Translations under genes and position numbers: made by a program
The notes under the pieces: generated by a model
What the model saw: only the letters and a program-made list of their open reading frames with translations
The model's database searches: none
Told to the model about the DNA's origin: nothing
From: Macrocystis pyrifera
Lineage: Eukaryota; Sar; Phaeophyceae; Laminariales; Laminariaceae
DNA length: 64,000 nt
Assembly (NCBI GenBank): GCA_031763025.1
Contig: JASSKH010000029.1
Location: forward strand, 806,001-870,000
Reading direction: 5' to 3'
Shown here: positions 1 through 64,000 of the stretch, piece after piece
Numbering within the stretch: the stretch's first letter is position 1
Layout of the letters: every line of letters begins with the position of its first letter

Positions 1-79
1 CGGATTGTTCTGCTGGACCAACACAAAACACATCTACGTACGCGGTGGTATGTATATGTGACGTTCGGGTCAATTATGA

Positions 80-760
80 GTCGAAGAAAAACCTCGTCAA
101 CAGCTGCAGCAGTACCATTAGGACATATAATACCAGGGTAAGCGTCTCTATACGCTCGGCTTGTCGGTCTAACGCTTGAAACCGTTTTACACGTACTGGA
201 TTATATTGTTTGTTGCCTGGTTCTCCACCTCGAAATTCGGCATAACTTGAAGACCTAACGACTGCACCTGACAGGTCTTGTCCAACAGAGAGTTTATCGT
301 AGCAGGTTCCGCCGCTACCACTGCCGAACGACATCTACAACAGTGCTCTTCCAGCAGCAAAACAGCAGCAGCAGTAGCAGTAGGACATGTATGGCCAGGT
401 TCAGCGTCGCTTGACGCTCGGCTTGTCGACCTCACCCTTCGAACCTTTGTGCACGTGCCCGGTTTTGTTGGGTGTCTCCTGGTTCCCAACTTGACATTCA
501 TATTAATTTATAGACGAAAACTCTAAAACGTACCATGTGTCCAAAAACGCTTCTCGTAGCAGATGCCATCACTACTACTGTTGTACGACATCTACAGCAG
601 AGCTCCTTCTGTTTTTGAGCGCCCTAATCAGTAGGAGGGTTGGCCTGGCAGTACCGCCTGACGCATGGCTTAGGGGCACAACCCGAACGTCAATTAAGGC
701 ATGTACATTATGTCTGTGTGTACGCATCGACTTGGGTTTTGCCACGTCGAGCTCAACAAA
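80..760. repeat. Degenerate tandem repeat, about three units
   Basis: Three diverged units follow one another with a period of roughly 220-260 bp. Each has a phrase like 'acgacatctacaacag', a stretch like 'ggacatgtat.ccagg', and then 'cgctcggcttgtcg' (clearest near 150-160 and 415-430). Short CAG/CAA runs lie near 350-385. No cysteine module or other coding signal could be read in any frame. The unit differs from the 570-bp array that follows. Confidence 0.45.
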
Positions 761-1060
761 CAAACCCCGTTACGACATTCCACCCTTCTATATTTTCAAA
801 CCATGGCCCAGCCATGTGCCTACACACGTTGCCGCACCTAGCTCGCAACTCTGAACGACTTACAACCGCACAAAAAGGGGAAAGCGTATTTACTGTGTGT
901 GGAATTCACCGAACCCGCCGGTACTGGAATTAGTCCCGTGTGCGTTAAGCGCGGTGGACAAAAATGTGTGAACCATATTTCAGAAATCATACGCACGATG
1001 AGACACAGAGGAACTGCAAACCAGAAACTGCACTAACATAACACACGTTACTAGAGGGTT
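761..1060. other. No gene seen
   Basis: Nothing supportable was found here. It lies between the degenerate tandem repeat and the end of the cysteine-module array. Confidence 0.5.
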
Positions 1061-1193
1061 ATATTTCCTTGAAAAACCAACGAAAAAGCGATCGCGCTTC
1101 AAGCTCGTGCACATCCCTTCTAAATATCAAGGCTGCTGACAAACAACATTCACGACGAAATGTAGGAGACAATGTTAGAATATGGACACTCAC

Positions 1194-1454
1194 AGAAGTC
1201 GCAGCACAGGTCGTTGGTGCACCCAGAGTCGGCGCATTCGATGGTGGTAGCGTTAACCACGGGTGCGTAGCCATTGGGGCACGGGTGGTACGAGCAGAAC
1301 GCTTCACAGCATTGGGACACCTCGCAAGTGTCTCCGGCGCATGTTGTGTTCTGCGCGTACTCGACAGGAGTGTAGCCACTGGGACAGCCTATAGAGTTGC
1401 AAAGCAAGGCGCCTATGGTGCTGTTGTTGCTGGTGGTGTTTAAATCTTGGTGCA
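1194..1454 (-). CDS. Cysteine-module exon, intact (cluster 1, most 3' unit)
   Basis: This is a 261-nt internal exon. It is bounded by an acceptor ending GCGCAG (bases 1460-1455) and a donor GTGAGT (1193-1188), phase 1 at both ends. It encodes an Asn/Thr/Ser-rich linker and then two copies of the module C-x4-C-x14-C-x4-C-x4-C-C, joined by a CCEAFC bridge. All twelve cysteines are present. N-x-T sequons such as QNTTC suggest an extracellular, N-glycosylated product. I do not recognise a named family and no function is claimed. Lengths and cysteine spacing match exons 6 to 33 kb away, which supports true coding sequence. Confidence 0.7.
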
Positions 1455-1768
1455 CTGCGCAATAGATGAAGGCAAGGTTGGGGCACAGACCTATTAGGCA
1501 AACAATACGCTACGATTGTGGTCTGGATATGACAACCAAACGAGTTCACGGATAAAGTGGCGCAGACCTCGGGACGGTGTAGAAAACGATTTGCACACGC
1601 AATGCCGTCCTCGCGTCTATGAGCTCCTAATGCCAGTGCACCATGTCCCCGTACCTGTACTGCGTGAGGGTAACCCAGCACGACAACTCGCAAAAGTATG
1701 CAACTGACAACCAACATTCGTGACGAAATCTGAGAGAGAACGGTGAAAAGTTGAATGTGGAAATTCCC

Positions 1769-2031
1769 AGATGTCGCAGCACAGGTAGTTGTGAACCCAG
1801 AGTCGGCGCCTTGGACCGTGGAGACGTTAACCACAAGGGTGTAGCCATTGGGGCACGGGTGGTACGAGGAGAAGGCCTCGAAGCATTGGGACACCTCGTA
1901 AGCGTCTCCGGCACAGGTTGTGTTCTGCGCGCTCTCGATCAGACTATAGCCGTTGGGGCAGCCTATGGAGTTACATAGCAGGGCATCTGTGGTGCTGCTG
2001 TTGTTGCTGGTGGTCTTTGTATCTTGGTTCA
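1769..2031 (-). pseudogene. Cysteine-module exon, decayed
   Basis: Homologous to the units on either side but damaged. The acceptor (TGCAG before 2031) remains. The expected GTGAGT donor is replaced by GGGAAT-like sequence near 1765. Several module cysteines are substituted: the second pair of the first module has Tyr and Phe, the bridge Cys is Ser, and a later Cys is Gly. Towards the end the frame slips, so the terminal CC motif is lost in the original frame. The exon would probably be skipped, which costs no frame because neighbouring exons are phase 1. Confidence 0.6.
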
Positions 2032-2330
2032 CTGCACGAAAGGATGAAGGCAAGGTTGGTGCACTGTTATGTACGGTTGTAGTCTGGATATGGCAACATG
2101 ATAAGCGCATGGAGTGGGTGACGAAACCCGAGACAACAGGGATGGTGGGGATCATGGTTTCAACAGGCAATGCCGTTCTGGCAGCTATAAACACGTACCA
2201 TCAGTGAATTTCGTTGTTGTACCCGCCCCACGCGAGGGTGAACCAGCACGAGATCTGTGAATAAGAGAGCCACTAAAAATTAATATTCAGAAATAAGTTT
2301 GGCACAGAACATTTGAATGTGGACACTCAC

Positions 2331-2594
2331 AGAAGTTGTAACAAAGGTCGGTGGTGCACCCAGAGTCGGCGCATTTAGTGGTGGTAGTGTTAGCCACGGG
2401 GGTGTAGCCGTTGGGGCACGGGTGGTACGAGCAGAAGGCCTCGCAGCATTGGAACACCTCGCACGTGTCGCCGGCGCATGTTGTGTTCTGCGCGTTGTCG
2501 ATTGAATAATAGCCGTTGGGACAGCCTACGGAGTTGCACAGCAGCGCACCGGTTATGCTGTTGTTGCTGGTGGTCGTGTTTGTGTCTTGGCCCA
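2331..2594 (-). CDS. Cysteine-module exon, intact apart from one Cys (cluster 1)
   Basis: A 264-nt symmetric phase-1 exon with acceptor GCGCAG at 2600-2595 and donor GTGAGT at 2330-2325. It encodes a Thr/Asn/Ser linker and two C-x4-C-x14-C-x4-C-x4-C-C modules. In the second module the last CC pair reads CY, so one cysteine is lost. Sequons (NTT, NTTTT context) are frequent. Flanked by homologous exons at 1194, 1769 and 2898. Product inferred to be a secreted or cell-surface cysteine-rich repeat protein; family not recognised. Confidence 0.7.
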
Positions 2595-2897
2595 CTGCGC
2601 GACAGGATGAAGGTAAGGTTGATGCAGGTTTGGGTTAGACAAACGATACGCTACGGAAAGGGCAACGGGACTAGTGTTCGAAGGATTCGACACAGCCCGT
2701 GACATCAAGGCCCGTTTGGATTTGGTTTGAACACCCAATGTCGTGCTGGCATCTATGAGCACCTAGTATTGCTCACTACGTCGCCGTACCTATGCCGCGT
2801 TAGGATAAACCAGTCTTACAATTGGTAATAGTAGAGCTTCTGACAACCAACGTTCATGACGACATCTGGGTAACAATGTTCAAATTTGAAAACTCAC

Positions 2898-3163
2898 ACA
2901 AATTGCAGCACAGATCGGTGGTGCAGCCAGAGTCGGCGCATTCGATGGTGGTAGCGTTAACCACGGGGGTGTAGCCATTGGAGCACGGGTAGTACGAGCA
3001 GAACGCTTCGCAGCATTCGTAGACGTTGCACGTATCTCCGGCGGAGGTTGTGTTCTGCGCATTCTCGGTCGGAGTATAGCCGTTGGGGCAGCCTAGTGAG
3101 TTGCACAGCGGGGGGCGCCTGTGGTTCCGTTGTTGCTGGCGGTGGTGTTTGTAACTTGGTTCA
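2898..3163 (-). pseudogene. Cysteine-module exon with 2-nt frameshift
   Basis: The outermost unit of cluster 1 keeps both splice motifs (CGCAG acceptor before 3163; GTGAGT donor at 2897-2892). It is 266 nt long, against 264 and 261 for intact units. Aligned with the 2331-2594 exon, two extra bases lie in a C-rich run at about 3109-3116, just before the first module. The linker and the modules are therefore in different frames. After the shift both modules are still readable, with one Cys replaced by Ser. A sequencing error in the homopolymer cannot be excluded. Confidence 0.55.
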
Positions 3164-3380
3164 CTGCGCGAAAGGATAAAGGAATTGATGGTGAACTATT
3201 GGGGTAAGAAAGCGATACGCTACGGTCGTGGTCTGGATAACACAATAGAACAAGTGCACTAAGGAAGTGACGCCGTCCGTGACAGCAAGGACCGCGTGGA
3301 TAATTCATTTGAATACCTAATACCGTCTTGACATATCTTAACACTTAATGTCAGTGCACGTTGTCCCCGTACCGTTAAAT

Positions 3381-3729
3381 GAGGTTTCTAAGGGTGCATA
3401 AAATGCCGCCGCTCTTCAATGAAGTATGCCTTTCTATCCCAGCAGCCGCCAGAGCTTAAACATCGGAGTAAAATTCTGACTTCAGATTGCGGACAGTGGT
3501 ATGCCTGGGAGACCGCGGCGTCTCCAGGCTGCCCCCCTCATATCAGAGACGTTGTTAGACTCAGTTTGTTCTCAGTTTGTAACTCTGAGTCTCAGCTGCG
3601 GTAATTGCAAACTTGTCTGTCTGTTATGCCTGTCTGACCGCAAGGCTTATATTTTCGAACACTTTCCAATGGTCGATATATAAGGTCGTTACACATTTTT
3701 ATCGTAGAACGCATTCGACCCTTACGCAC
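3381..3729. other. No gene seen
   Basis: No exon, repeat or RNA gene could be supported in this stretch. Confidence 0.5.
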
Positions 3730-3962
3730 CTTTCATACTGAAACATACCATACCACGAAGCAAAATTGACCATATAACACATCCACGACACCATACCACC
3801 AAAATACCATACCAAATCCCATATACCACACCACCAATGATTTACCATACCACCAAAAATACCATATCACATCCCGTGCTTTTCCATGTAGTATATCAAC
3901 CCGTACCATCATACCACACCACGTCCCGTCTTTTTTCCATTTCATACCATATCACATTCCGT
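3730..3962. repeat. CATACCA-rich low-complexity tract
   Basis: Irregular repetition of 'cataccac', 'ataccatacca' and 'catatcacatcccgt' motifs. Open frames across it on the minus strand are made of Trp, Tyr and Val from the repeat and are not evidence of a protein. Confidence 0.75.
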
Positions 3963-4376
3963 ATATCAAACCGTAGGAATGGTGGTGAGGTCATATATGA
4001 GGTGTGCAACAGCAGCTGCAGGACCAAGTGGGTCCGCCGGGCGCTTGCGACGATCGCCCCTGCTCGGACCATGGCATTCCTTCAATATGAGCTGCGTCCC
4101 CTGCCCCTCTCTTCCCGTATCAAATAATATGTTTTTCGGAGTAATATGCAATAGTGCCTCTATCTTCCAGTAATAGTAGGCTGTGAATGTGTCTGGTGCA
4201 TCACTATTAGTATAAATAAACAGCAGGAACAAGTGGGTTCGCTAAGCGCTGGACGCTTGAGGGCGCTGGAACTGGGGTGGGGATGGCTTCCCTTTGTTGC
4301 ACTACAGTAGAATAAAACAGGTTTCGTTAGCCTGCCCCCGATGCTTGTTGTGATGCGATTCACTGTATACTGATGT
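3963..4376. other. No gene; fragment of inverted-repeat family near 4165-4215
   Basis: The stretch 'taatagtaggctgtg.a.gtgtct.gt.ca' around 4170-4200 also occurs near 5866-5905 and, inverted, near 5515-5550 and 10205-10255, so this is a partial copy of the family described at 5866-7070. No coding signal is seen. Confidence 0.4.
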
Positions 4377-5282
4377 TCACCTGGTACTCAAATGTTGCTG
4401 ACTTGCGATGACTGCTTGCATACGAACGAGTACAAGCAGTACTTTAGAGCAGTATAAGATCTGGTGGGTAAGGGCATACGCGTACCAGGTACCAGGTCCC
4501 CGGTAGATATCATGATGGCTGCGAAGATACGGACGGAGGTACCGAATTGAGCACCCTCTAGGTAGCCGAAGCAGCTTGGTGTTCGAGTAGCACTTCTGTA
4601 TTAAAGTATTAATATATACATTGTCTATTATTGTGCTCCGTACCAGGTACGCCTGAATGGTAGCGTGATGGTTGATGATATTAGCCGGTTGATACGCGTC
4701 GTGTGCCACTTCATATATATCTGCCCTACACATGGTGCTTTTTGCGTGTTGTGTTATCACCTATATATGTACCTCATCGCCGTGTCACATCGGTACTTGC
4801 TATTAATAGTACAAACGCGTACCAGGTACCAGGTAGGTAAAACAAAGAAAGCAAAGGAAAAAAATCGAAAGAGGAAAGTTACCAGGAAAAAAGAAGTGAA
4901 AAAACTGCCGTGCCTCCCAAGGTTTTGTGGCGAGAGCGTATGAACGACTACAAGCAGTGCTTTAAAGCAGTATATGTCCTGGTGAGAGGTAAGTGCATAC
5001 GCGTACCAGGTACAAGGTGCCAGGTAGGTATCACGAACCACGACGAATATCCCATGTCCTGTACCACCACGAGTAGTACCGCACCAGGGTACCAGGCATC
5101 AAATAATGAGCAACGCAGTAAAAAATAGCATTACAAGGACGAAATAGTGCAAGCCAACGATACGTCGTGCACCGTATCAGCGTCGCAAACAGCGTCCCTT
5201 GTACCCACTGCCTGGTACCTGGTACCTCGTACCTGTGTATGCACTCACCTCTATTTGATACCTGGTACCCTGGTGAGTGAGT

Positions 5283-5396
5283 GTGTTCTTCCTATTAAAA
5301 CGTTCTTGCTACACGTCGACATCCAACACAACCAGTGTCCGTGGCGATTCTTCAATCCTAGAGAGTTCAAGTTCTGTGGTCACGAAACTACGACAC
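5283..5396 (+). repeat. Dispersed repeat B, copy 1
   Basis: Carries the family signature: 'ttcttgctacacgtcgacatcc' then 'accagtgtccg', 'gattcttcaatcctagag' and 'tctgtggtcacgaaactacgac'. Other copies lie at 5606 (inverted), 11811, 12297, 18560 (inverted), 60905 (partial) and 61655. No open frame is conserved among copies. Confidence 0.7.
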
Positions 5397-5605
5397 GCCT
5401 GGTACCTGGTACTTGATACCTGGTACCCACTGCCTGGTACCAGGTCGCTGGTACCTGTGTATGCACTTACCTCTCACCAGACCTCATAATACTTATGTTG
5501 GTATTGATATTTAGTGGTGCACGAGACCCTTTCGCAGCCTACTATTAAATATTAATAATACTACTGCACTGAAGCTCGTTTTTCAGAGTATACAATAATA
5601 GTGCG

Positions 5606-5668
5606 TCTAGGATTGAAGAACCGGCACGGACACTTGTTGTGCTGGATGTCGACACGTGGAAAGAACGA
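5606..5668 (-). repeat. Dispersed repeat B, copy 2 (inverted, truncated)
   Basis: Reverse complement of the first half of repeat B ('aggattgaagaa', 'cggacact', 'ctggatgtcgac'). With copy 1 at 5283 it forms an inverted pair separated by about 200 bp. Confidence 0.65.
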
Positions 5669-5760
5669 AATCACTCTCACCAGGGTACCAGGCATCAAAC
5701 AATATGTTTTTCACAGTGTGCTGTATTGCGTCGAGTTTCTAGTAACACTATAATACTTGA

Positions 5761-5871
5761 TATTGCGGGGGTCCATAGTTAATAGGACCCATGGAATACG
5801 TAAAAAACCTTTATATTTACCTATTTTTAATAGCAATATTGGGTCCTATTTACTATGGTCCCCCGTAATAG
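5761..5871 (+). mobile_element. MITE copy 1 (~110 bp)
   Basis: Left end 'gcgggggtccatagttaa', right end 'ttactatggtcccccgtaat'. These are inverted repeats around an A/T-rich centre containing 'aacctttatatttacctattttt'. Same family as nine other copies in this window. No coding capacity. The left TIR has a G where other copies have A ('attgcggg'). Confidence 0.8.
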
Positions 5872-7070
5872 TAGGCTGTGCAAGTGTCTTGTACACCACC
5901 ATTAAACGTCAATACCAACAACACCCTTTACGAACCACGACGAATATCCCATACCCTGTACGACCAGGAGCAGTACCGATAGCCAGCACGCAGACACTCA
6001 GTCTCAGCCAAAAACCCCTCCTGCTGGGGTGCCGCCTGTGCCGCGGTCCCGACTGGTGTTTCTTGTCACTCTCAGCAACTCCACGGACCCACTGTGACTT
6101 TGAAAACAACCAAAGGCAATCAAACTGATAGGAGCGCTCGACGCATTCCATTGAGGGCAACATCAATGCTTTTGCGGAGTATGCAATAATGGGTCCGATT
6201 CCATCGGACGGTACGCTACCTATGCGAAGGCGGTGTTACTAGTTTTGTTTGAAGGTTTTACTATATAGATACATACCCACGTTTGTTGGATTTTTCCCTT
6301 CCTGTAGCTACCGTCTCGCTGTATTTTGGGAGATCTACACTGAAATTGAGATTGACAGATTTGGTATTGGGATTGCCGTTTTACGTTGGCAGTCATTCAT
6401 GATGGAAGCAGGGATTGCCGTTTTACGTTGGCAATTTTTCGTGATGGAATTTGGAGCTGCCGTACCGTGGCGGCTAACTTCTGATGGAAGTTGGGATTGA
6501 CCCAGATTTGGATTGAGATTGCTGTTTTACCTTGGCAATTAGTCATCATCTATTTTGGGACTTGCTGTGTTGTCTGGCGGTATGTGATGATAGTCGTTCG
6601 GGGCCTGTCGTATCTCGCACAGAGTAGGGGGGCTGTTTGTGATACGCTGTACTCGATACTGGTCTGGGGATATCTGACGCCTTCAGATAATTTCTGGGGT
6701 TTCGTTGTATGCGTCTAGGCATTATTTTGTATGCCTGAAGTATTCTGGGTTTTGGGTATGGCGCGCCTTGCGATGCAGTGGTGATGCTAAAATACGACCC
6801 GAGGCTTGGTGCTAAGGTACTCCTCGAGATATACGAGAGGGTAGAGCGTGACTAAAACGTACGACTTACTCCTGTGTGGTTTACGTGGCGGAACCTCTGG
6901 CGTCAAGGTATTGGACCGCCTCGTATTTATTGGAGCCTTTGACGATCAAGTAGTAGGTACTACCGTGCTTCTTCGTGTGGGTGTATTCCGGTGGTGATAA
7001 GAGAATATATCTACAGCTCTTCTTCGTTACGCTATGTACATCGGTAGACCACGTGATTCCAAGTTCACCT
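5866..7070 (+). repeat. Left arm of large inverted repeat
   Basis: Two blocks match the reverse complement of 9565-10255. Block D (about 5866-6070) includes 'acgacgaatatcccat', 'gagcagtaccgata' and 'ggtcccgactgg'. Block C (about 6625-7010) includes 'tactcgatactggtctgggg', 'ggggtttcgtt', and then 'cttgcgatgca', 'cctctggcgtcaaggta' and 'ggagcctttgacgatcaagta'. In the right arm C and D are adjacent; here they are separated by about 555 bp. The last ~60 bp (7010-7070) is also inverted at about 7395-7470 ('ggaatcacgtgg'). No protein could be recognised. Confidence 0.6.
6071..6624. repeat. Insertion between repeat blocks D and C, with internal repeats
   Basis: Absent from the right arm of the inverted repeat, so it was inserted here or deleted there. 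It holds imperfect repeats of 'gggattgccgttttacgttggca' followed by 'tgatggaa' (about 6370-6550, four units with period 50-60 bp). No coding or transposon signal seen. Confidence 0.5.
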
Positions 7071-8630
7071 CCGACGGCAGTGTACTCGAACATTCGGTAG
7101 CTTTACTCCGGCACTGACCGGCTGTCTAGCACTTGCCTGCTGCATGGTCGGCCCGCTCCTCCCATTGGCATTCAACGGGACCGCTGCCTCGGCCGAAATC
7201 CTTAACAGCGGCTCTTTCTCCGCTGTCAACGACGCTCTTTTCGCTGCAAACGACACGTCTCACTCAGCCAAATACGTCGATACCTGGTCAAGCTTTTGCC
7301 TAAGCAGCTCGCTCTCATTTTCCTTAGCGGTACCCCTTCTAGCAGCACCAGGCCTGGAAACACAATATCGTGTTTAAATAAACTGCTGTCGCACGTGAAA
7401 TTGGAATCACGTGGCCTGCCGATATAATAGCGTAAATGAGAGCTGTAGATAGAAATACATACAGATATCTCACTCTCTGAGCTTGCTCGGCTGGTACAGC
7501 TGGACATCCCTGGCCTCTAAGAGCTCCCACTCGAAAATCGCCTCCTTTTATTACTTGCCGGACATTTCCAGCGGGTCTTTGTTTTCTCCATTTCTCCTGG
7601 CACCTTCAGTCCTTTTATCTTTCTTCTTTCGTTTCGTGTGCGTGCGCGTACTCGGAGCACGGCACCGCGGGCGAGCGCGGCACCGTCGCAGGTGTCAGCA
7701 GGTTCTGGCGGGTAGAGTGATTGTTGCAAGGAGCGCGGTCGCCGTGTTCGTGGCTAGGCGTCACGTGTGCCTCGAGACACGAGGGAAGCATGAGTGGGCT
7801 CTGTCTGGTCTCCTGGTGTGGTTCGGGTTATACTATGTATGAGTATATATGGGCTGTTTCGATAAGCAAAATGAAATTCAAGCGGTGCTTATTTTGGCGA
7901 TCAATCTAAAATTCACCGAGAGAACTATTAATATGCATTTTGAGTACCAACATTGTCGAGCTGGCGAAGGAGGTCCACGGTCAGCACCGGGCTTCACGCG
8001 AGGCGGGCGACGGGGATCACTGCGGAAGAGAGGGAGGAAAGCTTCACCCGGACCGAATCGGTAGCTAGATGGTCGCGAGAAGGGCGGGTGGCGCACGAGG
8101 CTGAGAGAGGAGCTCTGCAGTTTGATATTTCTTCTTCTTCTTTTTGGCCGGTGTAAGGTGTTCCAATCAAGCAGGAAATTATTACACGAGAGGCGACGGG
8201 CATTTGTTTTCTTTCCTATTTTTTCAGTTTCATTTTCATTATTCTTGCGGTGCTTCTGTGCCGTGCTGTGCTTTCTTTTTCGTACATACGAGTACAGACA
8301 TAGAGCATATCAAAAGAAGAAAATAAGACCCTACCTGGGTTATGCACGTACGTACGACATGTCAGCGAGCGTAGCGGAAACCCGATCGCGGCGCGAAGCG
8401 TATGTGTCGTCCGAGCTGTTTTTTCTTGAATCATGGCGGAGGGACTCTTGGCATTATCAAGTCGCCAGTTTGCAACTACAATGATTATCATGAAACAAAA
8501 TAGGGTTTTAGCCAAAATCAGGTATACCTGGCCACTTTTCGGCCAAAATCAGTTACATGCTAAAAACAAGTACAAAACACACCCCTGGAGCCCTCCTACT
8601 GGAGGTATACGTGATTTTTTCTACTCTGTC
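7071..8630. other. No gene supported; spacer of inverted repeat
   Basis: Contains the short inverted partner of 7010-7070 at about 7395-7470 and otherwise unremarkable sequence. A segment near 8510-8570 ('gccaaaatcaggtatacctgg') is inverted at about 9395-9450 ('cctgattttggc'), inside the same spacer. Confidence 0.45.
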
Positions 8631-8718
8631 TATTACGGGGGTCCATAGTTAACGGGACCAAATTTTGTTAGTAAAAAAATGTAGATATATAGGATTTCAA
8701 CTATGTACCCCCGTTATA
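8631..8718 (+). mobile_element. MITE copy 2 (short, ~88 bp)
   Basis: 'tattacgggggtccatagttaa' at the left and 'ctatgtacccccgttatag' at the right. The centre is shortened and rearranged compared with the ~110-bp copies, so this is an internally deleted member. Confidence 0.7.
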
Positions 8719-9564
8719 GCTTTCAACTTTCAACTGATTTTTGTCAACTTTGAACCAATCACAGCAGCCATACGTACACTGCTGTGTTTTCTCTCCGTAT
8801 GCGTCTGCCCTCCCTTGGTTGAAATTCTGCTGTATTGACGTATAAAATCTGTACTCGTACGTCGTACGTCGTACGTAAAAATACGTATATACATGCATAC
8901 ATGCGTACGCTGGTTTCGTTTTTTCTCCTTTGGGATGTGCGACGTGCTTCGGTTATTAATAATTGTTGCGTGTACTCTGTTGTTTTCTATGTTCACAGCA
9001 GTCTTTACAGTACCTACCATGGCCACACGGCATTTCGTCTGCACCACCCCGCGTCGAGGTGGTCTCAGGTTTGGTATGGCAAGATAATTTCGTGCCGAGC
9101 AGGCGGTTCCGCGAGGACGGTCTGGAAGATATAAAGCCGTCAACGGGGGGGGGGGGGGGGCGCCAGAGTAAATACTCTTAGCGCTCCCGCCGTGGCGAAA
9201 CAAACGAAGCATATTAATAGTGACTCTCTGCAGGTCCAAGTGGAGCCCGTGGTACCTACACCCTAGGGCTGAAGAAAACAAAACAATTCAGATTTTGGAA
9301 GCCATGTGGCACGCTTAGTGCTGTAGGCGCATTCTTTTTCCACCGGATTGTCATGGACATCACACCGCTCGTGGTGCGCTTTTTTTACTTGGTTTTAGAA
9401 TGTACCTGATTTTGGCCCAAACGGATCAGGTACACCTGATTTTGGCGTTTGCCCAAAAAAATATATTCAATCATGGACCTCTGTCCGCTACGCATGACGT
9501 GATGTGCATTTCCTTCCTGAGCGAGCGTAGCGGGCGGCGTAGGCCGCCCGGGGGGGCGAAGCGC
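8719..9564. other. No gene; CGTAC repeats and a G16 tract
   Basis: 'cgtacgt' is repeated several times around 8855-8910. A run of 16 G lies at 9145-9160. No exon was supported. Confidence 0.5.
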
Positions 9565-10255
9565 CTTGTATATACTAGTATCACCACCGGAATACAGCCA
9601 CACGCAGACGCACAGTACCTGATCGTCAAAGGCTCCAATAAATACCAGGCGTTCCAATACCTTCACGTCAGAGGTCTCGCCACATAAAAACCACCTAGCT
9701 AGGGGTAAACCGTAGTATTTAGTCACGCTTACCCTCTCATATATAAGGAGGAGTATCTTAGCATCAAACCCCGGGTCGTAGCTTAGCATCACGACTGCAT
9801 CGCAAGGCAAGCCATACCCACATCCCTGAAGACTCAGGCATACCAAACAATGCATCGCAAGGCGAGCCATACCCACATCCCTGAAGACTCAGGGATACCA
9901 AATAATGCCTAGACAGATACGTATTACCTGGTACCTGGTACATGATCAAACGAAACCCCAGGATATATATGAAACCGTCAGATATCCCCAGACCAGTATC
10001 GAGTACGGCGTACTACAAACAGAGACCAGTCGGGACCGGCACCGACGGCACCCTAGCAGGCGGGGTTTGACTGAGACGGAGCGTCTGCGAGCTGGATATC
10101 GGTACTACTCGTGGTTGAACTGGGCGAGGACATGAGATATTCGTCGCGGTTCGTAAAGGACATTCGACATGCTAGAAACAAATCTGCGTCGTGTTGTTGG
10201 TATTAATAGTGATGATGATGCACGAGACACTTTCCCAACGTACTATTACTACAAG
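9565..10255 (-). repeat. Right arm of large inverted repeat
   Basis: Reverse complement of blocks C (about 9580-10000) and D (about 10018-10255) of the left arm at 5866-7070, here contiguous. Within block C a segment containing 'catcgcaaggc' and 'gagccatacccacatccctgaagactcagg' is duplicated in tandem around 9800-9900, with a period of about 60 bp. Arms are diverged and contain no recognisable transposase. Confidence 0.6.
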
Positions 10256-10524
10256 AAGAGTGGGGATGACGAACGTGACAGATCTACGGTGGTGGTGGTC
10301 TACAGCGGGGTGTCTTGATCTTGCGCTTTTACGCACGACGGTTACAAAGGAATCGGTTGAACTCACAGCTAACGTGCATTTCTTAGTTTTTTATAAACGG
10401 AACTGCATTCATACACATGGAATACGCGCGAACGGCTCGTCATACAACTTGTAAACATCAGTAGCTAATTCCGACATAAACACATGGAAATTTGTAAGTC
10501 TTATCACAGTGACTGAGAACCGTG

Positions 10525-10785
10525 ACGAGACGGGACGGGACAAATTTTACTTGTTTGGCAGGGAAACAAAAATGAACTGGGACGGTAAAATGACGACATA
10601 AAACGTTGGCGGGGCGGGACGGGACGGGACAGCGGATGCATAATTTCTCGGCGGGAAGGGACGGTACATATTTTTTTCCACAGCGTGACCGGGCGGTAAC
10701 TATTTTTTTCTTCGGCGGGGCGGAACGGTAAATATTTTGCTTTCGGCGGGACGGGACGGTAAACGTATTTTTCCTCTTTCCCGCT
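10525..10785. repeat. Degenerate GC-rich minisatellite
   Basis: Repeats of 'cggcgggacgggacggtaaa.tattttt' with a period near 38 bp. About five diverged units are visible. G-rich halves alternate with T-rich halves. Minus-strand frames through it give a Pro/Arg pattern that comes from the repeat. Confidence 0.6.
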
Positions 10786-10889
10786 GCAAGGTCGTCGCGG
10801 TTGTACGTGAAGAAATCCCCGCACTGCTGGTTGCGCGCAGGAAGCCGTCTCTATGGTCGCGAGGAAGGCAACTTTGTGACCACCTTGAA

Positions 10890-11437
10890 CTACTTCTTGA
10901 CGTTTTTCTTCTCAACCGGCGGCTCAAACTCCGACAAGTGTTGCCACACGGGCGACGTTTTCTTCTTATTTATTCCTTCCCACCCCTGGCCCAAGCACTG
11001 TTGTTGCGGTGCCAGCTGTTGATGGTGACCGTCCTCATGGTTGTGCTTGCACTGCTGTGTTTCTGGTGGTTGTGAAGGTGGAGGTGGTGGTGGAGGTGGT
11101 GGTGGCGGCGGTGGTAATTCTAGTGCCGCTGCTGATCGGTCGACCCCGTCCGTGAGATAGGCATCCATGGCGTTCTTGCCGGCCACCCAAAAGATGTCGG
11201 GAGACATCACTTTCACACCTTGACAGACAGCAACTTTGCCTTGACATGCATTTACTGGCACCAAACTACATGGTTTAGGGCTGGAACACTCGGCTCTACA
11301 TCCTTGGCAGCGCACGTTTTGCGTCGCTTGAAGACATGCCTCCATACATCTTTCGGCCCAGTGGCCGTGAGTTAAGTGGTCTATGTGTGTGATGGCGAGC
11401 TTGTTCCGCGTGGGAACGTGAAATATGAATATTCACA
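10890..11437 (-). CDS. Candidate exon, Cys-rich then poly-proline
   Basis: An open minus-strand frame runs from a stop near 11440 to 10890. From about 11345 it reads as a Cys-rich stretch of about 40 residues (motifs CMEAC, CQGC, AECSS, VCQG). It passes through a plausible globular segment (PDIFWVAGKNAMDAYL), then 13 prolines encoded by a GGT/GGC microsatellite, and ends Lys-rich. The upstream part (HIDHLTHGHWAERC) is also open, so the ATG at 11345 need not be the start; an acceptor such as CACATAG near 11383 is possible. No family is recognised. The poly-proline part may be only a microsatellite. Composition is protein-like but the call is weak. Confidence 0.3.
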
Positions 11438-11491
11438 ACAAAAACAACACCAACAGCAACAACAGCAACAGGTACCACTTTTACTACTTGG

Positions 11492-11604
11492 TATTTACGG
11501 GGGACCATAGTAAGTAGGACCATTTTTTGTTTGTTTGTAATCTTAGGAAGTATAGAGGGTTTGGTCTATCTCGCAGGTCCTATTTACTACGAACCCCCGT
11601 AATA
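11492..11604 (+). mobile_element. MITE copy 3
   Basis: 'tatttacgggggaccatagtaa' to 'tatttactacgaacccccgtaata'. The centre is diverged from the other copies. Adjacent to a CAACAG microsatellite at about 11435-11471. Confidence 0.75.
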
Positions 11605-11810
11605 ACAATATTTTCAATTACAGTAGTTTCGTACTTCGCAATTATATGTACTTTCATTTGAATACGATTATATAAATCTGAATGATATTATCAACACCAG
11701 CACAGCTTCGGCGTCTGCTAAATATTTTGCAAGTATATATAATTTCATATTATGTGAACTATAATAATATTAAGATGATGAAACTCGTCACCTATGAGTG
11801 TGTGTATGTT

Positions 11811-11900
11811 GTCCTTTCTACTCCTCGACATCCAGCCCAACCAGTGTCCCTGCCGATTCTTCAATCCTAGGAGATACAAGGTCTGTGGTCACGTGGTCAC
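11811..11900 (+). repeat. Dispersed repeat B, copy 3
   Basis: 'ctcctcgacatccagc', 'accagtgtcc', 'gattcttcaatcctagg' and 'gtctgtggtcacg' in family order. Confidence 0.7.
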
Positions 11901-12296
11901 ACATGCACTGCTACGCCACAGAGATACTACGTTGCCAAGAAGAGTAGGGAGCAATGCAATGCCACGTCATCATACTGCATAGGACAGGCACAACGCACAC
12001 CACATTCGATAAAATAGACAAACGAAAGAAAACACAGAAAAAAACAAAACACAAAGAAGACAGAGTCGGACTGATTAATTGAATAGATGGTACTCAATTT
12101 TCAAGCTGCGGATAATACGGAAAATACCATATATGCCTGTAAATACTGCTGTTACATATTTCACAGTATAGGGATTGTGCACACTTTATGATAACATGAA
12201 TATAGGAATTACTATCAATACTGAATTTTAGTTGTTGTATTAATAGTACTACTGTACGTAATATATGTTGTTGTTGCCTTTACATTAAATCGTCAT
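11901..12296. other. No gene seen
   Basis: A/T-rich sequence without an exon or repeat that could be supported. Confidence 0.5.
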
Positions 12297-12490
12297 TTCT
12301 ACCCAGCTTCACCAGTACATCAGTACACACCCAGTGTCCGTCCTGATTCCGTATTCTAGAGATACTGATTCTGTCACAGACTATGAAACAAAGAAAGGAA
12401 GAAGAAAAAAAATGAAAAAAAATCGCAAATTCAAAGGTCAAGCAAGTGAAGTGCCAGCGTACCGGGTACGCGAACAGAACAACACAAGAA
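12297..12490 (+). repeat. Dispersed repeat B, copy 4, with 3' extension
   Basis: 'cccagtgtccgtcctgattcc', 'tctagagatactgattctgt' and 'cagactatgaaac'. It continues after a purine-rich stretch into 'gccagcgtaccgggtacgcg'. The latter phrase is shared with 60,985-61,115, so the two loci carry a longer version of the family. Confidence 0.6.
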
Positions 12491-13254
12491 GTACTAGAAA
12501 ACAACAACAAAAAGATAACTAAACAATCTGCAGTTGTACAGAATACAAATGACGCAAGGCGATGAGAAAGGCTGCTATATAATAGATGGAAATCAAACGT
12601 ACTCAGGAAGGACAGATACCTGCCGCGCGGACGAAGCAACACGAAGGCGAGGAATATACCGGCATACGGACGGCGGGGCGGGGAAAGGAAACAAAGGGAG
12701 AGACAAGACAAAAAGCAAGAAGGAAGAGAGAAGAAAAAGAGAACATCGTACTCCAGACGGTGATGATAGTAACATGGGTGCCCGCCTGACCTAGAGAATC
12801 GATTCGGGAACCTAGCTATACCCTTTGCCGTCTCTTTCTTACCCTCGTCAATAGCGGTGCCAAGTGCCAGTACTGCCGCGGTCGCCCCCCCCCCCCATTG
12901 AACAGCTCAACAAACCCAAACCAAAACTGCTTGACTTCAGGAGCTAGTCGAATCGATACCTCGCCACCTGCTCTATCATTTCGGTTCTTCATTCGTCGAC
13001 GGCTGTATCGGTACGGCTGCTCCCCCCCCCCCCCTCCCCCTCCTCCCGTCTCTTTGTCGCTGCTCTTGGCTCGCTCAGCTCCGTGGCGCAGTCGGTTTCT
13101 CTGCGTCTCGTGCCTGTGCCACCTTGGCAAGAAACAGTCCGCCATTTCGACGACTCCTCTGTACCACTTACCGCTCTTCTTAGCCGCCCTCGGCCATAAC
13201 ACCGTCTCTACTCCGAACAGCAAAGGGGAGTTTTCCGTGGACCCCTCGGTGGCT
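12491..13254. other. No gene; purine-rich tract and poly-C runs
   Basis: Purine-rich from about 12500 to 12790. C runs lie at 12885-12896 (12) and 13022-13034 (13, followed by more pyrimidines). No exon supported. Confidence 0.5.
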
Positions 13255-15720
13255 TGAAAAGCCTGAGGTCGTCTTTTAGACATTGGGCCCAGTTACGGTC
13301 TGGTTGGCCTGGTCCTGGGTCCCACCAGCCATCGTCCCAAACATCACCCGGCCGGTCAGCCGCTCATAAGTCATCCGCTGTACGGCCCCCGCAAGGAGGA
13401 GACGTCGTTTGCGGATGGTCGTCTCAACGCTCTCGCAGTGTGCCTTTTTGAGAGCCTTGGCGTACGACATGAGGTGGTCGGTGCCTTGTCGGCGCTGAAA
13501 GCCAGGAGTTTGTGGGATGCCGTTCGGAGCTCAGCGAAATGTTCCTGGCCAGGGTCTCCATCGACTCGGCCTTTAGCATGCGCACTTTTGGAGTGAACGG
13601 GGTATCCTCCGCATCGTACAGCTCCCGTTAGAACCGCTTGTAGCATGCCCATGCGAGTCGGATCCGTCGCGTGATCTCTGGGTAAATGCCAGCGCTTGCG
13701 ACGACAAGACCGCCCAGGGACAAGACCTGCATCGTCTGTCTATACTTCTGTCCTGCTGCTTCGATGACGAGCGGTGAGGTCTGGGGTGCTTGGTTCGGTG
13801 TCCGCAGCAGCATGGTCTCCGTTTTCTGTTCGGATACGGTGAGGCCTGCTGCTTCGAAAACAATCACAGTGACGGTCATCATTTTCGCAAGGCATTCCGC
13901 CAACTGAGACACAATGCCCGCATCGTCCGCGCACAGCATACACCTTACTGTTCTCCGTACACATGGTAGTGGGTCAACATTCACCCCTTCCTCCCCGAGG
14001 TCCTGCTCGAGGTGAACCAAGTCCCTCATAATATCTGGGTCTTCACTGCAGCGTACCAGCATGGCGTGTATCACAGCAGCGAAAAATATATTGAACAGAA
14101 GCGAGGACAACACACATCCTTACCGCAGCCCCTGAGTGACGTCAAACAATTCCGAGTGTTCGCCGTCATCCGTGCGCACGCGAGCGTGCATGCCTTCGTG
14201 AAACTGGCGGATAACGGTAAGCATTATCTCTGGTACGGCGAAGCGTGCGAGCACCACTCACAACAGTTATCGACCGACGGAGTCATATGTTTTTAGCAGA
14301 TCGGTGAAGCACATGTACAGAGGAATTGTTCTAGCTCTTTCTAGTTCTTGCAATCGGCGCACGACGAACAGCATGGCGACTATTGATCGTGCTGGGCGAA
14401 AGCCGCACTCTTCCTCGGGGAGTATTCCTTCGACCTCGCAGTAGTTACCTGAGGCGGGATGCAAGCCACTTTCAGCAAAACTTTACCTGAAAGGGCAATC
14501 AGAGCGATCCTTATTTTTATCAAGGAACGTAATAATCACATATTTCCGTTGTTGAGGGACGCCACCTGCTCTCCACGCGTTGACAAGCAGGTTGTGAAGG
14601 TACCGGATGAATTCGGGGTGGTTGATGATCAATAACTCGGCCGGAAGGGAGTCTGGTCCCACCGCTTTCCAGCTTGGCATACCCCGGATTGCAGCCGTCA
14701 TGTCATCCATGGTTGGTTAATCTCCAAGCGAGGGTGCCAACGGCCGTTTGGGAAATAAGGCGCTGGTGGTTGGGCCAAGCTTGGGTGATTTCGTGGTCAG
14801 GAGGGAGACGAAAAGCCTCGCCCACGTTTCACGAATGCGCGCCTTGTCCCTTAGTAGCGTGTCATGCTCGTCCCGGATGAACTGCTGGCTTATCGCCTTT
14901 TCGACCGTCCAACTCCACCGTCCCCTTCCAGTGTTTGTAGAAACTCCGCTGGTCGTTGTCGGCAAGGAGTCTCCCCGTTTCAGCAAGGTACTCTTTGAAG
15001 CAGGCGTGAAACGCAGCGTCTATCACCGTTCGCAGATTCGCGCACGCCGTCCTCTGCGTCTTCCACGCGGTTATGTCCTTCTTGATGCGCAGTACTCGTC
15101 GGGCATTCTCCCTCGCAGCCCATGTTATTTTGTTTTTCGGCTGAGGTTTCCACCATCTCGCAATACCCCGGTTTGCGTGATTGCCGTGGTGGGGGAGGTA
15201 CTTCTCTCGCTACCGCGTCAGTACTGATATCGGCAAAGGATTCAGCCATTTCAGAGACACTGTTTGGTTGCGCGGGAAAAAAGCTTGGAGAGGATTCGCG
15301 CCACTACTCGCTGCCTGCAGTCTCCGTCGGATCGAAACTTCTGCTGGTCGAGCGGCCGAATTTTGTTTTTTTTTTCGTACGTGTCTGATAGGTGCGAATC
15401 GACCGTTGAGGCGGACCATCGCACATACGATACTATGGTCTGAATCTGCGTTATCTGGGGGAGGACGCTTGGGGTGGACCCTTATCATCATGCACGCGAG
15501 ATTGGTGTGCTTGGTGGGTTAGGATGTGGTCAATCCGTTTTAGGTCGTGGAGGCTGATGCCGTTGAACGCATGAGATATTCCACCAGTGCGAGCGCAAAA
15601 AATCGTGTTCGTGTCTATATGTTTTTGATCAATATAGTAAACATAAAACAATACGGGGTGCAGGAGACGCTTGGGTGCCAGCGTGGCCTTAATGTGCTCG
15701 TCATGCTCTTGTTTTTGCCA
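13255..15720 (-). mobile_element. Decayed non-LTR (LINE) retrotransposon, 5'-truncated
   Basis: Read on the minus strand, fragments occur in LINE ORF2 order. First is the end of an apurinic-type endonuclease (SLHDLKRIDHIL near 15,500, then DSDHSIV near 15,430). A linker follows (RDEHDTLLRDKARIRETW near 14,860). Then come reverse transcriptase (PSWKAVGPDSLPAELL near 14,650; EEECGFRP near 14,410; SSLLFNIFFAAV near 14,100) and a C-terminal arm down to 13,255. Fragments lie in different frames with stops between them. The N-terminal half of the endonuclease is not found, which suggests 5' truncation. The element is inactive. Confidence 0.8.
13628..14710 (-). pseudogene. LINE reverse transcriptase domain, broken
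   Basis: This is the reverse transcriptase part of the LINE remnant. In family order: a 'VGPDSLPAELL' block, a 'FRPARSIVAMLFVVRRLQE' block, a 'CFTDLLKTYDSV' block carrying the first catalytic aspartate, and 'RCMLCADDAGIVS' near 13,930. In active relatives the last motif reads YADD; here the tyrosine is cysteine (TGC), a one-base change from TAC. Frameshifts separate 14,483-14,710, 14,267-14,464 and 13,628-14,113. After the core, 'VIEAAGQKYRQTMQVLSLGGLV' matches the usual post-RT segment. An active enzyme cannot be made from this copy. Confidence 0.8.
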
Positions 15721-17079
15721 GGTACGTAACTCGCAGAAGGGATACGAAGCTGATGTAATGTTTTTGATATGCTGGTGCAACAAGCAGTATGTTTGCAAAT
15801 GCTGGGCGACTTTCGTTCGCGGCACAGCCGGCAGCATACGAACAGAGAGACGCAAGAAAGCCGAACGAAAGAGAAAACTAAGGCAAAATAGGTCATACAC
15901 AGAGGTACGCGATGGGTCTGACAACCATGAAGGAGTCAAGCACGACGCACACCTGTGGTATTGAAACTAGTGCAGGCAGATATTTCCAGGCGGGTCGTTG
16001 TGGTGAGAAGTGTAGCTGAAGTCGTAAACTCGAGATGTCAATCACCCGGCCGTGGCAAGGAGGGACTCGATTTACTCTTCGCTCGACATCTCGCTGCAGC
16101 AGGTGGGTAAACCAGCAGCAAGGGCATGGGGCAACGGAGGGCATGCTGCCGCAGAATGAACCATACTCGAGTGCGAATATACCCGGGTGAACATAAATTC
16201 CTACATACGAGTACTCGCCAGTTACAGACGAGAGGGCACCAGCTACTGACGAGAAGGCAGACAGTCGTCCACACGGCTTGAGAAAACCCGGCTCGTACGT
16301 ATGCTTGCTCTTGGTAATGGCCAGCGTACAGACTGTGGGAGCCGAGCTACACATCAAGAGCTATTGCATGTCTACGAGTACAGCAAACAGGAAACAGGAG
16401 GGTGGCCTCGCTCTCGATGCTACGTTACTGTGCGTCTGCGCTGCTAAACGTATGTTCTGGCTACGAAGGTCATCGAAAGGGAAAGAAGGGGGACTAATAC
16501 AAAGTGACCCTCAAGCTGATCGGCGTTTCACATATCGAGGTAAGGAAAGCCTGGTGAAAGGAAGAAAATGTGGTCCAAGGCTCAGGTGTCACGTGCGTCG
16601 ACGTCAAGCAAGTGTAGTGTAACCCCAGTATCGAGGCAAGGGAAAGGCATGCAGGAACTATCTTAAAACTGGCCTCGAAGGTGGCTTCTCTTGTTGAGGA
16701 GACTTCGTGTCTTGCTGTATTATTAGTCTTCATGAGAGATAAAATGGAGATGTTGAAAGTGATTCGGTTTGGGCTTGATTTAAGGCATCAAGCCCACTCT
16801 GCTCTCCTTATATCTCAGCTTAAAGAGGACTCACAATGCGACAGAACCAAATAGGTCTCCTCAACATGAGAAGAAGCTGCCTTCCACGCTAGATTCTGCT
16901 TTTCCATTCCTCTTACCTCTGTTGTCGAGCTCTTCTACACTACTCCAGATCACGGGTACGGGTACATTTAGTGGGTATCCTACAAACATTATTACTGCAT
17001 ATTTCCCCCCGCCTGCTACTACAGAGAAGTACAACAGTTAGTAGTAGTAGGGTTACAATTCTCTTCGGGATTTTTTTTT
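15721..17079. other. No gene supported
   Basis: Short frames occur, including a hydrophobic one near 16,290 without an ATG. None has a splice context or recognisable motif. A T17-type run lies near 17,071-17,087. Confidence 0.45.
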
Positions 17080-17204
17080 TTTTTTTTCATCACTTACTTT
17101 ACTTTCCAGCTTGGCTCGTAGGAGGTTTTACCCCCAGCGATCTTTTTCGAACAAGCCCCAGTCACACACAGGTGTCGTCCCTCCTCCCCACCGGTATGTG
17201 TTTC
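17080..17204 (+). repeat. Dispersed repeat E, copy 1
   Basis: Shares with the inverted segment 47,451-47,570 a T-run followed by 'tcatcactt', 'tactttccag', 'ctcgtaggaggttttaccc' and 'caggtgtcgtccct'. A frame through both reads VGGFTxxDL...QVSSLLPxGxC, so the repeat may derive from coding sequence, perhaps a duplicated exon after the CCAG acceptor-like site. Confidence 0.65.
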
Positions 17205-17524
17205 CGACGTTTTTGAAAAAGAAAACGCCGGGCGGCCGCAAGACCCGCCTTGACCAATATGGCTCGCATCCTTCACAGTGTTAAACTCTTGTGTAGGATG
17301 CAGCTGCACTTAGGTCGAGTCTCTCGATCCTATACGGGTATTGCGCAGGGTATACAGCAGTGGCGTTCCTCGCTGTACCTCAAAAGCTTCTTCTGAGCTG
17401 TCAGTTCTTACTTGGTATAGTAGGAAAGCATTCAATCTGAGTTACTTTACTTCGAAACTCTCAATACAACTCGCGTGATAACGCACGCGTAACCCCGGTA
17501 GTCAAACAAAACAGCAAGCGCCGA
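17205..17524. other. No gene seen
   Basis: No feature supported. Confidence 0.5.
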
Positions 17525-17635
17525 CTATTACGGGGGACCATAGTTAACAGGACCTACGGTGTACACAAACACCCATATATTTTATTGTTTTTACTAACAA
17601 TATTTGGTCCTATTTACTATGGCCCCCCGTAATAG
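17525..17635 (+). mobile_element. MITE copy 4
   Basis: 'ctattacgggggaccatagt' to 'ttactatggccccccgtaatag', 111 bp, near-perfect terminal inverted repeats. Centre 'acaaacacccatatat...ttttactaacaatatttggtcc' is typical of the family. Confidence 0.85.
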
Positions 17636-18559
17636 TACCCCGAACTTCGTGGCCACAAGTCGTCGCGTCGCGTCCACAGACGTTGCGCGTCAACCATGAA
17701 TGGTGTCAAATATCTGGTGAACTCGACAGCAACTATTATTTATAACTGCAGTCCACGGTGTGCCTCAACCATACATTGTGTCGATTAACTGGCTAACGTT
17801 ACACACCACAAAACGATCCACAGCCCGGCTTTTTTTCGGATGAATGTTCACCTGTTTGCTCGGTCTGATACTCACCAGGTAACAAACGAGGAGCGTAGAC
17901 AGCGCCGTGCATCCGCTGCAGGTAGTGTTAGAGGGAATGGGGGGAGGGGTAACAGCAGGAGGGGTAGAGGGAATACCGTACAAGTGTATGGGGGCAGGGG
18001 GGGGAACAGGAGGAGTAAAAGGGAAACCGCGGTAGAAGAGAGTAGCAGAGAGACCGCAGATAGGGTAGCAAGGTACCAGGCCGACTAATAGGTTGGACTT
18101 TTCTTTGCTACTCGTACCGCCAACTGCTGCGGCCGTTCGGTATGCATTTTGATTTTTTTCCCTTCTTATCCTTATGAAAGAAGTACTACATAGTGGGTGG
18201 GTGACGAGCGTATTTTGGCCCACTCACTATTGCTCTTTTTACTTAGTTAAGTGTTCACCAGGATGCATAGTCCCCTTTTTCCTTCTCGTATCTTTCCCCT
18301 TGCACGTCCCTTTTGGCTCATGCTCGGGGTAAGTATGTATGTGTCTGAGCTTTGGCTTCCCATTTTATTTATTTATTTGGGATTCTTCTCCTTTTCTGTT
18401 TCTTTTTCTTGTTCTTTTTCGGTTTGGTTTTTTCGTTGCTTCTCTTTCTTTATGGTGTATTTTGGTTGCTGGCGTATGTATGTATGTTGTGTCGGCCGCA
18501 CCTAGTGCGAAGGCATGGTATTGCGTAGGCTATTAATGCATTACGGTGCGTTATCTCTG
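17636..18559. other. No gene supported
   Basis: Contains a G/A-rich segment near 17,930-18,060 and a T-rich segment near 18,250-18,480. Long frames here are compositional. Confidence 0.45.
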
Positions 18560-18668
18560 TGTCGTAGTCTGTGACCACAGAGCTCGTATCTTTATAGGGT
18601 GAAGAATCAGCACGGACACTGGGCTTGCTGGATGTCGACGAGTAGAAGAACGGTTTAATGTGAAGAAC
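18560..18668 (-). repeat. Dispersed repeat B, copy 5 (inverted)
   Basis: Reverse complement of the family. Contains 'gtcgtagtctgtgaccacag', 'gaagaatcagcacggacact' and 'gctggatgtcgacgagtaga', and continues to 'ttaatgtgaagaac'. The copy at 61,655 shares this end most closely. Confidence 0.75.
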
Positions 18669-18999
18669 ACACACACACACTCGAGCACATGGTTGAGGTC
18701 CACATCGTGTATATACGAGACGAGTGTCACCCGAACTCTGTCCGCAGGTCAATCATACCCATTCAACCAATTGTTGACGTTATATTATTTACCTCGTACA
18801 CAAGTCCACCTCGTCATCAATTACTGTATCTACAAAAAAGATGAAAACCTCTATATACCGGAAAGATCGTCCCCATTTTCGTGAATGATACCTGGTAAAA
18901 TGTGTCAGTTCTAATATACGCATACTATATGTGAGTACATGATACCGGTACCCGTTTAACATAGAAGGTCATTCTACTACCCACCAGCACCACAGACAA
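18669..18999. other. No gene seen
   Basis: A short CA microsatellite lies near 18,668-18,678; nothing else. Confidence 0.5.
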
Positions 19000-19112
19000 C
19001 TATTACGGGGGGCCTTGTTATTAAATAAGACCTACGGTACCAACAAAAACATACATATTACCTATGTTAACTAACAATATTTTGTCCTATTTACTATGGT
19101 CCCCCGTAGTAG
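19000..19112 (+). mobile_element. MITE copy 5
   Basis: 'ctattacggggggccttgtta' to 'ttactatggtcccccgtagtag'. The left TIR is diverged after the G run; the right TIR is nearly canonical. Confidence 0.8.
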
Positions 19113-20509
19113 GTGAGAGTGAATCGGTACCACAGGAAAATTAGTAGGCGCCTATCAGACAAAAATAACGATAAATAGTAGCCGGTAGCCCCTGCGTTCC
19201 CGATAGCGTAAACGCCTGCCAGGGGGAGCTTCGAAAGTTTTGTGCCACATTTCTCGGCTCACGCTCACGCTCACTCTTCCTACTTCCCTCGTCTTCTCAC
19301 TCGTCGTCATCGATCGGCTCGTGTCGTTCTCCTCCTCCATCGCTCTTCTCCCGGTGAGATTGATTCCGACAAGAATACATTACATACATACAGCAGCAAC
19401 AGAAAGATGAAGCTGAACTGCTGTCGAGGTGGTAGTATCCGACCGAACTCAATCGTGCGTTACATATATATATATATCCAATTTCAATACAACAGTTACT
19501 TGACGCTACCATTCATTGCAGTCTTCCTGTAGTATACCAGGATGGTATGTATGATGAAGACTGCTTGTACGCGCTGCACACCAGGCACGTAGCCACCATG
19601 GTATATACACCGTGTAACACGCAAAATACCCCCCTCGGGCGGTTTTTTAAAGCTGTGTGTCCCTCGACAACTGACGCATGCTACCACATACGGGTAGAAG
19701 AAGAGGTGCACAGTTTTGTTTCTTCTGAAGCTCCTCATGGATGCATACCACACCCGAACATTGAGCTTCATTCAGCGGAAATCAAATTGCATCCCGACGA
19801 ATAATCCCATGCCCCAAGTATACAAAAAAAGGGTCATTTTTCGAAACAAGATTGATTAGCGTTCCGACGATTTTGGGTTAAGGAGCACCGTCATTTGGAT
19901 TTTTTTTCATCGGAAATGTGCTACTACCTCTATCTTAACACGCGTCATCGGGGAGTGAGTGCGTATGTGCCGAGCGTTGCGTCCACGTGCAACCTTCTCG
20001 ACGAAGTCTTTCCAAAGCCACTATTTTTTTGTCGTGTGTGCCCCCCATGGTTTGCAGAAAACCAGCTCGGTCTGAAATTATTCGTCTTAGGGAGGAGGGG
20101 GGGGTGTGTTATCTTGAGTGTTTTATGGTATGTGCAGTCATGTACATACTCACGATTTGGTAACACTGCTTGTAAATTTATTGGTGAAGTAACCAGATAC
20201 ATGCATGCGTGCGTTGTGCGTCCCATCGCCGGTATCTGCTGTGTGTGGTATCTACTACTAGTAGTGGACGCGCGCAGTCGAGAAGCATTGAGTTAGGAAA
20301 AACAGACCCGCACAAACAATGATAATATGAAAAATTGGTTTAGAAACACGGCTCAACAGCAGGACCAACTCTAAAAAAACTATTTGATCAAGGTCGGAGA
20401 ACAATAATAGGACACCATTGAGCCTAGACACCAAATGGACGTTTCTTAACACCGCCGGCACCCACTGTATACAACAATAAGAATGAACGCGACTATTATT
20501 AATATTTAA
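19113..20509. other. No gene supported
   Basis: A pyrimidine-rich block with TCTTC and CTCC phrases lies near 19,260-19,350, and a short TA microsatellite near 19,465. A 133-codon frame at 19,895-20,296 has no recognisable motif. Confidence 0.45.
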
Positions 20510-20618
20510 TATTACGGGGGTCCACAGTTGATAGGACCCATGGCATAAATAAAAACCTATATTTTTACCTATTTTCACTAACAATATTTGGTCCTATTTA
20601 CCATGGCCCCCCGTAACA
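20510..20618 (+). mobile_element. MITE copy 6
   Basis: 'attacgggggtccacagttg' to 'ttaccatggccccccgtaacag'. Ends carry several substitutions, so it is an older copy. Confidence 0.8.
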
Positions 20619-21824
20619 GTTTGATTGAAAACCACATTACATCGAGTACAATATTTGCACGGGACGTGTGTGGCTTCATCATCTTAAATGTTGTTGCAAG
20701 CTCGACGGACACGAGTGTACTAGTAGTGGTTCGGTTGCTGCATTTTCGTGTCACATGCTAAAATCCGTTCACCGGGTCAGCTGCGAGAGTACTATTAATA
20801 ACTGCACATACATACCTGGTACGTGTTGTATGCATTGCTGTATCTATGTGTTATCCGCTGTTACAAAACGTAGTCCTGTTTTGTACAGCTTTCGGCTGCG
20901 ACGGAAACTACAACACACAACAATTTGTAATTTTCGCCGGAGACAAAGACGGAGACAAGCCGGAGACGAAAAGCGCCGAGGAGCGTGCTCGTTCTCTCCG
21001 CGACGGCAAAAAATACACAATAAGGAGTGTGCCGCCACGTTCGCCTGCTGCCGCTCCTTCCTGCCATACACAAACAAACGACGTGTTCCAGGTCGTACCA
21101 GGTATGTATGTATATATTGATAGGGTATTGCAGGCGTTCAAAAGTCTTCGCACGGCTGCTCCCACGCGCTCGGCCAAAGATAGAAAAACTTGCTTGATGG
21201 TCGTTGTTCATGACAGGTCGTTGGTTGTGTTTTTGCGCGCTGGTTTTTGACTCCTTGAGGCGTGAAGACAACCACCGAGGACGCCGACCCATCCTACCGA
21301 CACCCTTTAGATAAATGTTGCACATACGTGTTCCTCTCACGAAGCGTAGAGAGAAAACCCATAGGCCCCAGGCAGACTGCAGAAGAGAGAGAGGGGGGGA
21401 GGGGAGAGGAAGAGAGATGGATCAACAGAGAAGAAGGGAGAGAGGGAGATATATAATATGTGAGACGCAGCTACGTAGCAGCGGGTATAGACAACATACC
21501 GGGTTTGAAGCTAAGGGGTCTGATTCCTCCTTGCGTGCTCTTACCGCGTTAACCGTGACTGCGGGAGTTTTAGGCCACGTATAACCGATGGTATTCAACT
21601 CGCATGTTACGAGGTGCTAGTGCGGCAGCACGTACGTATCATAGTACGACGTATGACCTACGAAGGGTCTACAAAGTAGTAGTAACTGCTGTAGTAGATG
21701 CTTTTGTTTTCGCCGACAGCTCACCACGTTGAGGTATTCAACTTCGTCCCCACCCCCAAACGAAACACCAACCCACATATATATACACTGACGAACCAGA
21801 CGAGTTCCGATAGAAAACACAATA
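20619..21824. other. No gene supported
   Basis: A purine-rich GAGAGA tract lies near 21,380-21,450. No exon or RNA gene supported. Confidence 0.45.
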
Positions 21825-21935
21825 CTATTACGGGGGTCCATAGTTAACAGGACCTATGATGTTCATAAAAACCTATATATTTGCCAATTTTTACTGACAA
21901 AATTTGGTCCCGATAACTATGGACCCCCGTAATAG
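21825..21935 (+). mobile_element. MITE copy 7
   Basis: 'ctattacgggggtccatagt' to 'aactatggacccccgtaatag', 111 bp. The outer 20 bases of the two ends are almost perfectly complementary; one of the best-preserved copies. Confidence 0.87.
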
Positions 21936-22250
21936 GTACGTACGTATGCAGAGTATTTACATAAATGTATTTTATTCTGGGGAGGTGCAGAGTCTTTATT
22001 CAACGTACTTGGTACCATTTAGCGTTGGTTGCGTTCAAACTTACAAGTTTTCGAGCTCAGGTCCTACTCCCGACCAAGACGCCGTCAGTTTGGGAATGAA
22101 CTCAAATACATATAAAACTTTGTGAACACATTCTGCAGTTATTGTTAGTTGCTACTCCTGCTGTACACAACAACTGGAACGCGGAATACAGCTTACGTAC
22201 CTAGAGCAACAAGCTTGGCCAAGGCACACACCACGTACATACCAAATTTT

Positions 22251-22340
22251 CAACTTTCGCTGTGTAATTTGCGGCTTATTCCTCCGCTTTTGCCAACTTT
22301 CAAAGTTCGCTGTGTAATTTGCCGCTTCTTTCTCCGCTTC
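22251..22340 (+). repeat. Short tandem duplication upstream of signal-peptide exon
   Basis: 'caactttcgctgtgtaattt' followed by 'gcggcttattcctccgctt' is repeated as 'caactttcaaagttcgctgtg...gccgcttctttctccgctt', two units of about 43-47 bp. They lie 115-200 bp upstream of the ATG at 22,455, where promoter or 5' UTR sequence would be expected. A regulatory role is inference only. Confidence 0.55.
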
Positions 22341-22454
22341 TTTTCCCCTTTTGTATTTTCCAATACCCGGTATGCATGTGTATCGGTATGTACGAATCAC
22401 GGCTCCCTCCTACAGTAGCACCGCAGCAGTCCACAGCTAATCAGTGCACGAGCC

Positions 22455-22533
22455 ATGTCAGCAACAGATAGGAAGATGACTGGACTTCTGGTGTTGCTGT
22501 CCGTGTCGGCGTTGCCTGCTCTCAGCACCGCAG
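22455..22533 (+). CDS. First exon encoding a signal peptide
   Basis: An ATG at 22,455 opens 26 codons that make a textbook secretory signal. It has a basic N-region (DRKM), a hydrophobic core (GLLVLLSVSALPALS) and small residues at a likely cleavage site (STA). The frame reaches a strong donor, G|GTGAGT, at 22,534 with one base left over, so the exon ends in phase 1. That phase matches the phase-1 exons of the cysteine-module arrays at 1.2-3.2 and 34.8-36.7 kb. The next exon was not found with confidence before the Ty3 element at 26,071. An upstream ATG and mRNA extent cannot be judged. Confidence 0.5.
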
Positions 22534-24014
22534 GTGAGTGGGGGGTCCTCGTTTTTGTCGTCTCTTCCAAGCTTGTTCTGCGCTTGCAACCCCTGGATCG
22601 TGTTGCTTATATAACATCATCTGATCGTCTGATTCATGATTCAGTACGAGTATAGATAGGGTTTCCTTGGGAAAAACGGAAAAAAACCCATGTCTGGGTG
22701 CTTAACGGAAACACCAAACGACCTAGTAAGAGTTTCCTTTTTCTTTCTCTGGTGTTCTTTATAGCGGAGCAAGTGTGTTTGTTTGTGTTTTGGTTAATAT
22801 CTCTGTTCTACACCCCTCGCGTAGCTCCCGAACCTACAATCTGCGAAAACCTGCGCACTCTCTTGTGCGTTTCCTTTCTTGCTTTCTTGCTTTCTTGCTG
22901 GAGCTGATTGCTTTTCTTCCATTTATAATTTTGAAATATTTTCGACTTCGCTTTCGGCTTGTGGACGTCGAGTTGTTTTTTTCATCCTTATTTCTATTTC
23001 TTCCTGGGTAGGTATTATAGTATGCGGTCTCCTCGGTTTCGACAGGAATGGCAACTTGTAAAGCGTACCGCATATACCTGATACGTACGTGCGAGGACCG
23101 CACTTTGTGTGTTTTTTTTTAATCCGAGGTGAGATGTACTTCAGTATCATGTGTTTTACTCTTTGCTTGTGTTTCATTTCTACCGAGGTATTCTTCCATA
23201 CCAGACAGAGTTATTGGAGCCTGTCCTGCGACCACAACATGCATTGCCTTGTGACGATGAGTTAATGTGAGAACAACAACAACAACACCTCTTCCCTGGG
23301 CCAATGTGAACATAAAATGAAACCTCTGGACGAACCCGAGAAAAGCGAGTTTTTTGTAATAATATTTATTTGTTGTTTACTTAAGCTTAGCAATCCATAC
23401 CCTGTCCGGGTCTCGAAAATGGGTAAAGGGCTGTCGGCATACAGTAGTTGCTTCTTAGACCCCTGGAAAATCTGGTGGTATTAAATATTGGCTTGGCCGT
23501 ATCTCTCGTTTAAAAAGCACCTTGTGGGTTACTAAAAAAATCATAATGAATACTTATAATAATGTGGGGAGGACCCCCAGCCAGGTTCGACTCCACATGT
23601 ATGTCTGGCACTTCCCTTTCTTGGAGGGTAGCGTGTTGGACACGCCAGATTTTGGTGTAGGATCGGTACCGACGATCCGACGAAACGACCATCAACAGTG
23701 ATGGAGAGGAAGAGAGTGTGTGAGGCACGGGCCTCGCGTTCCAATCTGCAGTGGTTACTTGTCATTGAACCAATATCACTGCTGACGACATCTCTGCTGA
23801 TTGGGTGTCTGGGGTAGAGGGCAGTAAGTTCATCGACCAGCTGACAGCTAGTAATGTCGTGGGGGGGACGGATGGTGGGTCGATGAGAAGGAAAGGATTG
23901 GTGAAAAAATGCCTACTCCATATCGTCTCGGTGTCTACACAGCTCGCCTTTTCGAGGAGGGTATCGCGATCTAGACTCCAGCTTAGGAGTAGTCAATTAT
24001 CGAGAAGGAGCAGA
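22534..24014. other. Presumed intron start and unassigned sequence
   Basis: Begins with the donor of the signal-peptide exon. A TTTCTTGC-type pyrimidine repeat lies near 22,880-22,905. No acceptor-exon pair could be assigned with confidence. Confidence 0.4.
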
Positions 24015-24320
24015 AGGGGGGGAGATGACAGGCCCACACCGATGGCGTGAGGATGGGGCTTGGATGCGGCATAATAAGATTAAGACTCAAAAGTAACGAG
24101 CACATCGATGTAGGAGGGAGCAAAGACAAGAAATAGAGTATCGTAGATAAAGCATTCAAGGAAGTAGACAGAAGATAGATAGACCTTGAGCATAGGTTAT
24201 TTCCTTCGTGTCCGGGGATTTCTTCTTTCAGGAATGTTTTGATCGGTCAACGGTAAAACCCGATGATCATGTTGCACACTGTCGGATGGCAAGCCTAGCA
24301 AGAATAATAACAATAATAAT
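24015..24320 (+). repeat. Dispersed repeat F, copy 1
   Basis: Shares with the reverse complement of 31,780-32,092 the phrases 'cccacaccgatggcgtg', 'aggagggagcaa', 'gtagataaagcat', 'cttctttcaggaatgttt' and 'tgtcggatggcaa', in the same order over about 300 bp. The two copies lie on either side of the young Ty3 element in opposite orientation. No coding content recognised. Confidence 0.7.
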
Positions 24321-25468
24321 ATTACTACAAATTTTAATATTGCATGAAAATAAAAACTGAATGAGCTCCGAGTTACCAGAGACAACCTAGAGCGCGGAAA
24401 ATATTCGAACCAAAACAACGAAAAGGTCTGAAAACACTTCGCTGCCTACTAAAGCACCACACGCAGGGCTAAATACCATCCCCACTCACTTTTGCTGCGG
24501 CGGCGACATTATTAGTCGTACGAGCACGCTGCTGCTTTTTGCTAGCAGTGTGGAACAGGCGATATCTTCCGGAAATAGTCCTGACTAACGCCAGGTGACC
24601 TCTCACGAAAGAGCTACGTACTTAATGTAACTCCGTCCCATCGCCCAGCAGTTTCATATGCATGGTATGTAGAATGTGTACACGTCGAACCATATTATTA
24701 TGGATAACAACCGAGCTTGTTGTAAACCCCCGACCCACGACCCAAGATCAGCCGCATTACCTCTTCGGTGCTGTGTGGAGACATGATGATTATAGTAGCA
24801 GTGGTACAGTATGTTGCTAGTAGGAACAAGGTGGTGCTGCTTCTGGTCCATCAGTGGTGGGCCCGGTCTCTACCATCGCAACGGAGTTCTGTCGCAGGTA
24901 ACTGTTTACAGCAGCTTCACACGAACGCAACAACCCCTTCAGAATCATCGAGGTCCCTCGAACACCACACGTAAGTCAAGACAAGCCTCACTCACCATCT
25001 TGATGCGCCGGCAACACATGACCATTGATTCAGTAGTATAGTTCTGTTCAATTTTTTTTGTTCTGGATTTCAGCGACGAGTGCGATAACTGCTGAATCCG
25101 TTTACGCTGTCTGCCGCCGCTGTCGATGATAAAACAGAGAAACACGAGCAGAGGCATCTTGACAACGTGGTAATGAGCGACGAACGGCTGTTGTCGGGCT
25201 ATTCGATCCCACATCAAACGGTGGCAGTTGTTCCCGATGAGATTGTACTGGAGAACGCAAAAAAAAAACGGATATTTCATCAACATGCCACTACGTAGAT
25301 GTATATTTTTTAATGGTCAATCAAGGAGGCGCAGCATTTACTTTCGTTATTACTGGGAAAAACCTCCGTACTGGAGAAAAAATATCCAGACGCTCGACAC
25401 GGGGAAACCCTACTATGCGAATCCTGGCTAATAATTGCTCTGTTGAAATCGGCTGTGACCAATGTAGT
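24321..25468. other. No gene supported
   Basis: A possible short exon at 24,896-24,971 (CGCAG acceptor, GTAAGTC donor) was considered but has no homologue or motif. Nothing else seen. Confidence 0.4.
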
Positions 25469-25586
25469 CTATTTACGGGGGACCATATTAAATATGACCT
25501 GGTCCGGCACCCACAAAAATATATATATATTCTTACCTATTTTTACTAACAACGTTTGGTCCTTTTTACTGTGGTCCCCCGTAATA
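25469..25586 (+). mobile_element. MITE copy 8
   Basis: 'ctatttacgggggaccatatt' to 'tactgtggtcccccgtaata'. The centre has an expanded 'atatatatat'. Diverged but complete. Confidence 0.8.
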
Positions 25587-26070
25587 TATAGTAGAAGTAG
25601 GTAGTAGGTGCTGTTCACGCCTTGTCTCGATCTTCGTACGCAATTATCATTACCTTCTTCGTGCATCATAATAGCCGGCAACGAGGCCAACTAATCCGTG
25701 CGCTGTTTCCTATTCGTGTAGCACCTTGCTGGCCCGTCCCGACTCCACCGGGGGCTGCCTCGGCCGTGTGCTCGGCATCCTGTTTCGTGGGGGCGTGCTA
25801 TTTCGTTTTTTTAGTGGTACAACTTCCTTGTTCCGATATCAAGTGCCTACTCATATACATACATATACAAGCCAGATCACGCATCTGTCTTCGTAGTAGG
25901 GAGTTTTATTTTCCATAATAAGATGTGTGGATCAACGCATAGCTTTGTTTCCCTCACTTCTGATGTGTCTAACTCTAATAAAGTTTAAATCGAGGGAAGG
26001 TCGCTGTTTCCACCAGTATCGTTTGATTTCTGTTATTTTACGTCTGTGTCAAGCTTTCGATGCTGCTGCT
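25587..26070. other. No gene; insertion site of Ty3 element at its end
   Basis: No exon supported. The final TGCT (26,067-26,070) is the 5' target-site duplication of the element that follows. Confidence 0.5.
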
Positions 26071-26302
26071 TGTAGCCAAAAGATACCAAGCCGTGGAGGT
26101 TTCAGTGTAATCGCATGTGTGAGTGGAGCAGTGGCCGGGGATCCTGTGTGATGTCCCCTAGCCACCTGGCTCGTGGTCCGATGAGGATCACTCCGTGATA
26201 ATACAAGCTCTAAGAACAAGACTTACTGAGTGCGAGGCCAGCGAGACTGGTGGAGTCCCTCGCTGGAAGCCCTCTTGCTGATATCATCTGGCAGAGGCCA
26301 TA
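26071..26302 (+). repeat. 5' LTR
   Basis: 232 bp, TGTAGCC...GGCCATA. Should hold the element's promoter, but no clear TATA box could be picked out. Identical by eye to 30,859-31,090. Confidence 0.92.
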
Positions 26303-26328
26303 ATATCTAGATATTCGCGGAACTTCTG

Positions 26329-29300
26329 TTGGAGGAGTTTTCGGCTGCGGAGTATTGGGTCACAGCTGGGAAGGCAGTTGGCCCGTTGGACGGATCGAAA
26401 CGGCTTGAAGCGCACAGCAGGGGAGGACGCTCCGGGAGCTGGAGGACGCACAGGTCAGGCGGCAGTTTCTCCGTTATTACAGTAGAGTCCAGGTGGACTG
26501 CTGTGGATTATGGCGCACACGGCAAGCACGCCGCTGGTGGTAGGGGAGTCTCTGACTCCACCGAAATACGGAGAGGTGTGGACCGAGCAGGCCTCTCGTG
26601 TTTTTTTTACGCAGCGTACCTCGATTATGAGGAACGGCTGCAGCTCGCCAACGCTCAGGGGGTGGTTCAGCACTCCAAAGTGAGCATGGGCCAGCTTATC
26701 CCCAATTACATTCATCGGTGTTTTGAGGGATTTTACAAGCATCAGACTACGATGACCGCCTCGGAGTTGTTGGACGCTGTTAGGCAGCACGCTGGTTACA
26801 CAACCACCAGCAACAGATTTGACACCTCGCGGGCGGCAGCGGACTTGCGTCGCGTTCTCTCAATGAGGCGCGATGAAAAGCAGGGCGGTGAAACATCCGT
26901 CAAAGACCGCGCGATGATGGTAAACTCCGCTATGGAAAAGTATTTTGCGGAGAATCACGCGGTGCATGCCATGTACCGCGCGCAGGACCGTTCGTGGTTG
27001 CCCGGACCGGCGGAATTTGTGAGCATGGCGTTGGTGGATGGCTTATGGCCTGTCGATCGCAGCGGTGAGTGTTTACGCGCTGATCTCTCTTTGCCAGGGT
27101 CGGTTGGTTCGCTGATGGCGCGTGTGATCCTTGATTCGGGGTCGGCGCTCACGTCCATCGGTGTCGGCTTACTTCAGCAGCTGTCTTCGCATTTCGGCGG
27201 CGCCGATCTGCAAATTCCGTTCGAAAATGGCCCGCAGCAGGCGAAAACCGCTACGGGTGTTTCAGTGATGGTCACGCACAAAACGGTGCCGATTGCCGTG
27301 AGTGTACGGACGCCGTGGGGAGCGGTGAAATTGGAGCCCATCACTTTCGCGGTCATGCCTGGTACAGATAACGTCGTTCTGTTTGGCATGGCTACCATGA
27401 AAGCTCTTGGCATCGACGTCTACCGTGAAGCTCTGGAGAAGCTTCGCCCTCGCGCAGTGCCGGTATCGACCGGTGTGGAGACTCCGAGTTACCTTGCGGC
27501 GCGCAGAGTGACGGTTTCCGTGCGTGCTTTTCAGACCGAGGCTACGGTGGATGCTCCGGAGGACAAGGCGGTGGAACATTTGGTCGACCGGGGGCCAGAC
27601 ATGTTCATGGATCCGGAGGAGGAGCGGACGGCCCGAGAACGGGCGTTGGAGGACAGCGTGCAGCAGGCAGAGCAGAGTGGATTAAGCGTCGGCGGAGCAA
27701 CCCGTTTGCGCGAAATTTTGGCTCGTCGCGTGGGAGCTTTTCGCCGTGCGCTGTGTGGTGATCCGCCAGCGCAAGTGGAGCCGATGCGAGTGCAGCTGAA
27801 GCAACAGGCGAAGCCTGTCAAGGCAACGCCACGTCGGTACGAACCGACGAAAAGGGACTGGCTCTCGAAGTGCATTGCTGCTTTGGTGTTTTTTGGCTTT
27901 GTCTACCACAACATCCAGGCGGTGTGGGCGAGTCCGGCGATGGCGGTGCCCAAGAAGGACTCTTTCCGTTTGGTGAGCGACTACTCGGCGGTGAACGCAC
28001 AGGTGGAGAAGTCCCCGGGCGTCATGCCCAACCATGAAGACATGGGAGATCTGCTGGGGGCGCGTTTCTTCGGCAAGCTGGACCTACTTCAAGGGTACTG
28101 GCAGATGCCTTTGGCTCCGGAGGCGCAAGACGTCTTCACCATGGCGACAAGCGACGGTTTGTTCACGCCTACCCGTGTTCCCCAAGGTGTTTTGAATGCG
28201 ACTTCTTATTTCCAAGGTGTCATGACTGAAGTGTTGCGTGGTTTGGATTGCAAAGTTTGGGTCGATGACGTTTTCTTTTTCGCAGACACCGAAGAAGCTC
28301 TTCTGCAGCTGCTTGATGACATTCTTGAACGCCTGGAGAATGTTGGACTGTTTGTCGCCGCCCACAAGTGTACCTTCTTCTCTCGTGAACTGGTCTGGTG
28401 TGGTAAGGTGTATTCCAATGGTGTCGTGTCCCATGACCCCGCTCGAGTGCAAGGTTTAAGTGAAATGCGTCGTCCCGAAAACGCTGGAGAACTAATGCAA
28501 TTCTTGCAGGCTGTCAACTGGTTGCGTACATCGTTACCACGTTTAGCGGAAACGGTAGCACCGTTACGTGATTTTTTGGAGGAGCTCCTTGTTGGGGCTA
28601 CACGTCGGACTAAGCGAGTGGCGCGCAATCGTGTCATCAAGGATACCGCGTGGACGGAGGATCGGGTGCGGGCGTGGAATGCCGCACGGGGTTTGGTGGC
28701 GCAAGCAGTGCCGCTTCATCATCCTCGTCCCGGGTGCGTTGTTTTGATGTTTCCTGACGCTTCTGATTTCCATTGGGGTAGTTTTCTCACCCAAGTGCCT
28801 GAACACGAATTTCGCAGTGGATTGGCGTTGGAAAGCATGTCTCACGAGCCTCTCGGATTTCTGAGTGGTTCGTTCACAGGTTCGCAGTTGCGCTGGGCGA
28901 CTGTCGACAAAGAAGGTTTTGCGATCGTTAATACGTTCCGGAGGCTCGAATACCTGCTTTGGGGTGGTGTTCATATCTTTACTGATCATCGAAACTTGCA
29001 GTACATTTTCAATCCGGAGAAGTGTGTCACGACGGTCACAAAGACCATGGCACAACGCCTAGAGAATTGGAAGGGTGTTTTAGGACAATACCGCTATGCA
29101 ATCGAACACATCCCTGGCGATCGAAACTGTTGGGGGGATCTGTTGTCTCGTTGGGTCAAAGTTCCTACGGTGCCTGTTCGTTCGGTTGCCGTGCACAGCC
29201 CATGTAATGCTGACGATTCGCTTCCCGCATTGGATGTGATTCGTGCCTCGCAACAAAGGTCTGTCGCTCGTATCGGCGTTGGTGTTCATGAATTTTCGAC

Positions 29301-30780
29301 AACCTTCGGTCAAGCTACCTTGGCCGATGATGGTTTGTTTCGTGTGCGTGTTGGGGTGCGTGACGTCTTGTGGATTCCGCCGGATGATCTTGCTCTTCAA
29401 ACTCGTTTGATGGTGTGCGCGCACATGCGCTCGGCTGGTCACCGTGGTGTGGCGCCGACTTTGTTTCGCCTGAAGGAATATTGTGTTTGGCCTCACATGG
29501 ATTCTCAGGTTCGCGAATTCGTTCGCCAGTGTTTGCACTGTGTAGACACGCGTGCAGGTGCACTCATTCCTCGTCCCTACGGAGACACGGTGCATGGTAC
29601 CGCTCCGGGAGAAGTGGTGCACTTTGATTTTTTGTATGTTGGCCACAGCGGGCCCGAAGGTAGCGATGGCCTGCCTGATGAGGATGGTTTCCGATATGTT
29701 TTGGTCATCATGGATGATTTGTCCAACTACGTGGCGTTGGAACCGGCCGAGGCTTGTACAGCCGAGGTCACAGCGAAGCATTTGCTAGCCTGGTGTAAGA
29801 CTTTGGGGGTGCCGCGTGTGTGGGTGAGTGATACCGCCACGCATTTCAAGAACAGGGTGCTTGCTTTGTTGAGCGACGCGTTGCACATCGAACATCGTTT
29901 GCTTGCTGTCGCTTACACGCCGTGGTCGAACGGTACGTGTGAACGCATGGTAAAAGAGGTGGTACGTGCTCTGCGTTCCATTCTGTCAGAACAGCGTCGT
30001 CAGGTTTCGGAGTGGGTTGATGTTTTGCCGGCCGCTCAGTGGGCCTTGAACACTTCGTTTCGTGAACGTTACCGAAGCACTCCGTACAGCGTGATGTTTG
30101 GGCGTGCTCCGCGTACCGATTTCTCGGCGCTCGTTTCTGAGTCTGATGGCAGGTGGAATGTGGACGTGATGAATGCTGACTTGTTGCGTGCGAACGTCCG
30201 TGAAGTCGTTGCAGAGCAGGAGAGATTTTGCGCCGATATTCGCGCAGCTGTTGCCGTGTCTCGCGACAACAAACGTAAACAGGCTCAGGGCCAGGTGGTG
30301 TTGCCAAAATTTGCGGTTGGTGATTTCGTGTTGTATGCTCGTGTTCGTCGGCAGGGTGTCACACCGAAATTGTTGTCCACATGGACTGGTCCGTGGCGTG
30401 TGGTAGCAGCTGATCATGATCATGTGTACTCAGTTCAGAACATCGTTTCTGGGAAGGTGCATCAAGCTCACGTGGCTCGTTTACGATTTTATGCGGATGC
30501 GACGTTGAACGTCACCGCTGATCTGAAGGATGTTTTCCAACATTCCTTTGCGCAGGGTGAATGCCGCATGAATGCTTTGGTGCATGTGGCCGAAGATGAT
30601 GCCAACGAGGTGATTGTCTTGGTCGATTGGGATGGTTTCGAAGCAGAGGAGCGCACGTGGGAGTCTTTGCGGTCGATTTATTCTGCTGCGCCTGAATTCG
30701 TCGTGAAGGAATTGCGCAAATTACGGATGACCCGTGCGCTCAAGATTAAAATTGCTTCAGAGTTCAGCATTGATTTGTGA
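26329..30780 (+). CDS. Ty3/gypsy Gag-Pol polyprotein with C-terminal chromodomain
   Basis: One frame of 1483 codons. A Gag-like region without any CCHC zinc knuckle fills residues 1-250. Aspartic protease follows, with active site LDSG at 268-271. Reverse transcriptase covers about 485-700: LDLLQGYWQMPL, then VDD at 645-647 in place of the more common Y/F-x-DD. RNase H covers about 800-940 (D810, E862, D886). The integrase zinc finger is H1032, H1038, C1068, C1071, and the integrase core has D1100, D1168 and E1205. A chromodomain-like end lies at about 1412-1462 (VLVDWDGFEAEERTWE). The frame opens just after a TAG at 26,308, and the first ATG is codon 120 (26,686). Translation therefore starts at a non-ATG codon, at 26,686, or after splicing. 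No frameshift separates gag and pol. All catalytic residues checked are present, so it may be active. Confidence 0.95.
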   Translation: MEEFSAAEYWVTAGKAVGPLDGSKRLEAHSRGGRSGSWRTHRSGGSFSVITVESRWTAVDYGAHGKHAAGGRGVSDSTEIRRGVDRAGLSCFFYAAYLDYEERLQLANAQGVVQHSKVSMGQLIPNYIHRCFEGFYKHQTTMTASELLDAVRQHAGYTTTSNRFDTSRAAADLRRVLSMRRDEKQGGETSVKDRAMMVNSAMEKYFAENHAVHAMYRAQDRSWLPGPAEFVSMALVDGLWPVDRSGECLRADLSLPGSVGSLMARVILDSGSALTSIGVGLLQQLSSHFGGADLQIPFENGPQQAKTATGVSVMVTHKTVPIAVSVRTPWGAVKLEPITFAVMPGTDNVVLFGMATMKALGIDVYREALEKLRPRAVPVSTGVETPSYLAARRVTVSVRAFQTEATVDAPEDKAVEHLVDRGPDMFMDPEEERTARERALEDSVQQAEQSGLSVGGATRLREILARRVGAFRRALCGDPPAQVEPMRVQLKQQAKPVKATPRRYEPTKRDWLSKCIAALVFFGFVYHNIQAVWASPAMAVPKKDSFRLVSDYSAVNAQVEKSPGVMPNHEDMGDLLGARFFGKLDLLQGYWQMPLAPEAQDVFTMATSDGLFTPTRVPQGVLNATSYFQGVMTEVLRGLDCKVWVDDVFFFADTEEALLQLLDDILERLENVGLFVAAHKCTFFSRELVWCGKVYSNGVVSHDPARVQGLSEMRRPENAGELMQFLQAVNWLRTSLPRLAETVAPLRDFLEELLVGATRRTKRVARNRVIKDTAWTEDRVRAWNAARGLVAQAVPLHHPRPGCVVLMFPDASDFHWGSFLTQVPEHEFRSGLALESMSHEPLGFLSGSFTGSQLRWATVDKEGFAIVNTFRRLEYLLWGGVHIFTDHRNLQYIFNPEKCVTTVTKTMAQRLENWKGVLGQYRYAIEHIPGDRNCWGDLLSRWVKVPTVPVRSVAVHSPCNADDSLPALDVIRASQQRSVARIGVGVHEFSTTFGQATLADDGLFRVRVGVRDVLWIPPDDLALQTRLMVCAHMRSAGHRGVAPTLFRLKEYCVWPHMDSQVREFVRQCLHCVDTRAGALIPRPYGDTVHGTAPGEVVHFDFLYVGHSGPEGSDGLPDEDGFRYVLVIMDDLSNYVALEPAEACTAEVTAKHLLAWCKTLGVPRVWVSDTATHFKNRVLALLSDALHIEHRLLAVAYTPWSNGTCERMVKEVVRALRSILSEQRRQVSEWVDVLPAAQWALNTSFRERYRSTPYSVMFGRAPRTDFSALVSESDGRWNVDVMNADLLRANVREVVAEQERFCADIRAAVAVSRDNKRKQAQGQVVLPKFAVGDFVLYARVRRQGVTPKLLSTWTGPWRVVAADHDHVYSVQNIVSGKVHQAHVARLRFYADATLNVTADLKDVFQHSFAQGECRMNALVHVAEDDANEVIVLVDWDGFEAEERTWESLRSIYSAAPEFVVKELRKLRMTRALKIKIASEFSIDL

Positions 30781-30858
30781 TTTGCCGCATGCGATTTCGT
30801 CTTGGTTTTTTGGTTTTGTCAAGCTCGTTCGTGTCGAGTGAACTCGCTTTGGGGGTGC

Positions 30859-31090
30859 TGTAGCCAAAAGATACCAAGCCGTGGAGGTTTCAGTGTAATC
30901 GCATGTGTGAGTGGAGCAGTGGCCGGGGATCCTGTGTGATGTCCCCTAGCCACCTGGCTCGTGGTCCGATGAGGATCACTCCGTGATAATACAAGCTCTA
31001 AGAACAAGACTTACTGAGTGCGAGGCCAGCGAGACTGGTGGAGTCCCTCGCTGGAAGCCCTCTTGCTGATATCATCTGGCAGAGGCCATA
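30859..31090 (+). repeat. 3' LTR
   Basis: 232 bp, identical by eye to the 5' LTR, followed by the TGCT target duplication at 31,091-31,094. Confidence 0.92.
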
Positions 31091-31779
31091 TGCTGCGTCG
31101 TTGAAAAGACGATGTTATTTCGTCACGCCGTATCCTAACGCATCATTCGAGCAGGTGTACATACCTATCTTTGCTGGAGGTATACGAACGTACAAGTTTT
31201 TCCACTATTATTGCAGCAATTGGTTGGTGTTGTTCCTGCTGTTCCACGAACAAGTAAGGGCCAACAATAGGTAGCAACGGCACCCTTAAGTAGGCCCATA
31301 ATAGGAGACGGCACAATAGCCAGATGGGAGAGATACCTGATGGTAATAATCGAAAGGGTTAGAGTCAGTATTTCAAGTACTTCGTGGCGCCAACTCTGAA
31401 AAACAACGTTCAAGAAAGGATAGATTGACGCATTGCGCCAGGTGGCACAACGTGTCCCGCATGGCAACATCGAGTTTTTGTTTTGTTTGTTGCTGGTACA
31501 TCGAACCTGAAATATGGTATTTTGTTTCTCATCCCCAAACACACGGCTTATTCCAAATGGATCTCTTGGCAATCAGTGCTGTCGCATGCGGGCTCGATGT
31601 ACGACCTACGTCTTCGGTTTCCAATGAAATCCGCGAAGCCAAGCAGGCGTCGGTCCACCGGGGCGAAGCCCCTCTTCTAGTGTTGAATACTCAGGGAAGG
31701 AAAACTGATTGGATGGTATACTATATAGATAGGTGGTATTCGATGCGTTTTGCCAGCTTTTTCGTTCCGAACGAGTAGT
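31091..31779. other. No gene supported
   Basis: No exon or repeat could be supported beyond the target duplication at its first four bases. Confidence 0.5.
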
Positions 31780-32092
31780 GCCCTGGATATTATTATTTTG
31801 ATTGCCATCCGACAACGTGTGCAGCATGTGCTTCAACGTTGATTACTCGAAACATTCCTGAAAGAAGAAAACCACGGAGATAAAGGAAACCTATGCAAAA
31901 GGGCTATTAAAAGCTACCTTCTACGCCTACGTCCCGCTATATGCTTTATCTACAGTACCCCATTGTTGTCCTTGCTCCCTCCTCCCGTCTCAAGATGTGC
32001 TCTTTAAATTCTATTCTTATGTCCTAAGTCGCCTCCATGCTCCATCCCCACGCCATCGGTGTGGGTCTGTCACCCCCAGGATATTGTCGAAG
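31780..32092 (-). repeat. Dispersed repeat F, copy 2 (inverted)
   Basis: Reverse complement of 24,015-24,320, with the same five shared phrases in order. Lies 0.7 kb downstream of the Ty3 element. Confidence 0.7.
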
Positions 32093-32599
32093 CGCAAAGA
32101 AAACAAACGAATAACGTACTACAAAATATATACGAAGTACAGCACCCTTAAGCTTGTCGTACTCGCAATGCATCATTATTGCGGCCGCTTGGTTGGCGTC
32201 AAAGGTAGCTTTTCGTCGGAATGCGTACAACATCGCAGGACAGGGTTATTTCCTACATGTACTCGTACGCCGTACAACGTAAGGCAGCGTGGGACGAAGG
32301 GTGGCAGAGGGGCAATGACTGTGCACCAACAGCAGTACAATTTACAAAACTTATCCGCCATGCTGACGCGACAAGACCAGGAAGGAGGAGATACACGCGT
32401 GCGCCCAGCACAATAGTGTTGATCTTAAGCGATCGCGCGCGAGTGTCTGTACAGGGTTAATCACGGGTACAGTGGAAACCTCGGAGGCGTGGTTATTTTC
32501 ACCCGTCCTTGCTTGGTTTTTTGCCGTTGAATACGATGCGCACGTAACAAAACAAGCCGGTTTCCAATAGTCACCAGTAATTATTTGCTCAAACCTGCC
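32093..32599. other. No gene supported
   Basis: Nothing recognisable. Confidence 0.5.
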
Positions 32600-32706
32600 A
32601 TAATTGGAACCATAGTAAATAGGACCAAATATTGTAAGTAAAAATAGTAAAATAAATAGTTTTTGTGTGTACCGTAGGTCCCATTTACCGTGGTCCTCCG
32701 TAATAT
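32600..32706 (-). mobile_element. MITE copy 9 (inverted)
   Basis: On the minus strand it reads 'attacggaggaccacggtaa' ... 'ttactatggttccaattatgg'. The centre order is reversed relative to the other nine copies, so the family inserts in both orientations. The outer G/C runs are eroded. Confidence 0.75.
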
Positions 32707-33771
32707 TAATATTGATAAGCTACTAAAATAAGCATACAAGTGTTCATTGTTGCTTATTTGAGTTGTTCTTGTTGAGCAAAGGAAAAATCAAAACGAGCGG
32801 AGGGGCTTGCTTATTTACTTATTTTACCTGTATGGTTTTAGTATGGTATACTGAACGCCATACACATAAAGTGTACCTGTATCAGCTTTAGGATAATGCC
32901 TACGCCGTAAACTGAATGCAAACGAAAAGTATATTGCTTTTTTGTGTACAAGTCCTTCACATGAGTTTAACTGTTACCATACCAAAGTTACACGTAGGTA
33001 TATTTCCGATATATGGGTTTTAGTATACACCAGGTACGAGGTACCAGGTATACTATGAGCAATACACACAAAATCACCAATTTAGAAATCAGTGGCTAAA
33101 TAAGGCAAACCATACATATGTAAAGCACGTACCAGGTACCTCGTAAGCACCAAGCAAGCGATAGGAATCAACATGAATGTTCCTCGCCTTCTCATTTGCG
33201 CCCTCGCGTTTAATAAATTGCAGCCGTGGCTGGGGTAACCGAGCAAGTTCTCCGCGGAGGGCGCTCTCTGCAGCAGGTATGTGTTGGTGTACTGCTGTGG
33301 CGTTGTGTTGAAACTGTGGACGCTCGCGAACCGTTTCCCCCAGCACCTACCATAGACAATTGATACTGGTATTTGTTGTGGTATCAGTCCCACCTGGTGT
33401 GCTTGCCAATAGCGTTCGCAGAGATCGACATGGCAGGTACTCGAAAGTGTCCGGTACATGGTCTGCGTCGAATATCCTCACGTCTACCAAGCATACCGCG
33501 GTACTAGTGTAAACGCATCGGAAATGTACGAGGAGATTATAATGGTGAGTTTTCAACTACTACTGCGGTTATACGAGCAGATGGCTGTTGTTTGTTTCAA
33601 ACTAGAGGGAATACCTTCAAGAGGGTGTCCGGTTTTACCACAACTACTGCACTGGTGGGAGACTCCGGACCCAAACGGGACATGCCCCGAGGGAGGGGTT
33701 AATTTCCTCTCCGCTTGAAAGCCAAACCAAGCAAGAAGCGCACGTTAATCCTTTTGGGAACCAGATACAGC
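32707..33771. other. No gene; GGTACC motifs near 33,030 and 33,130
   Basis: Two 'accaggtacgaggtacc'-type palindromes like those at 4.4-5.7 kb. No exon supported. Confidence 0.45.
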
Positions 33772-33888
33772 AGTACTACGGGGGTCTATATTTCATAGGA
33801 CCTATGGTATGCATAAAAAAACTATATATTAGCCTATTTTTCCTAACTATATTTGGTCCTATTTACTATGGACCCCCGTAATAGTACT
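33772..33888 (+). mobile_element. MITE copy 10
   Basis: 'agtactacgggggtctatatt' to 'ttactatggacccccgtaatagtact'. The inverted repeat extends outward into AGTAC/GTACT, one of the longest perfect ends in the set. Confidence 0.82.
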
Positions 33889-34326
33889 TAGTGCAAACAA
33901 ATCGTTGACTGTGCCCGAACCAGAGCGCCTTCTACATGCTGTGACCGCGCCGCGCAATGTTTATGAACATGCAGTGCGCGCCTTCCCGCGCAGACCCGTG
34001 CTAGGACAGAGTGCCCCAAATATAGTTAATGGTTTTGTAGGATTATTCAGTGAAAAATGTCCTTGCTTTTCGGGACAGAGTGGTACAGATCAGCGCCTGA
34101 TGTTTTTTTAGGTCGCACTTGAGAAGCAGTCTATACCGCCTCCGACAAACGATATTTTACCTCAAGATCCATAAAGCGACTTTGAGAAACACAGCATGCC
34201 ATTTAGCGCCCGCGATGCCCAATCGATTGTTCTAGGTATGAATACAGTACGAGAAAAGTGTTCGTAAAAAACACTCCTATCAAAAGGGTTTCTAACCATA
34301 TTTGGTGAGTCATCTATCGAGGAGAC

Positions 34327-34364
<38 letters not shown>

Positions 34365-34840
34365 ACCCCTCCACCTGCACTTATTCGAGGAAATGGTTGA
34401 CACGCACCGTGTACGAGACGACTGGAACTAGCCCTCACCCTAAACCCGAACCCTGCGCCAATCAGAGCAACCCTCTTCCTGACATTAAGGCAGTCAGATC
34501 CTTACTTGAATGAGTGTTGAGCTCTACCGCCTCCAATTTGCTGTCCGAGAAATAAGTGGGCCCGGACGTTGCTACCCTTACAAAATAACACGCGTCTGCC
34601 AACCATCGCTTCCGGGTACCCCATATTTGACACCGTACAACACCCCAATTATCTGGGTTGCTTGGTATTGCTTGGTACTGCCGGTGCTGCATTTTCTTCC
34701 TCTTTCCTCTTTGATTCGTCCCTCCCCTTATTTCCCGAAGGAAGTAATGTTCGACCGGGAAACCTCATCCCCAAGAGAAGAACTTACGCCACGCACCGCG
34801 CCGCGCTGCGGCATCGTTTTCTCGGCCCTTTTTCAATCAG
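33889..34840. other. Upstream region of cysteine-module cluster 2
   Basis: No exon assigned. It contains the C38 tract at 34,327-34,364. The last 15 bases (TTTTTCAATCAG) look like a splice acceptor for the exon at 34,841. A first exon encoding a signal peptide would be expected here or further upstream, but none was recognised. Confidence 0.45.
34327..34364. repeat. Homopolymer of 38 C
   Basis: 38 consecutive C, then A and more C. It is 476 bp upstream of the first cysteine-module exon of cluster 2. Length from an assembly is unreliable at such tracts. Confidence 0.9.
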
Positions 34841-35372
34841 GCACTGGTCTGCAACTCCATCGGCTGCCCCAGCGGCTACATTCCGATCCCTGAAGCCGCA
34901 AGCACGCTGTGTGACGCCGACCCGTGCGAGGTGGACCAGTGCTGCAACCTGTTCTGCAACTCCATCGGCTGCCCCAGCGGCTTCATTCCGATCCCTGAAG
35001 CCTCAAACACGCTGTGTGACGCCGACCCGTGCGAGGTGGACCAGTGCTGCAACCTGTTCTGCAACTCCATCGGCTGCCCCAGCGGCTTCATTCCGATCCC
35101 TGAAGCCTCAACCACGCTGTGTGACGCCGACCCGTGCGAGGTGGACCAGTGCTGCAACCTGTTCTGCAACTCCATCGGCTGCCCCGGCGGCTACATTCCT
35201 ATCCCTGAAGCCTCAACCACGCTGTGTGACGCCGACCCGTGCGAGGTGTCCCAGTGCTGCGAAGCGTTCTGCTCGTTCCACCCGTGTCCCAGCGGTTCCA
35301 TCCCCATCGATGACGCTGGAACGACGATGTGCCCCGACACTGGGTGCACCGACGACCTCTGCTGCGACGGCG
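34841..35372 (+). CDS. Cysteine-module exon A, five modules (cluster 2)
   Basis: The frame reads ALVCNSIGC and then five consecutive copies of C-x4-C-x14-C-x4-C-x4-C-C, about 35 residues each. The first four are CNSIGC type and the last is CSFHPC type. It ends at donor GTGAGT (35,373) in phase 1. The CNSIGC modules are almost identical at DNA level with a 105-bp period, showing recent internal duplication. The acceptor is taken as TTTTTCAATCAG|GCA; that start is phase 0, unlike its neighbours. The frame stays open back to 34,748 without an ATG, so the 5' boundary is the weakest part. All thirty module cysteines are present. Product inferred secreted; family not recognised. Confidence 0.72.
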
Positions 35373-35746
35373 GTGAGTCACCCTGTCTCTTAAACAAATT
35401 AGCCGTGTTGTTAATTCGTATCATCACGGCGACGTGCTGCGACGTATGCGAGTCTCACCGCTATAGGCTGTCCCATCGAATGAAATCATGGTACTCATGC
35501 CCAGCAGGGTCGGATTATAGTATTCTACTGGCTCGCCCGACCCGTTTTGGCGGGGTAATATGTTGTCGCAACTACGTTGTCCGGGAAAGTATGGATCGTT
35601 TTAGGTACTCTCGTCAATACTCACACGGTTCTCAATATTTAAGGCAAAGTTGTCACCGACCCAGTTGGTCCGTGATCATGATGAAATTACACAGGTGCCT
35701 ACGACTCGAAGCGCCCCTTCCTATTCTGTATTTTCGCTTCGTGCAG

Positions 35747-36001
35747 CGAGTAACGGCAACGGCGGCGGCGACAGCGTCGACGGAACTCTTCGCTGCAGCT
35801 CCATCGGCTGCCCCGCCGGCTACATTCCGATCGATGACGCCGAAAATACTGTGTGTGATGCCGACCCATGCGAGGTATCCCAGTGCTGCGAAGCGTTCTG
35901 CTCGTTCCATCCGTGTCCCGACGGCTTCACCCCCATCGATGACGCTGACATGACTGAATGCCCCGACTCCGGGTGCACCGACGAGCTCTGCTGCGATGAA
36001 C
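35747..36001 (+). CDS. Cysteine-module exon B, two modules (cluster 2)
   Basis: A 255-nt exon between acceptor CTTCGTGCAG (ends 35,746) and donor GTGAGT (36,002), phase 1 at both ends. It encodes a Gly/Asp/Ser linker (SNGNGGGDSVDGT) and two intact C-x4-C-x14-C-x4-C-x4-C-C modules joined by CCEAFC. The upstream intron (374 bp) and the downstream intron (376 bp) share 'tattttcgcttcgtgcag' at their 3' ends. Exon and intron were therefore duplicated together, as in cluster 1. Confidence 0.75.
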
Positions 36002-36377
36002 GTGAGTGTTCTCGTCTCCCCGACTATACCGCTTCGGTCTATCCTGAGGTACAACAGGCACAGCGATGGACTGCGGCATACTAGGGTCACCAACCACAAC
36101 ACTGTTTCCTCGTGTTTTTCAGAGTTATATGTGCGCGTCGGGTAGGGTGTCTTGACCTGGCTCGCCCAACGCGTGTTGGGGGGATAGTTCATACTTGCCA
36201 CCGTGGTGCAGGAAAAGCTATTACGGTATCGATACCCTCATGGCCCTTACATTAGAACACGAAGTTGGCTTGTTTCACAGGCCTTCACCGATATGGTTAC
36301 CCATCACCATACTATTTAGACTCTTGACTATATGTCTCAAAACGCCCCTTCCTAATCGGTATTTTCGCTTCGTGCAG

Positions 36378-36730
36378 CGAGTGTCGACAGCGGCGACAGC
36401 GGCGACGGAACGCTGCTTTGCAACTCCATCGGCTGCCCCAGCGGCTTCATTCCGATCCCTGAAGCCTCAACCACGCTGTGTGACGCCGACCCGTGCGAGG
36501 TGGACCAGTGCTGCAACCTGTTCTGCAACTCCATCGGCTGCCCCGGCGGCTACATTCCTATCCCTGAAGCCTCAACCACGCTGTGTGACGCCGACCCGTG
36601 CGAGGTGTCCCAGTGCTGCGAAGCGTTCTGCTCGTTCCACCCGTGCCCTAGCGGTTTCATCCCCATCGATAATGCTGGAACGACGATGTGCCCCGACACT
36701 GGGTGCACCGATGACCTCTGCTGCGTTTGA
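36378..36730 (+). CDS. Cysteine-module exon C, three modules, ends in stop
   Basis: Acceptor CTTCGTGCAG (ends 36,377), phase-1 start. Linker SVDSGDSGDGT, then two CNSIGC-type modules and one CSFHPC-type, all cysteines intact. After DDLCCV the frame meets TGA at 36,728-36,730. A donor-like CG|GTGAGA follows at 36,733. Compared with exon A, one extra base lies between TGCTGCG and the donor; without it the exon would splice in phase 1. So this is either the genuine last exon, ended by a one-base insertion, or a mutated internal exon. No further module was seen downstream. Confidence 0.7.
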
Positions 36731-36732
36731 CG

Positions 36733-38042
36733 GTGAGAAACACCCGGAATTTGCTATACATGCCTTCGTTGAACGTGTCACCCAATTCAGGACTTGTCAT
36801 GCTTAGGGACGTCTAGGGGAGATGACGAATTTAGGTTTGGACAAATACGTTTCGTTTGGGCGAGTTACCGAGTCCAAGTCGCCCACAGGTTTGGAGATGT
36901 TTCGGGGCCGAGTGTATGTTGAACTACAGCGTCATTCGCTGTGGTTATGTGTGCCTATGGAGTGGCGGGTATCGCTCCTATGTCAGCAACAGACGGGAAG
37001 CTTCCTCCGTCGACACCTGAAGGCGTCCGTTAGCATCACAACCCCACAGGCGCGTCAGACCGCAAAAAGAGACAAATGCCGTGGTTGTTGGATCGACCGT
37101 GCTGAAGAGTCACAACTAACAGTGCAACCACAGTAGCTCTTGCCAAATCCGTGGGAAGAATGGAGGTTTGGTACGGCATGAAGTACGTGGCCTAGACTGG
37201 CAGACTCAGTATGCCACCGGAGGCAAACTCGGACGGTAAAACGGTTTCCGCAGGCCTGTACCGTTGGTTAACTGTCCGATGTGTCCACAGTCGCTGTCGT
37301 AGTCTTCGTCGTTAAGAGTTTGGACGTAAATGATTGTTTGACATTTTTTGGACACATGAGGTCGCCATACAGCAAAAATCATACCATGCTAGATGCGTGC
37401 ACGATTAGTTTTCGCTGACGTTTTTCGGCCATTCCCCCCGCGCGAAATCCCCGTTCCGTTCATGTCTGTCCGTGCTAAGAAACCAGGCGACAAATTCTTC
37501 ATGACGACCGACGCGTTCTACGATAGAGGTAGCACATCTCGGCCAAAACAAAATCTGAACTACGGGGTTACTTAATCCAAACTCGTCATAACGCCAATGG
37601 TTTTTCGAGAAATGAAGTGTATGTACACTCGGGCCATGTGATTATTCATCGGCATGCAATTTGATTTTGGTTGAAGTCAGTTTTCGGTTTAGGTATGGAT
37701 CCCCTTAAGTGAGGAGCCTCATAAACTTTAAGGGACACCTCTGCCGTAGAAAGCCTCGACCCGGCGAGCCCACAATAACGGTTCCGTGGCAATATTTCGC
37801 GTCTCTTGTGGCATATTGTGTGGCAATCTGTTCGGGCGGGGTGGTGTATTACCAAGTTGTGCCACTACGTTGAGGAGCATCGATACACCGTAGTACTAAC
37901 GTCGTAGTGTCGTCGCAGGATCGATCGAGTTCGCAGGAAACTCTCCGCAGTTCCCCTCTTGAAACGTCCTCGCCCCTCAGTTGACGTCGGGACATTTAGG
38001 GATACTGCTGTTGATGCGGGAAAAGGTATTTTCGTGTTTAAC
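36733..38042. other. No gene supported
   Basis: No module, repeat or RNA gene recognised downstream of exon C. Confidence 0.45.
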
Positions 38043-38982
38043 TTGCAGTGCCTTCCATAAATTGCTAGCTGCGCATTGAACTGAAGCCACCGGTACGCAA
38101 CAAGCGGCTATGCACGCCATGTTGATGTTTCAGCGGCACGGACTCGTAGAGGCGCGATACGTCTGCTACATGCCTGGTACATTGTGTTCATCTGAGGGGT
38201 TAGATATTGGCTCCATGTTAGGTTGGGATTGACCAGATCGGCACGGTGCCATGCTGGTTGTTGAGTCCACCTGCTGACTGCTGTAGATTGTGGAGTCATC
38301 GTAGCTGTGTTGTCGGTTGTCATAATCCAGCAGACGCCGGTGTAGATGACAGCCGCCAAGTGGCTGGTCGGATTATTCACTGGCAAGAAGGGAGGTCGAA
38401 AATAACAATATGTTTTTTTCTGCCGATAAATATTTGTACGTAGTTGGCGTAGCGATCATGGTTGGCTGGGTATTAGAACTACAGGGGTGAGGTTGACCTG
38501 GTTGACCTATTAAATTTGCAGTGCCTTCGATAAATTGCTAGCTGCGCATTGAACCGAAGCGACCGGTACGCAACAAGCGGCTATGCACGCCATGTTGATG
38601 TTGCAGCGGCATGGACTCGTAGAGGCGCGATACGTCTGCTACATGCCTCGTACATTGTATTGATCTGCCGGGTTAGATATTGGCTCCATGTTAGGTTGGG
38701 ATTGACCAGATCGGTACGGTGCCATGCTGGTTGTTGAGTCCACCTACTGATTGCTGCAGATTGTGAAGTCATCGTAGCTGTGTTGTCGGTTGTCATAATC
38801 CAGCAGACGCCGGTGTACATGACAGCCGCCAAGTGGCTGGTCGGATTATTCACTGGCAAGAAGGGAGGTCGAAAATAACATATTTTATTTTATGGCGATA
38901 AATATTTGTACGTAGTTGACGTCGCGATCATGGTTGGCCGGGTATTGGAATTACATGGGGGAGGTTGACCTGGTCGACCTAT
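38043..38982. repeat. Direct tandem duplication, ~474-bp unit
   Basis: Unit 1 (38,043-38,512) and unit 2 (38,517-38,982) begin 'ttgcagtgcctt' and end 'gttgacctgg.tgacctat', about 95 percent identical by eye. Parallel 92-codon minus-strand frames exist in both units. About 10 of roughly 13 differences change the amino acid, so they look unselected. Confidence 0.85.
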
Positions 38983-41900
38983 TTTTCACGCCAATTGTGA
39001 ATCTGTTTGGTGAGAGTGCTGGTACTGTTGAACAAACCCCTTGGCCCACCGTGGTCTCGTTTGTGACTTGCATTGTGTGTTGGCCTTGTGTGAGAAGTAG
39101 ACACGGGTTGAAGGGTTGGCGAAGTGACTGATCTAGCGTAGCCGGGCGTGGAAGAAATGCCTACCATGCGTTTTGACATAAAATTGCATAATACACACAC
39201 CATAAGCACTTTTTTTAGTTTCGCTCAGTTTGACCGCAAACGCACATTGCGTGTTCCAACGACCGCAGGAATACTTTGAAAATTCACCTGCCAGCGACGT
39301 AGACAACTTCAAACACCGTCCCTATCACGATGTGTTAGCTGAAACCGGGAAACTAACGCGTTCGCGCTTTGTGTTATAGATATATGAAAGAATATAATTA
39401 GTGAGATCGACGATTTCGTCGAAGCCCATCATTGCGAGCCGTACATATATACGCCGCTCGTGATGTAGGTTGTGTCCTTCCGCGATGTCCAGCTCGGTAA
39501 CTCAACTCACAAACCTCATACTCATATCGTGTTCACCTTCCAGAGGCTCTAATTAGACCCGGCCTCACATACAAAATCAACCGGCCATCATATTGTTCTG
39601 CGTATCACGAGTGGTAGCACTATTACGAAGTTCGTATTTAAGACTTTAATTCGGAAAATAAACTTAACGTCTGTAGATCTGGCCACCTATACCTGTAACC
39701 AGGCAGTAGTGCCGACGAAGCATATTTTCGGAAGTCGATATAGTTACTACCAGGTGTCTGATTTCCTCAGGTTACCGGCGTTCTCTGTGGCAGAACCTCG
39801 ACAAGCGTGTCCGTCAGACTTGACAACAATGAAAGGATGCTTGTCGAGGCTCTGTCTCTGTCTAGATCGATTGAGAGGTGGCACGACGGGACCGTGAGGA
39901 GCACTTGCTTGGGATGATATGAAGAGACAAAAAGAGACTGGAAGAGAATGCGTTTATGTCGATGAATTGTCGGAACGAAGAAGCCAACATTAATCTCAAG
40001 AGAAGAGAACAATAAGAGAGAACGAAGAGTTACGAGAGTGGGCATGAGCATTGCCTGACTGTGTCGAGACGGTGCACGCACTGCGGGTAGATGCACTCCA
40101 TGGCCTGTTATACTCACCGACAGTCTCTTCTACAGCAACCTTCCCTGATAGTCATGGTGGAAAGCTATCCGCCCCGCAGTAATATCAACGTCCCAGTATA
40201 GAAAATCTGAACATACGATAGAGTGAACTATGAACTTTGTACAAGAAGGAACAATCTCGCCGTATATTGCATTTTTCCAGATATGCAAGCTCAAATACGC
40301 GTCTACCACTACTCGTCCGTGATTACTGCAAATAAGGAAGAAACATGTTTCTTTCCAACGTTCATAACTTATCACGCTCCCTTGATGACAGGTCAGTAAC
40401 TACAGAAACGCATACACTGTCGAAATCTGATACTAAGAACAACAGGTCCAGTGCCATCCATTGACGGCGGCAATGTCGATGTAGGCAAGTCCTATATCAA
40501 ACAGCCATACTCGTGATGTCATTCCTACCAGCGAGATATACCCTAGACCACAAGCAAGCGCAGCCCCATGCGCTGTGCGTTCACCGCGGCCCCAGAATTT
40601 TTCACTAACGCTAATATTTTTAAAAAATGAAATTGAATACTTTGGACGTTTGACAGGTACAAAGAAATGCGTGAAAGTTAATATCAGATACCTGGCAACT
40701 TCTATCGCATGTACGTGTAAAAGCCCCACCGTACAGAGTAGTCGTACATTGACAAAGCGTAATGATGAAATTGAAAATATATAACCTTCCTCCAGAACGA
40801 AGATGAGACAAGCCAGACAAAACGACGTAGTTCGGGTCGCCGAAGGCTTGCCCTCACCCCCTGGTCTGATGTGCCGGCGTGGCATCCCGGCTTGACGTGA
40901 AGGTGTGGGTAAGTCTGAGCTCTGAACAAATATAAGGGATTAGGAATTTTGTGGATAAGGGACAACTGCGAATCTCGTAGTAGGCCGCAATACCAATCTA
41001 CAAAGTTGTGGAAGTTCCAGACATTAAGCTTCGGCCGAGGATAAATAGTTAAAGACTACATTCCCGTTTTGGGGACAAAGCACTCAAACTCTAAGTGGTT
41101 TGTCCCCACAACGAGACTGCGTCTCTATTTATTTGTCTTGGTCCGTCTGAGATTCGCCTGACGTTATAAGACGAATCTGAGACGGGTTATGACGCAACTA
41201 AGACGTAGCAAGACGGGTATACGAGGTGCGATTGTGCGTACGATGTGGCATGAGCGTTGGATACGGCAGGATGGAGGTGTTCTGCGTACAACTCGTACTT
41301 CTGTGTTTGTGAGATCGCGATATCCGAATTCGAAAAATATAAGCAAACTGCGAAAACCTGAAAACACTTCAGGAAACAAACAAGGTTCGAAACTAATCTA
41401 GTTGAAGTCATCGATCCAACTGCGGCTGGTCCCGTCACATCCCCAATTCGGTCATCACGATCACCTAAGACGGGCGAACCTGCACCTAGTCTATCATGAT
41501 GCAACTCTAAACATACTAAGCTGCGACGTACCTCGTATTAGGCCTCTTTCTGGGAACGGGTCAAGACGAATTTGGTAACACGTCGTGAACAGCTGGGCCC
41601 ACTTCGATCTGTATTCCAGATACATTACGCAGGCTGGTTTCACGTATATTTTCGAAGAGATCGTCAAGTACCGACTAATAGCTGATCCAGAGTGTGTTTA
41701 ATAAGCCGTTGACCGTATACTTGATGAATAGATAGGCGGCGGTATCGCTTCGGGGGGTCTGGTGAAATAGATGGAGATGCTTCCCTCTGTGATCTTGTTG
41801 TGAACGCTTGAATATCAAAGTGTGGAATTATTTGCTGTGGAGGTGCTGTGACTGCCTCTTCGATCGTTGGTGGAGTGGAGCTGCTGCTAACCGTCAGCTT

Positions 41901-43997
41901 GCGAAGGAGATGTTACAGCCCGACTCGTCAGAGATACCAGAGTGGTGATTCTGTGTGGGGCATGTCGGATGCGGTGATGACCGTTGCTGCGCGCTGCTGT
42001 TGAGGGCAACAACGAATGCTTACTCCATCGATTGCTCCTGTAGCCGCTATTTTTGCTGCTGTAGTCTAGGCGACTGGTGTTGTAGCAGTCGAAATGATTA
42101 TAAAATCGTGGAAGGCGCGGCTATAATTGTCCCTTTGGAAGAGCAGAAATCCAGTAGCTATGGTAGCGGGCTGACTTTTTCCTGCGTAGGAGGAGTGTCG
42201 TCCGAATTGTCGGTCTATCTGTTAGAGAATAATGTCTGTGGTACACTTGACGTTCGTCTGCTGTGATGAGGTCGAGCTTTATCAGCGTAAAACAATAGTA
42301 GTCTTTGTGCAGTGACGTGTCAAAGTCGCCCGTGTCGAAAACAATGCACGACAACCTTTGTCACCCTCGTCCGCTGCTGTACCCTCCGAATATAGGTGAA
42401 GTCCAAGCCCGGGCGTGATCGCAACAGGAAGCCCCACTTGGTGCTTGGAGCCTACCTGACCCGCTACGATGACGACCAAGACTTCGCCAACACCAGTGAG
42501 ACGATGGTGGCGGGCGACCACATTTGGCACTGAAGAGTTGAAGAGTGCGTACTGTAGCAGTTGGTTTTGTTCTGTTGGATACCTTTTAGAAGCTGATTGT
42601 TGCCGAAACGTCGGTTCTGAGACCTTCTGCATGAAATGATGAAGTGCAAGCAGTTGTCGTAGACGTTGCAAATACATACAAGCTGCGAAAACGAAGCTGG
42701 TGCCTGCTGGGGTCAATGACATTTCGAACGCAATCGTATATAAAGCTACTGCATGGTGATGACGATGCCGGCTGAGCGGCTACCCCATGTTCGGGTGATG
42801 ATGTCGCAGGTGCTCAATCCGTTAACTCGTAGGCTGGAGATCATGTTTGCGGTTCTTGCTGTGAAGTTGATTCGTCGTGGACCTTCCGGCGATTACGAAT
42901 TCCTGCAGATCGTCTCGTCGAGATACATGCCCGAAGACTACTGCATACGAGCCCGCGACGATGACGCCCGTCCATGGTGTCAAAGGCCCCAGACATTACG
43001 CGCTGTGCCGTGCTCTTCTATTGTTCGGAATTTGCCGCTGAGTGACGTTGAGGCCACGATGATGCTGCTGCCGGGGTTTGAGTATGTGTTTCCAGTAGTT
43101 TATTCGTACCGTGACTAATGGGTTATACAACCTGATACTCCTCCCGTGGGAGCTTGAAAACGGGTTTGAACTTGCCTTCGCCCGTGATGCCGCACATAGA
43201 GTGTTTTGGGTAATGTGGCACGTAATGTGGCACTCTTGGCGTCCACAATGTGAAATCAGTCTTGAAACATTATATTTGTGTGATAGCGCAGAAACCGTCG
43301 TGTGACGTATTTTGCGCTACAGGGTGAACGCAGTGTTGATACTACCTTCGTGGGTGAGGACATGATGTTACAACAGGGTACAGCTCTCAGACCGTAAAAA
43401 GGACCTGCGTTCGTTAGATCTCTGAGGCCGGCTCACCTGTTGTTTGGGAGTTCGAGGAAGTGCCTTCAAGCAGTAATGATCGGGTCATGCAGAACGTGGA
43501 TCGATGCAATGCGATAGATGCAAGCAGTCAGCGTGAACACTCAACGAAGCACCACAGACACGATGACGGGCACGACGGGCACGGCAGGCCCCAAGGGGCT
43601 GGGGGTCGATAGGACAGGTATCACAGATCACTTGGCTTTGACTTTCTTTTTTCACTCTTGGTGGTGTTTTGTAAACACCGGGTGGTCCCGGAACCTCGTT
43701 GCTGGCTCTGTACCCGAGACCGAAGGCGTTCCCACACCGGTGATCCTCCCTGCCCCTATAAGATCCGCCCAGAGGATGCTAACCAAAGCTTGCCCTCTGC
43801 CTATCGAATAGACCCGACGCGTGTCCCTGATCAGGACAGTGGTCTCGCGCCGTATTATCCTCCCCATAGCGCTGGTCACGACAGTCACAGCGCTATGAAT
43901 CTCCCTCCCTGGCACCACCCTCTGTAACACCCCCCCTGCCCGACACATAACCATTGTCGGCACAAAGCCGGCGCCCCGGTGCTAGCCCGGCGACAGC
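38983..43997. other. Long stretch without a supported gene
   Basis: No known domain was recognised. A weak candidate exon end lies at 42,396-42,533 (plus strand): after TATAG the frame reads VKSKPGRDRN and later HLVLGAYLTRYDDD, ending GDHIWH-stop. It has protein-like composition but no homologue I can name. An ATG-initiated frame at 42,753-43,118 is within chance length. An imperfect hairpin (AGATTCG...CGAATCT) lies near 41,150-41,180. Confidence 0.4.
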
Positions 43998-44720
43998 GTG
44001 TGCGCTTTCCTTCTCGGACACCCCTCCAGACCGGCGCATATGAGCGACGGTGCCCAGCGGGTATTACGATCATGGACCGCTGCAGCGCCTGCGCCTTCCA
44101 CCTCCGCTCCTCGCCGTCGGCTCGATGTTGCAGCTCCTCTCCTTCCCTTAGTGCTGCCCTCAGACGGTGGTAAGAAGAGCGGCGGTCCTGACCTTCGTCC
44201 AGACGTTCTTCAGCATTCCTCTTCCATCCATCGCCGTCGGCCCGATGTTGCAGCGCCCTTCCTTTCCGCGGTGTTACCCTTGGACGGTGGTAAGAAGAAC
44301 GGCGGTCCTGACCTTAGTCCAGATGTTCTTCAGCTTTCCTCCTCCATCCATCGCCGTCGGCCCGATGTTGTAGCGCCCTTCCTTTCCGCGTTGTTGCCCT
44401 TGGACGGTGGTAAGAAGAACGGCGGTCCTGACCTTCGTCCAGATATTCTTCATCCTTCCTCCCCCGTCTATCGCCGTCGGCCCAATGTTGCAGCGCCTCT
44501 TGTTCCCGTGGTGCTGACCTTGGACGGTGCTGAGAAGAGCGGCGGACGTGACCCTCGTACAGTCTTCACTTGCAACTGCCTGCGCCACATCTGTCTAACA
44601 CGCTCGGAGCATGTACTCATCTGTGAAAAAACATGTTTTCTTCCTGGCTTACCTGCATCTGAGGTGGGGGTTCCTCTCGAAGGCCTACGTCTGCACTTTG
44701 ACAATAACCTACACGTTTAA
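43998..44720 (+). repeat. 120-bp in-frame tandem repeat within a 240-codon frame
   Basis: 'gacggtggtaagaag' recurs at 44,164, 44,284 and 44,404, and as 'gacggtgctgagaag' at 44,524, an exact 120-bp period; a diverged unit precedes at about 44,044. Because 120 = 3 x 40, one frame stays open through all units. It encodes a 40-residue repeat with GGKKxGGPDL and IHRRRPDV motifs. The frame has no ATG at its nominal start. Each unit also contains GGTAAGA and CTTCAG, which could act as splice sites. Either a repeat protein or a minisatellite that is open by chance; I cannot decide. Confidence 0.6.
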
Positions 44721-44779
44721 GCTTTTCGCCAGACATAGATTCCACTGAAACGGGCTGTAGGAAGTTCATGAGTTCTTTC

Positions 44780-45045
44780 CACTCCGGGCCAAAATTATTA
44801 TTCGAGTGACTTAGGTCGTTTCAAGGTACTGACGTTCACGCCACATCGACTTGCTGGCACTAGCCAAGGTCAATGTTTGATTCCGACTTAAGTAAGTGTT
44901 TGAAGCTACTGGCGTTTGCGCCACCTTTATTCGAGTGACCTAGGTCGTTTCAAGGTACTCCACATCGACTTACTAGCGCTAGCCAAGGTAAATATTTGAT
45001 TCCGAGTTAAAAAAGTGTTTGAAGGTATTGACGTTTACGCCACCC
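44780..45045. repeat. Two-copy tandem repeat, ~125 bp
   Basis: 'ttattcgagtgacttaggtcg' to 'gtttgaagctactggcgtttgcgccacc', then a second copy from 'ttattcgagtgacctaggtcg' to 'ttgacgtttacgccacc'. The second copy has a small internal deletion. Ends in a C8 run. Confidence 0.75.
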
Positions 45046-45583
45046 CCCCCAGCACGGACACTGTCCACTCGTGCAACATGTTCGTGCTAAAATAAATCAC
45101 GCGTCTTAAAACGGCATTCGTCCAGACCTACTTCCAAATCGTACCCCTCGTATAACACTTTTTGTGGAAGTAGTTGCAGCAAGGTAGAGACAAACACCCC
45201 CCCAGAACAGAAACTGCCTACCACCTACTCGCATTCCAATCACACCTGTCGATTCGTTCCTTCAACCCTCGACCACTATGCTTGGAGCGACAAATAGTAT
45301 CCTGTTAGGTTGCACGCTGTCACTACTGTTATTGTGCCATCGTTGCGATCAAAGATAGTCACGTGGAGAGCAGCAGTATGATCCCAACATGTTTCTCGGT
45401 ATTAGGTGCCATGCAATTTAGTGTCTCTTCAAGCATTCCTGTCTCATCAGGCGGATCATCCGCTACTCAGATACGGACAAATAAAACAGGGATGCGTGGT
45501 ACGCTCAACACCTACACGTTCGCGTTCGCAAACTCGGGCGCCGTTAGCGTTTTGTTTTTGGCATTCAGGGAACCTCTCGTTTG
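45046..45583. other. No gene supported
   Basis: Nothing recognisable before the long direct repeat at 45,584. Confidence 0.5.
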
Positions 45584-46019
45584 TGTGATATGAGTAGAGC
45601 ACTCATGGGCTATAGATATAGATAATACGTTGCAGTCTTGTAGTCTCACGAATACGTTTCCAAAGAATGGGTTAACCCGGCGGATATTCCGTTAGTTGAG
45701 AGTAACGTTCTCTTAGGAATGTTCCCTAGGGCAGAAAACCCCTTAGACGAGAGTAATGTTCCTTAGCGCAGATAGGACCACGAAGTGAGATATTCTTATA
45801 TTAGCAGAAGAACGATTGGTAGCCATAGGAAAGTTATGTAGGCGTACATCAGATAAGAGGAATTTAGGAGAGCTTGTGGCGTGGGGTGGGACGAGTATAT
45901 CTGGGCGTCGAGTCCCGCCCCCCTACCTCTCACTTCTGTACCAGAGCACCTCCTCAGCTCTCGCCATCAATAAGAAGATCTAAATCAGAAGAAGCGAAGC
46001 ACTGCTTTTCCAGCTGCCG
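45584..46019 (+). repeat. Long direct repeat, left copy (putative 5' LTR)
   Basis: About 435 bp starting TGTGATATGAG and ending CCAGCTGCC. It matches 58,536-58,969 with about four differences. It contains an internal half-repeat ('gagagtaacgttc' and 'gagagtaatgttc'). It begins TG as LTRs do, but no CA end and no target duplication were found. LTR identity is inferred from the retroelement genes lying between the copies. Confidence 0.75.
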
Positions 46020-47234
46020 TCACCGCATCACATCTGACGTCGTCGCATTCAACGAATGTTCTGGCCAAGCTTGGGACTGCAGCGCTTCTTTTAGATCTCC
46101 TCACGATCATGTGAGCCATCCCTATCCGGGAGGCATCTGGTTTTGAAGTCAACTTTTTATTTATTTGTTTTTGTTTATGTTCCCTGTTTCTCGTTTCTTT
46201 CGTTCTTCTTGCTCTCTCTTTTCTTTCGTTTTTTTTTTTCTTCTTTTTCTTTTACGAACATGCGTTACTGAGTGCGTTTATAGTGTAGAGCGTGACAAGC
46301 TGCCTAGTGGCATAAGTAGGCGCTTCTCCCCTCCCAGTATAGGAGAGTTGACGCTTCTCCCCTCCTAGTAGGCACCGTCAAATCGCATGTGCAAGTACGT
46401 ACAACAAGCTGTGTTGTTCTTTCTTAGTAAGTACTTGATATATAAGTACTGGTCCTTATTAGCAATATGATGATCGAGGTTTGTTTTTCCGCTTACTATA
46501 CCCCGTCTCCGCCGTGGAATGACAGGTCGATGACCTCCACGATACGTGATTCCACGTGGTTGAATGCACCTGTAGACCCCCCAAATGACCTCGTGCTCAT
46601 CGCACAAACCAAGCAGCGTTTTCCTTTGTACCCCTCCGCCTCGATATGCCCGCCCTTTCACAGGGAATGCACGTAGTAAGTACTACTGTAGGTGGAACTA
46701 TTGGCACATTCTTGCCCGCAGATATTTTGTCTGCATCTTCCGGTTTATACCCGTGTTGTATGGGATTTGACCCTAACACGACTACAAAGAAGCTGTTGTC
46801 GTACTGATAGGACACACACAGCAGTACCGACACCTTATTCTTTGATACGTGATATGTATGCCGGTGGTGTGACTTACTACGCCATCGTTAGTATACGCAT
46901 CTGTGAGCAGCGTACAAACGGCTCTACCATCATTGCGAATTGTATCCGCTTGTATCCATCCCATGGAATATTCGCCCGCGAGTTCTTGAGAGGCCATTAT
47001 TATTATTATTTTTATTTTTTTTCCTGATACGAGCAATGGTATACGTTTAGACTGACCTTACTTGCGACCCCCTGATAGCGAGAAGAGCCATATATATTGT
47101 TTTATTATTTTTTTTCATGTCGTTTTTTTTTTTTCATGCCCTTTGGTTAGTGGATTTCAAACCACATACTGGCCTGCAGAGACTGGTATACGAGCGAGGT
47201 ACAAATAGTTAATAGTGGTACGATGGTACGTAGT
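46020..47234. other. No gene; leader of putative element
   Basis: T-rich stretches near 46,150-46,260. The first 25 bases partly resemble sequence about 70 bp downstream of the right repeat copy ('ccgcatcacat'). Confidence 0.4.
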
Positions 47235-47331
47235 ACGCGTCCCCGGTGGCTTGGTAGGTGGTCCGCGAGCCTATCAAGATCAATTTCGTGAGTTCGAGTC
47301 TCACCGAGTGCATGCTCATAGGGACTTTTTC
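47235..47331 (+). ncRNA. tRNA-like sequence with Pol III boxes A and B
   Basis: Box A-like TGGCTTGGTAGG (47,247-47,258) and box B GTTCGAGTC (47,292-47,300) are spaced as in tRNA genes. Box B sits in a perfect 5-bp T-arm (GTGAG/CTCAC, 47,288-47,304). A T5 run at 47,326-47,330 could terminate Pol III. No 5-bp anticodon stem forms and the acceptor ends do not pair well, so it is not a normal tRNA. Best read as the head of a tRNA-derived SINE or a tRNA pseudogene. Confidence 0.4.
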
Positions 47332-47450
47332 TTGCATAAAATTGATTTTAGCGGAAAGCGCGAGAGCGTGAGTTAGCTGTACATTCGATGAAAATCGACG
47401 AGCAGTGGGAATGCTGAATGCTGAACCCTATGCGCGATAAAAACTAAAGG
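47332..47450. other. Possible body of the tRNA-like element
   Basis: Immediately follows the tRNA-like head and precedes repeat E. No second copy was found in the window to test whether it is a SINE body. Confidence 0.25.
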
Positions 47451-47570
47451 CACGTACCGGGGGGGAGAAGGGACGACACCTGTGACCACGGCTTGTCCAG
47501 AAGATCGTCGAGGGTAAAACCTCCTACGAGTGGGCTGGAAAGTAAAAGTGATGAAAAAAAAAAAGAAAAA
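47451..47570 (-). repeat. Dispersed repeat E, copy 2 (inverted)
   Basis: Reverse complement of 17,080-17,204: 'agggacgacacctgtg', 'gggtaaaacctcctacgag', 'ctggaaagtaaaagtgatga' and an A-run. The minus-strand frame reads VGGFTLDDLLDKPWSQVSS, similar to that in copy 1. Confidence 0.65.
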
Positions 47571-49467
47571 AGTACTGCTATTACGAATATAGTACCAAAA
47601 TTTCCCGTGAACCCCCTCCCCTCGTTCTCTGTCATATATTTAGGTAGCCAAACGATACACAATTGGGTCGGTCCCCCCGTCTCGATGTGATGGAGTCGCA
47701 CATCCATCGTATAGGAACGCATATACTCGCAGACGAATCTTATATGGTTGCACGTAGCTCTTTAGGGATATATCTGTAGGCGAATCTCACGTGGTTATAC
47801 GTAGCTCGTGTGGGACCAGCGTACATATCTGCACCCCTCTTCAGATTGGCCCATCGTTACGCTGCTTCTATCCTACGAGGTACAGAACAAGCGGCATGAT
47901 GCACCTCCTGCGGAGCCTTTACTATATAAACAGGGCGCATGTTGCCGAAATTGACCAGATTTCTGCTACCTTTTTTGCCCAACCCCCACAGCCTATAGGA
48001 TACAAACAACGGTCATTATTTTCATTTTTTTTGTTTTATTTTTATTTTTTTTTGCTGCTGCTCTTTACGTGCACGTTTTCCAGCGTTGACGACATAATAA
48101 GATGGCTTTATGTTGCTGAACCTTGGCCCACGGCTGCCTGTGTATGCCTAAATTTCCCAGTTTGACGCCAGAAATAAGGTATATGCCGCACAAATAAGTC
48201 CGGCTACAGCTCCCCACGTGCACGATCTTCCGCGTTTACGACACAACAAGGCTTCATGGCGCCCACAACCTTGTCTGACTACTGCTGTTTACGTCTACCC
48301 CCCCCAGCTGTACTACATTAACAGAATGTACGACACCTGATCTGGTCCGAATATTCTGTTTGGTCGTGTTTGTTTTCCCTCCCTTTCCCGTTTCGCTTTC
48401 GACTTTTGTTTTTTTTGTTTTTTGTGTGTTTTTTCCCGACTTTTAAGCCAAAGCAGGGTAGACACTGTTCGAGTTTGTAACAAGTGTTATTTTCCAGCGT
48501 ATCCCATCCCCACCCGGTTTTACAAATATGCAGGGTACACGCTGCCTAGAACTGTAACACTACAAAGGCTACACAAACGAGTAACATATCATCTGTTTAT
48601 CCCTTGTTTGTCCAGCTTCTCACAAAAACAGCAGCTGCCTGCTGCTCATATATGGAACATAATAACTGTGGCCCGGGCAGTGACCAGTTCCAAAGAGATG
48701 AACTAAATGCTGGCCAAATTAAACAAAATAATATACAATTTTTCGCGGCGGATTAGAGTATTGGACCTCCCCACAGGAGCCGAATGATACCCTTTTCCAC
48801 ATTTTTACGTACCGGGGTCTATTTATTTATTGTTTGTTTTCCACTTGTGTTACCTCTACGATACCCTACGTATCTCACATCGTGTCGGACCTCGCGACGC
48901 CCCGAAATGCACCGGTTGCTGTCTGTTTTGCCACGGAACGACAAGCTGCCTACCGTTTAGGGAATCGCCCGATATTCTGTGCAGCTACTAAATAGTGCCG
49001 GCATGCTGCATTTTTTTTTTTTTTTTCCCCGACTCGACCTTCACATTTTCTTTACGGGTACTCTTATTTGTATCCCAACGAAAGGTCTTGCACTGCCCAC
49101 GCTCAGTAAGCGTCACGCCCTGTTATCATTACGAACGTTGGGCATTTCAGACGGAGTTATGTTCAATTCTGTTCAACTGATATCACTTGAGTGACCCCGG
49201 CGCGACTACCGTCAATCAAACGCGAGGCGCCTGGCGCTAGTTAGATGCCCTCAACTATAAAAATATCCTTCGACGGGCACTAAAATCGTGGCACGCACAA
49301 CCTCAACACCCCCTATCGTACGTCCTTACCGTCACTCCTTTCTCTCTCCTAGATCGGTTTGTTGGTATTGTAGCCGCCTACCCTGATCCAAGCCTGGATC
49401 CACCCGCCCTCTCCATCTTCCACCAAACCTTTTCCCGCCCCAGTACAAGGGTTCCACCCGCCTAAAC
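47571..49467. other. No gene; sequence before Gag frame
   Basis: Several T-rich tracts near 48,000-48,060, 48,405-48,435 and 49,011-49,026. 'ttggtattgtagcc' at about 49,360 weakly resembles the initiator-methionine-type primer binding site of gypsy elements, and lies 100 bp before the Gag frame. No LTR-like partner of the sequence before it was found near the 3' end of the polyprotein. Confidence 0.35.
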
Positions 49468-51298
49468 ATGGCCGAGAAAGCTTCCTCCACCAACATTCCC
49501 GGCGCCCACTCCCCCGACGCCACCAACCCCCGCGAGGCGAGGTATGCCGCAAGGGTCTTTCGCGCTACCGACGACGATACCCCTGGCTTCGAAACCATTC
49601 TGAGCGACTTCACGCTACACCCCACCACACCGGGATCTTCTCCAATGGGAGCAGGCACGACCAGTGCCGGGCCTACCATCAACCCGGAGGTCACTGCACA
49701 GGAAACCTCCACCCTGGCTCTCAATCCGGGGCGTTACCAAGGCGATCCCACGGCCCTCCGTGAGCGCCGTGCGGCCCTCAAAGCCCACCACGAGCAGCTC
49801 CTCCGTCTCGCGAAAGAGGGCGCTGACCTCCTACTCGTGTTACCGCCGTCCCCCATCCCTTCCTTGAACCCTTTCGACTCCACCTATGGGACTACAGCTG
49901 CGACCGCGGCCACCACGGCCCAATCGCAGCCGTTCGCTCCTCACCATGGGCACCCTATACGTCCCCCGCGATGTCTAGGATCACCACCTCCCAGCCTCCC
50001 AAAAACCAAACTGGGACCATAATGTCCCAGGCACCACTACCGGCCCAACCCTTGCCAGCCCCCATACCCACTGGGCACCGGCACCCGCAGACGTTCGGCT
50101 TTGAGCCCAATGACTGGGTCTTCCTCGACGCTAAGCTCCGCTGGATGCAGAGTACACGCGACGCGACGGCCTCGGATGTCTCGCTAGAGGTTCACCGTGT
50201 ATGGCGGCTCTTCACACCCGACTGTAACCCGTCGATCACTTTCGTTCTGGCCCGCGCCGCCACCGAGGGTGTTTCTTCCGAGTTCATCGGGGCCGCCCAT
50301 ACCCGTTTACTCGAGCCACGGTATTTTCACTCGAACGCCGGCCGCGGCTACGTGTGGAACCGAACCGTCTCGACTCGCTCCCCCGACACCCTCAACCACC
50401 CGCCCCACGACGGACATGCCATCGCCGGCGACACCGTCCCTTCCCACCTCGACAGCGCCCCCTCCGACGACAGCGCCCTGCTCCTCACGAGCGCGTAGCC
50501 TGATGACGAGAGCCAACACGGAGCCCACGACGGAGGCGGAACGTCGTGGTGTCCCACGCCCAAGCCCTACGAGCTCACGGTGGACATTGCCTCAACCGCA
50601 ATGGTACGGACCACAGTATGAAGACCTGCCCCGAGGGCTTCCTCAACACGTCCGGCATCCTGAACCCGGCACTCGGACAGTTGAACGATGGTGGACACGC
50701 TTACCGCCAATGGCAACGAAGGATGCTCTCCTACCGCCGTGGACAATACGAGCGCAACCTGGAGCGAAACTCCAACCGCTACGACAACAACAACCGTCGA
50801 GGCATCAACAACAACAACCGCAGCGGAAACTACAACAGCAACCGCTCCAACCAGAACCACTCCTGCAACTACCGCGGCAACAACGGGCGCTCCGACAACT
50901 GGCGCCACAACAACGGCCGGTCATACGACAACGGCAACCGACAGTCGCCAGGGCAACAGTTACATCGACAACGCACCGAGCCTGCCCCCTCGTCTTCAGC
51001 ATTGACGGTGCATAGCCCCGCGACCAATACTTCCGCACCTGCCGCCCCCGCGATCATGCGGATGGGCAGCACCAACTCGAAGTACCCACCCGAACCAACG
51101 GCAGCCGGGCACCTTCCGCACCAACGGACAAGCCGATGGTGGAGCAACTGTCGCATCTCCACCAACAGCATCTACTGCGAGCACCCGAGGCTCCCAGGAC
51201 GCACGAGTAAATCACGTGCACCACGTCTACCCGACCCCTGCCCTCCAATGCCCCCCCCCTACGCCAGCCCATTTCACAGCCACTTGTTCAAGCACTGA
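49468..51298 (+). pseudogene. Gag region with mutated zinc knuckle
   Basis: Three successive frames (49,468-50,022; 49,971-50,498; 50,546-51,298) together make a Gag-like protein. The first is Ala/Pro-rich with a helical RERRAALKAHHEQLLRLAKE segment. The second has a structured part (FGFEPNDWVFLDAKLRWMQ). The third has a nucleocapsid-like segment CLNRNGTDHSMKTC, which is C-x2-C-x4-H-x4-C with the second Cys changed to Arg (CGC for TGC). An Asn/Arg-rich stretch near 50,780-50,880 follows. Frameshifts between the three parts show decay. In Ty3/gypsy elements Gag forms the particle and the knuckle binds RNA; this copy could not do that unaided. Confidence 0.65.
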
Positions 51299-51557
51299 TC
51301 ATCTTGCCCAAGTGATTGCCTTGAGGTGTGGGCGGGAGGAGGCCAAGACGCCGAGCCCCACCGGGATGCTCCACTCGACGTCTTCTGGCGGTGAGCAACG
51401 CTGCTTGCCGACTATTGCCGAGACCCCAGATATTGCTACCCTGGGAAACGTCTCGACGATTACGGCTACCAGCGGTTCCGGTTGACACGAAACTACTGTT
51501 TCGTCTACCGGGCCACCGCCCCCTGAGCCTGCCTCATATTGGCCGCTCCATACGCGC

Positions 51558-53258
51558 ATGTTCCAGCATGCGCGTATTTCTTGTGACAGCGTTGAACCCG
51601 CGAACGACGGGCTTCCTCCAGCTGCCACGGTGTTGACACCAACGCTGTCCCTGAGCTCGAGGGACAGTCCCGTTATAAATACGGAAGACTCGCGACCAAC
51701 GTCGACCAGGGTCTGCCCTGAGCCCCCTGACCCGTCCTCCTCGCCTGCTTCGCGCAAAGCGTGGACACGGACCCCAGGTGTGGCATCCCCTAGCGAGTAT
51801 GCCCCTGTTCTCCAAAAGTTGGACGATAGGGCGCTTGAGGGTCGTCCCGCCCGGCTTATAAGCCCCGGCGAGGACCGCCCCGGTACCTCGGCTTTGCCGA
51901 GCAATTCCCCCGCGAACACGAGGGTTCCGGCCAGCACCGCTCGATCGTTGCTGACTCTACCTCCGTCGACGCCAGGCGGCGATAGGAAAGATTATCGTCG
52001 CCCCCCACCCCCAACACAAAAGACGCCATCAACTGCACACGTCACCGCAGAGGCCGCCTCATCTTTCCACTTCTTCTGGGACTCCTCTTCGGTCTTTTCG
52101 CAGTGGTACCTGTGCGACATCGAACACGATGGCGTCACATACAACTGTGCTGGGCAGACGATGATGGCGCAGAAAGCCGCGCTCTTCGGGGACATCACAA
52201 CTGAGCGCCGCATCAAAGCGACCCGCGACCCGGCCCGCCAAACAGCACTTGGGCGAACCGTTTCCGACTTCGACGAAATGGTCTGGGAGCGACACCGCTA
52301 CACCATCGTCCTCTACATTAACTTCTCCAAGTTCCGGCAACACCCGGAGCTACGGGAGGAGCTAATAGCAACCGGCGACAAGCACATCGCCGAGGCCAGC
52401 CCACACGACCTCATCTGGGGCATAGGCTTCAAGGCCGACCATCCGGACGCCTGTGACCCGACGCGTTGGCGTGGTCGGAATCTGCTGGGCAGGATACTGA
52501 TGGACGTTCGAGAAAGCCTCGGCGCCAATTGCTCCGCCCAGCCTCCATTTCCTCCCCATCTTCACGACCCGGAGCCAACACCCGCCCCCACCGACTCCAC
52601 TCGGGTCTCCCCCACAGACGACGGCATCCACGAAACAAGCCCGACCCCTCCATGGCAACCGCCTACCTCTCCACTTGGGCCACTCCTACCGCCGTCTACC
52701 CCCGACGCCTACCCGAGCAGCCACTTTGCCCAAGGGTCCACCATCAACACCGCAGCCCACAGCCACCTCCCTACCCGCCGCCCGCCGATACCGGAACACG
52801 GACCATGCGGCATCATTACCGTCGACGACGCGTCGTTCACGACGAAAGTACTCGTGCACAGCGGCCCCACCGCCACTACGCGCCGCGAACTCGTGGCACT
52901 GCTCGATACCGGCTCGCCCCAGTCGTTTATCACCGCAACCGCGGTGGAACAACTGAAGGCTTCCCAGGCAGCCACCGATGCGTGCGAACGGCACAGTTCC
53001 CCCCGTTCATGGGGAGGTTTCGGCACCTCAGCCCCCCTCTCCATCTCCGTCTCCATCCGCTTAAGCATCCAGTCTATGCGCCTCCAGTCCCCCACCGCTG
53101 CCCTGGCAGTATGGGCCTGCGTAGTTCCTGCAGGAACCATGCAGCACCCCATCCTTCTGGGACGAGACAGCTGGATGCGGTTCGAGCAACGCTCGTATAC
53201 CACGCTCCAGCAACAGCCCACCCCCCCCCTACCAACCTCCCCGGCGAACCCGCGGTGA
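51558..53258 (+). pseudogene. Polyprotein segment: NADAR domain plus aspartic protease
   Basis: ATG-initiated frame of 566 codons. Residues 1-168 are Pro/Ser-rich. Residues 170-322 match the NADAR (YbiA-like, old DUF1768) pattern in order: FHFFWDSSSVFSQWY, DGVTYNCAGQTMMAQKA, FGD, DPARQTALGR, FDEMVWERHRYTIV, NFSKFRQHPEL, IATGDKHIAEASPHDLIWGIG, NLLGRILMDVRE. The family's conserved glutamate after the Cys-Ala pair is Gly here (GGG for GAG). Residues 445-545 are a retropepsin: active site LLDTGS at 448-453 and late motif ILLGRDSWMRF. Known NADAR proteins cleave N-glycosidic bonds, including ADP-ribose on guanine bases (DarT-NADAR systems) and intermediates handled by YbiA. Their presence in a Gag-Pol chain is unusual. 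Stops on both sides separate it from the neighbouring frames. Confidence 0.85.
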
Positions 53259-54073
53259 GCTCTCCTTGAACCACCATGACCCTAACGGAGCCTCAGCATT
53301 CATTCCCGACGATCGTTCCACTGACGACGTCTACCCCCTCCGATTCCCCGGCAACAAAGCTATTTCGCTTTCCTCCACCCCCAAGCTCGTCAAGGTCAAC
53401 CTGGCGCGTCAGTCAGGCGCTCCAGCATTTACCGGGAACTACATGGTGAACATGCTCCCCCGCGAGAACCCCCTGTCCGACCCGGCCATTTTCGTCTCCG
53501 ACGAATACCAAACGGTCCCACTATCTGGATCTACCGATCTCGAGCCGGGCGACCTCCTCGGAACCTCCTGCTCCCCACTGGTACAGGTACCACTTTCCAC
53601 CCTTGGACACCCTTCCTTGGCCCCTCCCCATCCCCCTCCGATTCCGGATGTACATGCCCTCCACGACAACATCCCCGTGGCCGACCAGAGCCCATCGACA
53701 GACGACTCTCCTACCGCACCAAAAGCCCCGTGCCCACAACTTCTTGCACGCCTCAACGCCGACCAACGGGAAAGCTTCCTCGACCTCTGGGAACGTCTGC
53801 CGTTACACCTACGCGACGTCAACTTCGACCTTCACGGTTCTAGATGAACCCCGTCGGTGATCAACAACCTGGGAGACGTCCTCTGCGAATTCCAGGACGT
53901 CTTCTCCACCACCAAGACTGACTTCGGCTCGTGCCCGCTCATGCCGTTCAAGATCACCGTACCCCCGGACAGCCCAACGGCTCGAGCTCCTTTCAGCGTA
54001 CACCTACACGCTGGAGTACCGGAAGGGCACGGCCAAAAGCAACGCCGACTTCCTCTCCCGGCTTCCCCAACCA
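53259..54073 (+). pseudogene. Protease-RT linker with RT/RNase H deletion scar
   Basis: A frame at 53,266-53,847 (shifted relative to the protease) runs to a TGA (53,845-53,847) and continues in the same frame: VINNLGDVLCEFQDVFS, then TKTDFGSCPLMPFKITVP. This is the segment that opens the reverse transcriptase of gypsy elements. At about 53,985-54,003 it passes straight into YTLEYRKGTAKSNADFLSR, in another frame, which is the closing segment of RNase H. The palm with its catalytic aspartates, the thumb and most of RNase H, normally around 1.2-1.4 kb, are absent. The joint is direct, with no foreign sequence between. Confidence 0.8.
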
Positions 54074-54765
54074 GCCACCGACGCCGACCGCACCGGACGT
54101 AACCGCCACACTGGCCCCGACACCGTCGGCATCTACCTCATCCGCCCCTGCGGCTTCGCGCCGAACGACCCTTCCACCCCGGGTATCGGCTTGGGTGGGC
54201 TCGTGTCCCCCCCTTCCGGACCCATCCCAACCGTCCAGCCGCTCCCCTTCACCGACGACGACTTCCGCGACTTTCGCCTACTCGGACCACGTATGGAGCA
54301 CCCCACCCTTTCCCCCGCAACCCACACCTTCCTCGGGCCTATTGCGACCCGCGACTCCACCACCGGACAGCTTGCCGGCACCGAGAATGCCGCCGTGAAC
54401 ACCGGAGCTCCTCCAGGCTCGGCTTCCATGCCGTCCGTCGTCTCTCCGCCGCCCACCATTGGCGCCACGACACCAGCCCTTCCAGGTCTGATATCTTCTC
54501 GGACCCGCCATCGCGTCGCCGCTGCCGCGGGAACCCCTCGGCCTACAGCCGACTACCGGTTTGGACGCTGACCGCCACCCAAGCCATTGGCGCCCATTAC
54601 GCAAAGATCGACCCCCTCAACAACGCCCTCTCCGCCGGCACCAACACCACCGGTAGTGCCCCTTCTTGAGCCCGTCGTCGAACCCGATGACGACCCCTAC
54701 CTCCTCGCCTAGGTCGAGCACTACACCTACAAAGACTGGGCGCGAGAAAAACGCGCGGAGCCCCT
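54074..54765 (+). pseudogene. Spacer between RNase H and integrase, low complexity
   Basis: A Pro/Thr-rich open frame continues from the RNase H tail to about 54,571 (motifs FTDDDFRDFRLLGPRM). It then breaks. No domain recognised. It corresponds to the tether before integrase. Confidence 0.5.
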
Positions 54766-56460
54766 GTGCTGCGCCACCATCCGCTTCCTGTCGTTGGACT
54801 CCCCCAGCCCCACGCCGCACGACCTCCTGGACTTCATCCCCCCGGCCCGGCGCCCACATCTTTCGGACGTCCTCACTCTTGCCTCCAAAAGCAAGCTACA
54901 CCGTACCGACGACGAAACCGCCCTGCTGGTCCAACGACCACCCACAACCTCATCCGGGAACAGCCTACCACCACCCGCCCCCTCTACCCCACGCGTCTAC
55001 GTGCCAATGTTAATGCGCCCTTGGGTGCTGAACACATGCCACGCCACCACCTCTCTACACCTGGGAGTCACCCGAACGGTCCGCATGTTGGCACGTTTCT
55101 TTTGGTGGATTGGCATGGACGCTTCCGTCCGCTGGTGGATCCGCCGTTGCCTTCAATGCCAGGCGCGGAAGACCTCCCGGCACACCATTCGTTGGCCCAT
55201 CCTTTCTCTTCCTTTGCCCAACTGGCCTGGCATCACCGTCAGCGTCGACTACTCGGGCCCCTGCCGCTCACGCCGCGCGGGAACGTCCACATCCTCCTTT
55301 TCACAGACCGCTTCAGCCGCCGCGCCGATATGTATGCCGTTTCAGCGGCGCAGTTCACGGCCGCCGGCACTGCCGACATCTTCCTGAACGAGTACATCCC
55401 TCTCTGGGAGTGCCCGATTACACTTCTCTCCGACAACGGATTACACTTCACCTCCAAGCTTGCGAACATCGTCTACGAACGCCTTGACGTCCACAAGGTC
55501 AACACCAGCTCCTACCACCCCTGCACCAACGGCGGCGTCGAGCGCGTCAACCACGTGCTGGCCCAAATGCTCTCTATGGTTGGCAACGAACAGCAGACCG
55601 ACTGGGACGTGCTGCTCCCACACGTGTCGTCGGCCTACAACAATTCCGTGAACGCCGCCACAGGGCTTGCACCTAACGAAATCCACATGGGCCGCCTTCC
55701 TCGCCTCCCGCTCTCGGTCTTCGAACCCGACAGCATCGGCGGTCACCAAAGCTTGGACCGCGATCACCTGGTTTACATCAACCTCGCCACCGACCGACAA
55801 CGACGCGTCTATTCCCTCGTCCGCGAACTACACCGACTCACCGTCTCGCGTCTACAGCGCCGCAACGCGCCCATCATGGCCGCCCTCCTAGCATCCCCCC
55901 CCTTCACCGTAGGCGGCTGGGTTTGGGTCTACAACTCCGCCTCAACCATCCGCCAAGGCGTCAAAAAGGGCACCGACGCAACCGTCCTCAAGACGAAGCT
56001 TTCCCTGAACTGGAATGGCCCCTTCAAGGTCCTCGCCGTAGGGCCGACGCCCGCCTCAAACACCCCCGACAATCGCCCCCTTCACGACAAGCTACTTTTC
56101 CTCGACCTTCCATCCGACCTCCCGGGACGGGACTCCAAGCCACGCGTCTCCGTCCAACGATGCAAACCTTGCCGGAACCCCGACGACACCAGCGACATCC
56201 CCAAGCATCTGCCCGCGGACCTTACTACATACGTGCTCACAGCTTCTGCCGCCAAGTCCCCCCCTTACCACGTCACCGTCGACGACGTCACTCCTCCACC
56301 GGAACGCCTCGAGGTCGAGCAGATCACTGGCCATCAACTCGTACGCGGCCGCGGCGGGGTCATCGCCGTTCTGTACGAGACTCACTGGACTGGACTTCTC
56401 AGCCCCTCTTGGGAACGCGAGCTGGACCTTCAACACTTCCGGCGCCACATCCTACTGTAG
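54766..56460 (+). pseudogene. Integrase with chromodomain-like end, frameshifted
   Basis: The HHCC zinc finger is read in the 54,794-55,387 frame (CHATTSLHLG ... RRCLQCQ, about 55,035-55,165), with the first catalytic aspartate in VDYSGP near 55,245. Near 55,270 the reading moves to the other frame: LLFTDRFSRR, the second aspartate in LLSDNGLHFTS near 55,430, and the glutamate in GGVERVNH near 55,535. An integrase C-terminal GPFKVL segment follows (56,017), then a chromodomain-like end (ITGHQLVRGRGG, LYETHWTGL, SWERELDL) up to the stop at 56,460. All three DDE residues survive, but the frameshift separates D1 from D2 and E. Integrase inserts element DNA; chromodomains in such elements steer it to marked chromatin. 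Confidence 0.82.
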
Positions 56461-56900
56461 TGGTCACGATCACCAACCCAGCACCGCCAGACGAACCGCC
56501 TCTACCGTCAGATGCGCCCCGGCGCCGCTCACCGCGAACTGGCCCGATCTCAAGGACAAATCTTCCTCGCCCCAGGCTACGCCTTGGTCTCCCGCAGCCT
56601 TTGGCTCCACAACTTCAGCACCAGCATCCTACCCTCCGGAGCACACATATGGTACAAGGCGCGCGACGGCCTTTGGTGGCTGGGCAAGGTCGCTCACAGC
56701 TAACCCCCTGACGCCTCTTCGGGAACTCCGCCGGAGCCTTCACCGGGAAGCTCCTACATCGTCCGGTTCCTGGACGACCCCGGCCCGATCAAGATCGACC
56801 TCCACCCCGCCCGCTACACTACAGCACGGAACGCCGTATACGGATCGTGGTGTCTTCAACGCCATGAGAATGGGAGCCTAGCACGTGGGGTGCCGCGGAA
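56461..56900 (+). pseudogene. C-terminal extension with Tudor-like motif, stop-interrupted
   Basis: A frame from 56,512 reads GAHIWYKARDGLWWLGKV, meets TAA at 56,701, and continues in the same frame with SSYIVRFLDDPGPIKIDL and ARYTTARNAVYGSWCLQ to about 56,870. The W-x-KARDGLWW-LGKV ... YIVRFLDDPG pattern resembles a Tudor/Agenet-type SH3 barrel. It would be a second chromatin-reader domain after the chromodomain. The assignment is by motif only. Confidence 0.5.
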
Positions 56901-58535
56901 CTCTGATGTGTCCCGCGGAACCCCCACCGTTTCCACTCCCCCCCCTGGTTAGCCTTAGTTTAGTATTTCGGTAGTTCTGGGTATTTGGTTCTGGTTAGTC
57001 TGCAATATCTTAAGAGTAGTTCTTCAGGGCTAGTCTTCAATAGTCATCAGCAGTCATCTTCTTGGGAGTGTTTGTTTCCATCTACCGCCACCGGTATCGC
57101 TTGACCGACCCCGTGTTGGCTACCGATCCGAGGCCGTGTATGTTTCCTTTTTGGGTGTGTTTGGGAGTATCATCGTCCCCCCCCCCCCCCCCCCCCCCTG
57201 TTTGTTTTTCTTCTTATCTCCTACGGCTCCGTGTAACCTCCTTACGTTCAGGCCACCGACTCGTAGCGATACCTTCATTTGCATTTGTGTTCGTACTCCA
57301 ATAGCCTACAGCCAATTATCGGCGATATCACGCCGAGGTAAAATCGTGTTGTAGCCTGAGCTGTGCTCTGACCGTAGTCGACTTCCGCCGACCCGTGTTT
57401 CAGACGGTCCTCGAGCTAAGCCTATATCGAGCTTCCAGCTCACCCGTGTTTCTTCCATGTTTGACAAGTAGGGTCCCGATAGCATTGCCGCCCCGGAAGG
57501 CCGCTGAGTTATCGGCCATACATAAGCGGTTCGGACATGATCGATTTCTCCTGACCTGTGTCCAGCTTTTTGTCTGTTTTCTGGTCCCGATGGTATTTCG
57601 TTTTCTCTTTCCCTTTTCTTCCTCATTTCTTCTTGTTCGGTATTCCGCACATCCCTCTGTCCTCTGGCAAACGACACCACGTTTGATGTCGCCCCGGTTG
57701 ACCGAGTTGCACACGCTAGGTTTTGGGCCCCGCGCATTCTACAACTTCGAACTGCACGCATTAGGCCGATTTTCTTGCGGATTTTCTTGCGATTTTCTTG
57801 CCGCCACCGTCTTTGAGTTTGTCTTTGTTGAGTTGGCTACCTTGCTACGTTTGCTGGTTTTGTTCACACCACGGACAGGTCTCCGAGACGCCGCGTTGTT
57901 TGTTGCGTCTCTCGGTTTTAGTAGTCCCTAGTACACGCAGCCCTCATAGCACTCTAGCTGTGTCCCTTCTGTCTCGCATGATGACTACCATGTTAGGACC
58001 TTCGCCACAAGACAAGGCATGGGGCCTAGCGGATATATATATATATATATATATGTTTTTGAATTGTGATCGCTGTCTCCTTTTTAGAGTTTCCTCGTTC
58101 GCCAACCCGGTTCAGCGAACAACCCTTTCGTACTTCCTTGGGCCCCAGACAATGGCTCCGGTGAAACGCTTGTACGTCCTTCTTTTGCCTTCATTTGGGT
58201 CTTCGTTTTCTTCTTCGGCCTTCGCTTCGGTTTCTGCCTCATTTTGCGTTCCTCTTTCTTTGTTTTCATTTTGGGTGATTTCTACTTTCGCCTCTGCTTT
58301 GAGTTCTGTGTCTCTCTCTCCTTTAGTCTCCCTTTCAGTGGTTGTTCTCAGCGAACACCCCCTCTTCGTAGTGTTTGGGTTTTATTACGAGGTGTGGGGG
58401 GATCTATAGCCTCATTTCGTTTGTTTCGAATAGCCGCATCTTCGACTACCTTTTTCCTGGCCGTTTGGGATGAACTTTGTCATCACCCTCCGACCATCTT
58501 GTGGTCTGCATATACGACTATTCAGGGTGGGCTAA
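56901..58535. other. No gene; trailer with C20 tract
   Basis: A C run of about 20 lies at 57,178-57,199. Pyrimidine-rich sequence lies near 57,595-57,640 and 58,190-58,340, with a TA microsatellite at about 58,032-58,053. No similarity was found between the start of this stretch and the region before the Gag frame. Confidence 0.45.
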
Positions 58536-58969
58536 TGTGATATGAGTAGAGCACTCATGGGCTATAGATATAGATAATACGTTGCAGTCTTGTAGTCTCA
58601 CGAATACGTTTCCAAAGAATGGGTTAACCCGGCGGATATTCCGTTAGTTGAGAGTAACGTTCTCTTAGGAATGTTCCCTAGGGCAGAAAACCCCTTAGAC
58701 GAGAGTAATGTTCCTTAGCGCAGATAGGACCACGAAGTGAGATATTCTTATATTAGCAGAAGAACGATTGGTAGCCATAGGAAAGTTCTGTAGGCGTACA
58801 TCAGATAAGAGGAAATTAGGAGAGCTTGTGGCGTGGGGTGGGACGAGTATATCTGGGCGTCGAGTCCCGCCCCCCTACCTCTCACTTCTCTACCAGAGCA
58901 CCTCCTCAGCTCTCGCCATCAATAAGAAGATCTAAATCAGAAGAAGCGAAGCACTGCTTTCCAGCTGCC
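58536..58969 (+). repeat. Long direct repeat, right copy (putative 3' LTR)
   Basis: About 434 bp, TGTGATATGAG to CCAGCTGCC. Differs from the left copy at only about four positions: a/c and t/a changes, g/c near the end, and one T fewer in a T run. Flanked by GCTAA on the left and AGAAC on the right; neither matches the flanks of the left copy. Confidence 0.75.
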
Positions 58970-60904
58970 AGAACAACCTGCGTCCCTTGCCACTACCCTT
59001 ACCACTACCCTAGAGCGGGCTCCGCATCACATTTGGGCATTGGGCATGTGGCCTTTAGAACTGCCCTTCCATTGCGCGGACGAAACACTTGGAATTAGGG
59101 TCAAACTTCGGTACATGTACAGCAACAGTAGTGCAGTACTCAGAAGACTAAGATGCCCAGTCGACATTGGGAACGGTGTCAGATACTTAAAACAGCGCGA
59201 AAATCGATTGACTGTCTGTTCACCGCGCTAGTGAGAAAGGCGGTCAATGAGTATACGTGTCCTGGGAATGGTTTTTACTATCGGAGAAGGCCAGGTTTTC
59301 CCTGCTCAGTTTGGTTTGAATAGTGCATCTCGAATCCACCGCGTAGGATGCATGCATCAGTTCTGGGAGAGCAGTCGCAATTCCTGCAGGCAAAGCACTC
59401 ATGATAGGAGCCGACGATCCGGGGTCCTTTCGGCACGATGTCCAAAGTTCTTGCCCGCTCTTATGCTCTACGAGTATGCTGGGTGTACATGTAATAGCAT
59501 GGACACGTTCATGGTGTTATTCATTTGCAATTGATGCGGGATGTACATACCATATCGGACAGGTCGTTAATACCGTTTCTCTCACCTACCGGTTCGGCAC
59601 TGTTTCGTACTTGTTAGTTTTCTCCAGTCGCGACGCATTTTAGTTTTTACAGCCTGTTTAGTGATCACGGGCGGGATTTCAGGACTTCGAGCTATTGTTA
59701 TAGTGTCAGAACATGCGTACTACAATACCTGGTAGTATGTATTTGACCACCCCACACTCTCGGAGCTTAAAGCGTTTACCTGCTGGCCAGATTCGTTCTC
59801 GGACAACCCAATCTTCAGATGATACTTACGCAAGGTGTGGACCTAACCACAGGCAGTGTATTCTTCAAACCAAACCGATCTTGAAACCCCTCTACGCCCA
59901 CCGACCATGCCGTGTTTCTTCGTACGCGCTTGCTGATTTTTCACACCAGGTACCTTATATTTTTTTTCGTACGTAGTTATGTATGTACGATACAGATATA
60001 TCATTGATTTCCATCCCATTTGTTATCTTCGCCCTTTTTTCTCTTATCCCTCCTACGTTTAGACATCCGGTGTCACACAGCAAGCTCTTTATTCCTCTTA
60101 CCGATGTGGTCTGTGCCTTGGGTTTTATTGCGGAAATACTTCAGTTCTTCGTTGCGCCTACACTCGTTAGGCGATCTCAGCAGTTGATTCCACACCTTTT
60201 TGTTGTGTATATTGTGTGAATCCCCGCCTCATCCATCTTGAGATTCGAGCTCCATGGTTCAACGCTAAAAACAGAAGCGATACTCTAGACCACGCGGGGC
60301 TTTAGATGAAAAGAATAGGCCAACCATATCAAAACCAACGAAACTCTTTCAGGGCACGACCCAGATCGGGTATGTATACGTATATAGAAGGTCGAACCCT
60401 AATAATTACCATGGTATAATCTTTGTGTTTCTGTGCGGACATTAGTAACGTAATCTACAGCAGATAATAATGCTTCAATCGAATTTTTGGCCATGAACGG
60501 AGAAGTACAACATTAATAGTACCTTAAGAAGGTCATGCACAGCAGTAATTATCTCATTGCTCACATCCTCGCCGTAGTGGACAGAATTATACGGGGTATC
60601 TGCCAAGAGTAAACTGAGGCTGTGTGATACCGCTCGGTATGCTGAAGATACTGCTGTATATTATAGAATATGAATGAAGGCAACATACTTCGCAGTCAGC
60701 ATGAATAATGTGCGATCGTACGGATGTAAAAACCTTTTTATAATATTACGCAGCTTGCAAAGTTGAGTATCAACTATTTAATCAGTCGAACTCACAGCTG
60801 ACGTATTTCAAAATTTATAAAATACTACTGGATGTAGAATGTATGGAGACCCCACGGATATGAGTCGTAGGGGTACGTACTTCCCTTATGTGTGTTCTAT
60901 ATAC
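58970..60904. other. No gene supported
   Basis: Nothing recognisable in any frame; A/T-rich towards the end. Confidence 0.45.
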
Positions 60905-61115
60905 CCAAATACATCTGTCCAACCCAGTGTCCGTTCTGATTTATTATTATTTGGAGACAAACAATGAGTAAAGCAAGAAAGCAAGGGAACTGCCAGCGTA
61001 CCGGTGAATACCGGGTAAAGCAAGTGAATTGCCAATGTACCGGGTACGAGAATACCGTAACGGGTAGAACAAGTGAAATGCCAACGTGCCGGGTACGAGA
61101 AGACCACAACACCAG
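60905..61115 (+). repeat. Partial repeat B plus ~45-bp tandem repeat
   Basis: Starts with the repeat B phrase 'cccagtgtccgttctgattt'. It then carries about three units of 'caagtgaa.tgccaacgtaccgggtacgag'. The same combination occurs at 12,297-12,490. Confidence 0.55.
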
Positions 61116-61230
61116 CTATGTTGTGAACATTAGTCGTTGTATAGTTCTCAGTTTCAACGTAGCTTTCATGCGGTGCTTTCACCCGAATAAAAACCTGATT
61201 GCTGTACTGGACAGCTGACCGGTTTCGCTG

Positions 61231-61510
61231 CAGTACTTCATGCCGGGAGGCAACAGTGTTGATACTTTGCTGCGGCAGTATGGGACACTGTTTTAGGGCC
61301 CAAGATCGAGGGAGATCTTGCCGTACGACCTATAGTATCATGAACAGTTAATTTCTTTATAGTAGTATGAATACCATATAGAACGGCTTCACAACAGCAG
61401 TACTTTATGACGAGAGGCAGTGGTGTTGACGCTTTGCTTCGGTAGTAAGGGACAACTATCGTAAGGCCCAAGGATCGAGGGAGATCTTGCCGTACGACCA
61501 ATAGTATTAC
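61231..61510 (+). repeat. Two-copy repeat, ~167-bp spacing
   Basis: 'cagtacttcatgccgggaggc' at 61,231 and 'cagtactttatgacgagaggc' at 61,398. Both continue through 'gatcgagggagatcttgccg' and 'tacgacc.atagtat'. Confidence 0.7.
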
Positions 61511-61654
61511 CCATATATTTATATACATCCTCCAGGTTGTTGTCTTGAGTTTTTTTTTAGACCAACGTCTTTTCTACCCATGTCTTCTACCCAGCTTCAC
61601 TCTGTTCATCCAGCTTCAAGTATGCCCCGTATGAATATGATGGTGTATGTGTAT

Positions 61655-61728
61655 GTTCTTCACATTAAACCGGTTCTTCTACTCGTCGACATCCAGCAAT
61701 AGTGTCCGTGCTGATTCTTCACCCTACA
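61655..61728 (+). repeat. Dispersed repeat B, copy 6
   Basis: 'ttcttcacattaaaccggttc', 'tactcgtcgacatccagc', 'agtgtccgtgctgattcttca'. Closest to the inverted copy at 18,560-18,668. Confidence 0.72.
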
Positions 61729-61829
61729 TATGTACATACGGGTGTTGTGTAGTGCATCCAGCAGATACTGCTGTGTAGGTGCTGTTTCAACGAAGCAACA
61801 TGATGATAACTCGTCAAGATAGAAGAGAG

Positions 61830-62145
61830 ATAGGCTCAAGGGTCCCTCGGGATCTTGCCATACAATTTTAGTATCATGGATATATTGTATACGTCTTCTA
61901 TGTACGTTTGTTTGTGCAAAAAGCATACTGCGAGCCAAAGGGTTCCTCGGGATCTTACCGTACAGCAGTTTTAGTATTATGGACATATGGTATACGTCCT
62001 CTATGTACGTATGTGTAAAAAGCGTGCTGCGAGCCAACTGCGAGCCAAAGGGTCCTTCGGAATCTTGCCGTACAGTTTTAGTATTATGGGTATATTGTAT
62101 ACGTCCTTTATGTACGTATGTGTAAAAAGCATACTGCGAGTCACC
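61830..62145 (+). repeat. Three-copy tandem repeat, ~100 bp
   Basis: Each unit has 'gagccaaagggt.c.tcggga', 'tcttgccgtaca', 'ttttagtattatgg', 'atattgtatacgtcctctatg' and 'tgtgtaaaaagc'. Units begin near 61,835, 61,930 and 62,030. The same 'gatcttgccgtac' phrase ends the units of the 61,231-61,510 repeat, so the two arrays are related. Confidence 0.75.
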
Positions 62146-64000
62146 CCCCCTGTACGCTTGTGGTTTAGTATTCACCAACCCCGTATATCGATAAATCAAC
62201 CTTGTTCGGGAAATAAATAAACAAAAACTGCAGGTACAGCGTACAGCAGCAGTATGGTTCCTGTATTTTCTTCCAAATGAAATGCACTTAGACTGATATT
62301 AATACCAATAGTGTACGGCAGTGCAGGTCGTCAGCAATATTCTTTTAATCTTTTTGAGCATCGTGCGTAGTGTTTAGACTATTGATAGCATTGTAGAGGC
62401 GGAGATACGGCTCTTCTGTGTAATTCCGAGTTGAGGCGCCTTTTCTCCGGGCGGCGGTAGGGAAGGTTTCGTGGCATGGTAGGCTCATCAGTAACTACGT
62501 CCAGCTTCACACTTAGAACCATCTATGGGAGGCGCTCATCCCGCCATCATATTCAAAAGTACTCCCTACTACTGCTAGCGAGACATTTTTTAACAACACC
62601 AGTACATGTGATATGTGACCACGAAAATAATGACGGTTGATCAGGTTGGGCTGACTAATTGAGTCGTACATATATTGACAGCCCACAGCAATACTTTCCA
62701 TGGTAGTCTAAAGGAATACAGCACATCAATCAATTTACTACTCGGATTCCATGCCTTTCCGAACACACCCGGCAGCTCGTCACTGGTATGCGCTATGTCA
62801 TGCTTGCTACCGGTATCTCAGTGGGTCCATGTCCCTGGTCTTACATCGGTGGTCCCGCATATTACGGCATGCGCTGCGCGAGTTTTCTAGCTTTGGTGCG
62901 TGACTTGAAGTCTAAGTCAATCAGGGCGACACAGCAGCCTACCCCCCCCGATTTATTTTTTTTTTGCGCTCGAGGAAAAACGTGCAGCAAGAATAATATA
63001 GCATTTTCGACTGTGGATACGACATCAGAAAAAGAGAAGGATCACCACGGTTGTGTTTCACCCGCTCCATACCTGTTGGCCTGGTACTACTCAGGTTGGG
63101 CTGCATCGATATATCTAGCCCGAGCCCTCTCTGGACACAGCAAGGCACACCTTCCTCCGTTGTGTGCAAGCTCATCATCGTCCAGCTGAAACTATGTCAC
63201 CCCGTGTGACCCGTGCCCCCGCGAGGGCTTGCGTAGCCGATCTTCATCTGCTCCAGTTTTTTTTGTCATTTCCTCTTGTACTTGACTTTCAGTCCTCTAG
63301 GTGTTGTACCTGATACTCGAGCGCAACGCTCGGTTGGTATACAACACAGAAAATGGTACGACCGGAGACATCGAAGAGGGTCAAACGTGCATCGGACTTT
63401 CCATTTGGTGTGCATAATACGACGATTGGTCTATTACTACTGATGTAGTCTACAAGCATCGCGGCAAGAATACCAAAATATATATGGTTTTCTTGAAAGT
63501 TCTATGTCTGCCAGCCGACAATGCACGGTGTTGTCCAGAGGTTCATGGTTCTATAGGGTCACGTACGCCCAAACGGCGTAAGGCTCAACGTTGTTAGTTT
63601 CCGGTATCACCTAACCAGGCAAACGGTACACGAGAGCATGCGTGCTTTAGTACGTACGGCACCTTTGGCTTGTATCGATACCTGTCGATTGCATTCGGTT
63701 TTGAAGACAATATGTGGTCAATAGCATGCAGTCATTTATTAACGAACATGCATGTGTGTGCGATCATGAACAACGAGCGAACAGACGAGCACGAGCAACA
63801 GGCAAACGGAGCACGAGCAACGAGTATGCCTCCGTGCATTGACCAGATAAGTATCTTGAAAGCCTCACAAAACAAACAAGCAAAGCACCATTGGCAGCGT
63901 GAATACATAACAGCATATTGCACGTATCACCATGATACAAGGCAGGCAACAATGAAAACATGTGGATGTATGCATATACCAAGTAACTGGTATGCAAATA
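62146..64000. other. No gene supported
   Basis: A 133-codon frame at 62,788-63,189 ends in a Ser run and has no recognisable motif. No RNA gene or repeat family member was seen. Confidence 0.45.

Follow-up and report, generated by a model that had tools for sequence, protein, structure and literature searches.

Enzymes of the NADAR superfamily are reported to strip ADP-ribose from guanosine in DNA (PMC11543638) and from guanine in RNA (PMC11833690), and their genes are described from many eukaryotes (PMC11125620). What is such a domain doing inside a retrotransposon polyprotein of Macrocystis pyrifera, and is it an accident of one copy or a regular part of a mobile lineage? We studied a window, i.e., the whole stretch of 64,000 nucleotides analysed here (contig JASSKH010000029.1, positions 806,001 to 870,000 of the forward strand); all positions given below are those of the window. 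A preliminary description of this DNA had placed a NADAR domain at 52065..52523, between a zinc-knuckle Gag and the retropepsin of a Ty3/gypsy-like chain, and had proposed a Pfam search as a check.

That search bore the description out, with coordinates off by a few bases. The domain lies in a 566-aa open frame of the positive strand (51558..53258) encoding NADAR and a protease, and the Pfam NADAR profile (PF08719) matched ORF residues 172-321, i.e., 52071..52520, over profile positions 1-162 of 163. The E value of 4e-47 rules out a chance match, and the score, 160.9 bits where the cut-off is 35.1, places the domain in the superfamily by profile. An AlphaFold2 model of the domain, built from 36 aligned sequences, had a mean pLDDT of 95.5, and a Foldseek search of the PDB with this model returned two matches only at E <= 0.001: 8BAU, the P. 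nicotianae NADAR (E 5.3e-10, TMq 0.84, 30% identity), and 2B3W, E. coli YbiA (E 1.0e-7, TMq 0.81, 27% identity). The mark of the YbiA subfamily, a last-strand Glu equivalent to 8BAU E125, was present in the window copy and in 40/40 other copies (see below). Judged by profile match and structure model, the domain between the Gag-like region and the retropepsin-like domain is a NADAR with a predicted YbiA fold.

The domain is carried by an LTR retrotransposon that spans 45584-59031 and is flanked by a 4-bp target duplication. Its 5' LTR (45584..46032, +) and 3' LTR (58536..59031, +) both have the form TGTGAT...ATCACA; the repeats were recognized by local alignment of one LTR with the other, and their ends were set by comparison with other copies. 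These ends place the target-site duplication TTTG at 45580..45583 on the left and at 59032..59035 on the right (both +). Aligned with the 3' LTR, the 5' LTR shows a gap of some 48 bp in its interior, and 430 of 434 aligned columns of the pair were identical, the gap falling outside the compared stretch. A first local alignment had shown no target duplication, and the idea that the repeats were not LTRs of the NADAR element was dropped once the true LTR ends, the 5' LTR gap and the duplications had been established. In the search for LTRs, five further loci (C45, C128, C202, C204 and C219) presented pairs of this LTR whose starts are separated by just some 0.6-2.5 kb; they are possibly short derivatives or nested LTRs.

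Inside the LTRs, a broken Gag-like region (49387..51482, +) runs through several stop-to-stop frames, in which no Pfam match reached its cut-off. The zinc knuckle of the preliminary description is there, found by motif scan at 50588..50629 (+), as a remnant with the second Cys changed to Arg, so that the claim of a zinc-knuckle Gag holds in part. The same pattern scan of 16 other stretches gave three matches, all C-X2-C-X4-H-X4-C, and none in the remaining 13. Downstream of NADAR there is a retropepsin-like domain (52842..53240, +) with a sub-threshold Pfam E value of 0.016 and the motif DTGS at 52905-52916, followed by the integrase zinc-binding domain PF17921 (55001..55177, +; E 6.6e-17) and the integrase core PF00665 (55270..55521, +; E 7e-4, below cut-off at 20.3 bits against 32.6), these two matches sitting in different frames. 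A putative chromodomain at the integrase C-terminus (56311..56439, +), sought because such a domain marks the Ectocarpus NADAR-Gypsy lineage discussed below, matched PF00385 with an E value of 0.0071 and 16.7 bits, against a cut-off of 25.1; its single-sequence fold model had a pLDDT of 38, and a PDB search gave no match. Rfam and tRNA scans across the window gave no match. None of the element's frames put through the Pfam scan matched a reverse transcriptase (RT), so that, of the proposed Ty3/gypsy-like chain, the sub-threshold retropepsin and the integrase were found and the RT proved to be absent through a clean deletion. The Ty3/Gypsy order of Pol, i.e., PR, then RT/RH, then IN, was seen by position in the RT-bearing relatives; RT/RH is deleted in the window copy.

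A search of the 537-Mb genome (223 contigs) for NADAR gave at least 150 matches above cut-off among the best 150 of 1264 first-look candidates. From all along the ranking of these 150 matches we chose 40 copies manually, some of them for their long open frames, which made 41 with the window copy; as the sample comes from the best-scoring 150 of the 1264 candidates, the conservation reported here is inflated. The 41 copies fell into 23 of type A, the window copy included, and 18 of type B, the NADARs of the two types being 50% identical (median). A protease was found downstream of NADAR in 40 of the 41 copies, window included, and an integrase in 36 of the 41 within the stretch read; RT was found in 8/23 copies of type A and 17/18 of type B. 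The one copy without a protease match, L047 (type B), had weak matches to RT (27%) and integrase (22%). A stop codon within NADAR occurred in two of the 41 copies (L037 and L038). In two others, the type-B copy L027 with 1696 aa and the type-A copy L034 with 1231 aa, a natural open frame spans NADAR, RT and RNase H. The multi-copy family thus includes natural open frames from NADAR through RT to RNase H, the window copy itself being devoid of RT.

The protease was also used as a query, with 150 of 1482 candidates scored. Among the first 40 of the 150 protease matches listed, 28 had a NADAR 770-782 bp upstream when compared with 50 of the 150 listed NADAR matches. A further class, type C, with a protease about 65% identical to that of the window, carried NADAR in 3/3 loci checked, so that NADAR lies upstream of PR in three subfamilies (A, B and C). 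Three other protease loci, 78-81% identical to the window protease, comprised one with NADAR and two without a full NADAR: within the 651 bp read upstream, L069 (protease 78%) had no NADAR and L070 (81%) had a C-terminal remnant only, which means that individual copies can be without the domain. These two loci, with open frames of 865 aa and 1036 aa at the protease, are possible natural NADAR-loss derivatives. Insertion of a copied host gene at this locus, with relatives lacking the domain, was the case named beforehand as fatal to the retroelement assignment, and it fails against at least 150 matches, although L069 and L070 are without detectable NADAR. The assignment of NADAR to the retroelement is upheld by its many copies, by the protease downstream in nearly all of them and by the natural open frames. 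Very probably, the window element is a member of a Ty3/Gypsy-type lineage whose Pol includes a YbiA-type NADAR as standard, placed after Gag and before the protease.

The window copy has lost its RT, together with the greater part of RNase H, but has kept the NADAR, protease and integrase regions. The deletion junction was located at 53979..53980 (+), with about 1,175 bp absent relative to four RT-bearing copies and a 2-bp overlap. The same junction word, allowing up to three edits, was present in 15/23 type-A copies, window included, and the remaining 8 carry RT. That separate insertions have this one junction in common suggests a deletion that occurred once, after which the deleted form was copied repeatedly; judging from these sequences, the RT-less family was presumably copied in trans after a single deletion event. 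Each of the three RT-less insertions checked had its own target duplication, TTTG (window), ACGG and GTGC, and, in the same order, LTR pairs identical in 430/434, 433/433 and 432/433 columns (99-100%). Near-identical LTR pairs together with separate target duplications in all three point to young insertions and recent spread, young being meant in a relative sense. Compared with the window LTR over 440 columns, the 3' LTRs of two RT-bearing copies agreed at 84.5%; of the differing columns 23-24 were mismatches and the others gaps. This divergence suggests an LTR version peculiar to the RT-less family. The window copy is a member of a multi-copy, recently mobile RT-less derivative family.

The active site was numbered as in 8BAU, with residues taken from PMC11543638 and mapped by alignment (in which, by our counting, the chain count runs two ahead). 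The window NADAR keeps the equivalents of K50, R79, W89, R93, E125, D130 and W133, and has Gly in place of E43, i.e., Gly/Lys where the conserved pair is E43/K50. In the other copies the pair is Glu in 39/40 (22/22 of type A and 17/18 of type B) and Lys in 39/40; the seven further ligand positions were unchanged in all 40, apart from one K to M at the K50 position. Gly at the Glu43 position was also seen in one type-B copy and in the protein P0040. The E88A change in the E. coli C7 NADAR, equivalent to a change of E43, is reported to have a minor effect in vitro, and E88 substitutions to fail in cell rescue (PMC11543638). By analogy with this minor effect in vitro and lost rescue in cells, the NADAR of the window copy has probably lost part of its activity and not all of it. 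With RT and most of RNase H gone and Gly at an active-site position, the window copy is a poor candidate for a working enzyme.

Between types A and B, the NADAR dN/dS was 0.16 (JC correction) at a pS of 0.735, where synonymous sites are near saturation; within types it was 0.71 (A) and 0.59 (B). Among type-A copies, which have diverged little, the NADAR pN/pS came to 0.60 (0.34-1.15) for the 15 copies without RT, compared with 1.08 (0.48-3.59) for the 8 that have it, and clear purifying selection on NADAR among young copies, looked for by pN/pS, was not seen. For the type-A integrase the values were 0.98 (0.60-1.81) in 15 RT-less copies versus 0.20 (0.08-0.45) in 7 RT-bearing ones, a contrast that, with these small numbers, perhaps fits relaxed constraint after RT loss.

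Relatives of the domain were sought among proteins. There were 41 protein matches, and in a BLASTP comparison (E <= 1e-6, low-complexity filter off) against a database of these and the window protein, eight proved to share the retroelement linker on one or the other side of NADAR; the remaining ones are mostly short and NADAR-only, judged by length and Pfam. A search for relatives among long proteins gave 96 candidates and no relative, and an IMG/VR search gave five pattern matches, none of them a relative. One match, P0003, is a 353-aa protein that combines PF01467, which we take to be a nucleotidyltransferase-type family, with NADAR, perhaps a link of NADAR to NAD-type metabolism. The last residues of P0005, LLYTSPSPRD, look to us like a translated sequencing adapter, which makes its C-terminus untrustworthy.

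Six of the 41 protein matches (P0003, P0027, P0030, P0031, P0035 and P0042) were left out of the alignment (A1). A 36-row tree grouped the window sequence, P0002, P0004-P0006, P0013 and P0038-P0040 in one clade (98/99) with P0032 outside; in a later tree that included type C, P0032 grouped with type C (100/99). Types A, B and C were each a single clade, and the free trees did not join A and B. The p-AU was 0.081 for a forced A+B and 0.078 for A+B+P0032, with P0002 left out. A forced A+B+C lay 2.31 lnL above the free tree with a p-AU of 0.56, after two type-C rows had been added and P0002 and P0038-P0040 left out. The trees are compatible with a single NADAR capture, the simpler reading, and also with separate captures by types A and B. 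The RTs of the two types are 74% identical, and either is 23-25% identical to the RT in a second Gypsy-like ORF that the window contains.

This second Gypsy-like element, at 26311-30777 (+), is a 1489-aa open frame that matched RT, RNase H and integrase profiles and gave no NADAR match. Elsewhere in the window, a fragment at 13631-14119 (-) matched RVT_1 below cut-off (E 5.6e-5). Tandem repeats of 105 bp at 34844-35272 and 36419-36631 (+) encode Cys-rich units (CNSIGCPSGYIPIPEA...), and the frame 34748-35950 had no Pfam match. A 120-bp tandem repeat of about four copies lies at 44096-44562, inside a 244-aa open frame without a Pfam match.

As to what the domain does, the position of NADAR between Gag and protease means that it would be synthesised along with Gag-Pol and might be taken into particles. 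There it may hydrolyse ADP-ribose on guanine, or a related N-glycoside, in the element RNA or cDNA, and so would either counter a host ADP-ribosyltransferase or clear ADP-ribosylated bases before reverse transcription and integration. A particle-borne NADAR clearing ADP-ribose from element RNA or cDNA, against a host writer or as cleanup before copying, is by analogy with the known enzymes our tentative proposal, possible but short of probable. Its more specific form is rather unlikely in our estimate: a packaged NADAR would remove ADP-ribose that an ADP-ribosyltransferase of the brown-algal host adds to guanines of the element RNA or cDNA, and would hence be kept by three subfamilies, and the RT-less family would parasitise the autonomous one yet supply NADAR, protease and integrase, in a division of labour. 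On the main reading, the RT-less copies would be copied in trans by RT-bearing relatives, with RT supplied in shared particles. If the proposed role is true, ADP-ribosylation of nucleic acid would be a eukaryotic defence against retrotransposons and NADAR the antidote borne by its target. With its numerous copies, its three subfamilies, its forms with and without RT and the occasional copy that has no NADAR, the lineage is a test set supplied by nature.

Other readings share part of this evidence. NADAR might act on small molecules, such as NAD-derived signals or N-ribosides (cf. YbiA in riboflavin metabolism), and not on element nucleic acid; the YbiA-type Glu of the last strand in 41/41 copies, window included, is consistent with this, and viral NADARs have been proposed to prefer soluble ADP-ribose derivatives or by-products of RNA processing (PMC9503650), but the domain would sit in the polyprotein of RNA-bearing particles, and the same source also puts forward macromolecular targets for NADARs in RNA-virus polyproteins, so that we consider the small-molecule reading doubtful. 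We regard with the same reserve a processing of the RNA intermediate of transposition unrelated to defence, a role suggested, with no particular substrate, for the domains of the Ectocarpus Gypsy and the oyster Tx1 LINE ORF1 (PMC12477816). That NADAR persists as a folded module for binding or spacing, with catalysis dispensable, appears very unlikely: Gly at the Glu43 position in the window copy, one type-B copy and P0040 would fit it, but Glu occupies this position in all other copies but that one, and E88 substitutions in the E. coli C7 NADAR are reported to have abolished cell rescue (PMC11543638). To the idea that a NADAR gene or pseudogene of the host landed by chance in a single retroelement copy we give virtually no credence; NADAR genes do occur in many eukaryotes (PMC11125620), but the multi-copy, fixed-position data refute such an insertion, with at least 150 matches, a distance to the protease that hardly varies, Pol frames that are naturally open and three subfamilies.

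The fusion of NADAR with a Gypsy element is already published for Ectocarpus, and the RT-less multi-copy derivative is the addition made here. According to PMC12477816, NADAR occurs in families of one Gypsy lineage (Gypsy-12_Ec32), its matches outside Ectocarpus being almost exclusively bacterial; the available part of that source makes no mention of an RT-less form of the NADAR element. Among the papers listed for NADAR or YbiA with retrotransposons, judged by title or opening of the abstract, no other such fusion was found. By its description, the lineage of Ectocarpus sp. 7 resembles that of the window in being a NADAR-bearing Gypsy, and our results extend the observation to a second, larger genome (537 Mb versus 200 Mb), in which there are at least three subfamilies and the RT-less derivative. 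The Ectocarpus gag-only Copia families reported there are likewise multi-copy without a full enzyme set of their own, whereas the RT-less family retains its NADAR, protease and integrase regions. The Tx1 LINE of Crassostrea gigas also has NADAR inside a retrotransposon protein, but it is a non-LTR element with the domain in ORF1, and its NADAR matches are called divergent (PMC12477816). NADARs embedded in the replication polyproteins of RNA viruses (PMC9503650) are comparable in their setting and differ in belonging to positive-strand RNA viruses of animals, not to LTR elements. Finally, 8BAU and 2B3W have the fold and equivalents of ligand residues in common with the window NADAR, but they were solved as separate proteins, and the window NADAR is without the E43 equivalent.
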